The position numbers and the translations under genes are program-made. This document shows positions 1 to 64,000 of a stretch of DNA of 64,000 nucleotides, piece after piece. Source of the DNA: Rhodospirillum rubrum ATCC 11170 (GTDB taxonomy: Bacteria; Pseudomonadota; Alphaproteobacteria; Rhodospirillales; Rhodospirillaceae); assembly GCF_000013085.1 (NCBI RefSeq), contig NC_007643.1:846001-910000 (forward strand), in the 5' to 3' direction. The notes beneath the pieces are model-generated. The model saw only the letters and a program-made list of their open reading frames with translations, did no database searches and was not told the DNA's origin. Within the stretch, counting starts at the first letter, position 1, and the number at the start of each line of letters is the position of its first letter.

Positions 1-1857
1 TCTTCTGCCGTTGGACAAATTTCCACCAATTTGATGACCGCCCGCTTCAAGGGAAAAGCCTTTTTAAGCCATGGCGATCCCGCCCTTGCCGCCGATGTGC
101 AAGAGCTTGGCCGCAAAAGCGCCGCTCTTCTGGGCGAGGCCAACAGCCATAACCTGACCGAGGCCGATCGCGGCCTTCTTGCCAGGATCGAAAGCGGGGT
201 CACCGCCTATTTCGCCGCCTTCTCCAAGATCATCGGTCTGCAGCGCCAGCGCGAGGAGGCCTATGCCACCCTGGTCAGCCTGGGTCCCGATCTCGATCGG
301 GCGATGGCCGGACTGCTTGATGGCGTTTATGGCGTCGGGTCGATCGAGGCGACGATGGAGGTTGCCAAGACGATCCGCGCCCTGCAGACCGCGCGCATCC
401 ACACCACCTTTTTCGTTCTCGACGGTGGGCTTGATCGCTTCGGCAAGGCCGAGGAATCCTTTCACGAGGTCCGCGACCGGCTGATCCGCCTGCGCCCGAG
501 CCTCGGAGCGGGGGAGGAGGGGCAGACTATCGACGGTCTTCTTCAGCGGATCGCGGTCTATGGCCGGGCGCTAGAGCATCTTCGCGGCGCGGTGAACGCC
601 CGCCAGGACTTGGTCAGCGGGACCATGGATGTGGTCGGCCCCCAGGTCTCGGCCCTGACCGGCGAGATGCAGAAGCGGGTGGGCGAGGAGCAGATGCGCC
701 TGGGCGCCGTCGTCAAGGATGACATCGCCCGTGGTCTGGCGATGGGGGCCGGGGCGATCGTTCTGGCGATCCTTCTCGGCGGCGGCGCCGCCATCGTCAT
801 CGGCCGCAGCGTCGCCGGCCCCGCCCGGGCGCTGACCCTGGCGATGGGCCGTCTGGCCGACAAGGATATGGCGGTCGATATTCCGGCCGTCGACCAGACC
901 GACGAGATCGGCCGCATGGCCAAGGCGGTTTTGGTGTTCAAGGAGAACATGATCCGCGCCGACGCCCTTGACGCCAAGCAAAAGGCCGAGGCGGAGCGCC
1001 GCGACGAAAGGGCCAAGAGGATCATGGAGATCAACGCCGCCTTCGATCGCGAGGTCGGCGGCGTGATCGGCGTGGTCTCGACGGCGACGGTGCAATTGCG
1101 CGCCACGTCGGAGAGCATGTCGGCGATCGCCGAGGAAACCAGCGCCCAGGCGGCGGCGGTTTCGGCGGCGGCCGAACAGGCCTCGGCCAATGTTCAGACG
1201 GTCAGCGCCGCGGCCGAGGAGCTTTCGGCCTCGATCGAGGAGATCTCGCGTCAGGTCAGCAATTCGACCGCCGTGGCCAGCGAAGCCGCCGACCATGCCG
1301 GCCAGACCCGCGAGGCCGTCCGCAATCTGGAGGATTCGGCCGCCCAGATCGGCGAGGTCGTCAAGATCATCACCAATATCGCCAATCAGACCAATCTGCT
1401 GGCCTTGAACGCCACGATCGAGGCGGCGCGGGCCGGCGAGGCGGGCAAGGGCTTCGCCGTGGTCGCCGGCGAGGTCAAGACCCTGGCCAGCCAGACGGCC
1501 AAGGCCACCGAGGAGATCGCCCAACGCATCGCCAAGGTGCAGGAGGAGACCGAGGCGGCGGTCACGGCGATCGAGGCGATCAGTGCGGCCATCGGCACGG
1601 TGCGCGAGGTCAGCACCTCGATCGCCAGCGCCGTCGAAGAGCAAAACGCCGCCACCGGTGAAATCGCCCGCAACGTTGTCGAGGCGGCGGCCGGCACCCG
1701 CGAAGTTTCAAGCACGGTGGTCGGCGTGCATCAGGCGGCCACCCAGTCCGGGGGCGCCGCCGTCGAGGTTCAGCAGGCGGCTCGCGACGTCGATACCCAG
1801 GCTACTTTGCTGCGCGAGTTGATCACCCGTTTCCTGGCAGAGGTGCGCGCCGCCTGA
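1..1857 (+). CDS. Methyl-accepting chemotaxis protein (5' end outside window)
   Basis: Membrane chemoreceptor that would signal to CheA/CheW. The frame is open to base 1, and a TTG at 31 is only an internal codon, so the true start and first membrane segment lie upstream of the window. The visible part has a helical sensor region, a membrane segment around residues 245-265 counted from base 1 ([18 protein letters not shown]), a HAMP linker ending near [14 protein letters not shown], and a long MA signalling domain. The conserved hairpin tip reads [20 protein letters not shown], followed by [15 protein letters not shown]. The ligand cannot be read from the sequence. Family assignment is firm; the start is unknown. 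Confidence 0.93.
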
Positions 1858-1990
1858 GGGCGGGGCGCGGCTTGCGCGAAACCGGTCGGCGCCGTCGCAT
1901 TTGGCCGCTTGGCGTCGGCCCCAAGGCGTCCTTAATATAGGAGACCATCGCCCGAGAAGCGGGCGACACGACGCTCAGGAGGATTGGGCG

Positions 1991-2746
1991 GTGATCTGCA
2001 AGGGCGCCCGCAGGCTACTTGGGTGGGGAGGGGTGGCCGCGCTGCTTGGCCTTGGCTGCCTTCCCGCCCTGGCCGCGGCCGATCCGCCGGCGCCGACCCA
2101 CCGGCTTGTCGTGTCATCGACCTATTGGCCTCCCTATGCCGGATCAGGATTGCCCGACGGGGGAACGGTCGTCGCTCCGATCGCCGCCGCCTTGCGCGAG
2201 ATCGGGGTGATTCTGGAGGTCATCTATGTTCCCTGGCCGCGCGCGGTCAGCCTGTTTGCCGAAGGCGATGTCGATGGCTTCCTGCCGACCTATGATCGCC
2301 ATGGTCAATCCTGTCAGCTGTCCGAGCCGGTTCTTGACACGGTGCTCGGGTTCGTCGAACGGGTCGACGCGCCGGTTCGCTGGGCGTCGTTGAGCGATCT
2401 CGCCGGTCTGCGGATCGGGTCGGTCTTGGGCTATTCGAATTCGCCCGAGTTCGACCGCCTGGTCGCCAGCGGGGTGCTGACCACCGAGGTGGTGACGAAT
2501 GATCTTCGCAATGTTCTGAAGGTTGCCGCCGGACGGCTGGCCCTGGCCATCATCGATCGCGATGTGTTCGATCACCTGATGGCCCATGACCCTGAAGCGC
2601 GGGCGGTGGCCCATCAGGTGCGCTTCAGCCGGCGGGTTTTGGCGATCCGGCCGATTTTTCTTTGCCTGCGCGCCTCGGAGAGCATGGCCGAGGTCCTCGC
2701 CCGGATCAATCGCGCCTTGCGTTTTCAGACCTTGGGCGATCCGTGA
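1991..2746 (+). CDS. Periplasmic solute-binding protein, family 3 type
   Basis: Probable 251-residue secreted binding protein of the SBP_bac_3 (amino-acid/polar solute) fold. The GTG at 1991 is chosen because AGGAGGA lies at 1977-1983, seven bases upstream. It is followed by a signal peptide (basic GARRLLGWG, hydrophobic core, ALAAAD cleavage region). The mature part opens with LVVSSTYWPPYAGSGLPDGG, typical of the family, and carries the WPRAVSLFAEGDVDGFLP stretch of the substrate lobe. No permease or ATPase lies next to it. It may be an orphan binding protein or may work with the chemoreceptor upstream, but that is inference. Confidence 0.75.
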   Translation: MICKGARRLLGWGGVAALLGLGCLPALAAADPPAPTHRLVVSSTYWPPYAGSGLPDGGTVVAPIAAALREIGVILEVIYVPWPRAVSLFAEGDVDGFLPTYDRHGQSCQLSEPVLDTVLGFVERVDAPVRWASLSDLAGLRIGSVLGYSNSPEFDRLVASGVLTTEVVTNDLRNVLKVAAGRLALAIIDRDVFDHLMAHDPEARAVAHQVRFSRRVLAIRPIFLCLRASESMAEVLARINRALRFQTLGDP

Positions 2747-2759
2747 ACCCGGGTTGTCA

Positions 2760-2819
2760 GGGCGCGCTCAAAAGGTCTCGTCAAGACGACCGCCCCGATG
2801 GGACGTGTTGAGCGCGCCC
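2760..2819. terminator. Long inverted repeat between convergent genes
   Basis: Perfect 12-bp arms GGGCGCGCTCAA (2760-2771) and TTGAGCGCGCCC (2808-2819) enclose a 36-base loop with a smaller TCGTC/GACGA palindrome. It lies between the stop of the binding-protein gene and the stop of the convergent MarR gene, so a two-way terminator is the simplest reading. There is no clear T-run. Confidence 0.5.
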
Positions 2820-2840
2820 GTGATCTTGGCGGGACCGGGC

Positions 2841-3335
2841 TCAGTTGGCGCCGAAGCGGATATGATCGGTCCAGGCCCGCTCCAGGCGGAGCAGGGCGCC
2901 ATTGGCCATTGACAGCGACGAGTCATCAAGCCCCTGGTCGGGCAACAGGCCGGCCAGACGCGATTGCATGGCGCGCAGGGCCTCGCACAGGGCCAAGCCC
3001 TTGTCCGTCAAACGCAGGCGGGTGGCCCGGCGATCGTGGGCGCTGCGCTCCTGGGCGATATAGCCGGTTTCCGTGAGCTTCTTGATGTTATAGGACACGT
3101 TCGAGCCATGGTAATAGCCGCGATCCTTGAGATCGCGGATCACCACATCTTCGGTCCCGACGTTATGAAGAAGAAGGGCCTGGACGGCGTTGATATCTTC
3201 CACGTTCAGGCGCCGCAGCTCGGCGCGAATCACATCAAGAAAGTGGCGGTGCAATCTTTCGATCAATTGCACCATCTCCTGGTATTGGTCCGTCAAGATT
3301 ACCCCTAACTTCGGCCGAAACGACGACGCCCGCAT
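2841..3335 (-). CDS. MarR-family regulator, LdtR-like
   Basis: Winged-helix transcription factor of 164 residues. The N-terminal part LTDQYQEMVQLIERLHRHFLDVIRAEL and the recognition region GYYHGSNVSYNIKKLTETGYI followed by the wing DRRATRLRLTDKG match the alphaproteobacterial LdtR/MarR group. ATG at 3335 is preferred to an in-frame TTG at 3362; family members start near here. It follows chrR on the same strand by about 50 bases, so it is probably the third gene of the rpoE-chrR unit. The family binds small ligands, but none can be named here. Confidence 0.8.
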   Translation of the reverse strand: MRASSFRPKLGVILTDQYQEMVQLIERLHRHFLDVIRAELRRLNVEDINAVQALLLHNVGTEDVVIRDLKDRGYYHGSNVSYNIKKLTETGYIAQERSAHDRRATRLRLTDKGLALCEALRAMQSRLAGLLPDQGLDDSSLSMANGALLRLERAWTDHIRFGAN

Positions 3336-3387
3336 TCTTTCGTCAAAAGCCCGCGAAAGCAAGGGGGCAAGCCGGTTAAAGGTATCC

Positions 3388-4062
3388 TTAGAAACCGGTG
3401 AAGGGCTGCATCAGGCGCGGGATCATGCCCATGTAGCGCAAAGGGCCTTCTGTCACGACCAGACACAGGCAATCCTGGCCGTCGGTGATCGGTTGGTGGA
3501 CCCTGTCGGCTTCGACCTCGGCGACATCCCCCCGGGCGAAGCGCTCCGAGCGATCCTGAAAGGCCCCCGCCAGCACCAGGGTGTATTCCTGCCCATGGTG
3601 ACCGTGCCGGGGAAGGGCGGTCTTGGGGGCGATCTTTAACAAATGGGCATTGCCTCCGCCGGCGGTGCGCGGCAACAGGGCAATCTGCCGGATGCCCGGG
3701 GCGATCGCCCTCCACGGCAAGGTGGCGGCCGAAGGATCGGCAAGGTGACGGCGCAAGGGGGCGGGCAGCAGGGCCGCCTCGCCCATGGGCGGCGGCAGGC
3801 GGGAAGCCGTGGCGCGGGTCGGGGACGGGGCGGCCGGGGTGTCGAGGCGGGCGAGAACGGCGTCGAGGGCGCCCTCGGCCAAAGCCAAGGGGGCCATCTC
3901 CTCGAGAAGCGCCCCGCCCAGGGCCTCCAGATGGTCGACGGCACCCCGGCAATGCGGGCAGAGGGTCAGATGGGCGGCGACGATCAGGCTCGCCCCCTCG
4001 CCCAGGACTCCCGCCGCATAGGCGGCGAGCAGGCTTTCGCTCGGGTGGTGGGACAGGGTCAT
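3388..4062 (-). CDS. chrR: ChrR-type zinc anti-sigma factor
   Basis: Cytoplasmic anti-sigma factor of 224 residues. The N-terminal zinc anti-sigma domain shows H31-x3-C35-x2-C38 (AHLTLCPHC). The C-terminal cupin has metal-ligand candidates H153, H155, E159 and H189. In Rhodobacter sphaeroides, ChrR holds RpoE inactive until singlet oxygen is present, and the cupin domain is needed for that response. The start overlaps the rpoE stop by four bases (ATGA), so the two are translated in a coupled way. Assignment is strong because domain order, ligands and neighbour all agree. Confidence 0.93.
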   Translation of the reverse strand: MTLSHHPSESLLAAYAAGVLGEGASLIVAAHLTLCPHCRGAVDHLEALGGALLEEMAPLALAEGALDAVLARLDTPAAPSPTRATASRLPPPMGEAALLPAPLRRHLADPSAATLPWRAIAPGIRQIALLPRTAGGGNAHLLKIAPKTALPRHGHHGQEYTLVLAGAFQDRSERFARGDVAEVEADRVHQPITDGQDCLCLVVTEGPLRYMGMIPRLMQPFTGF

Positions 4063-4679
4063 CGCACTTCGTCTCCAACAGATCCGCGCACCTTGGAAAA
4101 GGCCAAACGCAAACGGGATTTCACGGTTCCAAGGGGTAGGCCAAGACGATCGGCAACTTCGACGTGGGTCAGATCTTCGAAAAAAGCCAGCCTGACCACC
4201 TCGGCCTGATCGGCGGGCAGGGATCGCAAAGCCGTTCGCACCCGGGTCTCGCGCTGGTCCTTTTCGATGAGGATATCGGCCGCATCGGGACTTGAGGGTT
4301 CGAGCAAGGGATCCTCGGGGTCGATCTCGGGTCGTCTCTCCTTACGCAACATGTCGATGCGCAGATTACGCGCGATGGTGAAAATCCAGGTCGCGGCTCC
4401 CGCTTTCGTCGGATCGAAGCGCTCGGCCTTGCGCCAGACCATCAACAACGCCTCCTGGGCCACTTCCTCGGCGCTGGCGTCATTGGCACCCAGGCGCCGC
4501 AGATAGGATTTCAACCGCGGGGCGTAGTGGGTGAAAAGCGTGGCGAAGGCGGCGCGATCGCCCGAGCGGGCGATGGCGACGATCAGCGCGCCGTGATCGG
4601 CGCCGTCGGCGGCGGGAGAGGGGGGAGGGGCCGGGGAGGCCGGGGTCGCCGTCGAACCGGGCGCGGTCGGACTGGGCAT
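4059..4679 (-). CDS. rpoE: ECF sigma factor RpoE (ChrR-controlled group)
   Basis: Alternative sigma factor of 206 residues. Region 2 is YAPRLKSYLRRLGANDASAE through WIFTIARNLRIDMLRKERRP, and region 4 is SLPADQAEVVRLAFFEDLTH with the helix-turn-helix GLPLGTVKSRLRLAFSKVR. ATG 4679 is chosen because a purine-rich GGAAAGGGA precedes it; an upstream in-frame codon at 4769 would add a 30-residue tail without family support. It is paired with chrR, so it should drive the photo-oxidative (singlet oxygen) response. I see no RpoE-type promoter on its own strand upstream. Confidence 0.92.
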   Translation of the reverse strand: MPSPTAPGSTATPASPAPPPSPAADGADHGALIVAIARSGDRAAFATLFTHYAPRLKSYLRRLGANDASAEEVAQEALLMVWRKAERFDPTKAGAATWIFTIARNLRIDMLRKERRPEIDPEDPLLEPSSPDAADILIEKDQRETRVRTALRSLPADQAEVVRLAFFEDLTHVEVADRLGLPLGTVKSRLRLAFSKVRGSVGDEVR

Positions 4680-4811
4680 CAGTGAAAGTCCCTTTCCGGT
4701 GCCAAGGGTCAGCAAGAGGCGGAGGGCGCCCCAAACCCAAAGGATGGGAGCGCACAGCGGGCTTTTCATCCGTCCCGTGTGCTCACCGGTCCAGCAAATT
4801 TCATACCTGAC

Positions 4812-4840
4812 TGATCTCGCGCGTGGCGCGCTGCGTAAAC
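4812..4840 (+). promoter_or_regulatory. Candidate RpoE-dependent promoter
   Basis: TGATCT at 4812-4817, 18 bases, then TAAAC at 4836-4840. As I recall it, the R. sphaeroides RpoE consensus is TGATCC-N18-TAAxx, so this is a near-exact match in sequence and spacing. Transcription would start near 4847, about 58 bases ahead of the ATG at 4905 of the lipid-modification operon, directly beside rpoE-chrR. Confidence 0.65.
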
Positions 4841-4904
4841 AGGACCATATGGCTTGAGAGATAAAATCGAAAGGCTGGATTTCTTCGTCGTAGGGGAACG
4901 CGTT

Positions 4905-6290
4905 ATGACCCAGGTATCCTCCGCCTCGTTTCGTCCCCCCTCCGGCCGGCTTGATATCGCCGTCGTCGGTACGGGCATTGCGGGCAGTGCCGCGGCTTGG
5001 CTGTTGTCAGGCCGACACGCCGTCACGATCTATGAAGCCGACCAGCGGCCGGGGGGGCATACCCATACGGTCGCGGTGCGCACGCGCGGTGGCGCCAGCA
5101 TCGTCGTCGACACCGGCTTCATCGTTTATAACGAGCCGAACTATCCCAATCTGGTCGCGCTGTTTGATCATCTGGGGGTGAAGACGCGGCCCAGCGACAT
5201 GTCGTTTTCGGTTTCGGCCGATGGCGGCGGGCTGGAGTATTCCGGGGCCGGTCTTGGGGGATTGCTGGCCCAGCCGGTCAATCTCGTGCGCCCGCGTTTC
5301 TGGGCGATGATGCGCGATCTCGTGCGCTTTTACCGCGGGGCGCCGGCGGTTCTGGAGGCGCCCGACGCCGACCACCTGACCCTTGGCGACCTGCTTAAGC
5401 GCGGCGGCTATTCCCAAGCCTTCATCGAGGATCATCTGCTGCCGATGGGCGGGGCGATCTGGTCGTCTTCGACCCGCGACATGGCCGATTATCCCGCCCG
5501 GGCCTTCATCAGCTTCTTTCAGAACCACGCCCTGCTCGACCTGGGGGCGCGGCCGCTGTGGCGGACGGTCGCCGGCGGCAGTCGGGAGTATCTTAACCGC
5601 CTGATCGATCGCACCAAGGGGTCGTTCCGCCTGGGGATCGGGGCGCGGCGGATCTTCCGCGACGCCCAGGGTGTGCGCATCGAGGCGACCGATGGCGGCA
5701 TCACCCGCCACGATCACGTTCTTATCGCCACCCATGCCGATCAGGCGCTGGCGATGCTGGGCGATCCCTCGGCCGAGGAGGCCCGCCTGCTTGGCCCCTT
5801 CGCCTATCAAGCCAATGATGTCTGGCTGCACCAGGACGATACCTTGATGCCGCGCCGCCGCCGCGCCTGGGCGGCCTGGAACGCGCTGACCGACCGGCGC
5901 TCGCCCGACAGCCCGCCGACGGTGACCTATTGGATGAACCGGCTTCAGGGGCTTGATCCGGCCCATCCGGTGTTCATCACCCTCAATCCATCCCACGCCC
6001 CGGCCGCCGACAGCGTGCTTGGACGCTACGCCTATGACCATCCGCTGTTCACCCTGGCCACCATCGCCGCCCAAAAAGAGCTGTGGCGTCTGCAGGGCGT
6101 CCAAAGGACATGGTTCTGCGGCAGCTATTTCGGCGCCGGCTTCCACGAGGACGCGCTGCAATCGGGCTTGCTGGCGGCCGAACGCCTGGGCGGGGTGCGC
6201 CGGCCGTGGACGGTGGAGAAGGAAAACGCCCGCCTTGCCCCCTGGCCGGCGGCCGGCGCCGGCTCGACCGGCCGCGAGGTGGCGGCATGA
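4905..6290 (+). CDS. FAD-dependent amine-oxidase-like oxidoreductase
   Basis: Flavoprotein of 461 residues. The N-terminus has the dinucleotide fold IAVVGTGIAGSAAAWLL followed by YEADQRPGGHTHTV, and the C-terminus has WFCGSYFGAGFHEDALQSGL, the usual second FAD contact. Such proteins are constantly found next to DUF1365 and cyclopropane-fatty-acid synthase genes. ATG 4905 has GGGGAA just upstream and lies downstream of the predicted promoter start; an upstream TTG at 4854 is less likely. First gene of the operon. Context suggests oxidation or desaturation of membrane acyl chains, but the substrate is not visible. Confidence 0.85.
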   Translation: MTQVSSASFRPPSGRLDIAVVGTGIAGSAAAWLLSGRHAVTIYEADQRPGGHTHTVAVRTRGGASIVVDTGFIVYNEPNYPNLVALFDHLGVKTRPSDMSFSVSADGGGLEYSGAGLGGLLAQPVNLVRPRFWAMMRDLVRFYRGAPAVLEAPDADHLTLGDLLKRGGYSQAFIEDHLLPMGGAIWSSSTRDMADYPARAFISFFQNHALLDLGARPLWRTVAGGSREYLNRLIDRTKGSFRLGIGARRIFRDAQGVRIEATDGGITRHDHVLIATHADQALAMLGDPSAEEARLLGPFAYQANDVWLHQDDTLMPRRRRAWAAWNALTDRRSPDSPPTVTYWMNRLQGLDPAHPVFITLNPSHAPAADSVLGRYAYDHPLFTLATIAAQKELWRLQGVQRTWFCGSYFGAGFHEDALQSGLLAAERLGGVRRPWTVEKENARLAPWPAAGAGSTGREVAA

Positions 6291-7108
6291 GGGGGGGCAC
6301 GCTCTATCACGGGACCGTCTTGCACAATCGGCTGCGGCCCCGGCGCCATCGCATGTCCTATAAGGTTTTTTCCCTGCTCGTCGATATCGACGCCCTTCCC
6401 GAGCTTGACCGCAAGCTGCGGCTGTTCGCCCACAACGGCTTCGCCCTGTTTGGCGTTCACGACCGCGACCATGGGGCGGCCGATGGCGGCGCGTTGCGCC
6501 CCTATATCGAAGGCGAACTGGCCCGGGCCGGCATCGACCTGGGCGGCGGGCGGATCGACCTTCTCTGCTACCCCAGGGTGCTTGGTTATGTGTTCAATCC
6601 ATTAAGCGTTTACTACTGCCGTGATGGCGAGGGGGTATTGCGAGCGATCGTCTATGAGGTTCGCAACACCTTCGGCCAGCGCCATTCCTATTTGATCCCG
6701 GTGACCGGCGAGACCGGCGTCGTCCGTCAGGACTGCCCCAAGGAATTCTATGTCTCGCCGTTCATGGAGATGGCCTGCACCTATCACTTCCGTCTGGTCC
6801 CCCCCGAAGCCGAGATCGTTGCCGGATCGTCGCTGGCGGTGAGCATCGAAGAGGACGACGCCGAAGGCCCGCTGTTCTTCGCCAGTTTCGCAGGCGAGGC
6901 CGAGGCCTTAAGCGACGGTGCCCTGGTACGGGCCTTCCTGCGCTATCGGCTGATGACCCTCAAGGTCATGGGCGCCATCCATTGGGAAGCCCTCAAGCTG
7001 GTGATCAAGGGAATGCGTCTGCTGCCCCGGCCCCCGCCCCCGGCCGAGCCCGTCACCATTCTTCCCTCCCCCCCCATCCCCGCCCCGGACTCCCCTGCCG
7101 CGAGGTAA
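6287..7108 (+). CDS. DUF1365 family protein
   Basis: Protein of 273 residues. The start codon overlaps the stop of the FAD oxidoreductase (ATGA at 6287). It opens with LYHGTVLHNRLRPRRHRMSYKVFSLLVDID and contains CYPRVLGYVFNPLSVYYCRD and EVRNTFGQRHSYLIP, all typical of DUF1365. The biochemical role is unsettled; the family travels with the flavoprotein upstream and the methyltransferase downstream. A Pro-rich tail ends the protein. Confidence 0.88.
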   Translation: MRGGTLYHGTVLHNRLRPRRHRMSYKVFSLLVDIDALPELDRKLRLFAHNGFALFGVHDRDHGAADGGALRPYIEGELARAGIDLGGGRIDLLCYPRVLGYVFNPLSVYYCRDGEGVLRAIVYEVRNTFGQRHSYLIPVTGETGVVRQDCPKEFYVSPFMEMACTYHFRLVPPEAEIVAGSSLAVSIEEDDAEGPLFFASFAGEAEALSDGALVRAFLRYRLMTLKVMGAIHWEALKLVIKGMRLLPRPPPPAEPVTILPSPPIPAPDSPAAR

Positions 7109-7112
7109 GACC

Positions 7113-8396
7113 ATGCTGACCAAAAAGACCGCTTCGGCCCTGGTTCTGGCCATGAGCACCCTGCTTCCCGGACTCGGTCCGGCCCAACCCTGGAGCCGGG
7201 CGCTGGCCCGCCTTGCCGAAGGCCTGCGCCTGGGCCGTCTGACCGTGGTTTTTCCCGATGGCACCCAGCGCGTCATCAGCGGCCGCGACGGCGACGCCGG
7301 GGGGCGGGGCGTGTTGATCTTGCGCTCCGACGCCGCCGCCCGGGCGCTGTTCCTGGGCGGGGATACCGGCTTCGCCGAAGCCTATATGGATGGATTATGG
7401 GATAGCCCGGATCTGACCGCCCTGATCGGTCTGGCGGCGGTCAACCAGCGGGCTTTGGGGACCAATGATTTCGGCGGCCTTGGCCCGGTGCGCCTGCTTG
7501 ATCGCCTGCGCCACCGCCTGCGCCGCAACTCCAAGCGCGGGGCCAAGCGCAACATCGCCTATCACTATGACCTGGGCAACGCCTTCTATCAGGGGTGGCT
7601 TGATCCCTCGATGACCTATTCTTCGGCCTTGTTCGAGGGCGAGAGCGAAAGCCTGGAGGCGGCGCAGACCCGGAAATATCAAAGGCTGGCCGCCCTGCTT
7701 TCCCTGGAGCCGGGGATGAGGGTGCTGGAGATCGGCTGCGGCTGGGGGGGCTTCGCCGAACTGGCGGCGCGCGATTACGGCGTCGAGGTTGTCGGCATCA
7801 CCCTGTCCCAGGAACAATTGAGCTGGGGGCGCGAGCGCATCCGCCGCGCCGGCCTGGAGGGCAAGGTCGATCTGCGTTTGCAAGACTACCGCGATGTCAC
7901 CGGCCAGTTCGACCGCGTGGTTTCGATTGAGATGTTCGAGGCGGTGGGGCAGGACCATTGGCCGATCTATTTCGAGAGCCTGCGCGCGCGGTTGAAGCCC
8001 GGCGGGCTGGCGGCCCTGCAGGTGATCACCATCGCCGCCGATCGCTTCGAGGATTACCGCTCGGGGGCGGATTTCATCCAGAAGCATATTTTCCCCGGCG
8101 GCATGCTGCCCTCGGTGCCGCGTCTTCTCGAGGCTATCGACAAGGCCGGGCTGGTGGGGGCGGAGGTTCAGCGCTTCGGCCTGTCCTATGCCCGCACCCT
8201 TGATCTGTGGCAGCGCGCCTTTCAGCACGCCTGGCCGCGATTGGCTGGCGAGACGGGCTTCAGCGACCGCTTCCGCCGGATGTGGGAGTATTATTTCGCC
8301 TATTGTCAGGCCGGATTCACCGAAGGGATCATCGACGTCGGCTTCTATACCGCCCAGCGGCCGGACGAGGATCCCCGCGCTCCCACCGACCGATGA
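7113..8396 (+). CDS. cfa: Cyclopropane-fatty-acyl-phospholipid synthase family methyltransferase
   Basis: Uses S-adenosylmethionine to modify the double bond of unsaturated phospholipid acyl chains in the membrane. 427 residues. The SAM site VLEIGCGWGGFAELA lies at about 204-217, preceded by NIAYHYDLGNAFYQGWLDPSMTYSSALF and followed by VVSIEMFEAVGQDHW and FIQKHIFPGGMLPS, all Cfa landmarks. GAGGT lies six bases before the ATG. Members of this family also make methylated or furan fatty acid precursors in photosynthetic alphaproteobacteria, so the exact product here is open. Confidence 0.9.
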   Translation: MLTKKTASALVLAMSTLLPGLGPAQPWSRALARLAEGLRLGRLTVVFPDGTQRVISGRDGDAGGRGVLILRSDAAARALFLGGDTGFAEAYMDGLWDSPDLTALIGLAAVNQRALGTNDFGGLGPVRLLDRLRHRLRRNSKRGAKRNIAYHYDLGNAFYQGWLDPSMTYSSALFEGESESLEAAQTRKYQRLAALLSLEPGMRVLEIGCGWGGFAELAARDYGVEVVGITLSQEQLSWGRERIRRAGLEGKVDLRLQDYRDVTGQFDRVVSIEMFEAVGQDHWPIYFESLRARLKPGGLAALQVITIAADRFEDYRSGADFIQKHIFPGGMLPSVPRLLEAIDKAGLVGAEVQRFGLSYARTLDLWQRAFQHAWPRLAGETGFSDRFRRMWEYYFAYCQAGFTEGIIDVGFYTAQRPDEDPRAPTDR

Positions 8397-9799
8397 CCGG
8401 CCCCACCGGCCACGCGGCGTCGGGCCATTTGTCGGCGGGCCGCCTTCTGGCCTATGCCCTGCCGGCTTTGGCCCTGGCCATCCCGACCATCCCGGCCTTC
8501 GTGCTGCTGCCGGCCTTTTACGCCCAGGACCTGGGCTTGGGGCTGGCGGCGGTCGGCACGGCCATGGTCGTCGCCCGGCTGTTTGATGGTCTTTGCGATC
8601 CGCTGATCGGCCTGATGTCGGACCGCCACGCCTTGCCCTGGCCGGGGGGGAAGCGGCGGCGCAAACCCTATGTTCTGGCCGGAGCCCTGCTGGCCGGCCT
8701 GGGGCTGGTTCAACTGTTTTCGCCGCCGGCCGAGCCGGGGATCGGCTATCTGCTGGGCTGGAGCATGGTGCTGTCCTTGGGTTGGACGCTGGTTTCGGTG
8801 CCTTATACCGCCTGGGGCGCCGAATTGTCGGGCGATTACCACGAGCGGGCGCGCATCACCGGCTGGCGCGAGGGATTGGCCATGGTCGGCGTGCTGGTCG
8901 CCGGGGCGGTGCCGGCCCTGGCCCTGGCCGCCGGTCTGGACCGCGCCGGTGGGCTGGCCTGGGTCGCCTGGGCGGCCATTCTTCTCGGGGTGCCGGGCCT
9001 TGCCCTGTTGCTGCTGCGCGTGCCCGAGGCTCCGCCGCCATCAAGCGCTCCGCCGGCTTTGAGTTGGCGCGATCTGCGCGCCCTGGCGGCCAATGGTCCG
9101 TTTCTGCGGCTGGTCGTCGCTTGGTTCCTGAACGGCATGGCCACCGGTCTGCCCGCCGCCCTGTTTCCGCTGATCGTCGACCACCTGCTGCGCGGCTCCG
9201 AGGCGGCGCGCAACGGGCTGATCCTGGTTTATTTCCTGTCGGGCGTTGTTTTCATTCCGCTTTGGCTGGGATTGGCCCGGCGCATCGGCAAGCATCGGGC
9301 GTGGTGCGTGGCGATGATCGTGGCGATCGCCGCCTTTGTCTGGGTGCCGCTGCTCGGCCCCGGCGATGTCCTGGCCTTTGGCGTGATCTGTGCCCTGACC
9401 GGCATGGCGCTCGGCGCCGATCTGGCCCTGCCGCCGGCGATCCAGGCCGATGTCATCGATCTTGATCGCCTGCGTACCGGTCAGCGCCGGGAGGGGTTGT
9501 TCTTCGCCCTGTGGGCGATGGCCCAGAAACTGGCCCTGGCCCTGGCGGTGGGCATCGGCTTCTGGGGATTGGCCCTGGCCGGGTTCGAGACAAGCGCAAC
9601 CACGCAATCCCCCCAGGCGTTAACGGCTTTGGTGGTGATCTATGCGCTGATCCCGATAGGGTTGAAGGTCTGCGCCATCCTGGTTGTCTGGGGCCATCCC
9701 CTGACGCTCGGCCGGCAAAAAGCGATCCGCCGCCTGCTTGATCGCGCCGCTCCCGCCGCTCCCCCTGGCTCTGAACCCCGCAAACCGGAGATCGGATGA
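8393..9799 (+). CDS. MFS transporter, GPH (melibiose-carrier) type
   Basis: Twelve-segment membrane carrier of 468 residues. The motif DGLCDPLIGLMSDR after the second segment and the basic loop GGKRRRKPYVLAGALL are typical of the GPH cation symporter family. ATG 8393 overlaps the cfa stop (ATGA). The substrate is unknown. A transporter of this kind also occurs in the RpoE-controlled lipid cluster of R. sphaeroides as I recall it, so membrane lipid or precursor movement is possible, but this is inference. Confidence 0.85.
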   Translation: MTGPTGHAASGHLSAGRLLAYALPALALAIPTIPAFVLLPAFYAQDLGLGLAAVGTAMVVARLFDGLCDPLIGLMSDRHALPWPGGKRRRKPYVLAGALLAGLGLVQLFSPPAEPGIGYLLGWSMVLSLGWTLVSVPYTAWGAELSGDYHERARITGWREGLAMVGVLVAGAVPALALAAGLDRAGGLAWVAWAAILLGVPGLALLLLRVPEAPPPSSAPPALSWRDLRALAANGPFLRLVVAWFLNGMATGLPAALFPLIVDHLLRGSEAARNGLILVYFLSGVVFIPLWLGLARRIGKHRAWCVAMIVAIAAFVWVPLLGPGDVLAFGVICALTGMALGADLALPPAIQADVIDLDRLRTGQRREGLFFALWAMAQKLALALAVGIGFWGLALAGFETSATTQSPQALTALVVIYALIPIGLKVCAILVVWGHPLTLGRQKAIRRLLDRAAPAAPPGSEPRKPEIG

Positions 9800-10410
9800 T
9801 GAAACGAACGGGTCTTTTGGGTGCCTTGGCGCTGATGATCCCGCTGATGAGCGGATGCTCGCCGATGGAACCGCAGGATTTCGCCCAATCGGCGCAAAAA
9901 CTGTCGCTGGATGAGTATTTCCTGGGGGAAACCCGCGCCTGGGGCCTGTTTGAGGATCGCTTCGGCAAGATCCGCCGCCAATTCGTCGTCGATATCACCG
10001 GCAGTCGCCAGGGCGACGCCCTGATCCTTGACGAACGCTTCCAGTATTCGGACGGCGAGAAAAGCCATCGGGTGTGGACGATCACCCCCAACGGTCCGGC
10101 GATGTTCAAGGGCACGGCCGGCGATGTCGTTGGCGAAGCGGTCGGCGAGCTGGCGGGCAACGCCCTGCGCTGGCGCTATCGGCTGGATCTGCCGGTGGGC
10201 GAGTCCGTGTGGACCGTATCCTTCGACGATTGGATGCTTCTTCAGCCGGGCGGGGTGATGCTGAACCGGGCGACGGTGACGCGCTTCGGCTTCGAGATCG
10301 GCACGGTGTCGATCGCCTTCATCCGCAAGGATCTGCTCAACGAAAAGGGCGCCGCACCGGTTGATTACGGCCTGCCGGACCCTATTCCCCCGAAGCCCGC
10401 CGGCGGATGA
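9796..10410 (+). CDS. DUF3833 family lipoprotein
   Basis: Protein of 204 residues with a lipoprotein signal (hydrophobic LLGALALMIPLMSGC, Cys as lipidation site). The body has the DUF3833 pattern: EYFLGETRAWGLFEDRFGKIRRQFVVDI, then YSDGEKSHRVWTI and a beta-rich domain. Coupled to the transporter by ATGA at 9796 and last gene of the operon. Its 3' end overlaps the convergent SnoaL-like gene by 29 bases. Function is not established. Confidence 0.85.
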   Translation: MMKRTGLLGALALMIPLMSGCSPMEPQDFAQSAQKLSLDEYFLGETRAWGLFEDRFGKIRRQFVVDITGSRQGDALILDERFQYSDGEKSHRVWTITPNGPAMFKGTAGDVVGEAVGELAGNALRWRYRLDLPVGESVWTVSFDDWMLLQPGGVMLNRATVTRFGFEIGTVSIAFIRKDLLNEKGAAPVDYGLPDPIPPKPAGG

Positions 10411-10843
10411 AGCCGATCAGCGACCCGATCACCGGTAGGCGGGCATAGAAACTTTGCGAGGCGTCCCAGTGATCGATATGGGCGTTTACCCGGCCATCGG
10501 CGGCGAAGTGAAGGTCGCTCATCCCCTCGACCTGCCAGTCGCCGATCACCGGAACCTTGGCCGAGAACCGCCAGAGGACGAAGACGCGCTCGGGCGCCGC
10601 CCAGCCCCAATGCACGATGGTGGTGCGCGGCGTGCCGATGGTCGCGAACATATGCTCTAGAACCTTGCGATAGGCGTCGCGGTCATGAACGTCGTTGAAG
10701 GGGTCCTTGAAGCGGACATCGCTGGTGGTGACCGTGTCAAGCTGGCCCAGGGTCAGCGGCGTCATCGAGGAATAAAAGGCCAAATAAGCGTTGGCCCCGG
10801 CTTCCAGGGCGGCGGCCCGCTGCAAGGCGGTGTCTTGGCTCAT
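10382..10843 (-). CDS. SnoaL/NTF2-like protein
   Basis: Protein of 153 residues with the cone-shaped NTF2-like fold pattern: N-terminal helix ANAYLAFYSSMTPLTL, DVRFKDPFNDVHDRDAYRKVLEHMF, and strands ending in HIDHWDASQSFY. It is the last gene of the minus-strand operon after the SDR, sharing ATGA with it. This family contains small isomerases, hydratases and binding proteins; which applies cannot be read. Confidence 0.75.
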   Translation of the reverse strand: MSQDTALQRAAALEAGANAYLAFYSSMTPLTLGQLDTVTTSDVRFKDPFNDVHDRDAYRKVLEHMFATIGTPRTTIVHWGWAAPERVFVLWRFSAKVPVIGDWQVEGMSDLHFAADGRVNAHIDHWDASQSFYARLPVIGSLIGFIRRRASGE

Positions 10844-11619
10844 CGCTTGGGGCTCCCGGTTATCTTGGCGATCAAAGGGAAGTAAAGGGCATAGGGCAGC
10901 AGGCGGGCCAGCTTCAGCCCATAGGTGAAGCGTTTGGGGAAGGTGATCTCGAAGGCCTTGCTTCGCAAGCCATCGGCGATGCGCGCCGCCGCCTCGTCGG
11001 CCTCGATCAGAAAGGGCATGGGAAAGGGGTTGCGGTCGGTCAGCGGCGTGCGCACGAATCCCGGATTGATCACCTGCAGGAGGATGCCGGCCTGGGCCGC
11101 CTCGATCTTCAGGGATTCCATCATATTGGTCAGCGCCGCCTTGGTTGGCCCATAGGCAGCCGCCGTCGGCAGGCCGCGATAGCCGGCCACCGAGCTGACA
11201 ACGGCGATGCGCCCGCTCTTGCGCCGTCGCATCGGTGGCAGCACCGCTTCAAGACAGGAGGCGGTGCCCAGAAGATTGACCTCGATCACCGCGCGCAGGG
11301 TTTGGGTCGAGAAATCCGCCACCCCCATCGACTGGTCGGTGCCGGCGTTGAGCACGGCCTGGGTGATCGGCCCCAGGCCGCCTTCGATGGCCTCGACCCC
11401 GGCGGCCACCGCCTCGGGCTGGGTGGTATCAAGGGCGAAGGGGTGGATCGATCCACCTTTTGAGCGGTCGGCCTCGGCGACCAGGGTATCGAGATCGCCG
11501 AGGGTGCGGGCGCTGGCGGCCACCGTGGCGCCCTCGGCGGCCAGATGCAGGGCGAGCGCGCGGCCGATGCCCTTCCCCGCCCCGGTGATCCAGGTGACCG
11601 GACGCGGCGCTTCGCTCAT
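10840..11619 (-). CDS. Short-chain dehydrogenase/reductase
   Basis: NAD(P)-dependent oxidoreductase of 259 residues. The cofactor motif TGAGKGIG is at about 12-19, NAG sits in the middle, and the catalytic Ser and Tyr-x3-Lys appear in VVSSVAG and AAYGPTKAALTN. A C-terminal hydrophobic stretch (LARLLPYALYFPLIAKI) hints at membrane association. It is coupled at both ends (ATGA) to the DUF6134-like gene upstream and the SnoaL-like gene downstream. Substrate unknown; the neighbourhood suggests lipid chemistry. Confidence 0.88.
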   Translation of the reverse strand: MSEAPRPVTWITGAGKGIGRALALHLAAEGATVAASARTLGDLDTLVAEADRSKGGSIHPFALDTTQPEAVAAGVEAIEGGLGPITQAVLNAGTDQSMGVADFSTQTLRAVIEVNLLGTASCLEAVLPPMRRRKSGRIAVVSSVAGYRGLPTAAAYGPTKAALTNMMESLKIEAAQAGILLQVINPGFVRTPLTDRNPFPMPFLIEADEAAARIADGLRSKAFEITFPKRFTYGLKLARLLPYALYFPLIAKITGSPKR

Positions 11620-12434
11620 GGCCGCGCCCCGGCGGGGGCGGTCCTATCGCCAGATGCCCCGGGGGCGGGACGCGCCGCCATGGCCTCGCCGCTGCCGCAG
11701 CTTTCGCAGATATAGTCAACGCGCGAGCCATCGCGGCCGGGAAAGGCCAGTTTGACCCACCGTCCCTGATCGTCGTACCAGACCTCGGCCTCAAGCTGGC
11801 CGGCGTAGCGGTAATGATCGGCCTCGCGCGGGCCGGTTCCCGTTTCCACCCGCTCGCGGCCGATCCTGGTGATGGTCACGTCGTTTATCTCGCCGGTGAT
11901 GGTGTTGATCACCCGGTCGCTGCCGATCACCGCCGGATTCCAATGGTCGGTGGGGAAGGTATCGGCCGCCACCGTGGCCGGGCCGCCGCTTCCCGAAACC
12001 CCCAACTGACCGCTGGCCAGTTTATCGACGGTGACCGAGGTATCGGTGCCGTTGTCATCGGTGCGGGCGCGCAGCGACTGGATCTGTCCGCGCGCCCAGG
12101 TGGTGGTACTGGAATAAGAGAAGCGATAGATCGGGATGAAGGCGAGGGTGATCTCTATGTCGGCATGGGCGCGGGCGATCACCGTCTTGCCGTCGTGGGA
12201 GAAGCTGACTCGATGGGTTCCCACCCGCTCGCCCTTGCGCATGATGCGAAAGCGCAGATCTGCTCCGTAGAGCGCCAGGGGATCGACTTTCGCATTCTGC
12301 TGCGGATTTTGCGAGGTGCCAAAAGGCGTTGCCGTTTGCATCGCGGATTGGGCCCGGGCCGGGCCGCTCGCCGGCGCGATCAGGAGCAAGGCGGCGGCAA
12401 GGGCCGGGACGGCGGCTTTGCGGGGGAACGGCAT
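11616..12434 (-). CDS. Exported DUF6134-like protein
   Basis: Secreted protein of 272 residues. The ATG at 12434 has GAGGAG eight bases upstream and starts a clear signal peptide ending PARAQS. A longer frame to 12482 exists but would begin inside the candidate promoter. The mature part is beta-rich (LRFRIMRKGERVGTHRVSFSHDG and YRYAGQLEAEVWYDDQGRWVKLAF) and resembles DUF6134. First gene of the minus-strand operon with SDR and SnoaL-like genes. Function unknown. Confidence 0.72.
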   Translation of the reverse strand: MPFPRKAAVPALAAALLLIAPASGPARAQSAMQTATPFGTSQNPQQNAKVDPLALYGADLRFRIMRKGERVGTHRVSFSHDGKTVIARAHADIEITLAFIPIYRFSYSSTTTWARGQIQSLRARTDDNGTDTSVTVDKLASGQLGVSGSGGPATVAADTFPTDHWNPAVIGSDRVINTITGEINDVTITRIGRERVETGTGPREADHYRYAGQLEAEVWYDDQGRWVKLAFPGRDGSRVDYICESCGSGEAMAARPAPGASGDRTAPAGARP

Positions 12435-12476
12435 GGGATTTGCTCCTCGGGCATCGGACGATGGGTGATCGTCTCC

Positions 12477-12506
12477 TTTCAACGGATGAAAGGCGCAAAA
12501 GGATCA
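12477..12506 (-). promoter_or_regulatory. Possible RpoE-like promoter, weak -10
   Basis: On the minus strand, TGATCC (12506-12501) is followed by 18 bases and TTGAAA (12482-12477). The -35 and spacing match the RpoE consensus exactly; the -10 matches poorly. It lies about 40 bases upstream of the ATG at 12434. Confidence 0.3.
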
Positions 12507-12600
12507 CCCGAGGGTCGCAAAGAGGAAAAACAGTCGCGGTCTTCCGGTGAACGGCGAGACCCCGGTTCGTCAATGTCGTGTTGTGACAAGGATCAGGACT

Positions 12601-13302
12601 ATGCCCGAGGGCGGAAACACTGTGTGGCGTGCCCCCCGCCTGTACGGGTTGGATGATCTAAATGCCGTGAGGGGAACGGCGCCCCCCATCCCCCCTCGGG
12701 TGGAAAGCCGCCTGAGCTTGGTGGGCGATGACTCCCTCCGCGCCGCCGCGTCCCCGGCTATCCCCGGCCATGCGGCCGTTCCCGCCAAGGCCCTTGTCGA
12801 CGCGCGCTCGCCGCGTCTCGCCAGCCAGGGGGGCTTCGCCGTCGCCGCTGCGCTGGAAGAGGGGCCGACTTGGCGGCTTCTGCCGCCACCCAGCACCCGC
12901 ATGCCACCACCGCTGAAGCCGCGAACGCTGTCCCCGGCCGTCGCCACCATGATCCCGCTGCGGCCGGCGCCCCGGCCGCAGTCGGCGTTCCGGTCGCGCC
13001 CCGAGGCGGTTGCCGACGCCGAAAGGGCGGCCGCTCCGCCGCCCGTGGCCGTCGCTCCCCAGGCCGCGCTCGCCGCGCCGCCGCCCGTCGTCCTCCCGCC
13101 CGAGCCGGGCGCTCTTTGCCTTCACCGCTCTCCGCTATCGGATTTGGCCGAGGGCGATGTGCCCTTCGAGGCCCCATGCGGGGAGCGTTTGCCGCCCTTG
13201 CGCCTGCCGATGATGCGCCTCGTCGCCGGCCTGGGACTGGGCGCGGTGATCGCGGCGGCGGTGTGGATCATTGGGGCCGGGATGGTCGCGGCCGGGATCT
13301 AG
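12601..13302 (+). CDS. Pro/Ala-rich protein with one C-terminal membrane segment
   Basis: Hypothetical protein of 233 residues, not recognised. ATG 12601 is preferred to 12547 because AAGGATCAGGA lies just upstream. Most of the chain is low-complexity Pro/Ala/Arg. The last 30 residues form one membrane helix (RLVAGLGLGAVIAAAVWIIGAGMVAAGI), so it would be a tail-anchored protein with a disordered domain. It stands alone between a minus-strand operon start and the convergent radC. Several overlapping frames are open here, so coding status is moderate. Confidence 0.5.
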   Translation: MPEGGNTVWRAPRLYGLDDLNAVRGTAPPIPPRVESRLSLVGDDSLRAAASPAIPGHAAVPAKALVDARSPRLASQGGFAVAAALEEGPTWRLLPPPSTRMPPPLKPRTLSPAVATMIPLRPAPRPQSAFRSRPEAVADAERAAAPPPVAVAPQAALAAPPPVVLPPEPGALCLHRSPLSDLAEGDVPFEAPCGERLPPLRLPMMRLVAGLGLGAVIAAAVWIIGAGMVAAGI

Positions 13303-13389
13303 GGACGGACCGACCCGAGCGATGTTCTAGAATAAATCCCGAGCGCTCTGAACCAGATCGCGACGACGATTTATTTGACTATCAAGATC

Positions 13390-14121
13390 TTAGAACAGCC
13401 CTTGCGAGCGGAACGACACATGGCCGCCGCGCGCCACCACAATATGGTCGTGCAGGCCGACGCCGACGGCGCGCAGGGCGTCGCGCACCTGCAAGGTCAT
13501 GTCCTGATCGGCGGCCGAGGGGGCGGGGTCGCCTGATGGGTGGTTGTGGACCATTATAATCGCCGCGGCGTGCAGTTCCAGGGCGCGGCGCGCCACCTCG
13601 CGTGGATAGACTGGGGTATGGTTGATGGTGCCGGTCTGCTGAAGCTCGTCGGCGATCAGGCGGTTGCGGTTATCCAAAAACAGCACGCGGAACTGCTCGA
13701 TCGGCCGGTGGTCCATGGTGGCGTGGCAGTAATCGAGCACCCGGTCCCAGGCGCCGAGCACCGGCTGGTTCATCACCTCGCCCTTGAGCAGGCGGTGGGC
13801 CGAGGCCTCGGCGGTTTTGAGCGCCGCCACCGCCGCGTCGCCCACGCCGTCAACCCGGCGCAAAGCCTCGGGCGAGGCCGAAATCACCCGGGCGAAGGAT
13901 CCGAAGGTCGCCAGCAGCGCCTTGGCCAGCGGCTTCACATCGCCGCGCGGATTGGCCTGGAACAGCAGTAATTCAAGCAATTCGTAATCGGGCAGGCCAT
14001 CGGGATTGGCCAGGAAGCGGTCGCGCAGGCGGGCGCGGTGCCCGGAATAATGGGGGAGGGGCGCCTTTTCGGGCGCCACAACCGCCTTGTTGGGCGGCGT
14101 CTCCCCCGAGGCCGGGGTCAT
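13390..14121 (-). CDS. radC: RadC-like JAB/MPN-domain protein
   Basis: Protein of 243 residues with an N-terminal helix-hairpin-helix region (LRRVDGVGDAAVAALKTAE) and a C-terminal JAMM metal site HNHPSGDPAPSAADQD. The ATG at 14121 overlaps the map stop (ATGA); a longer open frame to 14520 only overlaps map. RadC was once linked to DNA repair, but its true role is not settled. Last gene of a minus-strand run with map. Confidence 0.9.
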   Translation of the reverse strand: MTPASGETPPNKAVVAPEKAPLPHYSGHRARLRDRFLANPDGLPDYELLELLLFQANPRGDVKPLAKALLATFGSFARVISASPEALRRVDGVGDAAVAALKTAEASAHRLLKGEVMNQPVLGAWDRVLDYCHATMDHRPIEQFRVLFLDNRNRLIADELQQTGTINHTPVYPREVARRALELHAAAIIMVHNHPSGDPAPSAADQDMTLQVRDALRAVGVGLHDHIVVARGGHVSFRSQGLF

Positions 14122-14933
14122 GGCGCCTCGGTATAGGGCGGGCAGTGCCAGCCTTTGGGCGACAGGGTGAAAATCTCGCAGCCATCGGCGGTCACGCCGA
14201 TCGAATGCTCGAACTGGGCCGAAAGCGACTTGTCGCGGGTGACCGCCGTCCAGCCATCCGACAGGATCTTGGTATCGGCGCGGCCGGTGTTGATCATCGG
14301 TTCGATGGTGAAGATCATGCCTTCGCGCAGGGTCATCCCCTGACCCTTGCGGCCGAAATGCATGACATTGGGCGGCTGGTGGAAGACCTGACCCAGGCCA
14401 TGGCCACAGAAATCGCGGACCACCGAGAACTTCAGCCCCTCGGCATAGCTTTGGATCGCATAGCCGATATCGCCCAGGGTAGCGCCGGGCTTGACCACGG
14501 CGATGCCGCGCATCAGGCATTCATAGGTAGCTTCGACCAAGCGCTTGGCCTTCACCTTGGGCTCGCCGACGTAATACATCCGGCTGGAATCGCCATACCA
14601 GCCGTCCAGGATCGGCGTGACGTCGATATTCATGATATCGCCGTCGTGCAGGATCTTGTCTTCGCTGGGAATGCCGTGACAGACCACATGGTTGATCGAG
14701 GTGCAGATCGACTTGGGGTAGCCGCGGTAGTTCAGCGTGGCGCTGATCGCGCCATTATCGGCCATGAACTCGGCGCAAAGGCGGTCGAGATCCTCGGTCG
14801 TCGCGCCGGGCACGATATAGGGGGTGATGAAGTCGAGGGTTTCGGCGGCGAGACGTCCGGCACGGCGCATACCCTCGAATCCCTCCAGCCCGTGAATCGT
14901 CACCTGCTGGGCTCGTTGGGCAGTCTGGTTCAT
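14118..14933 (-). CDS. map: Methionine aminopeptidase, type I
   Basis: Removes the initiator methionine from new proteins. 271 residues from ATG 14933; a TTG at 14948 is less likely. The metal-binding and catalytic landmarks are present: NHVVCHGIPSEDKIL (His), DIMNIDVTPILDGWYGDSSRM (two Asp), CGHGLGQVFHQPPNVMHF (His), FTIEPMIN (Glu) and FEHSIGVT (Glu). Followed by radC with overlapping start and stop. Confidence 0.95.
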   Translation of the reverse strand: MNQTAQRAQQVTIHGLEGFEGMRRAGRLAAETLDFITPYIVPGATTEDLDRLCAEFMADNGAISATLNYRGYPKSICTSINHVVCHGIPSEDKILHDGDIMNIDVTPILDGWYGDSSRMYYVGEPKVKAKRLVEATYECLMRGIAVVKPGATLGDIGYAIQSYAEGLKFSVVRDFCGHGLGQVFHQPPNVMHFGRKGQGMTLREGMIFTIEPMINTGRADTKILSDGWTAVTRDKSLSAQFEHSIGVTADGCEIFTLSPKGWHCPPYTEAP

Positions 14934-15047
14934 GGGAAAACGGTCCAATCGTTTCTGAAAAAGGGGTAAGGAGATATATGGGGTGCCGAAACCGAACCCG
15001 CCCCTTTTGTTTTAGGCGCGGCGGGGCTTCGCTACAAGTCCCCCGGA

Positions 15048-15503
15048 TCAGTCGGTCCCGCTTGGCTTGGTGGCGCGCCGGGCGGCGATCGTCGCGGCTT
15101 TCTCGGCTAGGCGTTGGGTGAAGGACGACCAGCGGACGACGGCCCGGCCGATGGTGCCCTCGCCGATCAGATCGACCTCGTCGCGGGCGACCACATGCCA
15201 GCTTACCTTGCGGCCGTCGATGGCGATGATCTTGGCCTCGACCACGACCCGCGCCCCCGGCGGCGTGGGCGCCAGATGGGACACATTGATGGCGATGCCC
15301 AGGCTGCCTTCGCCGTCTTCCAGGGCGGGGGCGAGCGAGCGCACGCAGCACCATTCCATCAGCCCGATCATATAGCCGGTGGCGAACACCTCGGGGATCG
15401 CCTGGAACTCGGCGGATTCGGGATAAAGAAAGGGCACGGTCTTTTCGCGCGGCACCTCGAAGCTCAGGGTTTCGCCCATGCCGACCTTCAAAACATCCCG
15501 CAT
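15048..15503 (-). CDS. FlK-like hot-dog thioesterase
   Basis: Acyl-CoA thioesterase of 151 residues. The pattern EVFATGYMIGLMEWCCVRSL with Thr and Glu, followed by NVSHLAPTPPGARVVVEAKI with His, matches the Thr-Glu-His arrangement of the fluoroacetyl-CoA thioesterase (FlK) fold. Most relatives are not specific for fluoroacetyl-CoA, so the substrate is open. Lies between sfsA (28 bases upstream) and map on the same strand. Confidence 0.8.
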   Translation of the reverse strand: MRDVLKVGMGETLSFEVPREKTVPFLYPESAEFQAIPEVFATGYMIGLMEWCCVRSLAPALEDGEGSLGIAINVSHLAPTPPGARVVVEAKIIAIDGRKVSWHVVARDEVDLIGEGTIGRAVVRWSSFTQRLAEKAATIAARRATKPSGTD

Positions 15504-15531
15504 GTTTCGTCCTCCGTCGCGGCGGACTCCG

Positions 15532-16269
15532 TTAAGGGGCGATCAGCGGCAGGGCGCGGTTGACCCAGATGCCGCGCAAGGGGTCGACCTCGCAGCCCAG
15601 GCAATAGACCTCGACGCCCTTGGCGATGGCGGTCTTCAGGCCGGCGGCATAGGCGGGATCGATGTCGGCGGCCATGGCGACGGCGCCGCCATCGGTGCGC
15701 TGGACCAGATAGACCATGGCGGCGCGGTGGCCCTGGTCGACCATATCGGCCAGTTCGAGAAGGTGCTTGGCGCCGCGCGTCGTCACCGCGTCGGGAAAAT
15801 CGATGGGGCCATCCCAGGCCGGATCGCGCTTGAGGGTGACGTTCTTGACCTCGACATAGCAGCGCGGGCGGGCGGGGGCGTCGTCGGCGGCGGCATCATC
15901 CTCGAGCAGGATGTCGATGCGCGAGGTCTTGCCGTATTTGACCTCGCGGCGCAGGCGGGCATAGCCGGCAAGCGGCGGGATCTTGCCCTCGGCGATGGCC
16001 TCGGCGACCACGGCATTGGGCGTGCCGGTGTTGACGCCGGAATAGGCGTCGCCAACGCGGATGATCTCCCAGGTGTATTTCAGCTTGCGGTCGGGATTGG
16101 GGCTTTCGGAAAGCCAGACCGGCGATCCCGGCTCCTTGACCGAGGCCATCGATCCCGAATTGGCGCAATGGGCGGTCACGGCGGTGCCATCGTCCAAGAT
16201 CACATCGGCCAGGAACCGCATGTAGCGCTTGACCAGCCGGCCTTCGACCAGCGGCGTGGGAAACAGCAT
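15532..16269 (-). CDS. sfsA: SfsA-family DNA-binding/nuclease-like protein
   Basis: Protein of 245 residues, the usual SfsA length. Landmarks: LVEGRLVKRYMRFLADV at the N-terminus (OB-like part), HCANSGSMASVKEPGSPVWLSES, then the nuclease-like core with RIDILLEDD, CYVEVKNVTL and FPDAVTTRGAKHLLEL. In E. coli SfsA was found as a sugar-fermentation stimulator; its actual activity remains unclear. ATG 16269 is chosen; the frame upstream overlaps the methyltransferase gene. Confidence 0.93.
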   Translation of the reverse strand: MLFPTPLVEGRLVKRYMRFLADVILDDGTAVTAHCANSGSMASVKEPGSPVWLSESPNPDRKLKYTWEIIRVGDAYSGVNTGTPNAVVAEAIAEGKIPPLAGYARLRREVKYGKTSRIDILLEDDAAADDAPARPRCYVEVKNVTLKRDPAWDGPIDFPDAVTTRGAKHLLELADMVDQGHRAAMVYLVQRTDGGAVAMAADIDPAYAAGLKTAIAKGVEVYCLGCEVDPLRGIWVNRALPLIAP

Positions 16270-16292
16270 GGCGGCGTCCTTACACCAAAGGG

Positions 16293-17219
16293 TTAAACAA
16301 GGGGGGCGCCCGGATTGGCCAAGGCCTGTCCCAGGCCAACCATGCCCGAGCCGCGCTTGGCCGGCTGGGGCTGATCGGGCGAGGGGGCCCAGGCGGTCAG
16401 GGTGATGATCTGGAAGGTGGCGGGCACCCGCCCCTGGTCGTCGCCATGGCGTTCGCGGTAGAGGGCGAGCGCCGAAAGCAGGGTCTCGCGGCGGGTGAAG
16501 CCCTTGCGCCGCTCGATCACCGCGTTGGTCTCGCCCATGCCGCGCAGGTCGCGCAACAGCGCCAGCGGATCGCCGTAATGGACGGTCAGGGTATCGACAT
16601 CGACGGTGGGCAGGGCGAAGCCGGCGCGGGTCAGCAGGTTGCCGGCGTCGCGGACATCGGCCAGCGGGCTGGTGCGCGGCGACAAGCCGCCTTCCAGGGC
16701 GATTTCCGTCTGCGCCAGACAGCCGCGCAATTCGCCCAAGGTCTCGCCGCCCAACAGGCAGCCCAGGAACAGGCCATCGGGTTTGAGGGCCCGGCGGATC
16801 TGGATCAGGGCGCCGGGCAGGTCGTTCACCCAATGCAGCGACAGGTTCGACAGCACCAGATCCAGGCTTTGCGGGCGGATCGGCAGAAGTTCCTCGTCGG
16901 CGGCGAAGGCTAGGGTGACCTTGTCGCCGGAGGCGCGGGCGGCCTTATCGCCGGCGGCGCGGGCGGCGAAGGCCGGCGACAGATCGCAGGCGAGCAGGGT
17001 GTCGACCCCGCCGCGCTTCCCCAAGGCCCGGCCGACCTCGCCGCCATGGCAGCCGAGGTCAAGGGCCAAAGGGAAACGCCGGGTGATATCGTCCAGCCGC
17101 TCGGTCAGCCGCTCGGCGGCTTCGGCCAGCAGGAAATCGAACCCGTCAAGGGTGGGGGCGGCGCGGTCGCGGTGGCGGCGAACCGCGCGGCGATCGAAGA
17201 CGGTCATGCTCTCGGACAT
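16293..17219 (-). CDS. BioC/NDUFAF5-like SAM methyltransferase
   Basis: Class I methyltransferase of 308 residues. It opens with MTVFDRRAVRRHRDRAA, followed by the SAM site ALDLGCHGGEVGRAL, SLDLVLSNLSLHWVNDLPGAL, then LLGGETLGELR and SPLADVRDAGNLLTRAGF. This is the profile of the alphaproteobacterial relatives of mitochondrial NDUFAF5 and of BioC. ATG 17219 is taken; ATG 17207 is nearly as good. It is divergent from comF and heads the minus-strand group down to radC. Confidence 0.85.
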   Translation of the reverse strand: MSESMTVFDRRAVRRHRDRAAPTLDGFDFLLAEAAERLTERLDDITRRFPLALDLGCHGGEVGRALGKRGGVDTLLACDLSPAFAARAAGDKAARASGDKVTLAFAADEELLPIRPQSLDLVLSNLSLHWVNDLPGALIQIRRALKPDGLFLGCLLGGETLGELRGCLAQTEIALEGGLSPRTSPLADVRDAGNLLTRAGFALPTVDVDTLTVHYGDPLALLRDLRGMGETNAVIERRKGFTRRETLLSALALYRERHGDDQGRVPATFQIITLTAWAPSPDQPQPAKRGSGMVGLGQALANPGAPLV

Positions 17220-17286
17220 GGAGCCTGATATAGTCGGTTCGCCCGTCGGTCTCCAGGGGGAAGCCGCGGATAAAGCGGAGGGGGCG

Positions 17287-18027
17287 ATGGGGGCGTCGTG
17301 GCGGGAGATGGGCCGGGGGCTGTTCGATCTTTTGTTGCCGCCGCGCTGCCTGGGCTGCGGCACCCAGGTCGCCGACCCCGATGCCTTGTGTCCGGCCTGT
17401 TTTTCCGGCCTCGCCCATATCACCGAACCCTTCTGCGCCTGCTGTGGCCTGCCTTTCGAACTGGGGGGCGAGGGGGAGGGCGAGCGGCTGTGCGGGGCTT
17501 GTTTGGGAACCCCCCCGCTGTTTTCCCGGGCAAGGGCGGTCTGGCGCTATGATGACGCCTCGGCCCGGCTGATCCTCGGCTTCAAGCATGCCGATCGCTT
17601 GGACTCGGTGCCGGGATTCGCCCGCTGGATGGCGCGGGCCGGCCGCGCCCTGCTGGCCGGGGATCCCGTGCTGGTGCCCGTTCCGCTCCATCGCTGGCGG
17701 CTGTTTTCGCGGCGCTATAATCAGGCCGCCGTTCTCGCCCAGGCCATCGCCGACGCCGGCGATCTGGATTATCGTCCGCTGGCCCTGGTGCGCCGGCGGG
17801 CGACGCCAAGCCAGGGCGGCCTGGGGCGCGGGGCGCGGGCGCGCAATGTCCAGGGCGCCTTCGTCGTCGTCCGCCCCGACGAGATCGCCGGGCGGCGGGT
17901 GGTGCTGATCGACGACGTGCTGACCACCGGGGCGACGGCCAATGCCTGCGCCCGGGCTCTGCTGGCCGCCGGCGCCACCGGCGTTGACGTGCTGACCCTG
18001 GCGCGGGTGAGCCTGGAGGAGACCTGA
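17287..18027 (+). CDS. comF: ComF-family phosphoribosyltransferase-like protein
   Basis: Protein of 246 residues. Four-cysteine zinc-finger pairs stand at the N-terminus (CLGCG, CPACF, CACCG, CGACL), and a type I phosphoribosyltransferase domain at the C-terminus ends with the PRPP loop VVLIDDVLTTGATANA. ATG 17287 follows GGAGG closely; an earlier ATG at 17218 would overlap the divergent gene. ComF works in DNA uptake in competent bacteria, but its role in this class is not clear. Confidence 0.9.
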   Translation: MGASWREMGRGLFDLLLPPRCLGCGTQVADPDALCPACFSGLAHITEPFCACCGLPFELGGEGEGERLCGACLGTPPLFSRARAVWRYDDASARLILGFKHADRLDSVPGFARWMARAGRALLAGDPVLVPVPLHRWRLFSRRYNQAAVLAQAIADAGDLDYRPLALVRRRATPSQGGLGRGARARNVQGAFVVVRPDEIAGRRVVLIDDVLTTGATANACARALLAAGATGVDVLTLARVSLEET

Positions 18028-18114
18028 GGGGGTGGCGGCCTGGAAGCGTCAAGCCGGCCGCCGTATATAGAAACGACTGTTTTCGGTTTTCGTTCTTTTG
18101 CCTGGAGAGTATCG

Positions 18115-18381
18115 ATGGTTGCCGTTGAGATTTTCACCACCCCGAGCTGTCCCTATTGTCGGCGCGCCAAGGCGCTGCTGGGCGACAAGGGGGTGGCCTA
18201 TCGCGAGATCGATGTGTCGGGCGATCCCCGGTTGCGCGAGGAGATGACCCGGCGGGCCGGCGGGCGCAGCACCGTTCCGCAGATCTTCATCGACGGCCGG
18301 GCCTTGGGCGGCTGCGATGACATCCACGCCCTTGACCGCCTGGGCAAGCTTGATGGTCTTCTGTCGGGAAGCGCGCCATGA
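18115..18381 (+). CDS. grxC: Glutaredoxin 3-type
   Basis: Dithiol glutaredoxin of 88 residues that reduces disulfides with glutathione. Active site CPYC in FTTPSCPYCRRAK, then the glutathione-binding STVPQIFIDG and GGCDD. GGAGAG lies before the ATG. Its stop overlaps the start of the amidase gene (ATGA). Confidence 0.95.
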   Translation: MVAVEIFTTPSCPYCRRAKALLGDKGVAYREIDVSGDPRLREEMTRRAGGRSTVPQIFIDGRALGGCDDIHALDRLGKLDGLLSGSAP

Positions 18382-19217
18382 CCCAGCCCCCCCGTTCCTT
18401 CACCGCCGCTTGCATTCAGGTCAATGCCGGGCGCGAGGTCTATCCCAATGTGGAGGCGGCGAGCGCCCTGGTGCGCGAGGCGCGCGAGCGTGGGGCGGAC
18501 ATGGTGTTCATGCCCGAAAACGTGGCGATGATGGAATGGGGGCGGCGTAATATCCAGGCCAAGGCGATGCCCGAGGAGGATCACGTCGCCTTGACCGCCT
18601 TCCGCGATCTCGCCCGCGATCTGCATATCTGGCTGCATTGCGGCACGCTGGCCGTCGCCGTCGGCGATGGCATGGTGGCCAACCGCACCTATGTGGTCGA
18701 TAGCGATGGGGCGATCCGCGGCCGCTACGACAAGATCCACATGTTCGACGTTAATCTGGCCGATGGCGAAAGCTATAAGGAAAGCTCGACCTTTCAGGCG
18801 GGATCGCGGGCGGTGGCCCTGGATATCCCCTTTGGCCGGCTCGGGTTGTCGATCTGTTACGATCTGCGCTTTCCCCATCTGTTTCGCGCCCTGGCCAAGG
18901 CCGGCTGTCATTATCTGACCATCCCGGCGGCCTTCACCCGCACCACCGGCGAGGCCCATTGGCATGTGCTGCAGCGGACGCGGGCGATCGAGACCGGCTG
19001 TTACGTGATTTCCCCGGCCCAGACCGGCACCCATGCCGAAGGCCGCCAAACCTATGGCCATGCCCTGATCATCGATCCCTGGGGACGGGTTCTGGCCGAT
19101 GCCGGCGAGGCCCCGGGCATCATCCTGGCCAAGATCGATCCCGAAAAGGTGGTCGAGGCGCGGGCGATGGTTCCGTCGCTCTCCCACGACCGGGTCTTCG
19201 CCCTCGATACGCTTTAG
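18378..19217 (+). CDS. Carbon-nitrogen hydrolase, Nit1/deaminated-glutathione amidase-like
   Basis: Nitrilase-superfamily amidase of 279 residues. The catalytic triad is visible: Glu in FMPENVAMM, Lys in RGRYDKIHMFDV, and Cys in GLSICYDLRFPHLFR. The pattern YDKIHMFDVN and CYDLRFP is that of Nit1/Nit2 proteins, which clean up deaminated glutathione or omega-amides. Coupling to a glutaredoxin gene fits a link to glutathione metabolism. Confidence 0.88.
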   Translation: MTQPPRSFTAACIQVNAGREVYPNVEAASALVREARERGADMVFMPENVAMMEWGRRNIQAKAMPEEDHVALTAFRDLARDLHIWLHCGTLAVAVGDGMVANRTYVVDSDGAIRGRYDKIHMFDVNLADGESYKESSTFQAGSRAVALDIPFGRLGLSICYDLRFPHLFRALAKAGCHYLTIPAAFTRTTGEAHWHVLQRTRAIETGCYVISPAQTGTHAEGRQTYGHALIIDPWGRVLADAGEAPGIILAKIDPEKVVEARAMVPSLSHDRVFALDTL

Positions 19218-19278
19218 GGCCCGCCTTGCCTTCGTCCACCGGCTGGGGTAGAGGGGGGGCTTGTTCGGAACGGTAAAA

Positions 19279-19794
19279 ATGATCCGCTATACCCTGATCT
19301 GTGACAACGACCACGAGTTCGACGGCTGGTTTCGCGATAGCGCGACCTGTGGGACGCAGCTTGCCGCCGGCGATGTGCGTTGCCCGGTTTGCGGCTCGTC
19401 GACGGTCGGCAAGGCGCTGATGGCGCCCAATGTGGTGTCGTCGCGGGTGCGCGACGCCGGGCGGCTGGCGCCCCCGGCGGCCGGGGGCGCCGCTCCGGCC
19501 GCCCCTTCGCCGCCGCCGGCGGTGCCGGCCGTCGTCGCCCCCGCCGCCGCCGCGCCGATCGATGCCGCTCGGGCGGCCAAGATGGCCGAGACCCTGGCCG
19601 CCTTGCGCAAGAGGGTCGAGGAAACCTGCGAGAACGTTGGCGCCAATTTCGCCGAAGAGGCCCGGCGCATTCATTATGGCGAAGGGGTCGAGCGGCCGAT
19701 CTATGGCGAGGCCAGCCTGGAAGAGGCCCGCGATCTTGACGAGGAGGGCATCGCCGTCGCCCTTCTGCCCTGGAGCCGCCGCGCCGGCCATTGA
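19279..19794 (+). CDS. DUF1178 family protein
   Basis: Protein of 171 residues. The N-terminus MIRYTLICDNDHEFDGWFRD with later CPVCGSS is the DUF1178 zinc-ribbon-like signature. An Ala/Pro-rich linker and a helical C-terminus (NVGANFAEEARRIHYGE) follow. It often lies next to the amidase gene in alphaproteobacteria, as here. Function unknown. Confidence 0.88.
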   Translation: MIRYTLICDNDHEFDGWFRDSATCGTQLAAGDVRCPVCGSSTVGKALMAPNVVSSRVRDAGRLAPPAAGGAAPAAPSPPPAVPAVVAPAAAAPIDAARAAKMAETLAALRKRVEETCENVGANFAEEARRIHYGEGVERPIYGEASLEEARDLDEEGIAVALLPWSRRAGH

Positions 19795-19814
19795 GCGGGC
19801 GGCGCCACGGCGTT

Positions 19815-21311
19815 TTAGGCCGTTGGCGTGGCTGGCGGATGGGGGTTCTGGCGGATGAACAGCGGGAAGGTCAGGGTCCACAGCATGCCCTCGGCGGCGG
19901 GGGTCAGGGTCGCCGTGCCACGCAGGGAGCGCGGCACCAGATAGGTGACCATGATATGGCCAAAGCCGGTGCGCTCGCTGGGCACGACCGGCGGCCCGTC
20001 GATTTCGCGCCAGATCAGCACAAGATCGACGCCGAGCGGGCTTGGCCGCGTCTCCCAAGTAATTTCCACCCGCCCGCCATCGTTGGACAGGGCGCCGTAT
20101 TTGGCGGCATTGGTCGATAGCTCGTGCAAAGCCAGCCCAATTTGCTGGGTGGCCTCGGGCGAGAGCAGGATATCGGGGCCGCGCAGGGTCAGCCGTTCCT
20201 TGCTGACCGCCAGGAAATGGCCCAGATGGGCGCGGGCCAGATCGGGGATGGCGGCGCCGCGCCAGTCGGTGGATACCAGGATATCATGGGATTCGCCCAG
20301 GGCCTGAAGGCGGGCGCCGAAGCGTTCGGTAAAGGTCTTGACGTCGGGGACGTTCGCGGCGCTTTGGCGGGCGATGCCCTGGACCACCGCCAGAAGGTTC
20401 TTCGAGCGATGGGTCAATTCGCGCATCAGCACGCGCAACTGCTGTTCACCGGCCTTCTGCGAGGTGATGTCGACGGCGACCGAGGCCAGACCGCTGATGA
20501 CGCCCGCGTCATCGCGCAGGGGTTCGCTTTGAATGTCGTACCAGACGCCCTCGTCCAGGCCGCGGCTGATGGCGAGGATCAGCCGATCCTTGACTCCGGT
20601 CCGCAGGACCTCGCGCTGGAAGGGTTCGATGACGGCGGCGGCCTCGGGCGGCAGGGCCTGGCGCGGGGTGCGGCCGATATAATCGGAGGCGACCAGCGGC
20701 GGCCGCAGATTATGGATCCAGGTATAGCGCAGATCCAGATCCTGCTGAAAGATGGTGACCGCCGAGCCGCGCAGGGTGACCTCGAAGTTCTCCATGATCT
20801 TGACGGCGGCGCGGGTGCGTTCTTCGACCCGGCGTTCCAGATCGGCGCGGGCGACGATCAAGTCCTCGACCATGCCCTGGCGCAGGGCGGCCTCCTGCCC
20901 AAGACGCCGGTTGGCCTCGCGGAGCTCGGCCGGGCTGGGGATGGCCAGCAGGCGTGGGATCAGGGCGAAGAGGACAAAGGCGGTGACCAGCGAGACCACG
21001 GCGGTGGCCGCCTTGATCAGGCCCTGGGTCAGATAGGCCGGGATCCACAGGGTAACGACCGAACTGATGTGGCTCAGGCCGCAGGCGACGATGAAAACGG
21101 CGAACAGCAGGGCCAGGGCGAGATGAAGCGGTTCGAGGCCCGGGCGGCGCCGCACGAAGATGACGATCGCCAGCGGAATGGCGAAATAGGCCAGGGCGAT
21201 CAGCGCATCCGATACCGCATGCAGGGCTAGAAGCGGGGTGTCCCACAGCAGGCACTGGCCATGGGGAAGAAGGGCGGTTTCGCCAACCAGCGAATCAATC
21301 AGGCTGAACAT
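19815..21311 (-). CDS. HWE histidine kinase with ethylene-receptor-like N-terminal domain
   Basis: Membrane sensor kinase of 498 residues. Residues 25-120 form three hydrophobic segments that match the ethylene-binding domain of plant ETR1: D35 and Y42 in SDALIALAYFAIP, and I74, C77 and H81 in FIVACGLSH, equivalent to ETR1 D25, Y32, I62, C65 and H69. C65 and H69 hold the copper ion in ETR1. A coiled coil (about 125-170), a PAS domain (about 175-285) and an HWE kinase core follow, with H301 in ELTHRSKN, N-box ALHELSTNAAKYGALSN and the WRE motif. No response regulator lies next to it. Confidence 0.85.
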   Translation of the reverse strand: MFSLIDSLVGETALLPHGQCLLWDTPLLALHAVSDALIALAYFAIPLAIVIFVRRRPGLEPLHLALALLFAVFIVACGLSHISSVVTLWIPAYLTQGLIKAATAVVSLVTAFVLFALIPRLLAIPSPAELREANRRLGQEAALRQGMVEDLIVARADLERRVEERTRAAVKIMENFEVTLRGSAVTIFQQDLDLRYTWIHNLRPPLVASDYIGRTPRQALPPEAAAVIEPFQREVLRTGVKDRLILAISRGLDEGVWYDIQSEPLRDDAGVISGLASVAVDITSQKAGEQQLRVLMRELTHRSKNLLAVVQGIARQSAANVPDVKTFTERFGARLQALGESHDILVSTDWRGAAIPDLARAHLGHFLAVSKERLTLRGPDILLSPEATQQIGLALHELSTNAAKYGALSNDGGRVEITWETRPSPLGVDLVLIWREIDGPPVVPSERTGFGHIMVTYLVPRSLRGTATLTPAAEGMLWTLTFPLFIRQNPHPPATPTA

Positions 21312-21384
21312 GGTCAGTGGTGTCCCCGCGCAAAAGGGAAGGGGCAGCAGCGGGCCGACGGCCCATTGTCATGTTCGGCGTTTC

Positions 21385-21402
21385 TTCTGAACGCGTTCAG
21401 AA
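21385..21402. promoter_or_regulatory. 18-bp perfect palindrome upstream of the sensor kinase
   Basis: TTCTGAACGCGTTCAGAA is a perfect 18-bp palindrome. It lies about 75-90 bases upstream of the kinase start (minus strand), in the gap between ubiG and the kinase. Size and symmetry fit an operator for a dimeric regulator; the regulator is unknown. Confidence 0.4.
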
Positions 21403-21521
21403 AAGATCCCTCCGTCAGGGTGCCCCATCCTCGTCGTCACACCCATAGATATGGGCGGCGATTCGATCGGGGCCAGGATGGGGAGGGGGTATGGCGGCTC
21501 CAGGGCGCAATTAGGGCAAGG

Positions 21522-21557
21522 CGGGCCCCCTTTCGCCGAAAAGGGGCGGGGGGCCCG
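21522..21557 (-). terminator. Strong hairpin after ubiG
   Basis: Arms CGGGCCCCC (21522-21530) and GGGGGCCCG (21549-21557) form a 9-bp stem just downstream of the ubiG stop, with a second short pairing CTTT/AAAG in the loop. There is no T-run, so it may be a weak terminator or an mRNA 3' end stabiliser. Confidence 0.4.
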
Positions 21558-21567
21558 GAAGGATCGC

Positions 21568-22317
21568 TCAGGCGGCGGCCCGGGTGGCGAACAGCATGTA
21601 ATTGACGCTGACGTCGGTGGTCTGGCTCCAGGTACCGCTGAAGGGATCGAAGGTCATGCCGGCGATGGCGTCGACGGACAGCCCGGCCTCGCGCAGGCCC
21701 GCCGTCAGTTCGCTGGGCTTCATGAACTTGCGCCAGTCGTGGGTGCCGCGCGGCAGCCAGCGCAGCACGTATTCCGCGCCGACCTTGGCCAGGGCCAGGG
21801 ATTTCAGCGTGCGATTGAGCGTGGCCGCCCCCACCGCTCCGCCCGGCCGGCACAGCTGGCCCACCGAGTCGAGGAACAACCGCACGTCGGCGACATGTTC
21901 GACGACTTCCATGGTGAGGACGGCGTCGAAGGTTTTGCCCTCGGCCACCAGATCCTCGGGCATGGCGCAGCGGTAGGTGAGGGGCAGTCCGGCGCGCTCG
22001 GCATGAACCGAGGCGGTGCCGATATTGCGCTCGGCGGCATCGATGCCGGTCACGGCGAAGCCGAGCCGGGCGAAGGGCTCGCACAGCAGCCCGCCACCGC
22101 AGCCGATATCAAGCAGGCTCAGCCCTTCGAAGGGGCGGGGCGCCTCGATATCGCGGCCGAAATGGGCGGCGAAATGGTCACGCAGAAAGGCGATTCGGAC
22201 CGGATTGAACTTGTGCAGCGGCTTAAAGTCGCCTTCCGGATCCCACCATGCGTCGGCCATGGCACTGAACTTGGCAAGTTCCGCGGCCGACGCGGTACCG
22301 GAGGTGGTGGCGGACAT
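21568..22317 (-). CDS. ubiG: Ubiquinone O-methyltransferase UbiG
   Basis: SAM-dependent enzyme for both O-methylations of ubiquinone synthesis. 249 residues. It opens with [29 protein letters not shown], typical of UbiG, then SAM site [34 protein letters not shown], and the membrane-contact region [30 protein letters not shown]. Divergent from lysC, as in many alphaproteobacteria. Confidence 0.96.
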
Positions 22318-22662
22318 CGGGGTCTCCCTCTTTCATAAGCCGCGCGGGACCTCTGGACTTGCGGCCCCGCTTTTCGTATCCATACGCGCTCTCCGGCGCT
22401 TCGCCACCGGGCGGCCCTCTGGCCGTCCTGGCGCTCGCCGGGGTGCTCGCTCTGATTTAACTACGCTGATTTACTACACGGCGCGAGGCTGTCCGGCAAT
22501 CTGGATGCCACGCGGACCCGCTCCCTGACCCGCCCCACCTCCGCCCTTCCCCCCGCCATTGACGGGCCCCGCGGTGTCGGACGCGTGGCGCCGGGGGCGA
22601 GGCGCGGTCCGCGGCAGTTTCCGCGCGCTCGACTGGACCTGATACGAGGAAGGCAGCACGCC
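22318..22662. other. Divergent ubiG-lysC intergenic region
   Basis: 345 bases between two divergent genes. It must hold both promoters. The only clear structure is a 14-bp-period direct repeat, CTGATTTA at 22452-22459 and 22466-22473, in an AT-richer patch that may be promoter material for lysC. GAGGAAGG lies ahead of the lysC start. No riboswitch fold was recognised. Confidence 0.5.
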
Positions 22663-23883
22663 ATGGCGCGCATCGTGATGAAATTCGGCGGAACCTCCGT
22701 CGGCGACGTGGATCGTATCCGCAACGTCGCCCGGCGGGTCAAGGCCGAGGTTGACGCCGGCAATGAGGTGGCGGTGGTGGTCTCGGCCATGTCGGGAGAG
22801 ACCAATCGTCTGGTCGGCTTCTGCGATTCCATGACCAACATGTACGACGCGCGGGAATATGATGCCGTGGTCGCCACCGGGGAACAGGTGACCATCGGGC
22901 TTCTGGCCATCGCCTTGCAAGATATCGGCGTCGAGGCGCGGTCGTGGATGGGCTGGCAGATCCCGATCCATACGGACGAGGCCCACGGCAAGGCCCGCAT
23001 CCTGTCGATCGACACCACCGTGCTCGAACAGCGTCTGGCCAGCGGTCAGGTGGCGGTGGTCGCCGGTTTCCAGGGGCTGGGACCGAATAATCGCGTGACC
23101 ACCCTGGGCCGTGGCGGCTCCGATACCTCGGCCGTCGCCCTGGCCGCGGCGCTGAAGGCCGATCGTTGCGATATCTACACCGATGTCGACGGCGTCTATA
23201 CGACCGATCCGCGGATTGTGCCCAAGGCGCGGAAGCTTGACAGAATTACCTATGAGGAGATGCTGGAGCAGGCATCCTTGGGGGCCAAGGTCCTTCAGAC
23301 CCGGTCGGTGGAAATGGCCATGAAGCACCGGGTTCGGGTCCGTGTGCTGTCAAGCTTCAGCGATGCGCCCGGAACCCTGGTATGCGACGAGGATGAGATC
23401 GTGGAAAAGGAATTGGTAAGCGGCATTGCTTATAGTCGCGATGAGGCCAAGATCACTCTGGTCAAGGTTTCCGACCGGCCGGGCGTGGCGGCGCGGATCT
23501 TCGGGCCCTTGGCCGACGCCAATATCAATGTCGATATGATCGTGCAGAACGTGTCCGAGGACGGTCATTCGACCGATCTCACCTTTACCTTGCCGCGCAG
23601 CGATCTCGCCCGCGCCCTCAAGGTTCTGGAAGGGGCGCGCGACGATATCAACTATCGCGAACTGACGACCAGCAGCGCCGTGGTCAAGGTTTCGGTCATC
23701 GGCGTCGGCATGCGCAGCCATGCCGGGGTCGCCCAGACGATGTTCCGGGCCCTTTCCGAAAAAGGCATCAATATCCATGTGATCTCCACCTCGGAGATCA
23801 AGGTGTCGGTGCTGATCGCCGAGGAATACATGGAACTCGCGGTACGCGCGCTGCACTCCGCCTATGGGCTGGATGCGGCCTGA
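22663..23883 (+). CDS. lysC: Aspartate kinase
   Basis: First step of lysine, threonine and methionine synthesis: phosphorylates aspartate with ATP. 406 residues. The kinase part has KFGGTSVGD, GRGGSDTSAVALAAAL and YTDVDGVYTTDPRIV; the C-terminal half has two ACT domains (ITLVKVSDRPGVAARIF and VSVIGVGMRSHAGVAQTMF) for feedback inhibition. ATG 22663 follows GAGGAAGG. Frames opening further upstream have no family support. Confidence 0.97.
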   Translation: MARIVMKFGGTSVGDVDRIRNVARRVKAEVDAGNEVAVVVSAMSGETNRLVGFCDSMTNMYDAREYDAVVATGEQVTIGLLAIALQDIGVEARSWMGWQIPIHTDEAHGKARILSIDTTVLEQRLASGQVAVVAGFQGLGPNNRVTTLGRGGSDTSAVALAAALKADRCDIYTDVDGVYTTDPRIVPKARKLDRITYEEMLEQASLGAKVLQTRSVEMAMKHRVRVRVLSSFSDAPGTLVCDEDEIVEKELVSGIAYSRDEAKITLVKVSDRPGVAARIFGPLADANINVDMIVQNVSEDGHSTDLTFTLPRSDLARALKVLEGARDDINYRELTTSSAVVKVSVIGVGMRSHAGVAQTMFRALSEKGINIHVISTSEIKVSVLIAEEYMELAVRALHSAYGLDAA

Positions 23884-23897
23884 GGCGGAGCGGAACG

Positions 23898-24962
23898 ATG
23901 AAGGACGCGGCGATGAACGGGTGGGCGGAAGAACGGCTGGACGAGCTTTGGGCCCGTGGCCGCGCCTTCCTGGGCTGCGATACGGCGATTCTCGGCGGCG
24001 CCATGGCCTGGGTCTCGGAACGTCATCTGGTTTCGGCGATTTCGGGGGCCGGCGGCTTCGGGGTCATCGCCTGCGGTTCGATGCCGTCCGATCTGTTGTC
24101 CAAGGAGATCGCCGCCACCCGCGCCCTTTTGGAGGGGATGGGCGGCGAGCGCCCTTTCGGCGTCAATCTGATCACCATGCATCCCGAACTCGATCGTTTG
24201 ATCGATTTGTGCGGCGAGCACCGGGTTAGCCATGTGGTTCTGGCCGGCGGCCTGCCGAGTGCCGCGTCGATCAAGCGCGTCAAGGATCTGGGGGCGCGCT
24301 GCATCTGCTTCGCCCCCGCCCTGGCCCTGGCGCGCAAGCTGGTGCGATCGGGGGCCGATGCCCTGGTGATCGAAGGGGCCGAGGCCGGGGGGCATATCGG
24401 CCCGGTTTCGACCAGCGTCCTCGCCCAGGAGATCCTGCCCGAGGTCCCCGAGATTCCGATCTTCGTCGCCGGCGGCATCGGCCGGGGCGAGGCGATCTTG
24501 TCCTATCTGGAGATGGGCGCCGCCGGGGTGCAGATCGGCACGCGCTTCGTGTGCGCCACCGAATGCATCGCCCATCCCAACTTCAAGAAGGCCTTCATCC
24601 GCGCCAGCGCCCGCGACGCGGTGCCGACCATCCAGATCGACCCCCAGTTTCCGGTGATCCCGGTGCGGGCCCTGGCCAATAAGGGAACCGCCCGCTTCAT
24701 GGAAATGCAGCGGACCGTCATCGACCGCTTTCACAACGGCGAGATCGATCAGAAGTCCGCCCAGCTTGAAATCGAGCACTTCTGGGCCGGCGCCCTGCGT
24801 CGCGCCGTGATCGAAGGCGATGTGGACTCGGGTTCGCTGATGGCCGGCCAGAGCGTGGGCATGGTCAAGCGCGAGGAGCCCGTCGCCGAAATACTGGCCG
24901 AATTGCGGGGACAGGCCGTCGCGGCCCTGACCCGCAGGGCCGCCCGGCAAGCGGGTGGTTGA
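23898..24962 (+). CDS. Nitronate monooxygenase-like FMN protein
   Basis: TIM-barrel flavoprotein of 354 residues in the nitronate monooxygenase/FabK superfamily. The markers are ILGGAMAWVSERHLVSAISGAGGFGVIACG, the FMN region DALVIEGAEAGGHIGP, and FVAGGIGRGEAILSYLEMGAAGVQIGTRF. It could detoxify nitronates or act as an enoyl-ACP reductase; FabK-like members often look like this. Lies 14 bases after lysC, with ptsP right behind, so probably one transcript. Confidence 0.83.
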   Translation: MKDAAMNGWAEERLDELWARGRAFLGCDTAILGGAMAWVSERHLVSAISGAGGFGVIACGSMPSDLLSKEIAATRALLEGMGGERPFGVNLITMHPELDRLIDLCGEHRVSHVVLAGGLPSAASIKRVKDLGARCICFAPALALARKLVRSGADALVIEGAEAGGHIGPVSTSVLAQEILPEVPEIPIFVAGGIGRGEAILSYLEMGAAGVQIGTRFVCATECIAHPNFKKAFIRASARDAVPTIQIDPQFPVIPVRALANKGTARFMEMQRTVIDRFHNGEIDQKSAQLEIEHFWAGALRRAVIEGDVDSGSLMAGQSVGMVKREEPVAEILAELRGQAVAALTRRAARQAGG

Positions 24963-24987
24963 GCGTACGAAAGGGGGGCATCGGGAG

Positions 24988-27255
24988 ATGCCTGAGCGGG
25001 AACGCGACGCACGCAGCCTGCTTGGTCGTCTGCGCGATATCATGGCCGGTGGCGGGTCGCCGCAGGTCCGCCTTGACCTTGTCACGGCCTTGATCGCGCG
25101 CGGCCTGGGGACCGATGTCTGTTCGTGCTACGTGCTGCGCGCCGGCGAGGTTCTGGAGCTTTTCGCCACCGAGGGCCTGTCGCAGGCCGCCGTTCACAAG
25201 ACGCGACTGCGGGTTGGCGAAGGGCTGATCGGCGAGGTGGCGGCCACCGGCCGCGCCCTGACCGTGGCCGACGCCTGGTCCCACCCCAATTTCGCCTATC
25301 GCCCGGAAACCGGGGAAGATCTGTTCCAGTCGCTGATGGGCGTGCCGATGATACGCGGCGGCCGGGTGATCGGCGTTCTGGCCGTGCAAAATCGCGAGTC
25401 GCGTGACTACGAGGAGTTCGAGCAGGAAATCCTCGAAACCGTCGCCATGGTTCTGGCCGAGATGCTGGCCGGGGCCGATCTGGTGGGCAAGGACGAACTG
25501 GGGCCGGTGGCGGGCAATGCCGTGCTGCCGATGCGCCTGGAGGGCGATCGCCTGAACGGCGGCATCGGCCTGGGAACCGCCGTCTATCATCGGCCCGAGG
25601 TGATGGTCCACCGGCTGGTTGGCGACGATCCCGAAACCGAAATGGAGCGCCTGCGCACGGCGCTGTCGGAAATGCGCCAGAGCATCGACAGCATGCTGGC
25701 CCTGCACCGCGACGTTCCGGGCGAATATCACGACGTTCTGGAAACCTTCCGCATGTTCGCCGAGGATGCGGGCTGGATCGGTCGTATCTCCGAGCATATC
25801 CAGACCGGGCTGTCGGCCGAGGGCGCGGTGCGCAAGGTCGATGATGACATGCGCCTGCGCATGTCCCAGGTCAGCGATCCCTATATCCGCGAACGCCTTC
25901 ACGACCTCGAGGATCTGGCCAACCGCCTGCTGCGCCATCTGACCGGCGACGGCTCGACCGCCGCGCTCAGCGACCTGCCCGAGCATGTCGTGCTGATCTG
26001 CCGCAGCCTGGGGCCGGCCGAACTCCTTGACTATGACCCCTCGCGCCTGCGCGGGGTGATCATGGAGGAGGGCAGTTCGGGCATGCATGCGGTGATCGTG
26101 GCCAAGGCGCTCGATATTCCGGTGATCGGCCGGGTACCCGATGTCTTCCAGCGCGTCGCTCCGCTTGATCAGGTGGTGGTCGATGGCGATCACGGTCATG
26201 TTTTCGTCCGCCCCGGCGAAGACGTGCGCGAAGCGTTCCTTAATGGCGTGCTGGCGCGCAAGCAGCGCCGCGCCTTCTATCAAAGCTTCCGCGACCAGCC
26301 CGCCGTCAGCCGCGACGGCTATCGCATCAAATTGATGATCAACGCCGGCCTGCTGTTCGATATGGAGGGGCTGGTCGAAAGCGGGGCCGACGGGGTGGGG
26401 CTTTATCGCACCGAGATCCCCTTCATGGCCCGGCCGTCGCTGCCCAGCGTCGAGACCCAGACCGAGCTTTACGACAAGGTTCTGGAACTGGCCGGCGACA
26501 AGCCGGTCACCTTCCGCACCCTTGATGTCGGCGGCGACAAGCTGCTGCCCTATTGGAACCGCGCGCCCGAAGACAATCCGGCGATGGGCTGGCGCTCGAT
26601 CCGCATCACCCTTGACCGGCCGGCGATCCTGCGCGAGCAGTTGCGCGCCCTGATCCGCGCCTCGGGACAGCGGGAATTGCGCGTCATGTTCCCGATGGTC
26701 GCCAACGTCGCCGAGTTCCGCGCCGCCCGCAAGGTGCTGATGGCCGAACTGGCGCGCGAGGCGGCGCGCGGCACGCCGCCGCCCCGGCGGGTGCGCGTTG
26801 GAACCATGCTCGAGGTTCCCTCGTTGATCTGGCAACTGCCGGCCCTGCTCAAGGATGGCGTCGATTTCATCTCGGTGGGCAGCAATGATCTGATGCAGTT
26901 CACCTTTGCCGCCGATCGCGCCAATTCGCGGCTGGCCGGGCGCTATGATCCGCTGTCGCCGGCCGCGCTGTCGATCCTGCATCGGGTGGTCACGCTCTGC
27001 GACGCCGCCGCCGTGCCGCTGTCGCTGTGTGGCGAGATGGCCTCGCGGCCGCTTGACGCCATGGCCCTGGTGGCCCTGGGCTTCCGCTTCCTGTCGGTGG
27101 CGGCGCCGGGGGTCGGGCCGGTCAAGCAGATGCTGCTGTCGACCAATATCGATCAGGTCCGTCCCTATGTGGAAACCCTGCTGGATTTGCCCGACGCCTC
27201 GGTCCGCGAAAACCTGCGCTCCTTCGCCCTTGACCACGGTATTTCCCTGTCGTAA
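24988..27255 (+). CDS. ptsP: PtsP, Enzyme I of the nitrogen phosphotransfer system
   Basis: Passes phosphate from phosphoenolpyruvate to NPr in the regulatory PTS-Ntr system. 755 residues from ATG 24988. Domain order: GAF sensor (about 20-165), HPr-binding helical part, phosphohistidine swivel with EEGSSGMHAVIVAKALDIP (the His is kept; the preceding residues differ from the usual TSH), and the PEP-binding barrel with GLYRTEIPFM, FRTLDVGGDK, GTMLEVPS, SNDLMQFTFAADR and the late SLCGEMAS cysteine. Starts close behind the NMO-like gene. Confidence 0.95.
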   Translation: MPERERDARSLLGRLRDIMAGGGSPQVRLDLVTALIARGLGTDVCSCYVLRAGEVLELFATEGLSQAAVHKTRLRVGEGLIGEVAATGRALTVADAWSHPNFAYRPETGEDLFQSLMGVPMIRGGRVIGVLAVQNRESRDYEEFEQEILETVAMVLAEMLAGADLVGKDELGPVAGNAVLPMRLEGDRLNGGIGLGTAVYHRPEVMVHRLVGDDPETEMERLRTALSEMRQSIDSMLALHRDVPGEYHDVLETFRMFAEDAGWIGRISEHIQTGLSAEGAVRKVDDDMRLRMSQVSDPYIRERLHDLEDLANRLLRHLTGDGSTAALSDLPEHVVLICRSLGPAELLDYDPSRLRGVIMEEGSSGMHAVIVAKALDIPVIGRVPDVFQRVAPLDQVVVDGDHGHVFVRPGEDVREAFLNGVLARKQRRAFYQSFRDQPAVSRDGYRIKLMINAGLLFDMEGLVESGADGVGLYRTEIPFMARPSLPSVETQTELYDKVLELAGDKPVTFRTLDVGGDKLLPYWNRAPEDNPAMGWRSIRITLDRPAILREQLRALIRASGQRELRVMFPMVANVAEFRAARKVLMAELAREAARGTPPPRRVRVGTMLEVPSLIWQLPALLKDGVDFISVGSNDLMQFTFAADRANSRLAGRYDPLSPAALSILHRVVTLCDAAAVPLSLCGEMASRPLDAMALVALGFRFLSVAAPGVGPVKQMLLSTNIDQVRPYVETLLDLPDASVRENLRSFALDHGISLS

Positions 27256-27472
27256 GGCAGCCGGGCGCCGCGATCGTTGCGGAAACGAGCGTTGTTCCCA
27301 GAGGGGTTTTTCGCTAGGTTCGTGGCGTCCGCGCCGGATTGCCGCCGGGGGAGAAGGGGCGAAGTGCCCGATGTAGTTCGGTGGAGCCCGATGACGCGGC
27401 AAGATCGCGCCGGAAAACGGCCTACCCTATCAGTGTCTCGTGCGGCTGGATCCGCGCTGGAATGAGGACATC

Positions 27473-29005
27473 TTGAAGACATCCGTTCCCGACACCTCCC
27501 GGGCCGAGCGAGCCGGGGGCAGCGGTCAGGTCGGCGCCCTGTTGCGCGCCACCCGGTTGCGCGTGGGTGAGCCGATCGCACGGGTCGCCGAATCCCTGCG
27601 CATCCGCCAGGGTTATCTGCAGGCGATCGAAGAGGGACGCTATCAGGATCTGCCGGGCGCCGCCTATGCGGTGGGCTTCGTGCGGGCCTATGCCGATCAT
27701 CTGGGGCTTCATGCCGAAGAGGTCGTGCGCCGCTTCAAGGATGAAACCCAAAGCATGGCCCCGGCGGCCACCTTGGAATTTCCCGCCCCGGCCGGCGAGG
27801 GCGGCGTTCCCGCCGGCGCCCTGGTGGCGGTGGCGCTGATCCTGGCGGCTTGCGCCTATGGCGCCTGGTACTGGGTCTCCTCGGCCGAAAAGCCGGTGGC
27901 CGAACTGATCCCCGATATCCCCGACCGTCTGGCCGCGCTGGTCGGGCGCTCGCCCGGTCTTCCCCCCGGACCCAGCCCGGCGGGCGAACCCTTGCCCGTG
28001 GCCCCGCCCCAGGCCGGTCCGAGCGGTGAAAACGCCCCCGCCGATCCGGCGATGGCGGGATCGCCCGTCGAGACCCTGATGCCCGGCCCCGATGACGAGC
28101 CGAGAGGCGCAACCGATCCGACTTCCGGCTTGCCCCTGGTCAGCGCCTTTCCGGTGGCTCCGGTCACTCCGATCGATCAGGGCGCGACCGCCGAGGCCAA
28201 GCCCGACGCCGCCGCGCCCGAACCCCAGGCGGAGGCCTCGTCCCAGCCCGAGCCCGAGGTGCTGGTCTCGCATACGCCCGAAAGCCCGTCGGGGGCTCCC
28301 TTGCCGCCGCCGCCCCGGGGGAATGCCGTCGACGAGGAGCCGGCGCCGCCGCCCGTGGTCGCCGCACCGCCGAAAACGCCGGCCGAGCCCGCCGTGACCG
28401 TCGTTCAGCGCCCCGAGCCGGCGCGGCCGGCTCAGCCCACCCCCGAGCCGGCGAAGCCGGCGCAGCCGACCCCCGAGCCGGCGAAGCCGGCGCAGCCGAC
28501 CCCCGAGCCGGCGCGGCCGGCGCCGTCGACCCCCCCATCGCCGCCCGCCGCTCCGGCGCCGAGCGCCGCGCCTTCGCCCCAACCGGCGCCGCCGCCCGCC
28601 GCTGGTCCGGCGGTGTCGCCCCCCGCCCCCATCGCCGAAGCGGTCGCTCCGCCGCCGCCACCGCCGGCCGAGGAGGCCACGCAGGCGCCCCGTCAAGAGT
28701 CCGTCGTGGGTCAGCCGGCGTCGGGTGAGGTGGCCCGTCAGGCCCAGACCTCGCGCATCGTCCTCAAGGCGGCGAGCGACAGTTGGATCCAGTTGCGCCG
28801 CGATGGTGCCCTGGTGGTGCGCCGCCTGTTGCGTCAGGGCGAGGTCTATGCGGTGAGCCAGCCCGAGGGGCTAACGTTGAATGTGCTCAACGCCGGGGCC
28901 CTTGAGGTTTATGTCGATGGCGTGCGCGCGCCGTCGCTCGGACCGGTGGGTGGGGTCAGAAACGATATCCGCCTGGATGCGAACAGGTTGAAATCCGGGC
29001 GCTGA
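27473..29005 (+). CDS. rodZ: RodZ-like helix-turn-helix membrane protein with DUF4115
   Basis: Cytoskeleton-linked cell-shape protein of about 510 residues. The N-terminal HTH_25 domain is GALLRATRLRVGEPIARVAESLRIRQGYLQAIEEGRY. One membrane segment lies near residues 115-135 (ALVAVALILAACAYGAWYW). A very long Pro-rich periplasmic linker contains tandem PTPEPAKPAQ units. The C-terminal DUF4115 domain is RIVLKAASDSWIQLRRDG onward. TTG 27473 with GAGGA just upstream is chosen; GTG 27440 is an alternative. RodZ upstream of ispG and hisS is a common order in this class. Confidence 0.82.
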   Translation: MKTSVPDTSRAERAGGSGQVGALLRATRLRVGEPIARVAESLRIRQGYLQAIEEGRYQDLPGAAYAVGFVRAYADHLGLHAEEVVRRFKDETQSMAPAATLEFPAPAGEGGVPAGALVAVALILAACAYGAWYWVSSAEKPVAELIPDIPDRLAALVGRSPGLPPGPSPAGEPLPVAPPQAGPSGENAPADPAMAGSPVETLMPGPDDEPRGATDPTSGLPLVSAFPVAPVTPIDQGATAEAKPDAAAPEPQAEASSQPEPEVLVSHTPESPSGAPLPPPPRGNAVDEEPAPPPVVAAPPKTPAEPAVTVVQRPEPARPAQPTPEPAKPAQPTPEPAKPAQPTPEPARPAPSTPPSPPAAPAPSAAPSPQPAPPPAAGPAVSPPAPIAEAVAPPPPPPAEEATQAPRQESVVGQPASGEVARQAQTSRIVLKAASDSWIQLRRDGALVVRRLLRQGEVYAVSQPEGLTLNVLNAGALEVYVDGVRAPSLGPVGGVRNDIRLDANRLKSGR

Positions 29006-29139
29006 AAGCGTTATCTACGGGGTGCGAACGCGCCGCCGAAAGGGCGGTGCGGCGACCGTCCAAGGACGGATCGCCCGGGGCGGGTGCCTGACGGCCGCCG
29101 CCGCCCCCCAACCGTGAGCCGGTCACCGAAGGGATTTCC

Positions 29140-30294
29140 ATGTCCGTCCGTACCTATCGCGACATCAGCCGCCGCGTTTCCCGCAAGATCCGTGTCGGAT
29201 CGGTCTTTGTTGGCGGCGATGCGCCGGTCAGCGTGCAGACCATGACCAACACGCTGACCACCGATGTGGCGGCGACGGTCGCCCAGATCCGCCGGGCTCA
29301 GGAGGCGGGGGCCGATATCGTGCGCGTTTCGTGCCCCGACGAGGAAAGCACGGCGGCGCTGAAGGCGATCATCTCGCAGGTCGAGGTGCCGATCGTCGCC
29401 GACATCCATTTCCACTATAAGCGCGCCATCGAGGCCGCCGAGGCCGGCGCCGCCTGCCTGCGCATCAATCCGGGCAATATCGGCAGCGCCGAGCGGGTGC
29501 GCGAAGTGGTGCGCGCCGCCAAGGACCACGGCTGTTCCATGCGCATCGGCGTCAATGCCGGATCGCTGGAAAAGGAGCTTCTGGAGAAATACGGCGAGCC
29601 TTGCCCCGAGGCGATGGTCGAAAGCGCGCTGAGCCACGCCCGGATCCTGGAAGACAACGACTTCACCGAGTTCAAGATCAGCGTCAAGGCCAGCGACGCC
29701 TTCCTGGCGGTCGCCGCCTATAAGGCGCTGGCCGAGGCCTGCGACTATCCGTTGCACCTGGGGATCACCGAGGCCGGCGGTCTGCGCGGCGGCACGGTGA
29801 AATCGGCGATCGGCATCGGCAGCATGCTGTGGGCGGGGATCGGCGATACCATCCGCGTCTCGCTTTCGGCCCAGCCCGAGGAAGAGGTCAAGGTCGGCTT
29901 CGAGATCCTGAAGTCGCTCAATCTGCGCCATCGCGGCGTGCGCGTCGTGTCGTGCCCGTCCTGCGCCCGCCAGGGCTTCGACGTGATCAAGACGGTCGAG
30001 GTTCTGGAAAGCCGCCTGTCGCACATCCAGACGCCGATAACCCTGTCGATCATCGGCTGCGTGGTCAATGGCCCGGGCGAGGCGCGGGAAACCGACATCG
30101 GCCTGACCGGCGGCGGCAATCTGGCCAAGGAGGGCGCCCTCAACAAGGTCTATGTGTCGGGCATCCCCGATCACACCATCAACAACGAGGCGATGGTCGA
30201 TCATCTGGTCGCCCTGGTCGAGAAAAAGGCCGCCGAGATCGAAGCCCTCGAGGCCGCCCGCAAGGCCAAGGAACCGGCGACCGCCGCCGAATAG
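29140..30294 (+). CDS. ispG: 4-hydroxy-3-methylbut-2-enyl diphosphate synthase IspG (GcpE)
   Basis: Late step of the MEP isoprenoid pathway; makes HMBPP from MEcPP with a [4Fe-4S] cluster. 384 residues. Cluster ligands are C272 and C275 in SCPSC and C307 in [18 protein letters not shown], with the nearby Glu as the fourth ligand of the family. The N-terminal barrel has [19 protein letters not shown] and [12 protein letters not shown]. Standard length. Confidence 0.96.
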
Positions 30295-30301
30295 GACCGG
30301 A

Positions 30302-30325
30302 CCCCGGCCGCTCATCCGGCCGGGG
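30302..30325 (+). terminator. Hairpin after ispG
   Basis: CCCCGGCC (30302-30309) and GGCCGGGG (30318-30325) form an 8-bp GC stem with an 8-base loop right after the ispG stop. Followed only by a short TTT, so termination may be partial, letting hisS be read through. Confidence 0.5.
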
Positions 30326-30405
30326 CCGCCTTTGCGTTCCTAGACAGCGGCCCCTTGGGGATGGTATCGCAGAGCGGCCAACCGGGCCTTCCTGGGCCCC
30401 GTGAT

Positions 30406-31668
30406 ATGAGGACGTTGACCGTGGCCGCCTTGCAGCCTGTTCGAGGGACGCACGACTACCTTCCCGATGAAGCCCGTTCGCACCGCCATGTGGAGGAAAC
30501 CGCCCGCACGGTGGCCGAGCGTTTCGGCTTCGGCGAGATCATCACCCCGATCTTCGAGTTCACCGATGTCTTCGCCCGCACCCTGGGCGATACCTCCGAT
30601 GTCGTGACCAAGGAGATGTACACCTTCACCGATCGCTCGGGCGACAGCCTGACCCTGCGGCCGGAAAACACCGCCGGGGTGGCTCGCGCCTTCATTTCGG
30701 GCGGTCTGGCGCAAAATGTGCCGGTGAAGCTGTTCTATCGCGGGCCGATGTTCCGCCACGAGCGCCCGCAGAAGGGCCGCCTGCGCCAGTTCCACCAGGT
30801 CGGCGTCGAGTTGATCGGCGCCGAGAACCCCTTGGCCGATGTCGAGGTCATCGCCCTGGGCAGCCAGTTGCTGGGCGCCCTGGGCGTTGGCGGGCGCACC
30901 ATCTTGCATCTCAACAGCCTGGGCGATCCCGAAAGCCGCGAGGCCTATCGGGCGGCGCTGGTGTCTTATCTGTCGGGGCACCGCGACAGCCTGTCGCGCG
31001 ACAGCCTGGAGCGCCTGGAGCGCAACCCGCTGCGCGTGCTTGATTCCAAGGACGAGGGCGACCGCGCCGTGGTCGCCGGGGCGCCGCGCCTGATCGACCA
31101 CCTGAACGAGGCCAGCCGGGCTTTCTTCGCCGGGGTGACCGGCGGCTTGGAAGCCCTGGGGATCCCCTTCGAGATCGATCCCTTGCTGGTGCGCGGTCTG
31201 GACTATTACGGCCATACCGCCTTTGAATTCGTCACCACCGATCTGGGGGCCCAGGGCACGGTGATGGCCGGCGGGCGCTATGACGGTCTGATCCGCCAGA
31301 TGGGCGGATCGCAGACGCCGGGCGTGGGCTGGGCGGCGGGCGTCGAGCGGCTGTCCATGCTGATGGCCGCCGATCGGGTGGGCGCGCCGCGACCGCTGGC
31401 GATGATCCCCGCCGGTCCCGATGACGAGGTCGAGGCGCTGAAGCTGGCCCATGCCCTGCGTCAGGGCGGGCTGTTCGTCGATTTCGGCTATTCGGGCAAT
31501 CTCGGCAAGCGCATGAAGCGGGCCAACCGCATCAACGCCCGGGCCGCCATCATCCTTGGCGGCGAGGAGCGCGCCAATGGAACGGTCGTCGTGCGCGATC
31601 TTGACAGCGGCGAGCAGGAAACCATCGGCCTTGCTGTGCTGGAGGAGTTCCTGGCCCGGTTCCTCTAG
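30406..31668 (+). CDS. hisS: Histidyl-tRNA synthetase
   Basis: Class II aminoacyl-tRNA synthetase of 420 residues. Near the start stands PVRGTHDYLPDEA; motif 2 is FRHERPQKGRLRQFHQVGVE; the histidine-specific parts are LVRGLDYYGHTAFEF and AGGRYDGLIRQMGG; the C-terminal anticodon-binding domain contains VDFGYSGNLGKRMKRANR. ATG 30406 gives the standard length; an earlier open frame to 30355 would add an unsupported tail. Confidence 0.96.
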   Translation: MRTLTVAALQPVRGTHDYLPDEARSHRHVEETARTVAERFGFGEIITPIFEFTDVFARTLGDTSDVVTKEMYTFTDRSGDSLTLRPENTAGVARAFISGGLAQNVPVKLFYRGPMFRHERPQKGRLRQFHQVGVELIGAENPLADVEVIALGSQLLGALGVGGRTILHLNSLGDPESREAYRAALVSYLSGHRDSLSRDSLERLERNPLRVLDSKDEGDRAVVAGAPRLIDHLNEASRAFFAGVTGGLEALGIPFEIDPLLVRGLDYYGHTAFEFVTTDLGAQGTVMAGGRYDGLIRQMGGSQTPGVGWAAGVERLSMLMAADRVGAPRPLAMIPAGPDDEVEALKLAHALRQGGLFVDFGYSGNLGKRMKRANRINARAAIILGGEERANGTVVVRDLDSGEQETIGLAVLEEFLARFL

Positions 31669-31688
31669 CTTATCGGAGGGGAGAGCGG

Positions 31689-33014
31689 GTGGCGCAGGAG
31701 CGGACGGCGGGATGCGGGGTGGACGGCTACGTGATGGTGGGGGTGAACCACCAGACCACGCCGATGGCCCTGCGCGACCGCCTTGTTCTTGACGACCCCG
31801 CCCTGGCCGCCCTTCTGGTGCGGCTGCGCGCCCGCGGCGTGACCGAGGCTTTGGCGCTATCGACCTGTGATCGCGTGGAGATCTTTGGTCATGGCGGCGA
31901 TCCCCGCGCCTTGCGCGCCCTGCTGCTGGCCGAGCTTTGCGCGGTTGGTCCTATCGAACCGGCGGCCCTGGCCGGTCAGATGGTCGATCTGCGCGGCTTG
32001 GCGGTTGTCGCGCATATGTTTCGCATCACCTCGGCCCTGGAGAGCCAGGTTCTGGGCGAGCCCCATATTTTGGGGCAGGTCAAGGCCGCCCACCGCATCG
32101 CCCGCGACGCCGGCACCGTTGGATCGGCGACCGAGGCCCTGATGCAGGCGGCCTATGCCATCGCCAAACGCGTGCGCAGCGAGACGCGCATTTCCGAAGG
32201 GCCGGTCAGTCTGGCCGCCGTCGCCGCCCAGATCGCCCGCGATCTTCACGGCGATCTTGGCGAAACCTGCCTGCTGCTGCTGGGCACCCAGGAGATGGGC
32301 GAGTTGATCGCCGAACAGCTTCAGATGGCCGGTGTCGGCCGGCTGGTGGTCTGCGCCCCCCGGCGGCCGCGCGCCGAGGCGGTGGCGGCGCGGCTGGGGG
32401 CGAGTGTCGGCGATCACGGGGCCTTGCTTGATCTGCTGCCCAATGCCGATATCGTCGTCGTCGGCGTTGGCGGCGGGCTGCTGGCCCTGGGCGAGGAGGC
32501 CATGCGCCGCACCTTGAAGCGCCGCCGCAACCGGCCTGTCTTCATCGTCGACGCCGGGGTGCCGGGCAATGTCGAGCCGTCGGTCCAGCGGCTGGAGGCG
32601 GCCTTTCTCTACGATCTGGCCGATCTGGAGGCGGTGGCCGAGGAAGGGCGGGCGGCCCGCGATCAGGCGTCGCGCGAGGCCCACGCCCTGGTGGCCGATG
32701 CGGTCGCCGCCTTTGAGCGCCACCGGGCCGAACGGGCCGCCGTGCCGGCGATCGCCGCCCTGCGCGCCCATTTCGAGGGCGAGCGTCTGCGCGCCCTGGC
32801 CGAGGCCCCCGACGATGCGGAAAAGGCCACCCGGCTGCTGGTCGGACGCCTGCTGCATGGGCCGAGCGAGGCCTTGCGCGATCTGGCGGCGGGATCGGCC
32901 GACAAGGAATTCATGACGGTGCGGGCGGAGATGCTGCTGCGGCGGCTGTTTGACCTGCCCACGAGCATCGCCGAAACGGGCGCAACCGACCGGGAGGATG
33001 GGTCGAAGGGATGA
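31689..33014 (+). CDS. hemA: Glutamyl-tRNA reductase (HemA-type C5 pathway)
   Basis: Family enzyme reduces glutamyl-tRNA to glutamate-1-semialdehyde for tetrapyrrole synthesis. 441 residues from GTG 31689 behind a strong GGAGGGGAG. The catalytic Cys60 sits in [10 protein letters not shown] (family STCNR), then [34 protein letters not shown], and the NADPH domain [17 protein letters not shown]. The C-terminal dimerisation helix is present. Several normally fixed residues differ (GTQEMG for [16 protein letters not shown] for DIAVPRDI), so activity may be altered. Followed by prfA and prmC, the gene order known from gammaproteobacteria. Confidence 0.9.
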
Positions 33015-34075
33015 GTTTGGAAGAGAACCTGAGCCGCGTGGTCGCCCGGCACGATGAATTGCGCGCCCTGCTGTCGACCAGCGCCGGCGGCGGCGAGGGC
33101 TTCGTGCGCATGTCGCGCGAATTGGCCGATCTCGCCCCGGTGGTCGAGGCGATCGGCCGGCTTGATGACGCCAAGGCCGAGTTGGCCGGGGCGCGGGCCC
33201 TGCTCGACGATCCCGACATGCGCGATCTCGCCCGCGAGGAGGTGCTGCGGCTGGAAGCCGAGATCCCCGCCCTTGAACACGGGGTGAAGCTTCTGCTGCT
33301 GCCCCGCGACGAGGCCGACGACCGTGGCGTGATCCTTGAGGTGCGCGCCGGAACCGGCGGCGACGAGGCGGCGCTGTTCGCCGGAGATCTGTTGCGCATG
33401 TACGAACGCTATGCCCAGGAACGCGGCTGGCGGTTCGAGGTGATGGAGGCCAGCGATACGGATATCGGCGGCATCAAGGAAGCCAGCGCGGCGATTTCCG
33501 GTCGCGGGGTTTTCGCTCGGCTCAAGTTCGAATCCGGGGTTCATCGGGTGCAGCGGGTGCCGGTGACCGAAGGCGGCGGACGCATCCACACCTCGGCGGC
33601 GACGGTGGCGGTGCTGCCCGAGGCCGAGGAGGTCGATGTCGAGATCGAGGAAAAGGACCTGCGCATCGATACCTATCGCTCGCAGGGCGCCGGCGGCCAG
33701 CACGTCAACACCACCGATAGCGCCGTGCGCATCACCCATCTGCCCAGCGGCGTCGTCGCCCAGTGCCAGGATGAAAAATCCCAGCACAAGAACAAGGCCA
33801 AGGCGATGCGCATGCTGCGCACCAAGCTTTATGACCACGCCCGGCAGACGGCGGATGACGCCCGGGCCGAGGCGCGGCGCGTTCAGGTGGGCTCGGGCGA
33901 TCGCTCCGAACGCATCCGCACCTATAACTTCCCGCAGGGCCGGGTGACCGACCACCGCATCGGCCTGACCCTGCACCGCTTGCCCGAGGTTCTGGCCGGA
34001 ACCGCCCTTGACGAGGTGATCGAGCCGCTGATCGCCGAGGATCAGGCGACGCGGATGGCGGAGATCGGCGGGTGA
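33011..34075 (+). CDS. prfA: Peptide chain release factor 1
   Basis: Reads UAA and UAG stop codons. 354 residues. The stop-codon-recognition motif PVT (in [20 protein letters not shown]) marks RF1 rather than RF2, and the peptidyl-release GGQ is at 228-230 in [16 protein letters not shown]. The ATG overlaps the hemA stop (ATGA), and the stop overlaps the prmC GTG start. Confidence 0.97.
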
Positions 34076-35049
34076 GCGACGGCGACGGCGGCGGGGAGCA
34101 AGGGGGCGGCGGTCCGGCCGAGGCGGAGGAGTCCGCCCTGGTATTGGGCCGGTTGCTCGACCGTGGCGCCTGGCGGCTGAAAGTCGCCGGCGTCGAAAAG
34201 CCCCGCCGCGATGCCCGCCTGCTGGCCGGCCATGTCCTTGGCCTGTCGCCGGGCGCGGTGCTGCTGGCCGATGACCGGGTGGTCACCCCCGAGGAAGCCC
34301 AGGCCCTGGAGGCGGTGATCGCCCGCCGCGAAACCCGCGAGCCGGTCTCGCGCATCCTCGGGCATCGCGGGTTCTGGCGCTTCGATCTGGCGCTGGGCGC
34401 CGATACCCTGGACCCCCGCCCCGATACGGAGACCCTGGTCGAGGCCGGTCTGGCCGTGCTGGAAGGCTGCGGCGGGCGCATCCTTGATCTGGGCACCGGC
34501 AGTGGCTGCATTCTGCTGGCCTTGCTTGCCGATCGTCCCGGGGCGATCGGCCTGGGGATCGATATCGCCCCGGGGGCGGTGCGGGTGGCCCTGCGCAACG
34601 CCCGCGCCCTGGGTCTGGAGCGCCGCGCCCTGTTCGCCGTCGGCGATTGGGCGGCGGCGGTCGCTGGCCCCTTCGATCTGATCGTGTCCAATCCCCCCTA
34701 TATCCCCTCGGCCGATATCGCCGCCCTGGAGCCCGAGGTCGCCCGCTTCGATCCGTCGCGCGCCCTGGACGGCGGGGCCGACGGCCTTGACCCTTATCGT
34801 ATCTTGGCCGCCCAGGTGCCGGCGCTGCTGGCGCCGGCCGGGGTTCTGGCCGTCGAATTCGGTCAGGGACAAGCCAGGGATGTGGCCGGGCTCTTGGAAG
34901 TGGGCGGTTTATGCCCATATGAGATCAAGAAGGATCTTTCCGGGGAAGAGCGCTGTTTGCTCGCCCGGCGCCGAGCGGCGGGTCCTTTGCCCCCTATCCA
35001 TATCGATGCCAAGCCGTCGGCACCCGGGAACGGTCCGACAAAGGCGTGA
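34072..35049 (+). CDS. prmC: Release factor glutamine methyltransferase PrmC
   Basis: Methylates the Gln of the GGQ motif in release factors. 325 residues, slightly long, with an acidic Gly-rich N-terminal extension and an extra C-terminal tail. SAM site [17 protein letters not shown]; the catalytic NPPY is at about 207-210 in [15 protein letters not shown]; then [17 protein letters not shown] 34072 overlaps the prfA stop, so the enzyme is made together with its substrate. Confidence 0.95.
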
Positions 35050-35670
35050 GACGGTCTTCGCTTTGACGGAAAAAAGCGCTGGAAAAAAGGGTTCGGGGCG
35101 AATAGGGTGCAATTGGCACGCGGCGGATTGACCGGTGGGGATACGAAGGGGGCGCTTCCGGGAATCCCGAGTTGCTTCCATCAATGCCGAAAGACGTCGT
35201 GCGAGCCCGGCCCGGGGTGTCCGTTATGGATGCGGGGAAGGAGCGTCGGATTTTCGGGGAACGGATCGGTTTTTCCGGCCTGGGGCGCCGGATGCGGACG
35301 ATCCGTCCGAAGGAAGCTCCCGGAACGGGACGGCCACAGCGCGCATGCGGCGCGAACGAGACATTCTTGAACGACCATAGGCCCGATTGCCCAATGGCGG
35401 GGCCCGCCCTGGGACCGGCGCGATAAAGCGTGCGGTAGACGCGATCTCCATGGACCTCCGGTCCCCGGAGACACCGTTTCCCTAAGGTGTGGCCGCTTTG
35501 CCGGCAAGCGCGGATGCGCAAGGCCGGGGCACGGAAAATGGTCGATCGTATCTTAACGAGTGCTCCAAGGGAGCGCTTGCGGCGGGCCTTTTTTTGGGCG
35601 CCAGACACGGGATTAACATCATGAAATCAACGTCATGAAATCAACGCCACCAGTGAGATTTGACGGACAG
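35050..35670. other. Long intergenic region prmC-DUF4167
   Basis: About 620 bases without a gene I can support; several short overlapping frames have no recognisable product. Two features stand out: a hairpin-prone stretch with a seven-T run near 35560-35603 that could end a transcript, and a 13-bp direct repeat CATGAAATCAACG at 35620-35632 and 35634-35646. The repeat places a five-codon mini-frame (ATG 35621) over a second ATG at 35635, just before the DUF4167 gene. Confidence 0.4.
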
Positions 35671-36582
35671 ATGAAAAACGCGAACTCCAGGGGCCGTCCC
35701 CGCGGGCGCAGCATGAATGGCAAGCGCCCGCCGAACCGCAATCAGGTTTTCGACAGCAATGGTCCCGGCGTGCGGGTGCGGGGCAATGCCCAGCAACTGG
35801 TCGAGAAATATCTGGCGATGGCCCGCGATGCCTCGTCGCAGGGAGACCGCATCCTGGCGGAGAACTGCCACCAGCACGCCGACCACTACCAGCGCGTTCT
35901 CAACGCCCTGACCGGCCGTTACATCCGTCCCGAGGATCCCAATCAGGGTGGCGCCTATGGCGAGGACGAGGATTTCGGCGACGACGACGATTTCCGCGGC
36001 CCCCGCGACTATCAGCCCGATTACCAGCAGCCCGACTATCGCAGCGATTATCGCGAGCCCCGCGCCGAGGCCCGCGAGCCGCGCGAGCCGAGGGAAACCC
36101 GCGAGCCGAGGGAGCCGCGTGAAATCCGCGAGCCTCGCGAACCCAGGGATAACCGCGATACCCGCGAGCCGCGCGAGATCCGCGAACCCAGGGAGCCCCG
36201 GGAAGCCAGGGAGACCCGCGAGCCGCGCGACGGTCGCGAGCCCCGGGAACCGCGTGAGCCCCGCGAGGTGCGCGAACGCCGCCCGCGCCGGGAGCCCCGT
36301 CCCGCCCTCGAGGCTCCGGCCGAGGTCCAGCTTGCGCCAATCGCTGAGGCCGCCGTCGACGCCAGCCCGAAGGTCGATGTCGCCGTTCCCGCCGCCGCCG
36401 TCGAGCCGGTGCCGGCCGAGCAGCCGGTGATCGCCGTCGAAGGCGACGAGGAAAAGCCCCGGGCCAAGGCCGAGCGGGCGCCGCGCCGCCGCCGTCGTCC
36501 GGCCGCCGAGATCGCCGCCGAGGCCGAGGCCGAGGCCGAAGGCCAGGGCGGAGATGCCAGCGAACAGACCATCCCCGCCTGA
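35671..36582 (+). CDS. DUF4167 protein with Arg-Glu-Pro repeat tail
   Basis: Protein of 303 residues from ATG 35671; ATG 35635 would add 12 residues. The N-terminal DUF4167 domain is clear: [20 protein letters not shown], then [42 protein letters not shown]. From about residue 125 to 215 the chain is a run of REP, REI, RET and RDN units, followed by an Ala/Glu-rich tail with a basic RRRRRP patch. Function unknown. The basic N-terminus and charged repeats suggest nucleic-acid or ribosome binding (inference). Confidence 0.85.
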
Positions 36583-36613
36583 GGCCTTTTCGGGCCAGCC
36601 AAAGGCCGTTTTT
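36583..36613 (+). terminator. Rho-independent terminator after DUF4167 gene
   Basis: GGCCTTT (36583-36589) pairs with AAAGGCC (36601-36607), followed by G and TTTTT (36609-36613). A second 9-bp hairpin, CCGGGGCCG/CGGCCCCGG at 36614-36645, stands right behind it. Together they separate the DUF4167 gene from clpB. Confidence 0.75.
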
Positions 36614-36684
36614 CCGGGGCCGTATCCGCAAGGGTGCGGCCCCGGGATTTATTGGCTTCCCCCTGCGTAAACGGGGCGTTGCCG

Positions 36685-36716
36685 CTGTTGCGCGCGGGCC
36701 TTTCCCACCCCCATAT
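36685..36716 (+). promoter_or_regulatory. Candidate sigma-32 heat-shock promoter for clpB
   Basis: CCCCATAT at 36709-36716 is an exact match to the sigma-32 -10 consensus CCCCATnT. A weak -35 (TGTTGCG, from 36686) lies about 16 bases upstream. It is 93 bases ahead of the clpB start, and clpB is a classical heat-shock gene. Confidence 0.5.
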
Positions 36717-36808
36717 CTACCGTGACCATATGCCTGGAAGGGCGAGGACGCCGCCGTATGTCGGGGCGCCATGCCCGGTCCCCTAGAGAAGGTGAGGATG
36801 GATAGATT

Positions 36809-39421
36809 ATGGATCCCGAAAAACTGACGGATCGGTCGAAGGGCTTTCTGCAGGCGGCTCAGACCATCGCCCTGCGCGAAACCCACCAGCAGGTGACGCC
36901 CGAGCATCTGCTCAAGGCCCTGCTTGATGATAAAGAAGGATTGGCGGCCAATTTGATTCGCGCCGCTGGCGGTGACCCGCTGCGCGCCCAGGAGGCGGTC
37001 AACCGCGAAGTCGACAAACTGCCCAAGGTGCAAGGCGCCCAGCAGATGTATTGGGCCCAGTCGCTGGCCCGGGTGATCGATCAGGCGACGCGCATGGCCG
37101 AAAAGGCCGGCGATAGCTTCGTGACCGTGGAGCGCTTGCTGATCGCCCTGGCGATGGCCGCCGAGACCCCGGCCAAGCGCATCCTCGCCGAGGCCGGCGC
37201 CACGCCCCAGGGCCTCAACAAGGCGGTCGAAGACCTGCGCAAGGGCCGCAAGGCCGATAGCGCCGGGGCGGAATCCCAATATGACGCCCTGAAGAAATAC
37301 GCCCGCGACCTGACCGAGGCGGCGCGCGAGGGCAAGCTTGACCCGGTGATCGGCCGCGACGAGGAAATCCGCCGCACCATCCAGGTGCTCAGCCGCCGCA
37401 CCAAGAACAACCCGGTGCTGATCGGCGAGCCCGGTGTCGGCAAGACGGCGATCATCGAGGGTCTGGCCCTGCGCATCGTCAATGGCGACGTTCCCGAAAG
37501 CCTGCAGAACAAGAAGCTGATGGCCCTTGACCTTGGCGCCATGGTCGCCGGCGCCAAGTTCCGTGGCGAGTTCGAGGAACGCCTGAAGGCGATGCTGACC
37601 GAGGTGTCGGCGGCCGAGGGCGAGATCATCTTGTTCATCGACGAGATGCACACCCTGATCGGCGCCGGGGCCGGGGAGGGGGCGATGGACGCCTCGAACC
37701 TGCTCAAGCCGGCCTTGGCGCGCGGCGATCTGCATTGCGTTGGCGCGACCACGCTCAATGAATACCGCAAGCATGTGGAAAAGGACGCGGCCCTGGCCCG
37801 GCGTTTCCAGCCGGTTTTCGTCTCCGAGCCGGGTGTGGCCGATACCATTTCGATCCTGCGCGGCATCAAGGAGAAGTACGAGCTGCACCACGGGGTGCGC
37901 ATCGCCGATAACGCCCTGGTCGCCGCCGCCACCTTGTCCAACCGCTATATCACCGACCGCTTCCTGCCCGATAAGGCCATCGACCTGATGGACGAGGCGG
38001 CAAGCCGCCTGCGCATGGAGGTCGACAGCAAGCCCGAGGCCCTGGACGAGCTTGATCGCCGCATCATCCAGCTGAAAATCGAGCGCGAGGCCCTGCGCAA
38101 GGAAAAGGACATCGCCTCGGAGGCCCGTCTTAGCGATCTGGAAAAGGAACTGGCCGATCTGGAAAGCCAGTCGGCGACCCTGACCGAGGACTGGAAGCGC
38201 GAAAAGGAAGGTCTGGCCGGATCGACGCGCATCAAGGAGCAATTGGAGCAGGCGCGCGGTGATCTTGATATCGCCAAACGCCAAGCCAATTGGGCGCGGG
38301 CGGGCGAGTTGGAATATGGCGTCATCCCCGATCTCGAACGCCGTTTGGGCGAGGTCGAATCCGGTGATGGCCTCGCCCATCGCCAGGGTGGCAAGCTGGT
38401 CAACGAGGTGGTGACCGCCGAGACCATCGCTTCGGTGGTGTCGCGCTGGACCGGCATTCCCGTTGACAAGATGCTGGCGGGCGAACGCGAAAAGCTGCTG
38501 GGCATGGAAAAGGTTCTGGCTTCAAGGGTGGTCGGCCAGCGCGAGGCGGTGGTGGCCGTTTCCAACGCCGTCCGCCGCTCGCGGGCCGGCTTGCAAGATC
38601 CCAACCGGCCGATGGGGTCGTTCCTGTTCCTCGGCCCCACCGGCGTGGGCAAGACCGAACTGACCAAGGCCCTGGCCGCCTTCCTGTTCGACGACGAGCA
38701 GGCGATGGTGCGCATCGACATGTCCGAATACATGGAAAAGCACGCGGTTTCCCGGCTGATCGGCGCGCCTCCGGGCTATGTCGGCTATGACGAGGGCGGG
38801 GCTTTGACCGAGGCGGTGCGGCGCCGGCCCTATCAGGTGATCTTGTTTGACGAGGTCGAGAAGGCCCATCCCGATGTGTTCAACGTGCTTCTGCAGGTGC
38901 TTGACGACGGCCGCTTGACCGATGGCCAGGGCCGCACCGTCGATTTCCGCAATACCCTGATCGTGCTGACCTCGAACCTGGGGGCCGATATCCTGGCCAA
39001 CCAGCCCGAGGGCGATGATTCAGGCGCGGTGCGCGGCGCGGTGATGGAGATGGTGCGCGCCGCCTTCCGCCCCGAGTTCCTGAACCGCCTTGACGAGATC
39101 TTGCTGTTCCATCGCCTGTTCCGCGAGAACATGGCCGGGATCGTGTCGATCCAGCTTGGCCGTTTGGCCGACCGGCTGCGCGATCGCAAGATGACCCTTG
39201 ATCTGGACGACGCGGCGCGCGACTGGCTGGCCGAGCGCGGCTATGACCCGGTCTATGGCGCCCGGCCGCTTAAGCGGGTGATCCAGCGCTCTTTGGAAAA
39301 TCCGCTGGCCACCCTGGTGCTTGATGGCCGGATCAAGGATGGCGATGTCATCCGCATTACCGTTGAAGGAGGCAAACTGGTGGTCAATGGCGAAGCGTTG
39401 TCTTTGGACACCGCCGCATGA
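36809..39421 (+). CDS. clpB: ClpB disaggregase
   Basis: Hexameric AAA+ chaperone that pulls apart protein aggregates with DnaK. 870 residues, full length. The N-terminal repeat domain begins [28 protein letters not shown]. First Walker A is GEPGVGKTA near residue 205, the coiled-coil middle domain covers about 410-530, second Walker A is GPTGVGKTE near 609, and the arginine-finger region [12 protein letters not shown] follows. The stop overlaps the start of the next gene. Confidence 0.98.
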
Positions 39422-40488
39422 ACACGGCGGGTGAAGGCGCCCTGACCGGCGACGGATCAAGCACCGGGGAAACGACGGGGGGCGGGCTGCCGCTCGTCGC
39501 CTTGTCGCAGACCTCGGTGGCGGCGGCGGTGGATAACGCCGCCGCCCGCTACCTTCTGCGCCGGCGCGAGCGGGTCGAGGCCTTCGTCGCCGAAACCTAT
39601 TCGCTGCGCGGGTCGCTTCGTCTGCACCGCCATGCCATCGGCTGGGACGTGGTTCGCGCCCCGGTCAATATGGCCCTGGCCGTGCCACAGGTGGCGGTGA
39701 TGGGGGCGGCCTGGGGCTTGCGCAAGGTCGGTCAGGCCTGGAAGCCGGCCGGCCGCGCCGCCGACCGCCTGGGACGGCTGACCTTGATGCTGCCCACCGA
39801 TCTGGGGCGCGAGCTGACCTTTCGGCTGTTCCGCGACTTCCTGGAACTGCCGATGGACGACGGCAAGGGCAATGTGACCACCCGCGACGCCCTGGCCGCC
39901 GAGATCCTGGCCGAGCCGCAAATCTCGTTTCTGGTCCAGGCGGTGGCCGACGAGATCGCCAAGCGCCGTGATGACCCGACCTTTCGCGCCCGCCTTGAAG
40001 GCAATCTGGCGGCCTATGTCGGCAGCCGGGCGGCGGCGGCCGATCTGGTCAACGCCTTCGTTTGCGCCGGGGCGGGCATCGCCGTGGCCAATAATCTGAC
40101 GCCGGGCACCTGGGGGCTTTCAACCCTGCTGGCCGGTCTGGTCGCCCAGAAGCTGGCGGTGATGAGCTTCCCGCTGGGCGGAGCCATCGGCGCGGCCTGG
40201 TATGGGCTGTTTCCGGTGGCGGTTCCGGGCATCGCCCTGGCCGCTTCGGCCACGGCGGTGATGGGAGCGGCCGCCGTGGTCGGCGCCTTCGCCGGCATTC
40301 TGACCGATCCCTTGCAGCGCCGCCTGGGCATGCATCAACATCGCCTCAATCGATTGGTCGATACCCTGGAAACCGACCTGCGCGGCCAGCCCGGCCTGCC
40401 TTTGGTGCTGCGCGACCATTACGTCGCCCGCGTCTTCGATCTGCTTGATCTTTTGGTGACCGCCCATCGCCTCGCCGCCGTGCGCTGA
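39418..40488 (+). CDS. Conserved hypothetical membrane-associated protein (DUF6635-like)
   Basis: Protein of 356 residues, coupled to clpB by ATGA. The N-terminal half is soluble and helical ([40 protein letters not shown]). The second half has hydrophobic Gly/Ala-rich segments ([32 protein letters not shown] and [27 protein letters not shown]), likely two to four membrane helices. It resembles DUF6635, but I hold that loosely. Co-expression with clpB suggests a stress link. Confidence 0.65.
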
Positions 40489-40551
40489 ACCGGTCCCCGT
40501 CCCTCTCCCGCTTTCTTTCCCCCATCGGCTCCGGGTCAAGGACCTTTATCC

Positions 40552-42255
40552 GTGCAAATCGTAAAAGACACCAAGATCGGAACCCGATTGCTCATCGGCT
40601 TTGGGGGAATGCTGGTCATGACCGTCATTCTGGCGGTTTTCGGCATTCATCGGGTCAATGAGATCAGCCATAGCCTGGATGTGATCAACGAGGTCAATAG
40701 CGTGAAGCAGCGCTATGCCATCAACTTCCGTGGCAGCGTCCATGACCGGGCGATCGCCCTGCGCGACGTGACGCTGGTCACCAGCGCGGGCGATGCCGAC
40801 GCCGTGGTGGCGACCATCGACAAGCTGGCGGGCGATTACCAGCGCTCGGCCGAACTGATGGACCGCATGTTCGCCGAACGGAACGATATCGGGGCCGAGG
40901 AGCGGACGATCCTTGGCCAGATCAAGCAAACCGAATCGCGCACCATGCCTTTGGTTAAAACGGTGATCGACCGCCGGCGCGCCGGCGATCTGGAGGGGGC
41001 GCGCGCCCTGCTGATGGCCGAGGCGCGGCCGGCCTTCGTTGAATGGCTGGAGCGGATCAACCGCTTCATCGATCTTCAGGAAAACGCCAATCAGGTGATC
41101 GCCGAGCGGACGCGGGCGGTGGCGCGCGGCTTCGCCGAGCGGATGATCGGTCTTTGCGCCCTTGTGCTGGTCGTCGGCGTCGCTCTGGCTTGGTGGACGA
41201 TCGGCTCGATCCGCCCGCTCAAGCGGCTGACGGCGAGCATGCTCCGGCTGGCCGAGGGGGATCTTGGCGTCGATCTGCCGGTGGCGCGCGGCCGCGACGA
41301 GGTGGGCGAGATCATCGGCGCCGTCGCCGTTTTCAAGCGCAACGCCCAGGAAGCCGCCGAGCTGCGCGCCGAACAGGCGGCGATGGCCGAGCGGTCGGAA
41401 CGCCAGAAGCGCGAGGCGCTGGGCGCCATGGCCGCCACCGTTGAACGCGAGACCGCCCAGGTCGTGGACGAGGTGGCGCGGCGGACCAGCCGCCTGAACG
41501 CCTCGGCCGAGGACATGGCGACCTCGGCTCAAACCGTGTCGGCCAGTTCCGACAGCGTGTCGACCTCGGCGCGCAAGGCGCTGTCGAACGCCGAGACGGT
41601 GGCCGGAGCGGCCGAGGAGATGACCGCCTCGATCCGCGAGATCCTGCGCCAGATGGACAATACCACCGCGCTCACCGCCCAGGCGGCGCGCACCGGCCAG
41701 ACCGCCGAGACCACCGTGGCCTCGTTGCAGGCCGCCGTGGAGCGCATCGGCGAAGTGGCGACCCTGATCGGCACCATCGCCGGACAGACCAATCTGCTGG
41801 CGCTCAACGCCACCATCGAATCCGCCCGGGCCGGCGATGCCGGAAAAGGATTTGCCGTGGTCGCCCAGGAGGTTAAAAATCTGGCCAATCAAACCGGGCG
41901 TTCGACCGAGGAGATCACCCGTCAGATCGCCGAGGTCCAATCGGCGACCCGGGCGGCGGCCGAGGCGGTCAAGGCGATGATCGGCGATATCCGCACGATC
42001 GATCAGGTCAGCGCCTCGGTGGCCAGCGCCGTGCGGGAACAAGATCAGGCGACCGCCGAGATCGCGCGCAGCGTGGCCGAAACCGCCGCCGCGTCGAGCG
42101 AGGTGACCGAGCGTATCGACGACGTGGCCCGTGAAGCCGATGCCAATGGCCTGCGCGCCCAGGCGGTCAAGGAAATCGGCCGCGATGTCGACCACAGTAT
42201 CGAGGCCCTGCGCCAGACCTTGGTCAGGGTGGTTCGGGAAGCGGCCCTCGCCTGA
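40552..42255 (+). CDS. Methyl-accepting chemotaxis protein with 4HB-type sensor
   Basis: Complete chemoreceptor of 567 residues from GTG 40552. Membrane segments are near 13-32 and 193-212. Between them lies a helical four-helix-bundle sensor with the pattern [23 protein letters not shown] seen in 4HB_MCP domains. HAMP and the MA domain follow, with tip [20 protein letters not shown] and [18 protein letters not shown]. Not in an operon with other chemotaxis genes. Confidence 0.95.
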
Positions 42256-42279
42256 TCGGAGCGCGGGGAAGGGGTTTTG

Positions 42280-43590
42280 ATGATTGCCGTGGAAATCGCC
42301 GTGATCGTTCTGCTGATGCTGCTGAACGGTCTTTTCGCGATGTCGGAACTGGCGATGGTGTCGTCGCGCCGCGCCCGCCTGCAGGCGATGGCCGACCGCC
42401 ATGTGCCCGGCGCCCGCATCGCCTTGCGGCTGACCGAGGATCCGGGGCGCTTCCTGTCGACCGTGCAGATCGGCATCACCCTGGTCGGCGTCGTCGCCGG
42501 CGCCTATGGCGGGGCGACGCTGGGCGATCGCGCCGGGGAATGCCTGGAGACGATCCCGGCCTTGGCCGGCTGGGGGCGGTTTCTTGGGGTCGGCGGGGTG
42601 CTGCTGCTGATCACCTTTTTGTCGATCGTTCTGGGCGAGTTGATTCCCAAACGCATCGCCCTGACCAACCCCGAACGCACCGCCTGCGTCGTCGCCGGGC
42701 TGATGCGCGCCCTGTCGCGGATCGCCGCCCCCTTCGTCTGGCTGCTCGCCGCCTCGACCGAGATGGCGCTGCGCCTGCTCGGCATCCATGGCTCCGAGGG
42801 CACGACGGTGACCGAGGAGGAGGTGCGGGCCTTGATTTCCGAAGGAACCGAGGCCGGGGTCTTCGCCCCCGAGGAACAGGAGATGATCCGCGGCGTGCTG
42901 CGGCTGGGCGATCGCACCGTGCGCGCGGTGATGACGCCGCGCCCCGAGGTGGTCTGGCTTGACCTTGAGGAGCCGACCCAGGCGCTTTTGCTCCAGATCG
43001 GTTCGGGCAGCCATTCGTCCTATCCGGTCTGCCGGGGCCAGCTTGATGAGATCGTCGGCATCGTCCACACCCGCGATTTGCTGGCCGCCGCCGTGCGCGG
43101 CAAGCCGCTGAACCTGGAAGCCGCCATGGTGCGGCCTTTGGTTGTTCACGACGGCATGGCGATCTTGCGTTTGCTCGATCTGATGAAGGCGAACCGCAGT
43201 TATCTGGCGGTGGTGGTCGATGAATACGGTAGCGTAGAAGGCGTGGTGACCCTGACCGATATCCTTGAAAGCATCGCCGGCGATCTGCCCGATGCCGATG
43301 AGGATAGCGAGGTCGCCGCCGTGCCGCGGGCCGATGGGTCGTGGCTGGTGGAAGGGTGGATGCCGATCGACGAATTCGAAGACACGCTGCACCTGCGTGA
43401 TCTGCGCGATGGCGACGATTTTCAAACCGTCGCCGGTTTGGTGTTGCGCGAATTGGGCCGCATTCCCAGTGCCGGCGATGTGTTCGAGCGCGATGGCATC
43501 CGCTTCGAGGTGGTCGATATGGATCGTCGCCGCATCGATAAGATCCTGGTCACGCCGCTACCTTCAAGCCAAGCCGAGGGGGATATCTGA
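42280..43590 (+). CDS. CNNM/CorC-type (hemolysin-family) membrane protein
   Basis: Protein of 436 residues from ATG 42280; TTG 42277 is just ahead. Order: CNNM transmembrane domain with ALLNGLFAMSELAMVSSRRARLQ and TLVGVVAGAYGGATLGD, then CBS pair (VMTPRPEVVWLDLEEP and YLAVVVDEYGSVEGVVTLTDILESIAGDL), then the CorC/HlyC C-terminal domain (DGSWLVEGWMPIDEFED). These proteins are linked to magnesium or cobalt efflux. The old name hemolysin is historical. Confidence 0.92.
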   Translation: MIAVEIAVIVLLMLLNGLFAMSELAMVSSRRARLQAMADRHVPGARIALRLTEDPGRFLSTVQIGITLVGVVAGAYGGATLGDRAGECLETIPALAGWGRFLGVGGVLLLITFLSIVLGELIPKRIALTNPERTACVVAGLMRALSRIAAPFVWLLAASTEMALRLLGIHGSEGTTVTEEEVRALISEGTEAGVFAPEEQEMIRGVLRLGDRTVRAVMTPRPEVVWLDLEEPTQALLLQIGSGSHSSYPVCRGQLDEIVGIVHTRDLLAAAVRGKPLNLEAAMVRPLVVHDGMAILRLLDLMKANRSYLAVVVDEYGSVEGVVTLTDILESIAGDLPDADEDSEVAAVPRADGSWLVEGWMPIDEFEDTLHLRDLRDGDDFQTVAGLVLRELGRIPSAGDVFERDGIRFEVVDMDRRRIDKILVTPLPSSQAEGDI

Positions 43591-43612
43591 CGCGGCTCCC
43601 CTCGCGCTCTCG

Positions 43613-43668
43613 GCCAAAGCGCGGCGGCGATTCGCCGTTCTTCAGCACGACGGGCTTTGGCGTTTTTT
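43613..43668 (+). terminator. Rho-independent terminator after CNNM gene
   Basis: GCCAAAGC (43613-43620) pairs with GCTTTGGC (43654-43661), with an inner GGCG/CGCC stem, followed directly by G and six T (43663-43668). Confidence 0.75.
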
Positions 43669-43754
43669 GTCCGCTTTTCGGCGCGGGGCGGCCTTTCTCC
43701 CAGGACGCGCGCGGCTAAAATGGGCGGACACCCCCAAAAGACGGAGCCCGCGCC

Positions 43755-44321
43755 ATGTCCGCTTCCGATACCGCCCTGCTGGTGATCGACGCCCAGGAGT
43801 CCTTTCGCCACCGCCCCACTTGGCACGAGGGCGACGTCGCGCCCTTCGTTGATCGGCTTCAGGCGCTGATCGATGGGGCGCGACGCCGGGACATTCCCGT
43901 CGTTCAGATTTTCCATATCGACGACGAGGGGCCCTTCAGCCAAGCCTCGGGCCATGTGGTGACCCTGGCGCCGCTGACCCTCGCCCCCGACGCGGTCTTT
44001 CGCAAGCGCCGCCACAGCGCCTTGATCGGCAGCGGGCTTGACGTCTGGCTGATCAGCAAGGGCGTTCGTCGGATCATCGTCGCCGGCATTCGCACCGAGC
44101 AGTGCTGCGAGACGACGACCCGTCACGCCTCGGACCTTGGCTATGACGTTGATTTCGTCAGCGAGGCGACCTTGACCTTCGCCATGACCGATGCCCAGGG
44201 CCGGGTATGGAGCGCCGAGGAGATCAAGGCCCGCACCGAGCTGGTTCTGGCCGACCGCTTCGCCCGCATCGCCACCGTCGAGGCGGCTTTGGCCGGTCCC
44301 CTGGTCCCCGCCGCCCGATGA
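43755..44321 (+). CDS. Isochorismatase-like cysteine hydrolase
   Basis: Hydrolase of 188 residues. The triad Asp-Lys-Cys is visible: LLVIDAQESFR, VFRKRRHSALIGS and IRTEQCCETTTRHASDLGYDV. Substrates of this fold include isochorismate, nicotinamide and other amides; the sequence does not decide. The stop overlaps the start of the GlxA-type regulator, which may respond to the same metabolite. Confidence 0.88.
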   Translation: MSASDTALLVIDAQESFRHRPTWHEGDVAPFVDRLQALIDGARRRDIPVVQIFHIDDEGPFSQASGHVVTLAPLTLAPDAVFRKRRHSALIGSGLDVWLISKGVRRIIVAGIRTEQCCETTTRHASDLGYDVDFVSEATLTFAMTDAQGRVWSAEEIKARTELVLADRFARIATVEAALAGPLVPAAR

Positions 44322-45334
44322 CGGCCGCCGCCGCCGGACCCGAGGAGGTCGCCGTCTATGTCGTGCTGCCGCCGCGCGTGCTGCTGCTCGATGTCGCCGG
44401 GCCGATCGAGGTGTTGCGCAAGGCCAACCTTGAGCAGGACCGGCTACGCTTCGTGGTGCATTACGTCGGTCCGGCGGCGACGGTCTCGAGTTCCATCGGC
44501 TTGGAGGTGGCCGGGGTGGCGCCCTTGCCCGATACCCTGCCCGAGGGCGCCCTGGTGGTGATCGCCGGAAGCGCCGCGGTGACGCTGGGGGCGGTCCCCG
44601 CCAACCAAGCCGACGACGCCGCCAAGGACGCGGCCATCGTTGATTGGTTGGCCCAAAGGGTGCGTCCGGGGATCGGCCTGATATCGATCTGTTCGGGCGC
44701 CTTGCTGGCGGCGCGGGCTGGTTTGCTTGATGGCGTCGCCTGCACCACCCATCACGCCTGCTGCGCCGAGCTGGCCCGGCTGGCGCCCAAGGCCCGGGTC
44801 GTGGAAAACCGCCTGTATGTCGAGGATGGCGAGCGGCTGTCGAGCGCCGGCGTCACCGCCGGCATCGATCTGATGCTTCATCTGGTGGCCCGGCGCATCG
44901 GCCCAGCCTGCGCCCTGGCGGTGGCGCGCTATCTGGTGCTCTATCTGCGTCGCGGGCCGGGCGATCCCCAGCTTTCACCCTGGCTGGAAGGCCGCAATCA
45001 CCTGCACCGGGCCATCCACCGCGCCCAGGACGCCGTGGCCGCCGATCCGGCCCGGCCATGGAGCCTGGGCGATCTGGCCGAGGTCGCCGCCATCAGCCCG
45101 CGCTCGTTGTCGCGGCTGTTCAACGACCAGGTCGGAATGAGCGTGACCGATTATGTCAACCGCCTGCGCATCGCCCTTGCCCACGACATCCTGACGGCGA
45201 CCCGGCTTGATATGGAAGCCGTGGCCGAACGCGCGGGCTTTTCCTCGACCCGCCAGTTCCGCCGCGCCTGGAGCCGCCTGCACGCCCTGCCGCCAAGCCG
45301 AACCCGCCCCGTTGGTAAAGTGGAGCAGGGGTGA
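44318..45334 (+). CDS. GlxA-type AraC regulator with DJ-1/PfpI domain
   Basis: Transcription regulator of 338 residues. The N-terminal DJ-1/PfpI-like domain has the elbow GLISICSGALLAARAGLLDGVACTTHHAC. The C-terminal AraC domain has two helix-turn-helix units (WSLGDLAEVAAISPRSLSRLFNDQVGMS and DMEAVAERAGFSSTRQFRRAWSRLH). ATG 44318 overlaps the hydrolase stop. Relatives control nitrogenous-compound catabolism; the ligand here is unknown. Confidence 0.9.
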   Translation: MTAAAAGPEEVAVYVVLPPRVLLLDVAGPIEVLRKANLEQDRLRFVVHYVGPAATVSSSIGLEVAGVAPLPDTLPEGALVVIAGSAAVTLGAVPANQADDAAKDAAIVDWLAQRVRPGIGLISICSGALLAARAGLLDGVACTTHHACCAELARLAPKARVVENRLYVEDGERLSSAGVTAGIDLMLHLVARRIGPACALAVARYLVLYLRRGPGDPQLSPWLEGRNHLHRAIHRAQDAVAADPARPWSLGDLAEVAAISPRSLSRLFNDQVGMSVTDYVNRLRIALAHDILTATRLDMEAVAERAGFSSTRQFRRAWSRLHALPPSRTRPVGKVEQG

Positions 45335-45665
45335 GGGGAAAATTCTCCCGATTGGAAGATCTTCTTTCCATAGTCCGGTTCTTGGCAAGGGAAGGGGGAG
45401 AAAGGGGGGCCATAAGACAAATCAAAGACTCATAAAGAGAACGGCGGAGGAGGGGGCAGAGGAGTCTGGACTCGCTTTGGCGGCTGAGATCCCTATCGCC
45501 AAGGGGTAATTCATTTTGGGGAGGGAATGACAAAGGGGTTAATCCTTATCGAGGGAAAGGGAAAGGCAATTCCCTTTCAAGGGGAATTGCGCTAGCGTTC
45601 TCCTTGTAAGGGTGTTTTGGCGTGAATGACGGTCGGAGTGGGGTTCTGAACAAGGGGGGACTCGG
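45335..45665. other. Intergenic region ahead of the repeat-peptide locus
   Basis: 331 bases with many G/A-rich runs and no gene I can support. The main structure is the inverted repeat GCAATTCCC (45566-45574) and GGGAATTGC (45582-45590), a perfect 9-bp stem with a 7-base loop. It has no T-run and stands about 75 bases before the aldo/keto reductase gene, so an operator or leader hairpin for the following operon is possible. Confidence 0.45.
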
Positions 45666-46574
45666 ATGCGAACGAGGCGCCTGGGAAAGACCGCGCTGCG
45701 CGCGTCGCAGGTTGGTCTGGGCACATGGCCGCTGGCGGGCAATGCCGGCTTGGCGGGCTATGGCGCCGTTGATCCCGAGCGGGCCGAAGCCACCGTTCGC
45801 GCCGCCCTGGCGGCGGGCATCACGCTTTTCGATACAGCGGGCATCTATGGCGATGGGTTCGCCGAAAGTCTGTTGGGGCGGCTGCTTCCCGGCGGCGAGG
45901 GGGGGGCGGTCGTGTGCACCAAGGGGGGCTTCTCGCATTTCGCCCAGGGCAGGGCGCCCGACCGCCGCGCTTTCAAGGCCGAGGTGGCGGCGAGTCGTGA
46001 TCGCCTGCGCCGCGAGGTGATCGACATCTATCTGTTGCATAACCCGCCGCCCGTCCTGATCGGCCTGCCCGACGTTTACCGCCCGCTGCAAGACCTGCGC
46101 GATCATGGGTGGATCGGCCATATCGGCGTTTCCGTCGCCCGCGCCATCGATGGCTGGCTGGCCCTCGACCGCCCCGAGGTCGAAGTGGTGCAACTACCCT
46201 TTAACCTGCTTAATACCCAGGCCGATCAAGGGCTTCTAAGCCGGGCCGCCGATCTGGGCAAGGCGGTTCTGGCCCGTGAGGTTCTGGCGAACGGCTGGTT
46301 GTCGGGACGCTATGGCCCCGCATCGACCTTCGCCGCCGGGGACTTCCGCCAGCATCTGCCGGCCGAGGTCAAGGCGGCCATCGCCGGCGATCGCGCCGCC
46401 CTTGAGCCCTATCGCCGCCCGGGCGAAAGCTGGGTGGATTTTTCGCTGCGCTTCGTTCTCGACCGTCCAGAAATTTCCAGCGCCATCGTCGGGGCGAGAC
46501 ATCCCCAGCAGATCGAGGCGCTTTCAAAAGCCGGTACCCTGTCCCCCTCGCCTTCGTGGCACCCGGCGGACTGA
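45666..46574 (+). CDS. Aldo/keto reductase
   Basis: NAD(P)H-dependent oxidoreductase of 302 residues. The tetrad is visible: Asp and Tyr in FDTAGIYGDGFAESLLG, Lys in VVCTKGG and His in DIYLLHNPPP. The C-terminal cofactor region is SSAIVGARHPQQIEAL. It ends 45 bases before the repeat-peptide gene on the same strand, so it may be the first gene of that operon. A role in peptide tailoring is only inferred from position. Confidence 0.88.
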   Translation: MRTRRLGKTALRASQVGLGTWPLAGNAGLAGYGAVDPERAEATVRAALAAGITLFDTAGIYGDGFAESLLGRLLPGGEGGAVVCTKGGFSHFAQGRAPDRRAFKAEVAASRDRLRREVIDIYLLHNPPPVLIGLPDVYRPLQDLRDHGWIGHIGVSVARAIDGWLALDRPEVEVVQLPFNLLNTQADQGLLSRAADLGKAVLAREVLANGWLSGRYGPASTFAAGDFRQHLPAEVKAAIAGDRAALEPYRRPGESWVDFSLRFVLDRPEISSAIVGARHPQQIEALSKAGTLSPSPSWHPAD

Positions 46575-46619
46575 AGGGCAGGCTGTTTGCATCCCTGATC
46601 TTTGGCAATGGAGGACACC

Positions 46620-47921
46620 ATGGCGGACCCAAGAAATCCTACTGGCCCCTTCGCTTCAAGCCCACGCGGCCCCTTCGCCGTCAGCCCGCGCGGTCCTTTC
46701 GCGGTCAGCCCGCGTGGCCCCTTCGCGGTCAGTCCGCGCGGTCCTTTCGCGGTGAGTCCGCGTGGCCCCTTCGCGGTCAGTCCGCGCGGTCCCTTTGCGG
46801 TGAGCCCGCGCGGTCCCTTCGCTGTGAGCCCGCGTGGCCCCTTCGCCGTGAGTCCGCGCGGTCCCTTCGCGGTGAGTCCACGTGGTCCCTTTGCGGTCAG
46901 TCCTCGTGGTCCCTTCGCGGTGAGCCCGGGGCAGGAGGCTTCATCCGCCCTGCGCAATGAGGCGGCCCAAAGTCCGCGCGGTCCCTTCGCGGTGAGCCCG
47001 CGCGGCCCCTTCGCCGTCAGCCCGCGCGGTCCTTTCGCGGTGAGTCCGCGTGGCCCCTTCGCCGTCAGCCCACGCGGTCCTTTCGCGGTGAGCCCGCGTG
47101 GCCCCTTCGCCGTCAGCCCGCGCGGTCCTTTCGCCGTCAGCCCACGTGGCCCCTTCGCCGTCAGTCCGCGTGGCCCGTTCGCGGTCAGTCCGGGGCAGGA
47201 GGCTTCGTCCGCCCTGCGCAATGAGGCGGCCCAAAGTCCGCGTGGCCCCTTTGCGGTGAGCCCGCGTGGCCCCTTTGCGGTGAGCCCGCGTGGCCCCTTC
47301 GCCGTCAGCCCGCGTGGCCCCTTCGCCGTCAGCCCGCGTGGTCCTTTCGCCGTCAGCCCGCGTGGCCCCTTCGCCGTCAGCCCGCGCGGTCCCTTCGCGG
47401 TGAGCCCGCGTGGTCCCTTCGCGGTGAGCCCGCGCGGTCCCTTCGCCGTGAGCCCGCGCGGTCCCTTCGCCGTGAGCCCGCGTGGTCCTTTCGCGGTGAG
47501 CCCACGCGGTCCCTTCGCCGTGAGTCCGCGCGGCCCTTTCGCGGTTAGCCCCACTGGTTCGGCGCCGGCCGAACAGGCGGGGCCCGCCGATCCGTTCCAG
47601 GGGCTTCCCGAGCCGGTGCGCCGCGCGGCGCTGCGCGAGGTTCTGAACGCCCGGCCCCAGCGCGCCACCGACATTTTCTATGAAGACTCCGACCTTGTTT
47701 ACGCCATGCGCAACGGCATCCAGTACGTCTTGTCCTCGCCGGTCAGTCAGGTCTGGCGCCGGTTGGGCGACGACACCCTGGAAGCGATTTTGGACGCGGT
47801 GGCCGAAGAACTGAACCTGGAAGATGCCAGCGCTCTGCATGGCGAGGTTGTGCGCGCCCTGCTTGCCGCCGAAGCCGCCGGGCTTCTGGTGCTCTATCCC
47901 AAGGAGCCCGAAGAGCTCTGA
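46620..47921 (+). CDS. Octapeptide-repeat protein with C-terminal PqqD-like domain (candidate RiPP precursor)
   Basis: Unrecognised 433-residue protein. ATG 46620 is chosen because GGAGG lies five bases upstream. After MADPRNP and a degenerate TGPFASSP come 11, 9 and 13 exact copies of RGPFAVSP (33 in all), separated by two identical 16-residue spacers GQEASSALRNEAAQSP. Residues 312-433 are non-repetitive; about 350-428 (YAMRNGIQYVLSSPVSQVWR, then helices and EAAGLLVLYPKE) has the strand and helix order of PqqD and other RiPP recognition elements. Three radical SAM genes follow. I infer a multi-core precursor whose recognition domain is fused in cis; a structural repeat protein is the alternative. 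Confidence 0.75.
   Translation: MADPRNPTGPFASSPRGPFAVSPRGPFAVSPRGPFAVSPRGPFAVSPRGPFAVSPRGPFAVSPRGPFAVSPRGPFAVSPRGPFAVSPRGPFAVSPRGPFAVSPGQEASSALRNEAAQSPRGPFAVSPRGPFAVSPRGPFAVSPRGPFAVSPRGPFAVSPRGPFAVSPRGPFAVSPRGPFAVSPRGPFAVSPGQEASSALRNEAAQSPRGPFAVSPRGPFAVSPRGPFAVSPRGPFAVSPRGPFAVSPRGPFAVSPRGPFAVSPRGPFAVSPRGPFAVSPRGPFAVSPRGPFAVSPRGPFAVSPRGPFAVSPTGSAPAEQAGPADPFQGLPEPVRRAALREVLNARPQRATDIFYEDSDLVYAMRNGIQYVLSSPVSQVWRRLGDDTLEAILDAVAEELNLEDASALHGEVVRALLAAEAAGLLVLYPKEPEEL
46665..47552 (+). repeat. 24-bp tandem repeat array encoding RGPFAVSP
   Basis: Blocks at 46665-46928 (11 units), 46977-47192 (9) and 47241-47552 (13) are divided by 48-bp spacers at 46929-46976 and 47193-47240 that differ by one silent base. 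The amino acids never vary, while all eight codons show silent changes, for example Arg CGC/CGT, Val GTC/GTG/GTT, Ala GCC/GCG/GCT and Pro CCG/CCA/CCT. Confidence 0.95.
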
Positions 47922-47960
47922 TCGGTCCTTGACCGAGAAACGCGAACGGGGAGGTGATCC

Positions 47961-49472
47961 GTGGGCTGGCAGGGACTAAGCGGCATTGTTCCTCTTGGCG
48001 GGCAAGCGGTGTGCTTGGCCTTGCCGCCCACGCCTTTCGCGCCGGGGCCGACCCGGCTTGTCGCCACCCTGGCGCTTGCCGATACCGCCTTGCCGATCGC
48101 CACCTGGGACTTTCTTCTGGCAGCCACTTCCGGCGGCCAGACCCCCGGTGGCCAGATCCTCGTCTCGCCGGCATCCTTCGATCAGGCCTTTCTTATCCTT
48201 GATCACCCCGAATCGCCGCCCTTGGGTCGGGTTTATCATCTGGCGGTGCCGCCGCCCGCCACCAAAGGGTTTGATCTGGTCTTGCGCCGCTCGGGCGGCG
48301 GGGGCGAGAGCTTTGCCCATTACCGCTTGCACTGGCCCGACGAGGCGTCGCGGATCCGTGATCTGGAACGCTGGCGGCGTCAGGCGGTGCCGCCGGTTGA
48401 TTGGTTCTATGTGGAACTGACCTCGCACTGCAATCTCGCCTGTCCGTTTTGTCCCAGCCGAACGCTCAAGCGCCCCCGCGCTTTTCTCAGCGAGGACCAT
48501 GCGCGGCTGATCTTTTCGAAAATCGCCGATTATGGCCGGCGGCGCGATGCCACCTGGGGCTATACCCAGACCGAGCGCATGGTGTTTTTGCATGTCATGG
48601 GAGAACCGTTGCTCCATCCGCGCTTTACCGAGATCGTCAGCGCGGCGCGGGCCGTGGGGCTGGTGCCCGGGCTGTTCACCAACGCCACCCTGCTCAACGC
48701 CAAGGCCCGCGACAAGATCTTCGCCAGCGGGCTGAGCCATATCACCATCAGCCTGAACGTCACCGATCAGGCGGGCTACGCTGAATTGGGGGCGCGCGGG
48801 CTGATCGACGAGCAGGAACGCCGCGTGCTTGATCTGTTGGCCGAGCGCAAGCGTCGCGGCGCCCACCGCCTGCATGTCGATATTCAATATATCGTCGCCG
48901 CGCCGCGTGCCGAGGGGGGAAGCTCCGGCGGGCCGGTGGCCGGGCGGGGTTTGGTCGACTCACGCCACAAGGCCTGGGCCAGCTATCGCACATGGTTGCT
49001 GCGCCTGCGCCATCTCGATCCCCAAGGGCCGGTCGGCGCCCCGCCCGCCATCGATCCCCGGCCATCGATCGCCTTTGAAACCCTGCTCCATCCTTTGGCC
49101 GATGATACCGGCGATCCCAGCTTGCGCTTGCCGCTGGACGGGGGCGTCGATCTGGTGATGAAGACCGGGTGCTCCTTTGGCAATGCGGTGATCCCGCCCG
49201 GCCACAGGGTGGTTCCCGCCAGCCAGGGCCGCTGTCCGTTCAGCAGCCCCTGGCGGCAGATGGCGGTCTTCGTCGATGGCCGCGTGTCGTTTTGCAACAT
49301 GGATTACGAAAACTCGGTCGATCTCGGCTCGCTGCTCGACTCGTCGGTCGACGAGATCTGGGACGGCGCCCGTTTGCGGCGGATCCGCGAGGAGATGGCC
49401 GCCGACCGCCTGAGCGAGCCGCTCTGTCAACGCTGCCTTGGAACCCTGGCGCCCATGGCCGGTCCGGCTTAG
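47961..49472 (+). CDS. Radical SAM protein with SPASM-like C-terminus
   Basis: 503-residue radical SAM enzyme. GTG 47961 follows GGGGAGG at good spacing. The SAM-cluster motif C157-x3-C161-x2-C164 (CNLACPFC) sits after an unusually long N-terminal region of about 145 residues that I do not recognise; it could bind the precursor peptide. The C-terminus has a SPASM-type region: CPFSSPW, VFVDGRVSFCNMDYENSVDLGSL, EIWDGARLRRIREEM, LCQRCLG. It starts 39 bases after the repeat-protein gene. Probable peptide-modifying enzyme; the reaction is unknown. Confidence 0.85.
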   Translation: MGWQGLSGIVPLGGQAVCLALPPTPFAPGPTRLVATLALADTALPIATWDFLLAATSGGQTPGGQILVSPASFDQAFLILDHPESPPLGRVYHLAVPPPATKGFDLVLRRSGGGGESFAHYRLHWPDEASRIRDLERWRRQAVPPVDWFYVELTSHCNLACPFCPSRTLKRPRAFLSEDHARLIFSKIADYGRRRDATWGYTQTERMVFLHVMGEPLLHPRFTEIVSAARAVGLVPGLFTNATLLNAKARDKIFASGLSHITISLNVTDQAGYAELGARGLIDEQERRVLDLLAERKRRGAHRLHVDIQYIVAAPRAEGGSSGGPVAGRGLVDSRHKAWASYRTWLLRLRHLDPQGPVGAPPAIDPRPSIAFETLLHPLADDTGDPSLRLPLDGGVDLVMKTGCSFGNAVIPPGHRVVPASQGRCPFSSPWRQMAVFVDGRVSFCNMDYENSVDLGSLLDSSVDEIWDGARLRRIREEMAADRLSEPLCQRCLGTLAPMAGPA

Positions 49473-49510
49473 GGCGCTTCCCTTCCTCGTCATTGCTTAA
49501 GGACGCACAG

Positions 49511-50965
49511 ATGGTCGACATTCTTTTCGTCAGTCCGCCCACGCCGTCCCCGGAAGAACATGCCGGATATAACCTCAACGCCCCGCCGCTCGGCATCGGC
49601 TATCTGGCGGCCATCCTGCGCGAGAACGGCTTCGAGGTTGACGCCATCGATCTGGCCTTTTCCGATAAGCCGGTCGCCGATCTGCGCCAAAAGCTGCGCG
49701 AAAGCGATCCCCGGGTGGTTGGCTTCTACACCACCACCGTCACCTATTACGGCACCGAGCGGCTGCTGGCGGCCGTGCGCAAGGACCATCCCGAGGCCAT
49801 AACCTGGGTTGGCGGACCGCATGTGTCCTATGAATACGAAACCGCGTTGGCCTCCTCGGGCTTCGACGTGGTGTTCCTGTTCGAAGCCGAGCATTCGGTG
49901 CTGGAAGCGGCCAAGGTTCAGTTGCGCGGCAAGGGCAGGCTTGACGACGTCGCCGGCATCGCCTTTCGCCGTGACGGCCGCACCATCAAGACCACGCCGC
50001 GCGCCCGCGAGAAAAGCCTCGATATCTTTCCCTATCCGGCCCGCGACCTGTTCCCGATCAAGAAATACACCCGCCCGGGATCGATCATGAGCAGCCGGGG
50101 CTGCCCGGTGAAATGCATCTTCTGCATCGCCAGCACCTTTGAAGACGCCTATCGCTATCGCAGCCCCGAAAACGTCGTTGGCGAAATGAAGCTGATGTAC
50201 GAGCAATGGGGGATCAACGACTTCTATTTCGTCGATAACGTTTTTACGACCTATCGCGCCCGCGCCCGGGAAATCTGTCGGCTGATCCGCGAGGCTGATC
50301 TGCCCATCGGCTGGTACTGCGTTTCGCGGGTTGATTACGCCGAGCCCGAGCTGATGCAGGATCTGGCCTCGGCCGGCTGTTATCGCATCGAACTGGGCGT
50401 GGAATCGGGGGACCCGAGCGTTATCGGCGGCATGAAGAAGCATATCTCGCTGGCCCATGTGTACCGCGCCGCCGATGTGATCTTGAACCTGGGCATGCAG
50501 CCGATGTTCACCTTCCAGGTCGGCCATCCCCATGACACGCTGGACTCGATCGAAGCGACCCTGCGGCTGGCCGAGGAGATCCGCGAGATGGGGGCGGGGG
50601 CCTATCTGTCGGTGACCACCCCCTATCCCGGGGCGCCGATGATGATCGAGCGCGAGAAATACGGCATCGTTCTGGAAACCACCAATTGGGAGGATTTCCG
50701 CTGGAGCAATCCGACCTATCGCACCGCCACCCTCAGCCGCAACGATATCCGCAAGGCGATCTATCGCGGCGCCGTCGGCATGGCCCGCACCCTGGCCGAG
50801 GGCAAGTTCCAAGATCCCCCCTCGGCGCCGTGGCTGCGCTTCGGACCCAATGGCAATGGCATGAGACTGCCGCCGCCGCCAAAATCCAGGTCCGACGACG
50901 ACACGGCGCTGTTTAGCGTTCCCGATCGCAAAAGGACCTTGCCGGTGCTGCAGGTGGCGCGATGA
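49511..50965 (+). CDS. B12-binding-domain radical SAM protein
   Basis: 484-residue class B-type radical SAM enzyme. Residues 1-135 form a cobalamin-binding-like fold (DILFVSPPTPSPEE, NAPPLGIGYLAAILRENGFEVDAIDL, WVGGPHVSYEYE), without the DxHxxG motif of base-on B12. The SAM-cluster motif C198-x3-C202-x2-C205 is in SRGCPVKCIFC, then FYFVDNVF and GVESGDPSVI. Such enzymes methylate or cyclise unactivated carbons in natural-product pathways. AAGGA precedes ATG 49511. Its stop overlaps the start of the third radical SAM gene. Confidence 0.88.
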   Translation: MVDILFVSPPTPSPEEHAGYNLNAPPLGIGYLAAILRENGFEVDAIDLAFSDKPVADLRQKLRESDPRVVGFYTTTVTYYGTERLLAAVRKDHPEAITWVGGPHVSYEYETALASSGFDVVFLFEAEHSVLEAAKVQLRGKGRLDDVAGIAFRRDGRTIKTTPRAREKSLDIFPYPARDLFPIKKYTRPGSIMSSRGCPVKCIFCIASTFEDAYRYRSPENVVGEMKLMYEQWGINDFYFVDNVFTTYRARAREICRLIREADLPIGWYCVSRVDYAEPELMQDLASAGCYRIELGVESGDPSVIGGMKKHISLAHVYRAADVILNLGMQPMFTFQVGHPHDTLDSIEATLRLAEEIREMGAGAYLSVTTPYPGAPMMIEREKYGIVLETTNWEDFRWSNPTYRTATLSRNDIRKAIYRGAVGMARTLAEGKFQDPPSAPWLRFGPNGNGMRLPPPPKSRSDDDTALFSVPDRKRTLPVLQVAR

Positions 50966-52026
50966 TCCTTTCCCCTGCGCCCTCCGATCCCCTTTTGCCA
51001 CCGCTTCAGCTGTTTTTGGAACTGACGACGCGCTGCAATCTGCGCTGCCGTCACTGCTATATCCGGGCCGGCGAAGGCGAGGCCCGCGACCTGCCGGCAA
51101 GCGATGTCCAGGGATTGCTTGGCGAGTTTCAGGCGATGGGCGGCGAATTCGTGTCGTTCAGCGGTGGCGAGCCGACGCTCTATGGCGAGTGGCGGCCGGT
51201 GATGCGCTATGCCCGCTATCTTGGCCTGGAAGCGATGCTGGTGACCAACGGCGTCGCCTTGAGCGAGGGCGACATCGGCTTTCTTGACGAGATCGGCGCC
51301 AGCATCGCCGTCAGCCTGGATGGCGCCAGCGCCGCCGTTCACGACGCCATCCGTGGGCGCGGCAGTTTTGAGCGCACCGGCCGGACGCTTGAGCGCCTCG
51401 GCGCCGCCGGCCTTGGCGGGCGGGTGACGCTGTGCTTTACGCCCTCGGCGGCCAATTGCGCCGATCTGCCCGGCGTCGTCCGGCTGGCCGCCGATCTTGG
51501 TCTCGGCACCGTTTATGTCTCGCTGCTTGAACAACGTGGGCGGGCTGGCGATGTCATCGATCAACTGTCGCTGGGGCCGGCCGAACGCCGCGCCCTGATC
51601 TTCGCCATGGCGTCGTTGCAGGAGCGCTACCCCGAGATCGCCCTGGAATGCCTGAACTTGCGCTATTTCACCGAACGCCTGCGCGGGTATGCCATCAGCG
51701 GCGATAGCCTGGACCGCACGCTGCGGGTCACCGCCGAGGGTGCCCTGGTGCTGACCGCCTATCTGGACGACGCCCCCTTTCAGCTTGGTCCCTATGCGCC
51801 CGGGACGCTTGATCGGCTGTGGTGGGGCGACAAGGTGCGCGCGGCCTTTGCGGCGGCCGACCAAAGGGCCCAAACCGTGGCCGAGTGCCAGGAGTGTATC
51901 GCTTGGCCGTGGTGCCAGGGCGGCAGCGCCGCCTTCGCCTGGACCGCCCACGGCCGTTTTGACGCGGTGGACGGCTTTTGCGCGGCCAAGCGCGATGTTC
52001 TGCGGGAAATGGCGGGGGGCTGGTGA
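50962..52026 (+). CDS. Radical SAM/SPASM peptide-maturase-like protein
   Basis: 354-residue radical SAM enzyme. C25-x3-C29-x2-C32 (CNLRCRHC) is near the N-terminus, with FSGGEPTLYG and SLDGASAAVHDAIRG as SAM and substrate landmarks. The C-terminal SPASM domain ends with CQECIAWPWCQGG and GFCAAKRDVLREM, the layout of many RiPP maturases. ATGA overlaps couple it to the B12 radical SAM gene before it and the HesB-like gene after it. Confidence 0.88.
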   Translation: MILSPAPSDPLLPPLQLFLELTTRCNLRCRHCYIRAGEGEARDLPASDVQGLLGEFQAMGGEFVSFSGGEPTLYGEWRPVMRYARYLGLEAMLVTNGVALSEGDIGFLDEIGASIAVSLDGASAAVHDAIRGRGSFERTGRTLERLGAAGLGGRVTLCFTPSAANCADLPGVVRLAADLGLGTVYVSLLEQRGRAGDVIDQLSLGPAERRALIFAMASLQERYPEIALECLNLRYFTERLRGYAISGDSLDRTLRVTAEGALVLTAYLDDAPFQLGPYAPGTLDRLWWGDKVRAAFAAADQRAQTVAECQECIAWPWCQGGSAAFAWTAHGRFDAVDGFCAAKRDVLREMAGGW

Positions 52027-52340
52027 TGAGCACGACGGCAACAACCATTCGTATAACCGAACGCGCCGCCCGCAAGGTCGATGAATTCCATCTGCGCGGC
52101 GACCTCGACCCGACGCTGGCCATCCGCCTTGACGTGGTCGGCGGCGCCGCCTCGGGCATCGCCTATGACCTGTACTTCGATCAGGTCGACGGCGACGATC
52201 AGGTCTTTGAAAGCCAGGGCCTGCGCATCGCCATCCGCCCCCGGCATGCCCCCTGGCTGTTGGGCAGCACCGTGGATTGGGTTGAAAGCGACAACGGCGC
52301 CGGCTTCCAAGTCCTCAACCCCAACGTCCCCCCGCAATAG
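52026..52340 (+). CDS. HesB/IscA-fold protein lacking all cysteines
   Basis: 104-residue protein. IRITERAARKVDEFHLRGDLDPTLAIRLDVVGGAASGIAYDLYFD and VDWVESDNGAGFQVLNPN follow the A-type iron-sulfur carrier fold. The three cluster cysteines of the family are absent: VVGGAASG replaces GGCSG, and the C-terminal CGCG tail is missing. It cannot hold a cluster in the usual way. Translational coupling to the third radical SAM gene suggests a structural or substrate-binding role in the same pathway. Confidence 0.8.
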   Translation: MSTTATTIRITERAARKVDEFHLRGDLDPTLAIRLDVVGGAASGIAYDLYFDQVDGDDQVFESQGLRIAIRPRHAPWLLGSTVDWVESDNGAGFQVLNPNVPPQ

Positions 52341-52718
52341 GCGCCAGGGGGCCATGAGACCGGCGCTGGGGTCTATGCCCTTAGCCGCGATCATCCACCC
52401 ACTGCCTTCCGAGGACAGCGTTTCCCTCCCCGCCGCCGTGAAGGCGCAACATAGGGCTTGAATCCCTCCCGCTCCGCCAAACACCGCCGATTGCCACACA
52501 AAATCCCGATATATATATTTATTATCAATTAGATAGAGTATACCCTTTCGAGGGAATGGTTCTCGCACGCTCAACCAAGCGGGATAGTCTCACCGGCACT
52601 GACAGAAATTTGGCCGGTGCCAAACGGATCATTGGTTGGTAACCGCTCCTGCTAGTGAGATGATGCTCGCCAAGTGCGCACTTCGCCATTAACCTACATT
52701 GATGAACACTGGCGGTAA
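52341..52718. other. AT-richer intergenic region at island edge
   Basis: 378 bases. GC falls sharply near 52505-52545 (TATATATTTATTATC), marking the left edge of a region with different base use. Contains an inverted repeat CACCGGC (52592-52598) / GCCGGTG (52614-52620) and a perfect 12-bp palindrome AAGTGCGCACTT (52672-52683) about 35 bases before the next gene. No gene seen. Confidence 0.5.
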
Positions 52719-55700
52719 TTGATTTTGACGGAAGTATTGGATGTGAGCGCTGCCCCGGGAGAAGCATTGCTACGAGATTCGTTGGCTCGTGGGGTGCCGC
52801 TCGTCGCTTTGTTGGGGCAACATGCTGGATGGTCTGCTGGACTCGATCCAGTCTTGTCGCTTGCACTCAAGAAACTAACAAAAGAGCCCAGCAAAGGTTG
52901 GAAGGCTTTACTGTCCCGGGAGCAGCATCCGGAGCATTTCGATTCGTGGCTTGAAGAGCGTTTCGCGCGCCGGGCACCGTCCTCCGATCAGATCGCTATT
53001 GCAGACATGCTCGTGAGTGCTGTTTTCACGTCGTCGATCGATCCCGGTTGGTCCAACCTGATAGCGGCAGGAGGACGTGAACCCGAAACAATCTTGATCG
53101 GCGACCCTTTGCCTCCAATCGTGCGGAGCAAGCGGCGACCACCAATATTCTATCTGTTCGGACGAGCTGGAGCGGGGCCACTGGAGACGCGCCCTCCGAG
53201 TACGCGTCAGTTATTGGTCCAGCGTCGGCTTCGTCATTCGGCGAACATGCTTCGAAACGTTCTTGAAGTGACTACGCCGGTCGGGCTGATCGTTATTGAG
53301 GGATATGATCCCGCGCACGACTGGCTGAAGGCGGAGGAACTGCTTGCGGTTCTCAGTGCTGCCCCGGTTGGTGGAGTGCTATGGTGCGGTGGCGATCCCG
53401 AATTCGCGGAAGATGACCAGGAAACATTCGACCAGCTCGTCAGGAACGGGATTATCATCCGTGACGATCGCTCCCTCGCACAGATAGCTACGGAGCTTCG
53501 AGCTAGCTCTGAAGAGATGGCTACTCCAAACTGGGACGATCCCGACCTCGTAACGTTACCGAACGGAAAACAACTGGTTACCTCGCCACGTTTGCGTCTC
53601 ACGACTCAAGCGTCAGCGCTCATCCTGGACGACTCGATCACGGGCTTTCTGCCACCTCTCCAATCGGCACTTGCACAGAACGCTTTCGAGAATTTTCATA
53701 GTATTCCAAGCGGGTTGCGCGCCCGCTTGGAAGGAGTACGTCGGGGTTTCACTATTGAACGTGATTTCGAGCGACACCTCCAAGCCCGGTTAAAGAAAGC
53801 ACTCGAGCGACATCATCGAGAAGCTGGCGCTATAATACTTCATGGGCAGTCTGGGACAGGAAAGTCCATAGCCTTGGCCCGCGCGGCATTGCAGGTGCGG
53901 ACAGATAGCCTCACCGCTGTCCTATTCGCTACCGACCGCCAGCCTAACCCTGCTGACGTGTTAGCGTTCCTGACGCAAGTGGATCACCTTGGTGCGACCA
54001 CGCTGATCGTGGTCGATGTTCCTTTGCCGCCAACACGTTTCGACGAGTTGTTGAAGGAATTCCGGAGTAAAGGGCGCCGTGTAGTCATTCTCGGCGTCTC
54101 ATATCGTATTGAAGAACAGATTACTCGCGGCAACGACCGCTATATTGAGGCTCCCAGACGATTGACGCAGGGAGAGCAGGAAAAGCTCGCGGCGTTGGCT
54201 GTTGAATATAACGTACCTAGTAAACTGTCTATCGACGAACCGTATGCGCTTGCTCGTTTTTACTGGCAACTTCCTGGTAGTCGTCGCCTTTTGGCGCATG
54301 GTTTGGGCAAAGAAGCCCGATCTTCGCAGACGTCGATTGCCAAGCAGGGAGGGAATACTCAGATCGCTCGGGCCGTCACTGCCTTGGGTATGGCCCTTAT
54401 GCAGGCTGGGTACAAGGGTGAGACCTCAATCATCGAAGATGTGTCATCTCAGGACGTCGAGGGCGCTTCGTCCGCCGCTAAGGTCATCGACTACATCATG
54501 GCGGCAGCGAGACTGTATAAATCCGTACCAGTGAATCTAGTTTTGCGGGCGATTCTCAAGGATCGAGTATCGGAAGGTACTGCGTTTGGCATTGATCTAG
54601 TTCACGGCGTCTTCAGAGATCAGGATTTGTTCCGTTGGCACTATGGAGATGAGAGCGGCGAGGAACTGCTCGTAGGTGCCCGGCTTCAGCTTGAGGCGGA
54701 GTTGATCTGCAACTTACGCCTCGGCGGTCCAGTAGAGGAGGCATCGAGGCTGATCGAGTTGATTTCCCAGTCTTATCGGGCAGGCTCTGAGGACAACGAA
54801 GAAACGAAGTTTGTAACCGATATCGTGTACGCTCTTGGTCCTGATGGCCCGTTTGGGGAGCGATACAAGGACAGCTACGTCGATATCGCTCGAGCCCTGA
54901 CAACTCTCCGAGAAAAGAACGGCGTTATGAGCGCGCGGTTGATGCTTCAGGAAGCAACTCTGCGTCGCCACTACATCCGCACACATGAACTCGAAGTGGC
55001 TGATAAGGAGCGGATTTTAGATGAGGCTAGCAGGTCGGTGGATTATGCACTGAGGCTGATTGGGCAGTCCGGGGCACAACGGCTATATGCGTCTCGCAGG
55101 ACACAGGAGAATTTGTGGGTCGAGCGGGCGGCAACCTACGGCTATCTCGCAACCGATGCAGCACAACGCAACGCGAGCGCTGAAGAAGTTTGGTCAAGCT
55201 ATCGCGCTGCGCGCGAAGCGGCGGAGATGGCTGTTGGACGTGTCGACACGTATTTTCCTTTAGATATCGCGCTTTGGATGCCGTTGAGGGTGTTGAAAAA
55301 CGGCAAGCAACTCGGCGAACTTGAACGCCGGGAGATCGAAGCGGATGTTCAGGCAACTCTCGACATAGTTGATTCCGCAGCGCTAGATCCTGATCAGCAA
55401 GAGCGTTTCCAAAGGCAGCGCTTTAATCTTGGCGGTGTGCTGGAAGACAAACCTCTGAGCGACGAAGCTTTTGGGGAACTGGAGCGATTGGGTTCCACTG
55501 CGGGCTACTATTTGCGGGCACGCGAGATGGCGCCAGCCAAACCGGAAGCAGGCGACAGGGCAGATAAGTCCCATATTGCGGCTGCCGAGAAGGCACGTAA
55601 CTATCTCTGGTTGTATTTTGAGAAGGTGCATTCAGACGCGCGCTGTCTCTGCCTTTATCTGAATTGCGAATGGACAGTCGCGACCGGCCGGTGGCTGTTC

Positions 55701-56156
55701 CGAGGCACAAGACAGCCACTTCCGACCAGTGACGAGACGCTCCATCGCCTTCACATTGTGGTTACCGATCTTCTCGCGTTAGGCGAAGCGCATACGCAGC
55801 CTCGCTACAGGTATCTCGAATGTGTACTCCGCTGGCTCACGGGTAGTGAGGGTGAAGCTATCGCGGCTTGGAGGCGCCTCGCTTCGGATACCGACTACGT
55901 AGAGGGTGACCGGGTTCTGAACAGGCACACTGTATATTCAGAGCAGGGGGAACTGCGTCTTTTTTCGGGAATCGTTAAACGTCAGATAGGCAGTGGCAGA
56001 TGGTCCGTATACGTGCCGAGCCTCAGGCGGCATGTCGATCTTGTCGAAAGTCGCAGGCAGGCGGGTACGATTGCCATCGGCCAAGTGATGAACGGCTTTT
56101 CTATATCCTTCAACTACATTGGCCCGATCATAGATTACGGCGCTGAGGGCGCCTGA
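52719..56156 (+). CDS. Large P-loop NTPase, STAND-like, with possible SIR2-like N-terminus (candidate defence protein)
   Basis: 1145-residue protein, not firmly recognised. Residues 1-270 have a Rossmann-like layout (VPLVALLGQHAGWSAGLD, IFYLFGRAGAGP, PVGLIVIEGYDPAHDWL) reminiscent of divergent SIR2-like domains of defence proteins. Walker A GQSGTGKS is at about 376-383 and a Walker B-like TLIVVDVP follows. The rest is an alpha-helical repeat-like region, ending in a small beta-rich domain (GRWSVYVPSLRRHVDLV). Codon use is less GC-rich than in the neighbours. The start (TTG 52719) is uncertain. Overlaps the next gene by one base. Confidence 0.6.
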   Translation: MILTEVLDVSAAPGEALLRDSLARGVPLVALLGQHAGWSAGLDPVLSLALKKLTKEPSKGWKALLSREQHPEHFDSWLEERFARRAPSSDQIAIADMLVSAVFTSSIDPGWSNLIAAGGREPETILIGDPLPPIVRSKRRPPIFYLFGRAGAGPLETRPPSTRQLLVQRRLRHSANMLRNVLEVTTPVGLIVIEGYDPAHDWLKAEELLAVLSAAPVGGVLWCGGDPEFAEDDQETFDQLVRNGIIIRDDRSLAQIATELRASSEEMATPNWDDPDLVTLPNGKQLVTSPRLRLTTQASALILDDSITGFLPPLQSALAQNAFENFHSIPSGLRARLEGVRRGFTIERDFERHLQARLKKALERHHREAGAIILHGQSGTGKSIALARAALQVRTDSLTAVLFATDRQPNPADVLAFLTQVDHLGATTLIVVDVPLPPTRFDELLKEFRSKGRRVVILGVSYRIEEQITRGNDRYIEAPRRLTQGEQEKLAALAVEYNVPSKLSIDEPYALARFYWQLPGSRRLLAHGLGKEARSSQTSIAKQGGNTQIARAVTALGMALMQAGYKGETSIIEDVSSQDVEGASSAAKVIDYIMAAARLYKSVPVNLVLRAILKDRVSEGTAFGIDLVHGVFRDQDLFRWHYGDESGEELLVGARLQLEAELICNLRLGGPVEEASRLIELISQSYRAGSEDNEETKFVTDIVYALGPDGPFGERYKDSYVDIARALTTLREKNGVMSARLMLQEATLRRHYIRTHELEVADKERILDEASRSVDYALRLIGQSGAQRLYASRRTQENLWVERAATYGYLATDAAQRNASAEEVWSSYRAAREAAEMAVGRVDTYFPLDIALWMPLRVLKNGKQLGELERREIEADVQATLDIVDSAALDPDQQERFQRQRFNLGGVLEDKPLSDEAFGELERLGSTAGYYLRAREMAPAKPEAGDRADKSHIAAAEKARNYLWLYFEKVHSDARCLCLYLNCEWTVATGRWLFRGTRQPLPTSDETLHRLHIVVTDLLALGEAHTQPRYRYLECVLRWLTGSEGEAIAAWRRLASDTDYVEGDRVLNRHTVYSEQGELRLFSGIVKRQIGSGRWSVYVPSLRRHVDLVESRRQAGTIAIGQVMNGFSISFNYIGPIIDYGAEGA

Positions 56157-56881
56157 TGTCATTCGAAGCTTTGATTCAGTCAGCGGATAGATTGAAGGCT
56201 ACACTCCACGCATCGACTGGAAGGCATCTCCTAGCCGATGTAAGCTTGGATGCGCCGGGCGATAGTCAAGGCGAGGCGGCGTTCATCAGGTCAGTCTTAT
56301 GGTGCTACGTCTTGTGGTTTGAGGCATTCCAGCCAGCGGGCCGTTACCTGATGAATATCGTCCGTAACTCTTCACCCGAGGATCAGAAGGCGGCTTCGCG
56401 AGCCTTTCAGGACGTCCAGAATCTTCGTACCTTCCATACTCACAATCTTCTACCGTCGAGCAAGAGTGATCAGCACAAGCTTAACCAAGCGAAGGCGTGG
56501 CTAGCTCAGAACGGTGGCACCGAGAGCGACTGGGACCGATGCACTTTAAAATTGTGTTCGGGGCTGACGGCCGCGCTCGACATTCTTCATGTCCACTGGA
56601 ACCGCGTAACCGCCTCTCCAGAAGATGCTTTCACGGCGATCCAAATGCTAATCGACGCGTTAGAGCGAGAATGGGAGCCACACCTGTTCGACCATACGAT
56701 AGAGGAAGCCGCAATGTCGCTCGGATTATCCGGCTTTGACGTAGTGAAGTACAGAGGAACTCGGCTTGAGGACTGGCGTGGTATAACCGGACTCTTCTTG
56801 GATAGAAAAAGCGCTGAAAATGCCGTTCGCCGTGTCATTTATCAGGAAATGGCGATTAAATTTGGCCCGGCTCAAAATTAA
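56156..56881 (+). CDS. Small helical protein with HEPN-like RxxxxH motif
   Basis: 241-residue mostly helical protein, not recognised by family. R91-x4-H96 in NLRTFHTHNLL, inside a helical context, matches the catalytic RxxxxH of HEPN ribonucleases. A single motif is weak evidence. It is coupled to the large NTPase (TGATG overlap), so the pair probably forms one sensor-effector unit. Base composition matches the NTPase gene, not the flanking genome. Confidence 0.5.
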   Translation: MSFEALIQSADRLKATLHASTGRHLLADVSLDAPGDSQGEAAFIRSVLWCYVLWFEAFQPAGRYLMNIVRNSSPEDQKAASRAFQDVQNLRTFHTHNLLPSSKSDQHKLNQAKAWLAQNGGTESDWDRCTLKLCSGLTAALDILHVHWNRVTASPEDAFTAIQMLIDALEREWEPHLFDHTIEEAAMSLGLSGFDVVKYRGTRLEDWRGITGLFLDRKSAENAVRRVIYQEMAIKFGPAQN

Positions 56882-57071
56882 TGTGTCCCGAAGCGAGGCC
56901 AGAATGGCATGAGGTCGACTAGGTGCAGAAATTGATGGCAATTAACCCGTTTTTTCAAGATTTGCGATGTTTCGTTTTATTTTAGAGGATTAACCTCTCA
57001 TTCCAGAGACAATTGGGAGGGCTATAGAGTAAGTGTCGTGCCCATCGCTATCCCGCATGGCCCGCCAGTTT

Positions 57072-57102
57072 GTTTCAATCCATGCTCCCGTGAGGGCGAA
57101 AC
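57072..57102. repeat. Solo CRISPR-repeat-like sequence
   Basis: 31 bases beginning GTTTCAATCCATGCTCCCGT and ending GAAAC. The first 11 bases match the widespread GTTTCAATCCA start of type I-C/III repeats, and the ends are inverted (GTTTC/GAAAC). Only one copy is present, with no spacers or cas genes. It lies between the island and the adenine deaminase gene. Confidence 0.35.
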
Positions 57103-57143
57103 TTGGTGAGGAGGCGCAGGCTTGGGGGCGCGCGTTTGGCCGC

Positions 57144-59316
<2,173 letters not shown>

Positions 59317-59320
<4 letters not shown>

Positions 59321-60993
59321 TGAGACGGCGTCTCCCCAGGGGTGCCCCGCCAGCTTCGGGCCTGGGCGATGGCCCGGCTGAGCACGATCACCGGGATCAA
59401 GCCGGTGACGACGATGGCCAAGGCCCCCGGCGCCGCCCGCTCGATCTGTTCGCTGGAAGCGAACTGAAAGACATGGGTCGCCAAGGTCTCGACGTTGAAG
59501 GGCCGCAGCAGCAGCGAGGCGGGAAGCTCTTTCATCGAATCGACGAAAACCAGCAAGGCGGCGGTCAGCAGGCTGCCTTTTATCAGCGGCAGATGGACCC
59601 GGGCGAGCACCTGGGCCGGGCGGCATCCCAGACTGCGCGCCGCGCTATCCAGGCTGGGGCGCACGCGCGCCAGTCCGCTTTCGGCCGCCCCGAAGCTGAG
59701 CGCCAGGAAGCGCACCACATAGGCGAACACCAGGGCGAACAGACTGCCGCTGAGCAGTAGGCCGGTGGAGAGCCCGAAATGGGCGCGCATCCAGCCATCA
59801 AGGGCGTTATCGAAGGCGCCGAAGGGCACCAGGAGGCCGATCGCCAGCACCGTGCCCGGCAGGGCATAGCCCAGGCCGGAAAGCCGGCCGAGCCAGCGGG
59901 TCAACGGGCTGGGATCAAGCCGGCCGGCATAGGCGAGGAACAGGCCCAAAGCCAGGGCGATCGCCGCCGCCAGGGTCGACAGCGTCAGGCTGGCCCGGGC
60001 ATAGCCAAGAAGCGGGCCGTCAATCGCCTCGGGCAGGCGGACCAGGGTATTGCGCAGCAGAACCGCCGCCGGAACGCCAAAGCCCAGAACCACCGGCAGG
60101 GCGCAGGCGATCAGGGCCGCACCGCCCGCCAGACCGTTGAGTGGCCGCCCCTCGATCGGCCGGCTTCGGCCGCCGGCCCCGTGATAGGCGCGCTTGGCCC
60201 GGGCCAGCCGCTCGGCGATGATCAGGGCGACGACGAAGGTCAGCAGCACGCAGGCGATCTGGGCGGCGCCCTGGCGGTTGCCCATGATCAGCCAGACATT
60301 GTAAAGCCCACTGGTCAGGGTATGGACATTAAACAGCTTCACGGTTCCGTAATCGTTAAGCGCTTCCATCAGCGCCAGGGCGACACCGACCACCAGCGAC
60401 GGCCGGGCCAGCGGCAGGGCGACCCGGAAAAAAGCGGCCAGCGGCGTGCAGCCCAGGGTGCGGCTGACCTCCAGCGTACACAGCGACTGTTCGAGAAAGG
60501 CGGCGCGGGCCAGCAGATAAACGTAAGGGTAAAGCACCAAGCTCATCAAAAGAATGGCGCCGCCCAGGCTGCGGACCTCGGGAAACCAATAATCCCTGGG
60601 CGAAGACCAGCCGGCGAGGGCGCGCAAGGTCGCCTGAACCGGCCCGGCATAATCGAGCAGCTCGGTATAGGTGAACCCTAAAATGAAGGCCGGTACCGCC
60701 AGCGGCAGCAGCAGGGCCCATTCAAACAGCCGCCGGCCGGGAAAGCGATAAAGGGTGACCAGCCAGGCGCAGCCGGTGCCGATCACCAGGGTGCCGAGGC
60801 CAACCCCCAGCAGCAACAGCGCCGTATTGATCAGATAACCGGGCAGGACGGTGCTGGCGAGATGACCCCAGATCGCCTCGCCCTCGGGGGTCAACGCCAG
60901 CACGAGCACCGACAGCGGCGCGACAGCGACGATCGACGCGATAAGGGCGCTGCCCAAGGTCCAGGGCGAGGCGACGGAGCGCAGGCGGATCAT
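59317..60993 (-). CDS. fbpB: Ferric iron-type ABC transporter permease
   Basis: Fused-type permease of 558 residues with about twelve membrane segments in two related halves. Each half carries the EAA-type loop that touches the ATPase (LEVSRTLGCTPLAAFFRVALPLARPS and DSAARSLGCRPAQVLARVHLPLIKGS). ATG 60993 is chosen; the frame stays open to 61257, but that part is the repeat-bearing intercistronic region and overlaps fbpA. Confidence 0.93.
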
Positions 60994-61032
60994 CGGTCGG
61001 TCCGGGGGAGAGCACAGATCCCCCCTAAAAAA

Positions 61033-61128
61033 GAGGCGCGACGCAGACTCTTGGGGAAAGATGCGCGACGCAATCTCTTCAAAAAAGATGCGCGACGCAT
61101 CTGGGGCCCTGATCCAGATGCGTCGCGC
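61033..61128 (-). repeat. 27-bp direct repeats and strong hairpin between fbpA and fbpB
   Basis: Three copies of G(A)(T/G)GCGCGACGCA begin at 61033, 61060 and 61087, exactly 27 bp apart, and an inverted fourth copy follows. Arms GCGCGACGCATCTGG (61090-61104) and CCAGATGCGTCGCGC (61114-61128) form a perfect 15-bp stem with a 9-base loop. Its position after the fbpA stop suggests an mRNA stabiliser or attenuator that keeps FbpA above the membrane parts. Confidence 0.75.
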
Positions 61129-61222
61129 TTGGTCGAAGGCCCCGGGGGGACATGGGGGACCTTCAGCACCTCTGAAGCGGGCCAGACAAGGCCGGCGCTT
61201 CCCGTGGCGGCGGGCTCCTTGT

Positions 61223-62266
61223 TCAGGATCCCGGGCCCTCGTTGAAATCAACCTCATTGACCAGCTTCAGCGCCTCGCCGGCCCGGCTCGCCACCTCGGT
61301 CAGGGCGATCGGATCGGCGGTGAACGTGCCCCACGAGGCGACCAGCGGGCTGCGCGCCACATCGGGCTTGACCGGGAATTCGCTGTTGGCCTCGGCATAG
61401 AGCCGCTGGGCCTCGTCACCCGACAGGAATTCCATCAGCTTCAAGGCGTTGTCGCGGTTGGGCGCGCTGGCGGTCATCGCCATGCCGCTCACGTTCACAT
61501 GGGTGCCGTGGCCCGACAGATCGGGGAACAGCATGGTGGCGCTTTCGGCCCAGGCCTTCTGGTCGGGATCGGCCAGCATGGCCCCCAGGTAATAGGTGTT
61601 CACCAGGGCCAAATCACACAGCCCCTCCTTGATCGCCTTGACCTGACTGCGGTCCGACCCGCCCGGCTTTTGCGCCAGATTGGCTTTCACGCCTTCCAGC
61701 CAAGCCTTGGTCTTGTCCACCCCGTCATGGGCGATCATCGCCGAGATCAGGCCGATGTTGTAAACATGATCGCCCGGCCGGCTGCAGACCCGGCCTTTCC
61801 AGCGCGGATCGGCCAGATCGGCGTAAGAGGTCACCGCCCCAGCCGGAACCCGATCCTTGGCGGCGAAAATCGCCCGGGCCCGGGTGGTCAGGCCAAACCA
61901 GCGACCTTGGGGATCGCGGGTTGCGGCGGGAATATTGGCCTCGATCACCGGCGAGGATACGGGCCGCACCACCTTGGCCGTGACCAGCTCGTTCAACCGG
62001 CTGATATCGACGGTCAACACCACATCGGCGGGGCTGTTCGCTCCCTCGGCCTTCAGACGCTCGACCAGCCCCTGATCGGTGAACACCACATTCGTCCGCA
62101 CACCGGTCTCGGCGGTGAAGCGGTCAAGCATCGGCTGGATCAGGAACGGCTGGCGATAGGAATAGATGTTCACCTCGCCCTCGGCCATGGCCGGTCCGGC
62201 AAGGCTCGTCGACCCGGCAAGCAGCGAGATCAGCACGGGAAACAAACGGGGGCGGGCGAAAGACAT
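61223..62266 (-). CDS. fbpA: Ferric iron-binding periplasmic protein
   Basis: Binding protein of 347 residues with a signal peptide ending AGPAMAEG. Mature N-terminus VNIYSYRQPFLIQPMLDRFTAETG is that of the FbpA/AfuA group, and the paired tyrosines in LVNTYYLGAML are the usual iron ligands. First gene of the fbpABC operon and the most upstream, so under direct control of the region with the Fur-like site. Confidence 0.92.
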   Translation of the reverse strand: MSFARPRLFPVLISLLAGSTSLAGPAMAEGEVNIYSYRQPFLIQPMLDRFTAETGVRTNVVFTDQGLVERLKAEGANSPADVVLTVDISRLNELVTAKVVRPVSSPVIEANIPAATRDPQGRWFGLTTRARAIFAAKDRVPAGAVTSYADLADPRWKGRVCSRPGDHVYNIGLISAMIAHDGVDKTKAWLEGVKANLAQKPGGSDRSQVKAIKEGLCDLALVNTYYLGAMLADPDQKAWAESATMLFPDLSGHGTHVNVSGMAMTASAPNRDNALKLMEFLSGDEAQRLYAEANSEFPVKPDVARSPLVASWGTFTADPIALTEVASRAGEALKLVNEVDFNEGPGS

Positions 62267-62318
62267 CGGCTATTCCTTCGATTCGGTCGGTCGGACCCGG
62301 CGGGCCGCGTCGAAAGGG

Positions 62319-62340
62319 TTGCTATTGAGAATGAAACGCA
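62319..62340 (-). promoter_or_regulatory. Possible Fur/iron box upstream of fbpA
   Basis: TTGCTATTGAGAATGAAACG (from 62319) contains ATTGAGAAT, similar to a half of the Fur box, with partial symmetry around it. It lies about 55-75 bases upstream of fbpA. Iron-transport genes are normally Fur- or Irr-controlled; the match is only partial. Confidence 0.35.
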
Positions 62341-62423
62341 GATGCAGTTCTAACGGGCTTTCGACCCCGGCGCAACCGCGAAATCATCGCCTTTGAAAAA
62401 AGCCGCCTTTTCCGGCCGCGGAC

Positions 62424-62460
62424 AAAGAAACCCCCCGGTCGGAGGGCTCCGGCCGGGGGG
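62424..62460 (-). terminator. Rho-independent terminator after the M23 peptidase gene
   Basis: 62431-62460 folds into a 13-14-bp GC stem (CCCCCCGG against CCGGGGGG, continuing inward with one wobble pair) with a tiny loop. On the minus strand it is followed by TTTCTTTG, fitting termination of the peptidase transcript before fbpA. Confidence 0.75.
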
Positions 62461-62583
62461 GGCAAGGCGGGGTGGCGGGCGAGGGCGGCGAGCGCGAAAC
62501 CCGCCCCCCGTCCGCCGTTTCACGGTCTTGATCGTCAGGCAAATCCCCGGCGCGCTCCGCTTGGGCGCGCGCGGGGATCGGCT

Positions 62584-64000
62584 CTAATTGGCGCTGGCCA
62601 GCTTGGTCCCCGACGGAGTCGCCTGGAAGGCCATATCGACCCGGGCCCGCTCTTTCTGGAAGGCGGCCAGTTCCTTGCCGCGCAGGCTTTTGCCCGAGGG
62701 GAAGCGCACGCCCATCGGATTGACCTGGGCGTTCTGGCGCAGGATTTCATAATGCAGATGGGGGCCGGTCGAGCGGCCGGTGGTGCCGACATAGCCGATC
62801 ACCTGACCCTGGCGGACCTTCTTGCCCGCCGTGATCCCGGCGGCGAAGCCCTTCATATGGGCATAGGCGGTCTTGTAATCCTCGGTATGGCGGAGCCGCA
62901 CGTAATTGCCGTAGCTGCTGAAGGGTCCGGCCTTCTCGACCACGCCGTCGCCCGCCGCATAGATCGGGGTGCCGGGCGGGGCGGCGAAGTCGACACCCTT
63001 ATGCATCTTCGAAAAGCCGAGAACCGGATGGCGGCGCAGGCCAAAGCCCGAAGACAGGCGGGCGCCGTTGATCGGCGTGCGCAACAGGGCCTTGCGGATG
63101 CCCTCGCCCTTGCCGTTGTAGTAATCGACGAAGCCCTCGGTATCTTCGAAGCGGTAGAGCGGCATGACGGTGCCCGACAGCGTCATCGAGGCGAACAGCA
63201 CATTGCCCGCCCGCACCAGACGGCCGTCATCGGTGTAATACTGCTCGTAGAACATCGAGAAGCGATCGCCTTTTTGCAGATCGCGCTGGAAGTCGACGTC
63301 ATAGGAATAGATGCGGATCAGCTCGGACAGGGCGGTCTGCTCGATACCGGCCTTGATGCCGGCCTCAAACAGGCTGCTCGAGATTTCACCGTCATAGCGC
63401 GCCACCTTGCGGACCAGCTTGGCTTCCTGCTTGGTCGAGGCGAAGCCGTTCTCGGCGGTGCGGGTGAGGGTGATGGTGGTGCCGATGGTCGGCTCGAAGC
63501 TCAGACCGCGAAACAGCGGCGCCCCCTCATCGCGCGGCTCGAACGACAGGGTCAATTCATGGCCGGGGCGGATCTCGCGCGGATCGAAGCTTGCGCGCAG
63601 GGCCTCAATGGCGTCATGGGCTTCGGTCAGGGGCACGTCCTGCTCGCTCAGCAGCTCCATCAAGGTATCGCCGCGCGACACGGTGATGGTCAGATCGACC
63701 GCCGAGGAGTCGCCCGCGCCCGCTTTCCCCGCCGGCAAGGCGGCCAGGGCGGCGGCCAGATCCTCATCCAGCCCGGGGGCGGGCGGCACCATGATGTCGA
63801 GCTCGGCCAGGAACTCGGCGCCGACGGTGGCGGTCAGGCTGTCGCCCGATCCCTGCCAGTCGAGAGCGGTGGCATCGAGCGAGCGCCGGGGATAGCTGCT
63901 GTCGTGGGATGACAGACCGCGGAAGGGGTGGTTGGCCCCGGTCATCGCCAGGGCGGGGAGGGCGGGTTCGGGAACGCGGTCGGCCAGCGACGGCGCGAAA
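62584..64000 (-). CDS. M23 metallopeptidase with LysM/OapA-like domain (5' end outside window)
   Basis: Cell-wall peptidase that cuts peptidoglycan cross-bridges or activates another hydrolase. A Met codon lies at 63945, but the frame stays open to base 64000 and no signal or membrane segment is seen, so the true start is beyond the window. Visible part: LysM-like DLTITVSRGDTLMELL, then a beta-rich domain (RDLQKGDRFSMFYEQYYTDDG), then the M23 core with zinc ligands in HKGVDFAAPPGTPIYAAGDG and GPHLHYEI. All core ligands are kept, so it is likely active. Confidence 0.93.
   Translation of the reverse strand, partial: FAPSLADRVPEPALPALAMTGANHPFRGLSSHDSSYPRRSLDATALDWQGSGDSLTATVGAEFLAELDIMVPPAPGLDEDLAAALAALPAGKAGAGDSSAVDLTITVSRGDTLMELLSEQDVPLTEAHDAIEALRASFDPREIRPGHELTLSFEPRDEGAPLFRGLSFEPTIGTTITLTRTAENGFASTKQEAKLVRKVARYDGEISSSLFEAGIKAGIEQTALSELIRIYSYDVDFQRDLQKGDRFSMFYEQYYTDDGRLVRAGNVLFASMTLSGTVMPLYRFEDTEGFVDYYNGKGEGIRKALLRTPINGARLSSGFGLRRHPVLGFSKMHKGVDFAAPPGTPIYAAGDGVVEKAGPFSSYGNYVRLRHTEDYKTAYAHMKGFAAGITAGKKVRQGQVIGYVGTTGRSTGPHLHYEILRQNAQVNPMGVRFPSGKSLRGKELAAFQKERARVDMAFQATPSGTKLASAN

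Follow-up and report, generated by a model that had tools for sequence, protein, structure and literature searches.

The cassette and its repeat array

Six genes lie close together on the forward strand of the window, by which we mean the whole 64,000-nucleotide stretch of DNA analysed here, from Rhodospirillum rubrum ATCC 11170, a laboratory organism. They encode an aldo/keto reductase (AKR), a repeat protein with a predicted RRE at its C terminus, three radical SAM (rSAM) proteins and an IscA/HesB-fold protein, and are listed with the features of the array gene.

45666..46574, +, AKR, 302 aa, cassette member (Pfam Aldo_ket_red, E 5.3e-38)
46620..47921, +, array-RRE protein, the putative precursor, 433 aa (translation from ATG 46620; database relatives)
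46641..46664, +, imperfect first unit, TGPFASSP (translation)
46665..47552, +, repeat array, three blocks of 11, 9 and 13 exact RGPFAVSP units (33 in all), in 23 DNA versions
46929..46976, +, spacer 1, GQEASSALRNEAAQSP, 16 aa (translation, spacing)
47193..47240, +, spacer 2, peptide identical to spacer 1 (translation, spacing)
47607..47918, +, RRE-like domain at the C terminus, with 104 aa in the model and the motif PQRATDIFYED (predicted fold)
47961..49472, +, rSAM1, radical SAM/SPASM protein, 503 aa, with a beta-rich N-terminal region (1-125)
49511..50965, +, B12-binding radical SAM protein (B12-rSAM), 484 aa (Pfam B12-binding 3.6e-21, Radical_SAM 1.7e-21)
50962..52026, +, rSAM3, radical SAM protein, 354 aa, overlapping the B12-rSAM gene by 4 bases (Radical_SAM 1.7e-21)
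52023..52340, +, cysteine-less IscA/HesB-fold protein, 105 aa (Pfam Fe-S_biosyn, E 3.8e-8)

The intergenic distances in this order are 45, 39, 38, -4 and -4 bases, the last four of which bear out the tight same-strand spacing after the array described in an earlier note on this DNA. The Pfam and NCBIfam runs used longer frames for the array (from TTG 46602), the B12 enzyme (from 49490) and the IscA-like protein (from 51978). A promoter/terminator scan gave two promoter-like sites (1.0 in shuffles) and three terminator-like sites (5.7 in shuffles); none of the former lies upstream of the AKR gene, while one of the latter falls within it (46415-46437). Scanning the window for Rfam families and tRNAs gave no match.

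Translation of the array gene, whose start codon is preceded by GGAGGA, gave the 33 exact RGPFAVSP units that the earlier note had counted; the two spacers and the imperfect first unit had been overlooked there. The units are encoded by 23 different DNA sequences, and all 1,854 of the 1,854 pairwise differences between them are at codon position 3. Only 20 of the 72 possible single changes per unit are synonymous, and the minimum of 13 changes among the units, every one of them synonymous, has a probability of about 6e-8 under no selection in a simple model that takes every change as equally likely. The identity of the unit is held at the protein level while the DNA varies. Judged by eye, the N-terminal residues MADPRNPTG are unlike a signal peptide.

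The CxxxCxxC motifs that the earlier note had placed at residues 157, 198 and 25 of the three rSAM proteins are present, and structural matches for rSAM1 span residues 141-497. No SPASM domain was matched by Pfam in rSAM3. Two PADLOC assignments, rSAM1 as pVip (E 2.6e-12) and B12-rSAM as PDC-M51A (1.2e-6), were rejected and taken as reflecting the shared rSAM core.

Relatives in other genomes

The window's arrangement recurs in a distant bacterium, where the array, its RRE-like domain and the enzymes are again encoded as neighbours. The gene order of a Rhizobium acidisoli plasmid (L096) is that of the window, with the AKR, an array of 12 copies of NMAMSPRGAFAVTP and the RRE encoded in a single open frame; the 12 repeat copies are almost identical in DNA, with two versions. 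The B12-rSAM proteins of the two loci are 62% identical. With the fused Rhizobium AKR as the query, the window AKR was found at E 6e-46 and the next match in the window's genome at E 3e-4, and the two proteins have in common D56, Y61, K86 and H125, which we take to be the AKR catalytic tetrad. A third copy, in a Rhodospirillales metagenome-assembled genome (L016), has the same gene order as far as the contig extends; the contig begins within the array, so that the position of the AKR is outside its view. The IscA/HesB-like protein, which terminates shortly past NPN in the alignment, has no cysteine in any of the three loci, in agreement with what the earlier note had stated for the window, and lacks the conserved cluster-binding cysteines of A-type carriers.

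A protein search with a profile of the array plus RRE (A2) found array-RRE relatives in 12 of 13 matches (P0068-P0079), whereas the window C-terminal region alone (residues 336-439) gave no match; the remaining match, P0080, was rejected as unrelated and without the RRE. For five of the seven relatives on long enough contigs, the contig is exactly the same size as that of an rSAM1 relative (P0068/P0029, P0073/P0018, P0074/P0016, P0076/P0025 and P0078/P0011). The earlier note had proposed searching for arrays beside rSAM genes, and the outcome favours its proposal; homologous arrays regularly without rSAM neighbours, which it had named as the finding that would speak against it, were not seen. 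The protein searches scored the best 7,994 and 8,000 candidates by shared words, and the rSAM1 profile (A1) used 27 of the 62 rSAM1 protein matches, omitting P0030 and P0034-P0067. Thiodiazotropha and Desulfococcus multivorans are among the sources of rSAM1 relatives.

The core motif is conserved across these proteins. When 8-mers were anchored on the leading R-G alone, with Phe not presupposed, and counted as distinct within each protein, 15 of 16 from 10 proteins read F-(A/G)-(V/I/M)-(S/T/M)-P, the exception being a linker; these counts omit P0069 (the window's own fragment), P0072 and the unrelated P0080. Phe occurs 15 times, followed by Ala (14) or Gly (1), Val, Ile or Met (11, 3 and 1), Ser or Thr (14) or Met (1), and Pro (15). 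Some relatives have a single core unit, and the P0070, P0076 and L096 arrays have F-(A/S)-x-S-P starts resembling TGPFASSP. The array part is free of cysteine in 11 of the 12 proteins counted, and the single cysteine of P0071 lies outside its units.

The system is rare in the genomes covered. Within the order, where the best 10 and 4 candidates per genome were scored for array/RRE and rSAM1, respectively, the array/RRE profile matched in 2 of 314 genomes (G000 and G563), and the same two were the only ones with strong rSAM1 matches among 317. Five others (L124-L128) had far weaker rSAM1 matches (profile E 2e-50 to 8e-57, one of them 4.6e-52) at 22 to 25% identity and were dropped; they lack the cassette, and their fetched stretches gave no match at E<=1e-3 to the AKR, array, RRE, B12 or HesB genes. 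Among 41 relatives, rSAM1 was matched in 21 at E<=0.001, the best beyond the window's own genome being 1.3e-14, and among sampled genomes it was found in 1 of 385 of the class and 1 of 398 of the phylum, in both cases the window's own. One of two genomes of the genus matched the B12 gene, the other genome being without it. A search for rSAM1 in a class centred on a gammaproteobacterial metagenome-assembled genome, run without a positive control, gave 0 of 369 at E<=1e-60, a negative that carries no weight.

L016 (68%) was the sole close locus among the 80 genome contig matches listed, the others being partial and at 22 to 40%. In plasmid records, the Rhizobium rSAM1 was covered to at least 80% in one record of 14, that of R. 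acidisoli itself, and among 161 records matching the window B12 enzyme, one (R. acidisoli) had 60 to 80% identity and the rest <60%. Viral contigs yielded 12 weak rSAM relatives, none with the motif array, and in a motif scan of the collected loci the array was confined to those of the window's genome, to L016/L110 and to L096.

The RRE-like domain and known systems

The C-terminal domain of the array protein is predicted to have the RRE/PqqD fold and topology. RREs normally serve to bind RiPP precursors. The likeness in sequence is weak, with scores below both curated cut-offs (19.2 bits against 23.4 for Pfam PF05402, and 24.4 bits against 35 for the NCBIfam HPr-rel-A PqqD model TIGR04353), and a PDB sequence search with a profile of 12 sequences (A3, omitting P0069, P0072, P0080 and P0068, which is the same as the L096 stretch) gave no match. 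rSAM peptide-modifying enzymes often carry a leader-binding domain, but Pfam gave no PqqD match in the three cassette rSAM proteins. PqqD/RRE domains are usually discrete or carried on an enzyme, while here the domain is fused to the C terminus of the array itself; a fusion of an RRE with its own precursor is not described in the relevant passages of PMC12710340, PMC7470986 and PMC10036551.

The enzymes have only distant named relatives. The nearest NCBIfam model of B12-rSAM is ApyD (NF050148), at 147 bits against a cut-off of 750, and that of rSAM3 is the mycofactocin maturase MftC (TIGR03962), at 105.6 bits over residues 13-342 against a cut-off of 265; the precursor and partner genes of the mycofactocin system were not recognised among the cassette genes. 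The IscA-like protein resembles in sequence the A-type IscA/ErpA proteins (HI1723, E 3.8e-12) and the IscA-like DsrR (PDB 2k4z, E 1.5e-4) but differs from the A-type proteins in having no cysteine at all. DsrR is likewise not known to have the cluster-binding cysteines. As described in the passages of PMC11117315 on ApyD, that enzyme methylates the beta-carbon of Tyr and, like the window B12 enzyme, combines B12-binding and rSAM domains; its peptide substrate, like the putative one here, has an aromatic residue. It differs in containing an RRE, in its substrate and in its MNIO and P450 neighbours.

The closest parallel to the array is TvgA/TvgB of Halomonas anticariensis, a poly-cyclopropylglycine RiPP system in which, according to the passages of PMC9062424 that describe it, the substrate is likewise a tandem short Val-containing motif whose repeated units are modified by an rSAM enzyme. 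That system has a TVGG motif, one rSAM enzyme, a dioxygenase and two peptidase/transporter proteins, whereas the window has F-A-V-x-P, three rSAM enzymes (one of the B12 type), an AKR, an IscA-like protein, an RRE-like domain on the substrate and no exporter in the cassette. Neither the TVGG repeat nor the TvgA/TvgB gene set is present, and we place the cassette outside that family. In the open-access literature searched, the repeat motif strings gave no match and no modified protein or peptide of this kind was found described.

A candidate multi-core substrate that carries its own predicted RRE

The best reading of the array is a multi-core, RiPP-like substrate, because the cassette is kept in three loci, array relatives share contigs with rSAM1 relatives and a predicted RRE forms part of the array protein. 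The precursor gene adjoins rSAM genes as a unit (three loci, one cut by a contig end, and five of seven relatives) and has a conserved core motif, as in rSAM-RiPP clusters. This evidence partly supports the earlier note's interpretation of the array as a multi-core substrate whose units may all be modified alike; the note had missed both the RRE-like domain and the AKR as a cassette member. We give a probability of about 0.68 to a six-gene, rSAM-RiPP-like cassette in which the array is the likely substrate with its own predicted RRE, the three rSAM enzymes likely modify the F-A-V-S-P cores and the product is protein-sized. More generally, this is likely a rare rSAM-RiPP-like system in which F-A-(V/I/M)-x-P cores are modified by B12, SPASM and third rSAM enzymes.

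The substrate-borne RRE would replace the leader-binding domain often found in such enzymes and could clamp the array near the three rSAM proteins, letting a single binding event serve many units. The B12 enzyme may C-methylate an unreactive carbon, for which the near-invariant Phe is the most likely site, by analogy with the Tyr beta-carbon methylated by ApyD, the closest named enzyme. rSAM1 and rSAM3 might oxidise or cross-link the neighbouring Ala, Val/Ile and Ser/Thr. Thioether chemistry in the units is unlikely since they contain no cysteine, and the core cysteine of the thioether classes (sactipeptides and ranthipeptides) is absent. The AKR, array-fused in Rhizobium, could reduce a carbonyl on the array or use the modified array, and the cysteine-less IscA-fold protein may be a protein partner and not the usual cluster donor. 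The product would be a multiply modified polymer staying in the cell, since neither an exporter nor a peptidase is encoded in the cassette and the N terminus does not resemble a signal peptide.

A classical multi-core RiPP, in which the units are modified and then excised at Pro-Arg as released short peptides, is the best surviving alternative, though an unlikely one. The identical units and spacers suit excision, a host protease could act in trans, and the TvgA authors expect its repeats to give rise to several small products (in the passages of PMC9062424 on this system). Pro precedes the unit Arg in 7 of 10 proteins, but Asp (once Ala) does so in P0071, P0073 and P0079, and the Pro-Arg boundary appears from these sequences to be partly kept. 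Moreover, in Rhizobium the array is joined to an enzyme, and no peptidase or exporter/transporter is found among the cassette genes common to the window and L096. A leader peptidase or exporter is frequent but not universal in rSAM-RiPP clusters. More speculatively, and improbably on present evidence, the rSAM enzymes could make dozens of FAV-x-P cores redox-active or reactive on an uncut, self-docking polymer with the AKR as its dedicated partner; such a protein-bound poly-cofactor, if true, would follow the principle of PQQ and mycofactocin, with the cofactor remaining on the chain in many copies.

We regard it as very unlikely that the array is a docking scaffold on whose repeats the enzymes or the IscA-like protein assemble in many copies, with the real substrate elsewhere. 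RRE proteins can recruit enzymes as scaffolds, as discussed in passages of PMC7470986, and a binding motif would also be constant at the protein level, but one short core is strictly conserved beside three chemistry-specific enzymes, single-unit relatives occur and no other candidate precursor is seen in the cassette. Tandem repeats arise easily, and the near-identical Rhizobium copies would suit a repetitive structural or low-complexity protein merely adjoining rSAM genes, but the present data disfavour this reading to the point of making it barely tenable: the order is common to three loci, contig sizes agree for five of seven relatives, array/RRE and rSAM1 co-occur in the same two genomes of the order and the RRE-like domain is on the repeat protein itself.

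If the multi-core substrate reading is right, the usual logic is inverted, with the RRE on the substrate and not the enzyme, and one polypeptide offers up to 33 equal cores. Each exact unit followed by Arg gives the same tryptic peptide, GPFAVSPR, with a calculated [M+H]+ of 830.452 when unmodified. The array would thus make a simple system in which to study how B12-rSAM enzymes act on unactivated carbons, how enzymes progress along long repeat substrates and what an AKR and a cysteine-less IscA-fold protein contribute to the modification of peptides.

The array gene and its cassette

The array gene and its neighbors lie on one strand, in the following order.

Cassette features (window coordinates)
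45666-46574, plus strand, aldo/keto reductase (AKR)
46620-47921, plus strand, array-RRE gene, 433 aa, the RRE being a predicted PqqD-like peptide-binding domain at the C terminus
46665-47552, plus strand, 33 exact RGPFAVSP units within that gene, counted in translation
Downstream of the array, plus strand, rSAM1, a radical SAM protein with a SPASM domain
After rSAM1, plus strand, B12-binding radical SAM protein (B12-rSAM)
After B12-rSAM, plus strand, rSAM3, a radical SAM protein with no Pfam SPASM match
52023-52340, plus strand, IscA/HesB-fold protein

The 33 exact units that the earlier note had counted in one gene are real. The protein also holds two identical spacers of 16 aa each and one imperfect unit; since this first unit is the only imperfect one in register, the exact count conceals little. 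Tandem Repeats Finder scores the array at 580, 824, and 822 for periods of 24, 48, and 72. The 33 units are encoded by 23 different DNA sequences, and all 1,854 pairwise base differences among them fall at third codon positions. Only 20 of the 72 possible single changes per unit are synonymous, and the codon variety needs at least 13 changes, all of which would be synonymous by chance with a P value of ~6e-8. Each unit is therefore preserved at the protein level. The gene seems prone to miscalling: the sole window-encoded match of the array-plus-RRE search, P0069, is a fragment of 189 aa whose start is a GTG inside the gene, and long opposite-strand frames overlap the array. Two further tandem repeats lie at 36060-36277 (periods of 18/27/45/54 bp) and 28411-28534 (21/30 bp).

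From the AKR gene to the IscA-like gene, the intergenic gaps are 45, 39, 38, -4, and -4 bases. Terminator-like sites are scarcer in the searched stretch than in shuffles, and so cotranscription of the cassette is predicted to be likely despite one such site inside the 3' end of the AKR gene. The three radical SAM genes and the cysteine-less HesB-like gene described earlier were borne out, with CxxxCxxC motifs at residues 157 (rSAM1), 198 (B12-rSAM), and 25 (rSAM3) and no cysteine in the IscA-like protein. None of the best 25 NCBIfam models per cassette enzyme reached its cutoff. In a predicted model, rSAM1 residues 1 to 125 (47961-48335) form a beta-rich N-terminal region, which most aligned relatives share.

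Upstream of the AKR gene (43755-45334) are an isochorismatase-family gene and a DJ-1/PfpI-AraC type regulator; this pair is probably unrelated to the cassette, since no such annotation stands beside the Rhizobium cassette described below. Downstream (52719-56881) lies a possible defense-like pair, which gave no PADLOC match. The first gene encodes 1,145 aa and contains an nSTAND NTPase domain (nSTAND_NTPase5 in Pfam, E value of 3.6e-10); its stop overlaps the start of the second, whose 241-aa product has no Pfam match.

Array-RRE relatives and shared gene order

A profile of array plus RRE matched 13 proteins among 8,000 scored candidates, and 11 were left after the removal of P0080, which lacks the RRE, and the window's own fragment P0069. 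Four of these are on contigs of 901 to 1,298 bp, too short to include rSAM1. For five of the remaining seven, the contig size equals exactly that of an rSAM1 relative's longest contig (671287, 2653, 15288, 13338, and 12564 bp), an indirect but specific sign of linkage. Of the last two, P0071 (4902 bp) is unmatched, and P0072 is the Rhizobium AKR described below, with one unit. For P0068, the linkage is confirmed on DNA.

That DNA is the Rhizobium acidisoli plasmid pRapFH23a, where the gene order is the window's own. A single open frame spans the AKR, NMAMSPRGAFAVTP x12, and the RRE, followed by rSAM1, B12-rSAM, rSAM3, and the IscA-like gene. Identities to the window are 62% for B12-rSAM, 44% for rSAM3, 39% for HesB, 38% for rSAM1, 37% for the RRE, and 36% for the AKR. 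Against the window genome, the Rhizobium AKR retrieves the cassette AKR at an E value of 6e-46 versus 3e-4 for the runner-up gene. Judging from the sequence, an internal Met preceded by a AGGAAAGAGG stretch could be an alternative start for the array alone. The 12 units (8066-9994 of the plasmid locus) are nearly identical DNA in two versions. P0072 has the same AKR and one unit, which may reflect either real variation in array length or repeats collapsed during short-read assembly. A Rhodospirillales MAG contig that begins inside the array (L016) continues with array-RRE, rSAM1, B12-rSAM, rSAM3, and the IscA-like gene.

Core units per protein range from 33 down to 1, and P0078 has none in its protein as called. 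With the leading R-G as the only anchor, 10 proteins gave 16 8-mers, repeats within a protein being counted once. Fifteen carry F, followed by A (14) or G (1), V/I/M (11/3/1), S/T (14) or M (1), and P (15); the single exception, RGPEGGGF, is linker. P0074 carries R-A-G-F-A-V-T-P and P-A-N-F-A-V-M-P in place of R-G units. Pro precedes the unit Arg in 7 of the 10 proteins; the remaining 3 have Asp at this position, with Ala in one instance. Five relatives (P0068, P0071, P0073, P0075, and P0076) have a longer repeat, with second halves such as FAYSD, FAASP, or MAMSP.

Distribution and published systems

The cassette is rare and scattered. rSAM1 had 62 database matches at an E value of ≤0.001 among 7,994 scored candidates. 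The 28 from P0006 to P0033, one of them the window's own, are close relatives; from P0034 onward, identity is ≤30% or query coverage partial. Among 317 genomes of the order (at most 4 candidates scored per genome), 7 had rSAM1 at an E value of ≤1e-40, and two are true members, the window genome and G563, whose contig has the same size as L016. The array/RRE profile matched only these two among 314 order genomes (at most 10 candidates scored per genome). The other five (L124 to L128) were rejected, with 22 to 25% identity and no cassette; their fetched stretches had no match to the AKR, array, RRE, B12 enzyme, or HesB-like genes. These Rhodospirillales loci hold distant rSAM1-like open frames of 585 to 786 aa in a different gene setting. 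Beyond the window's own genome, rSAM1 was found in none of the class sample (1/385) or the phylum sample (1/398), and the B12-rSAM gene is absent from the genus's other genome. The Rhizobium cassette plasmid is typed as conjugative, which suggests transfer.

No paper was found for the motif strings in the literature search. The closest system located in print is TvgA/TvgB, in which TVGG repeats give rise to cyclopropylglycine (PMC9062424). The passages of RRE papers examined describe RREs as discrete proteins or as fused to enzymes and other domains, and contain no case of an RRE on the precursor itself. We file the array-RRE cassette as a variation on rSAM-RiPP logic, outside every named family.
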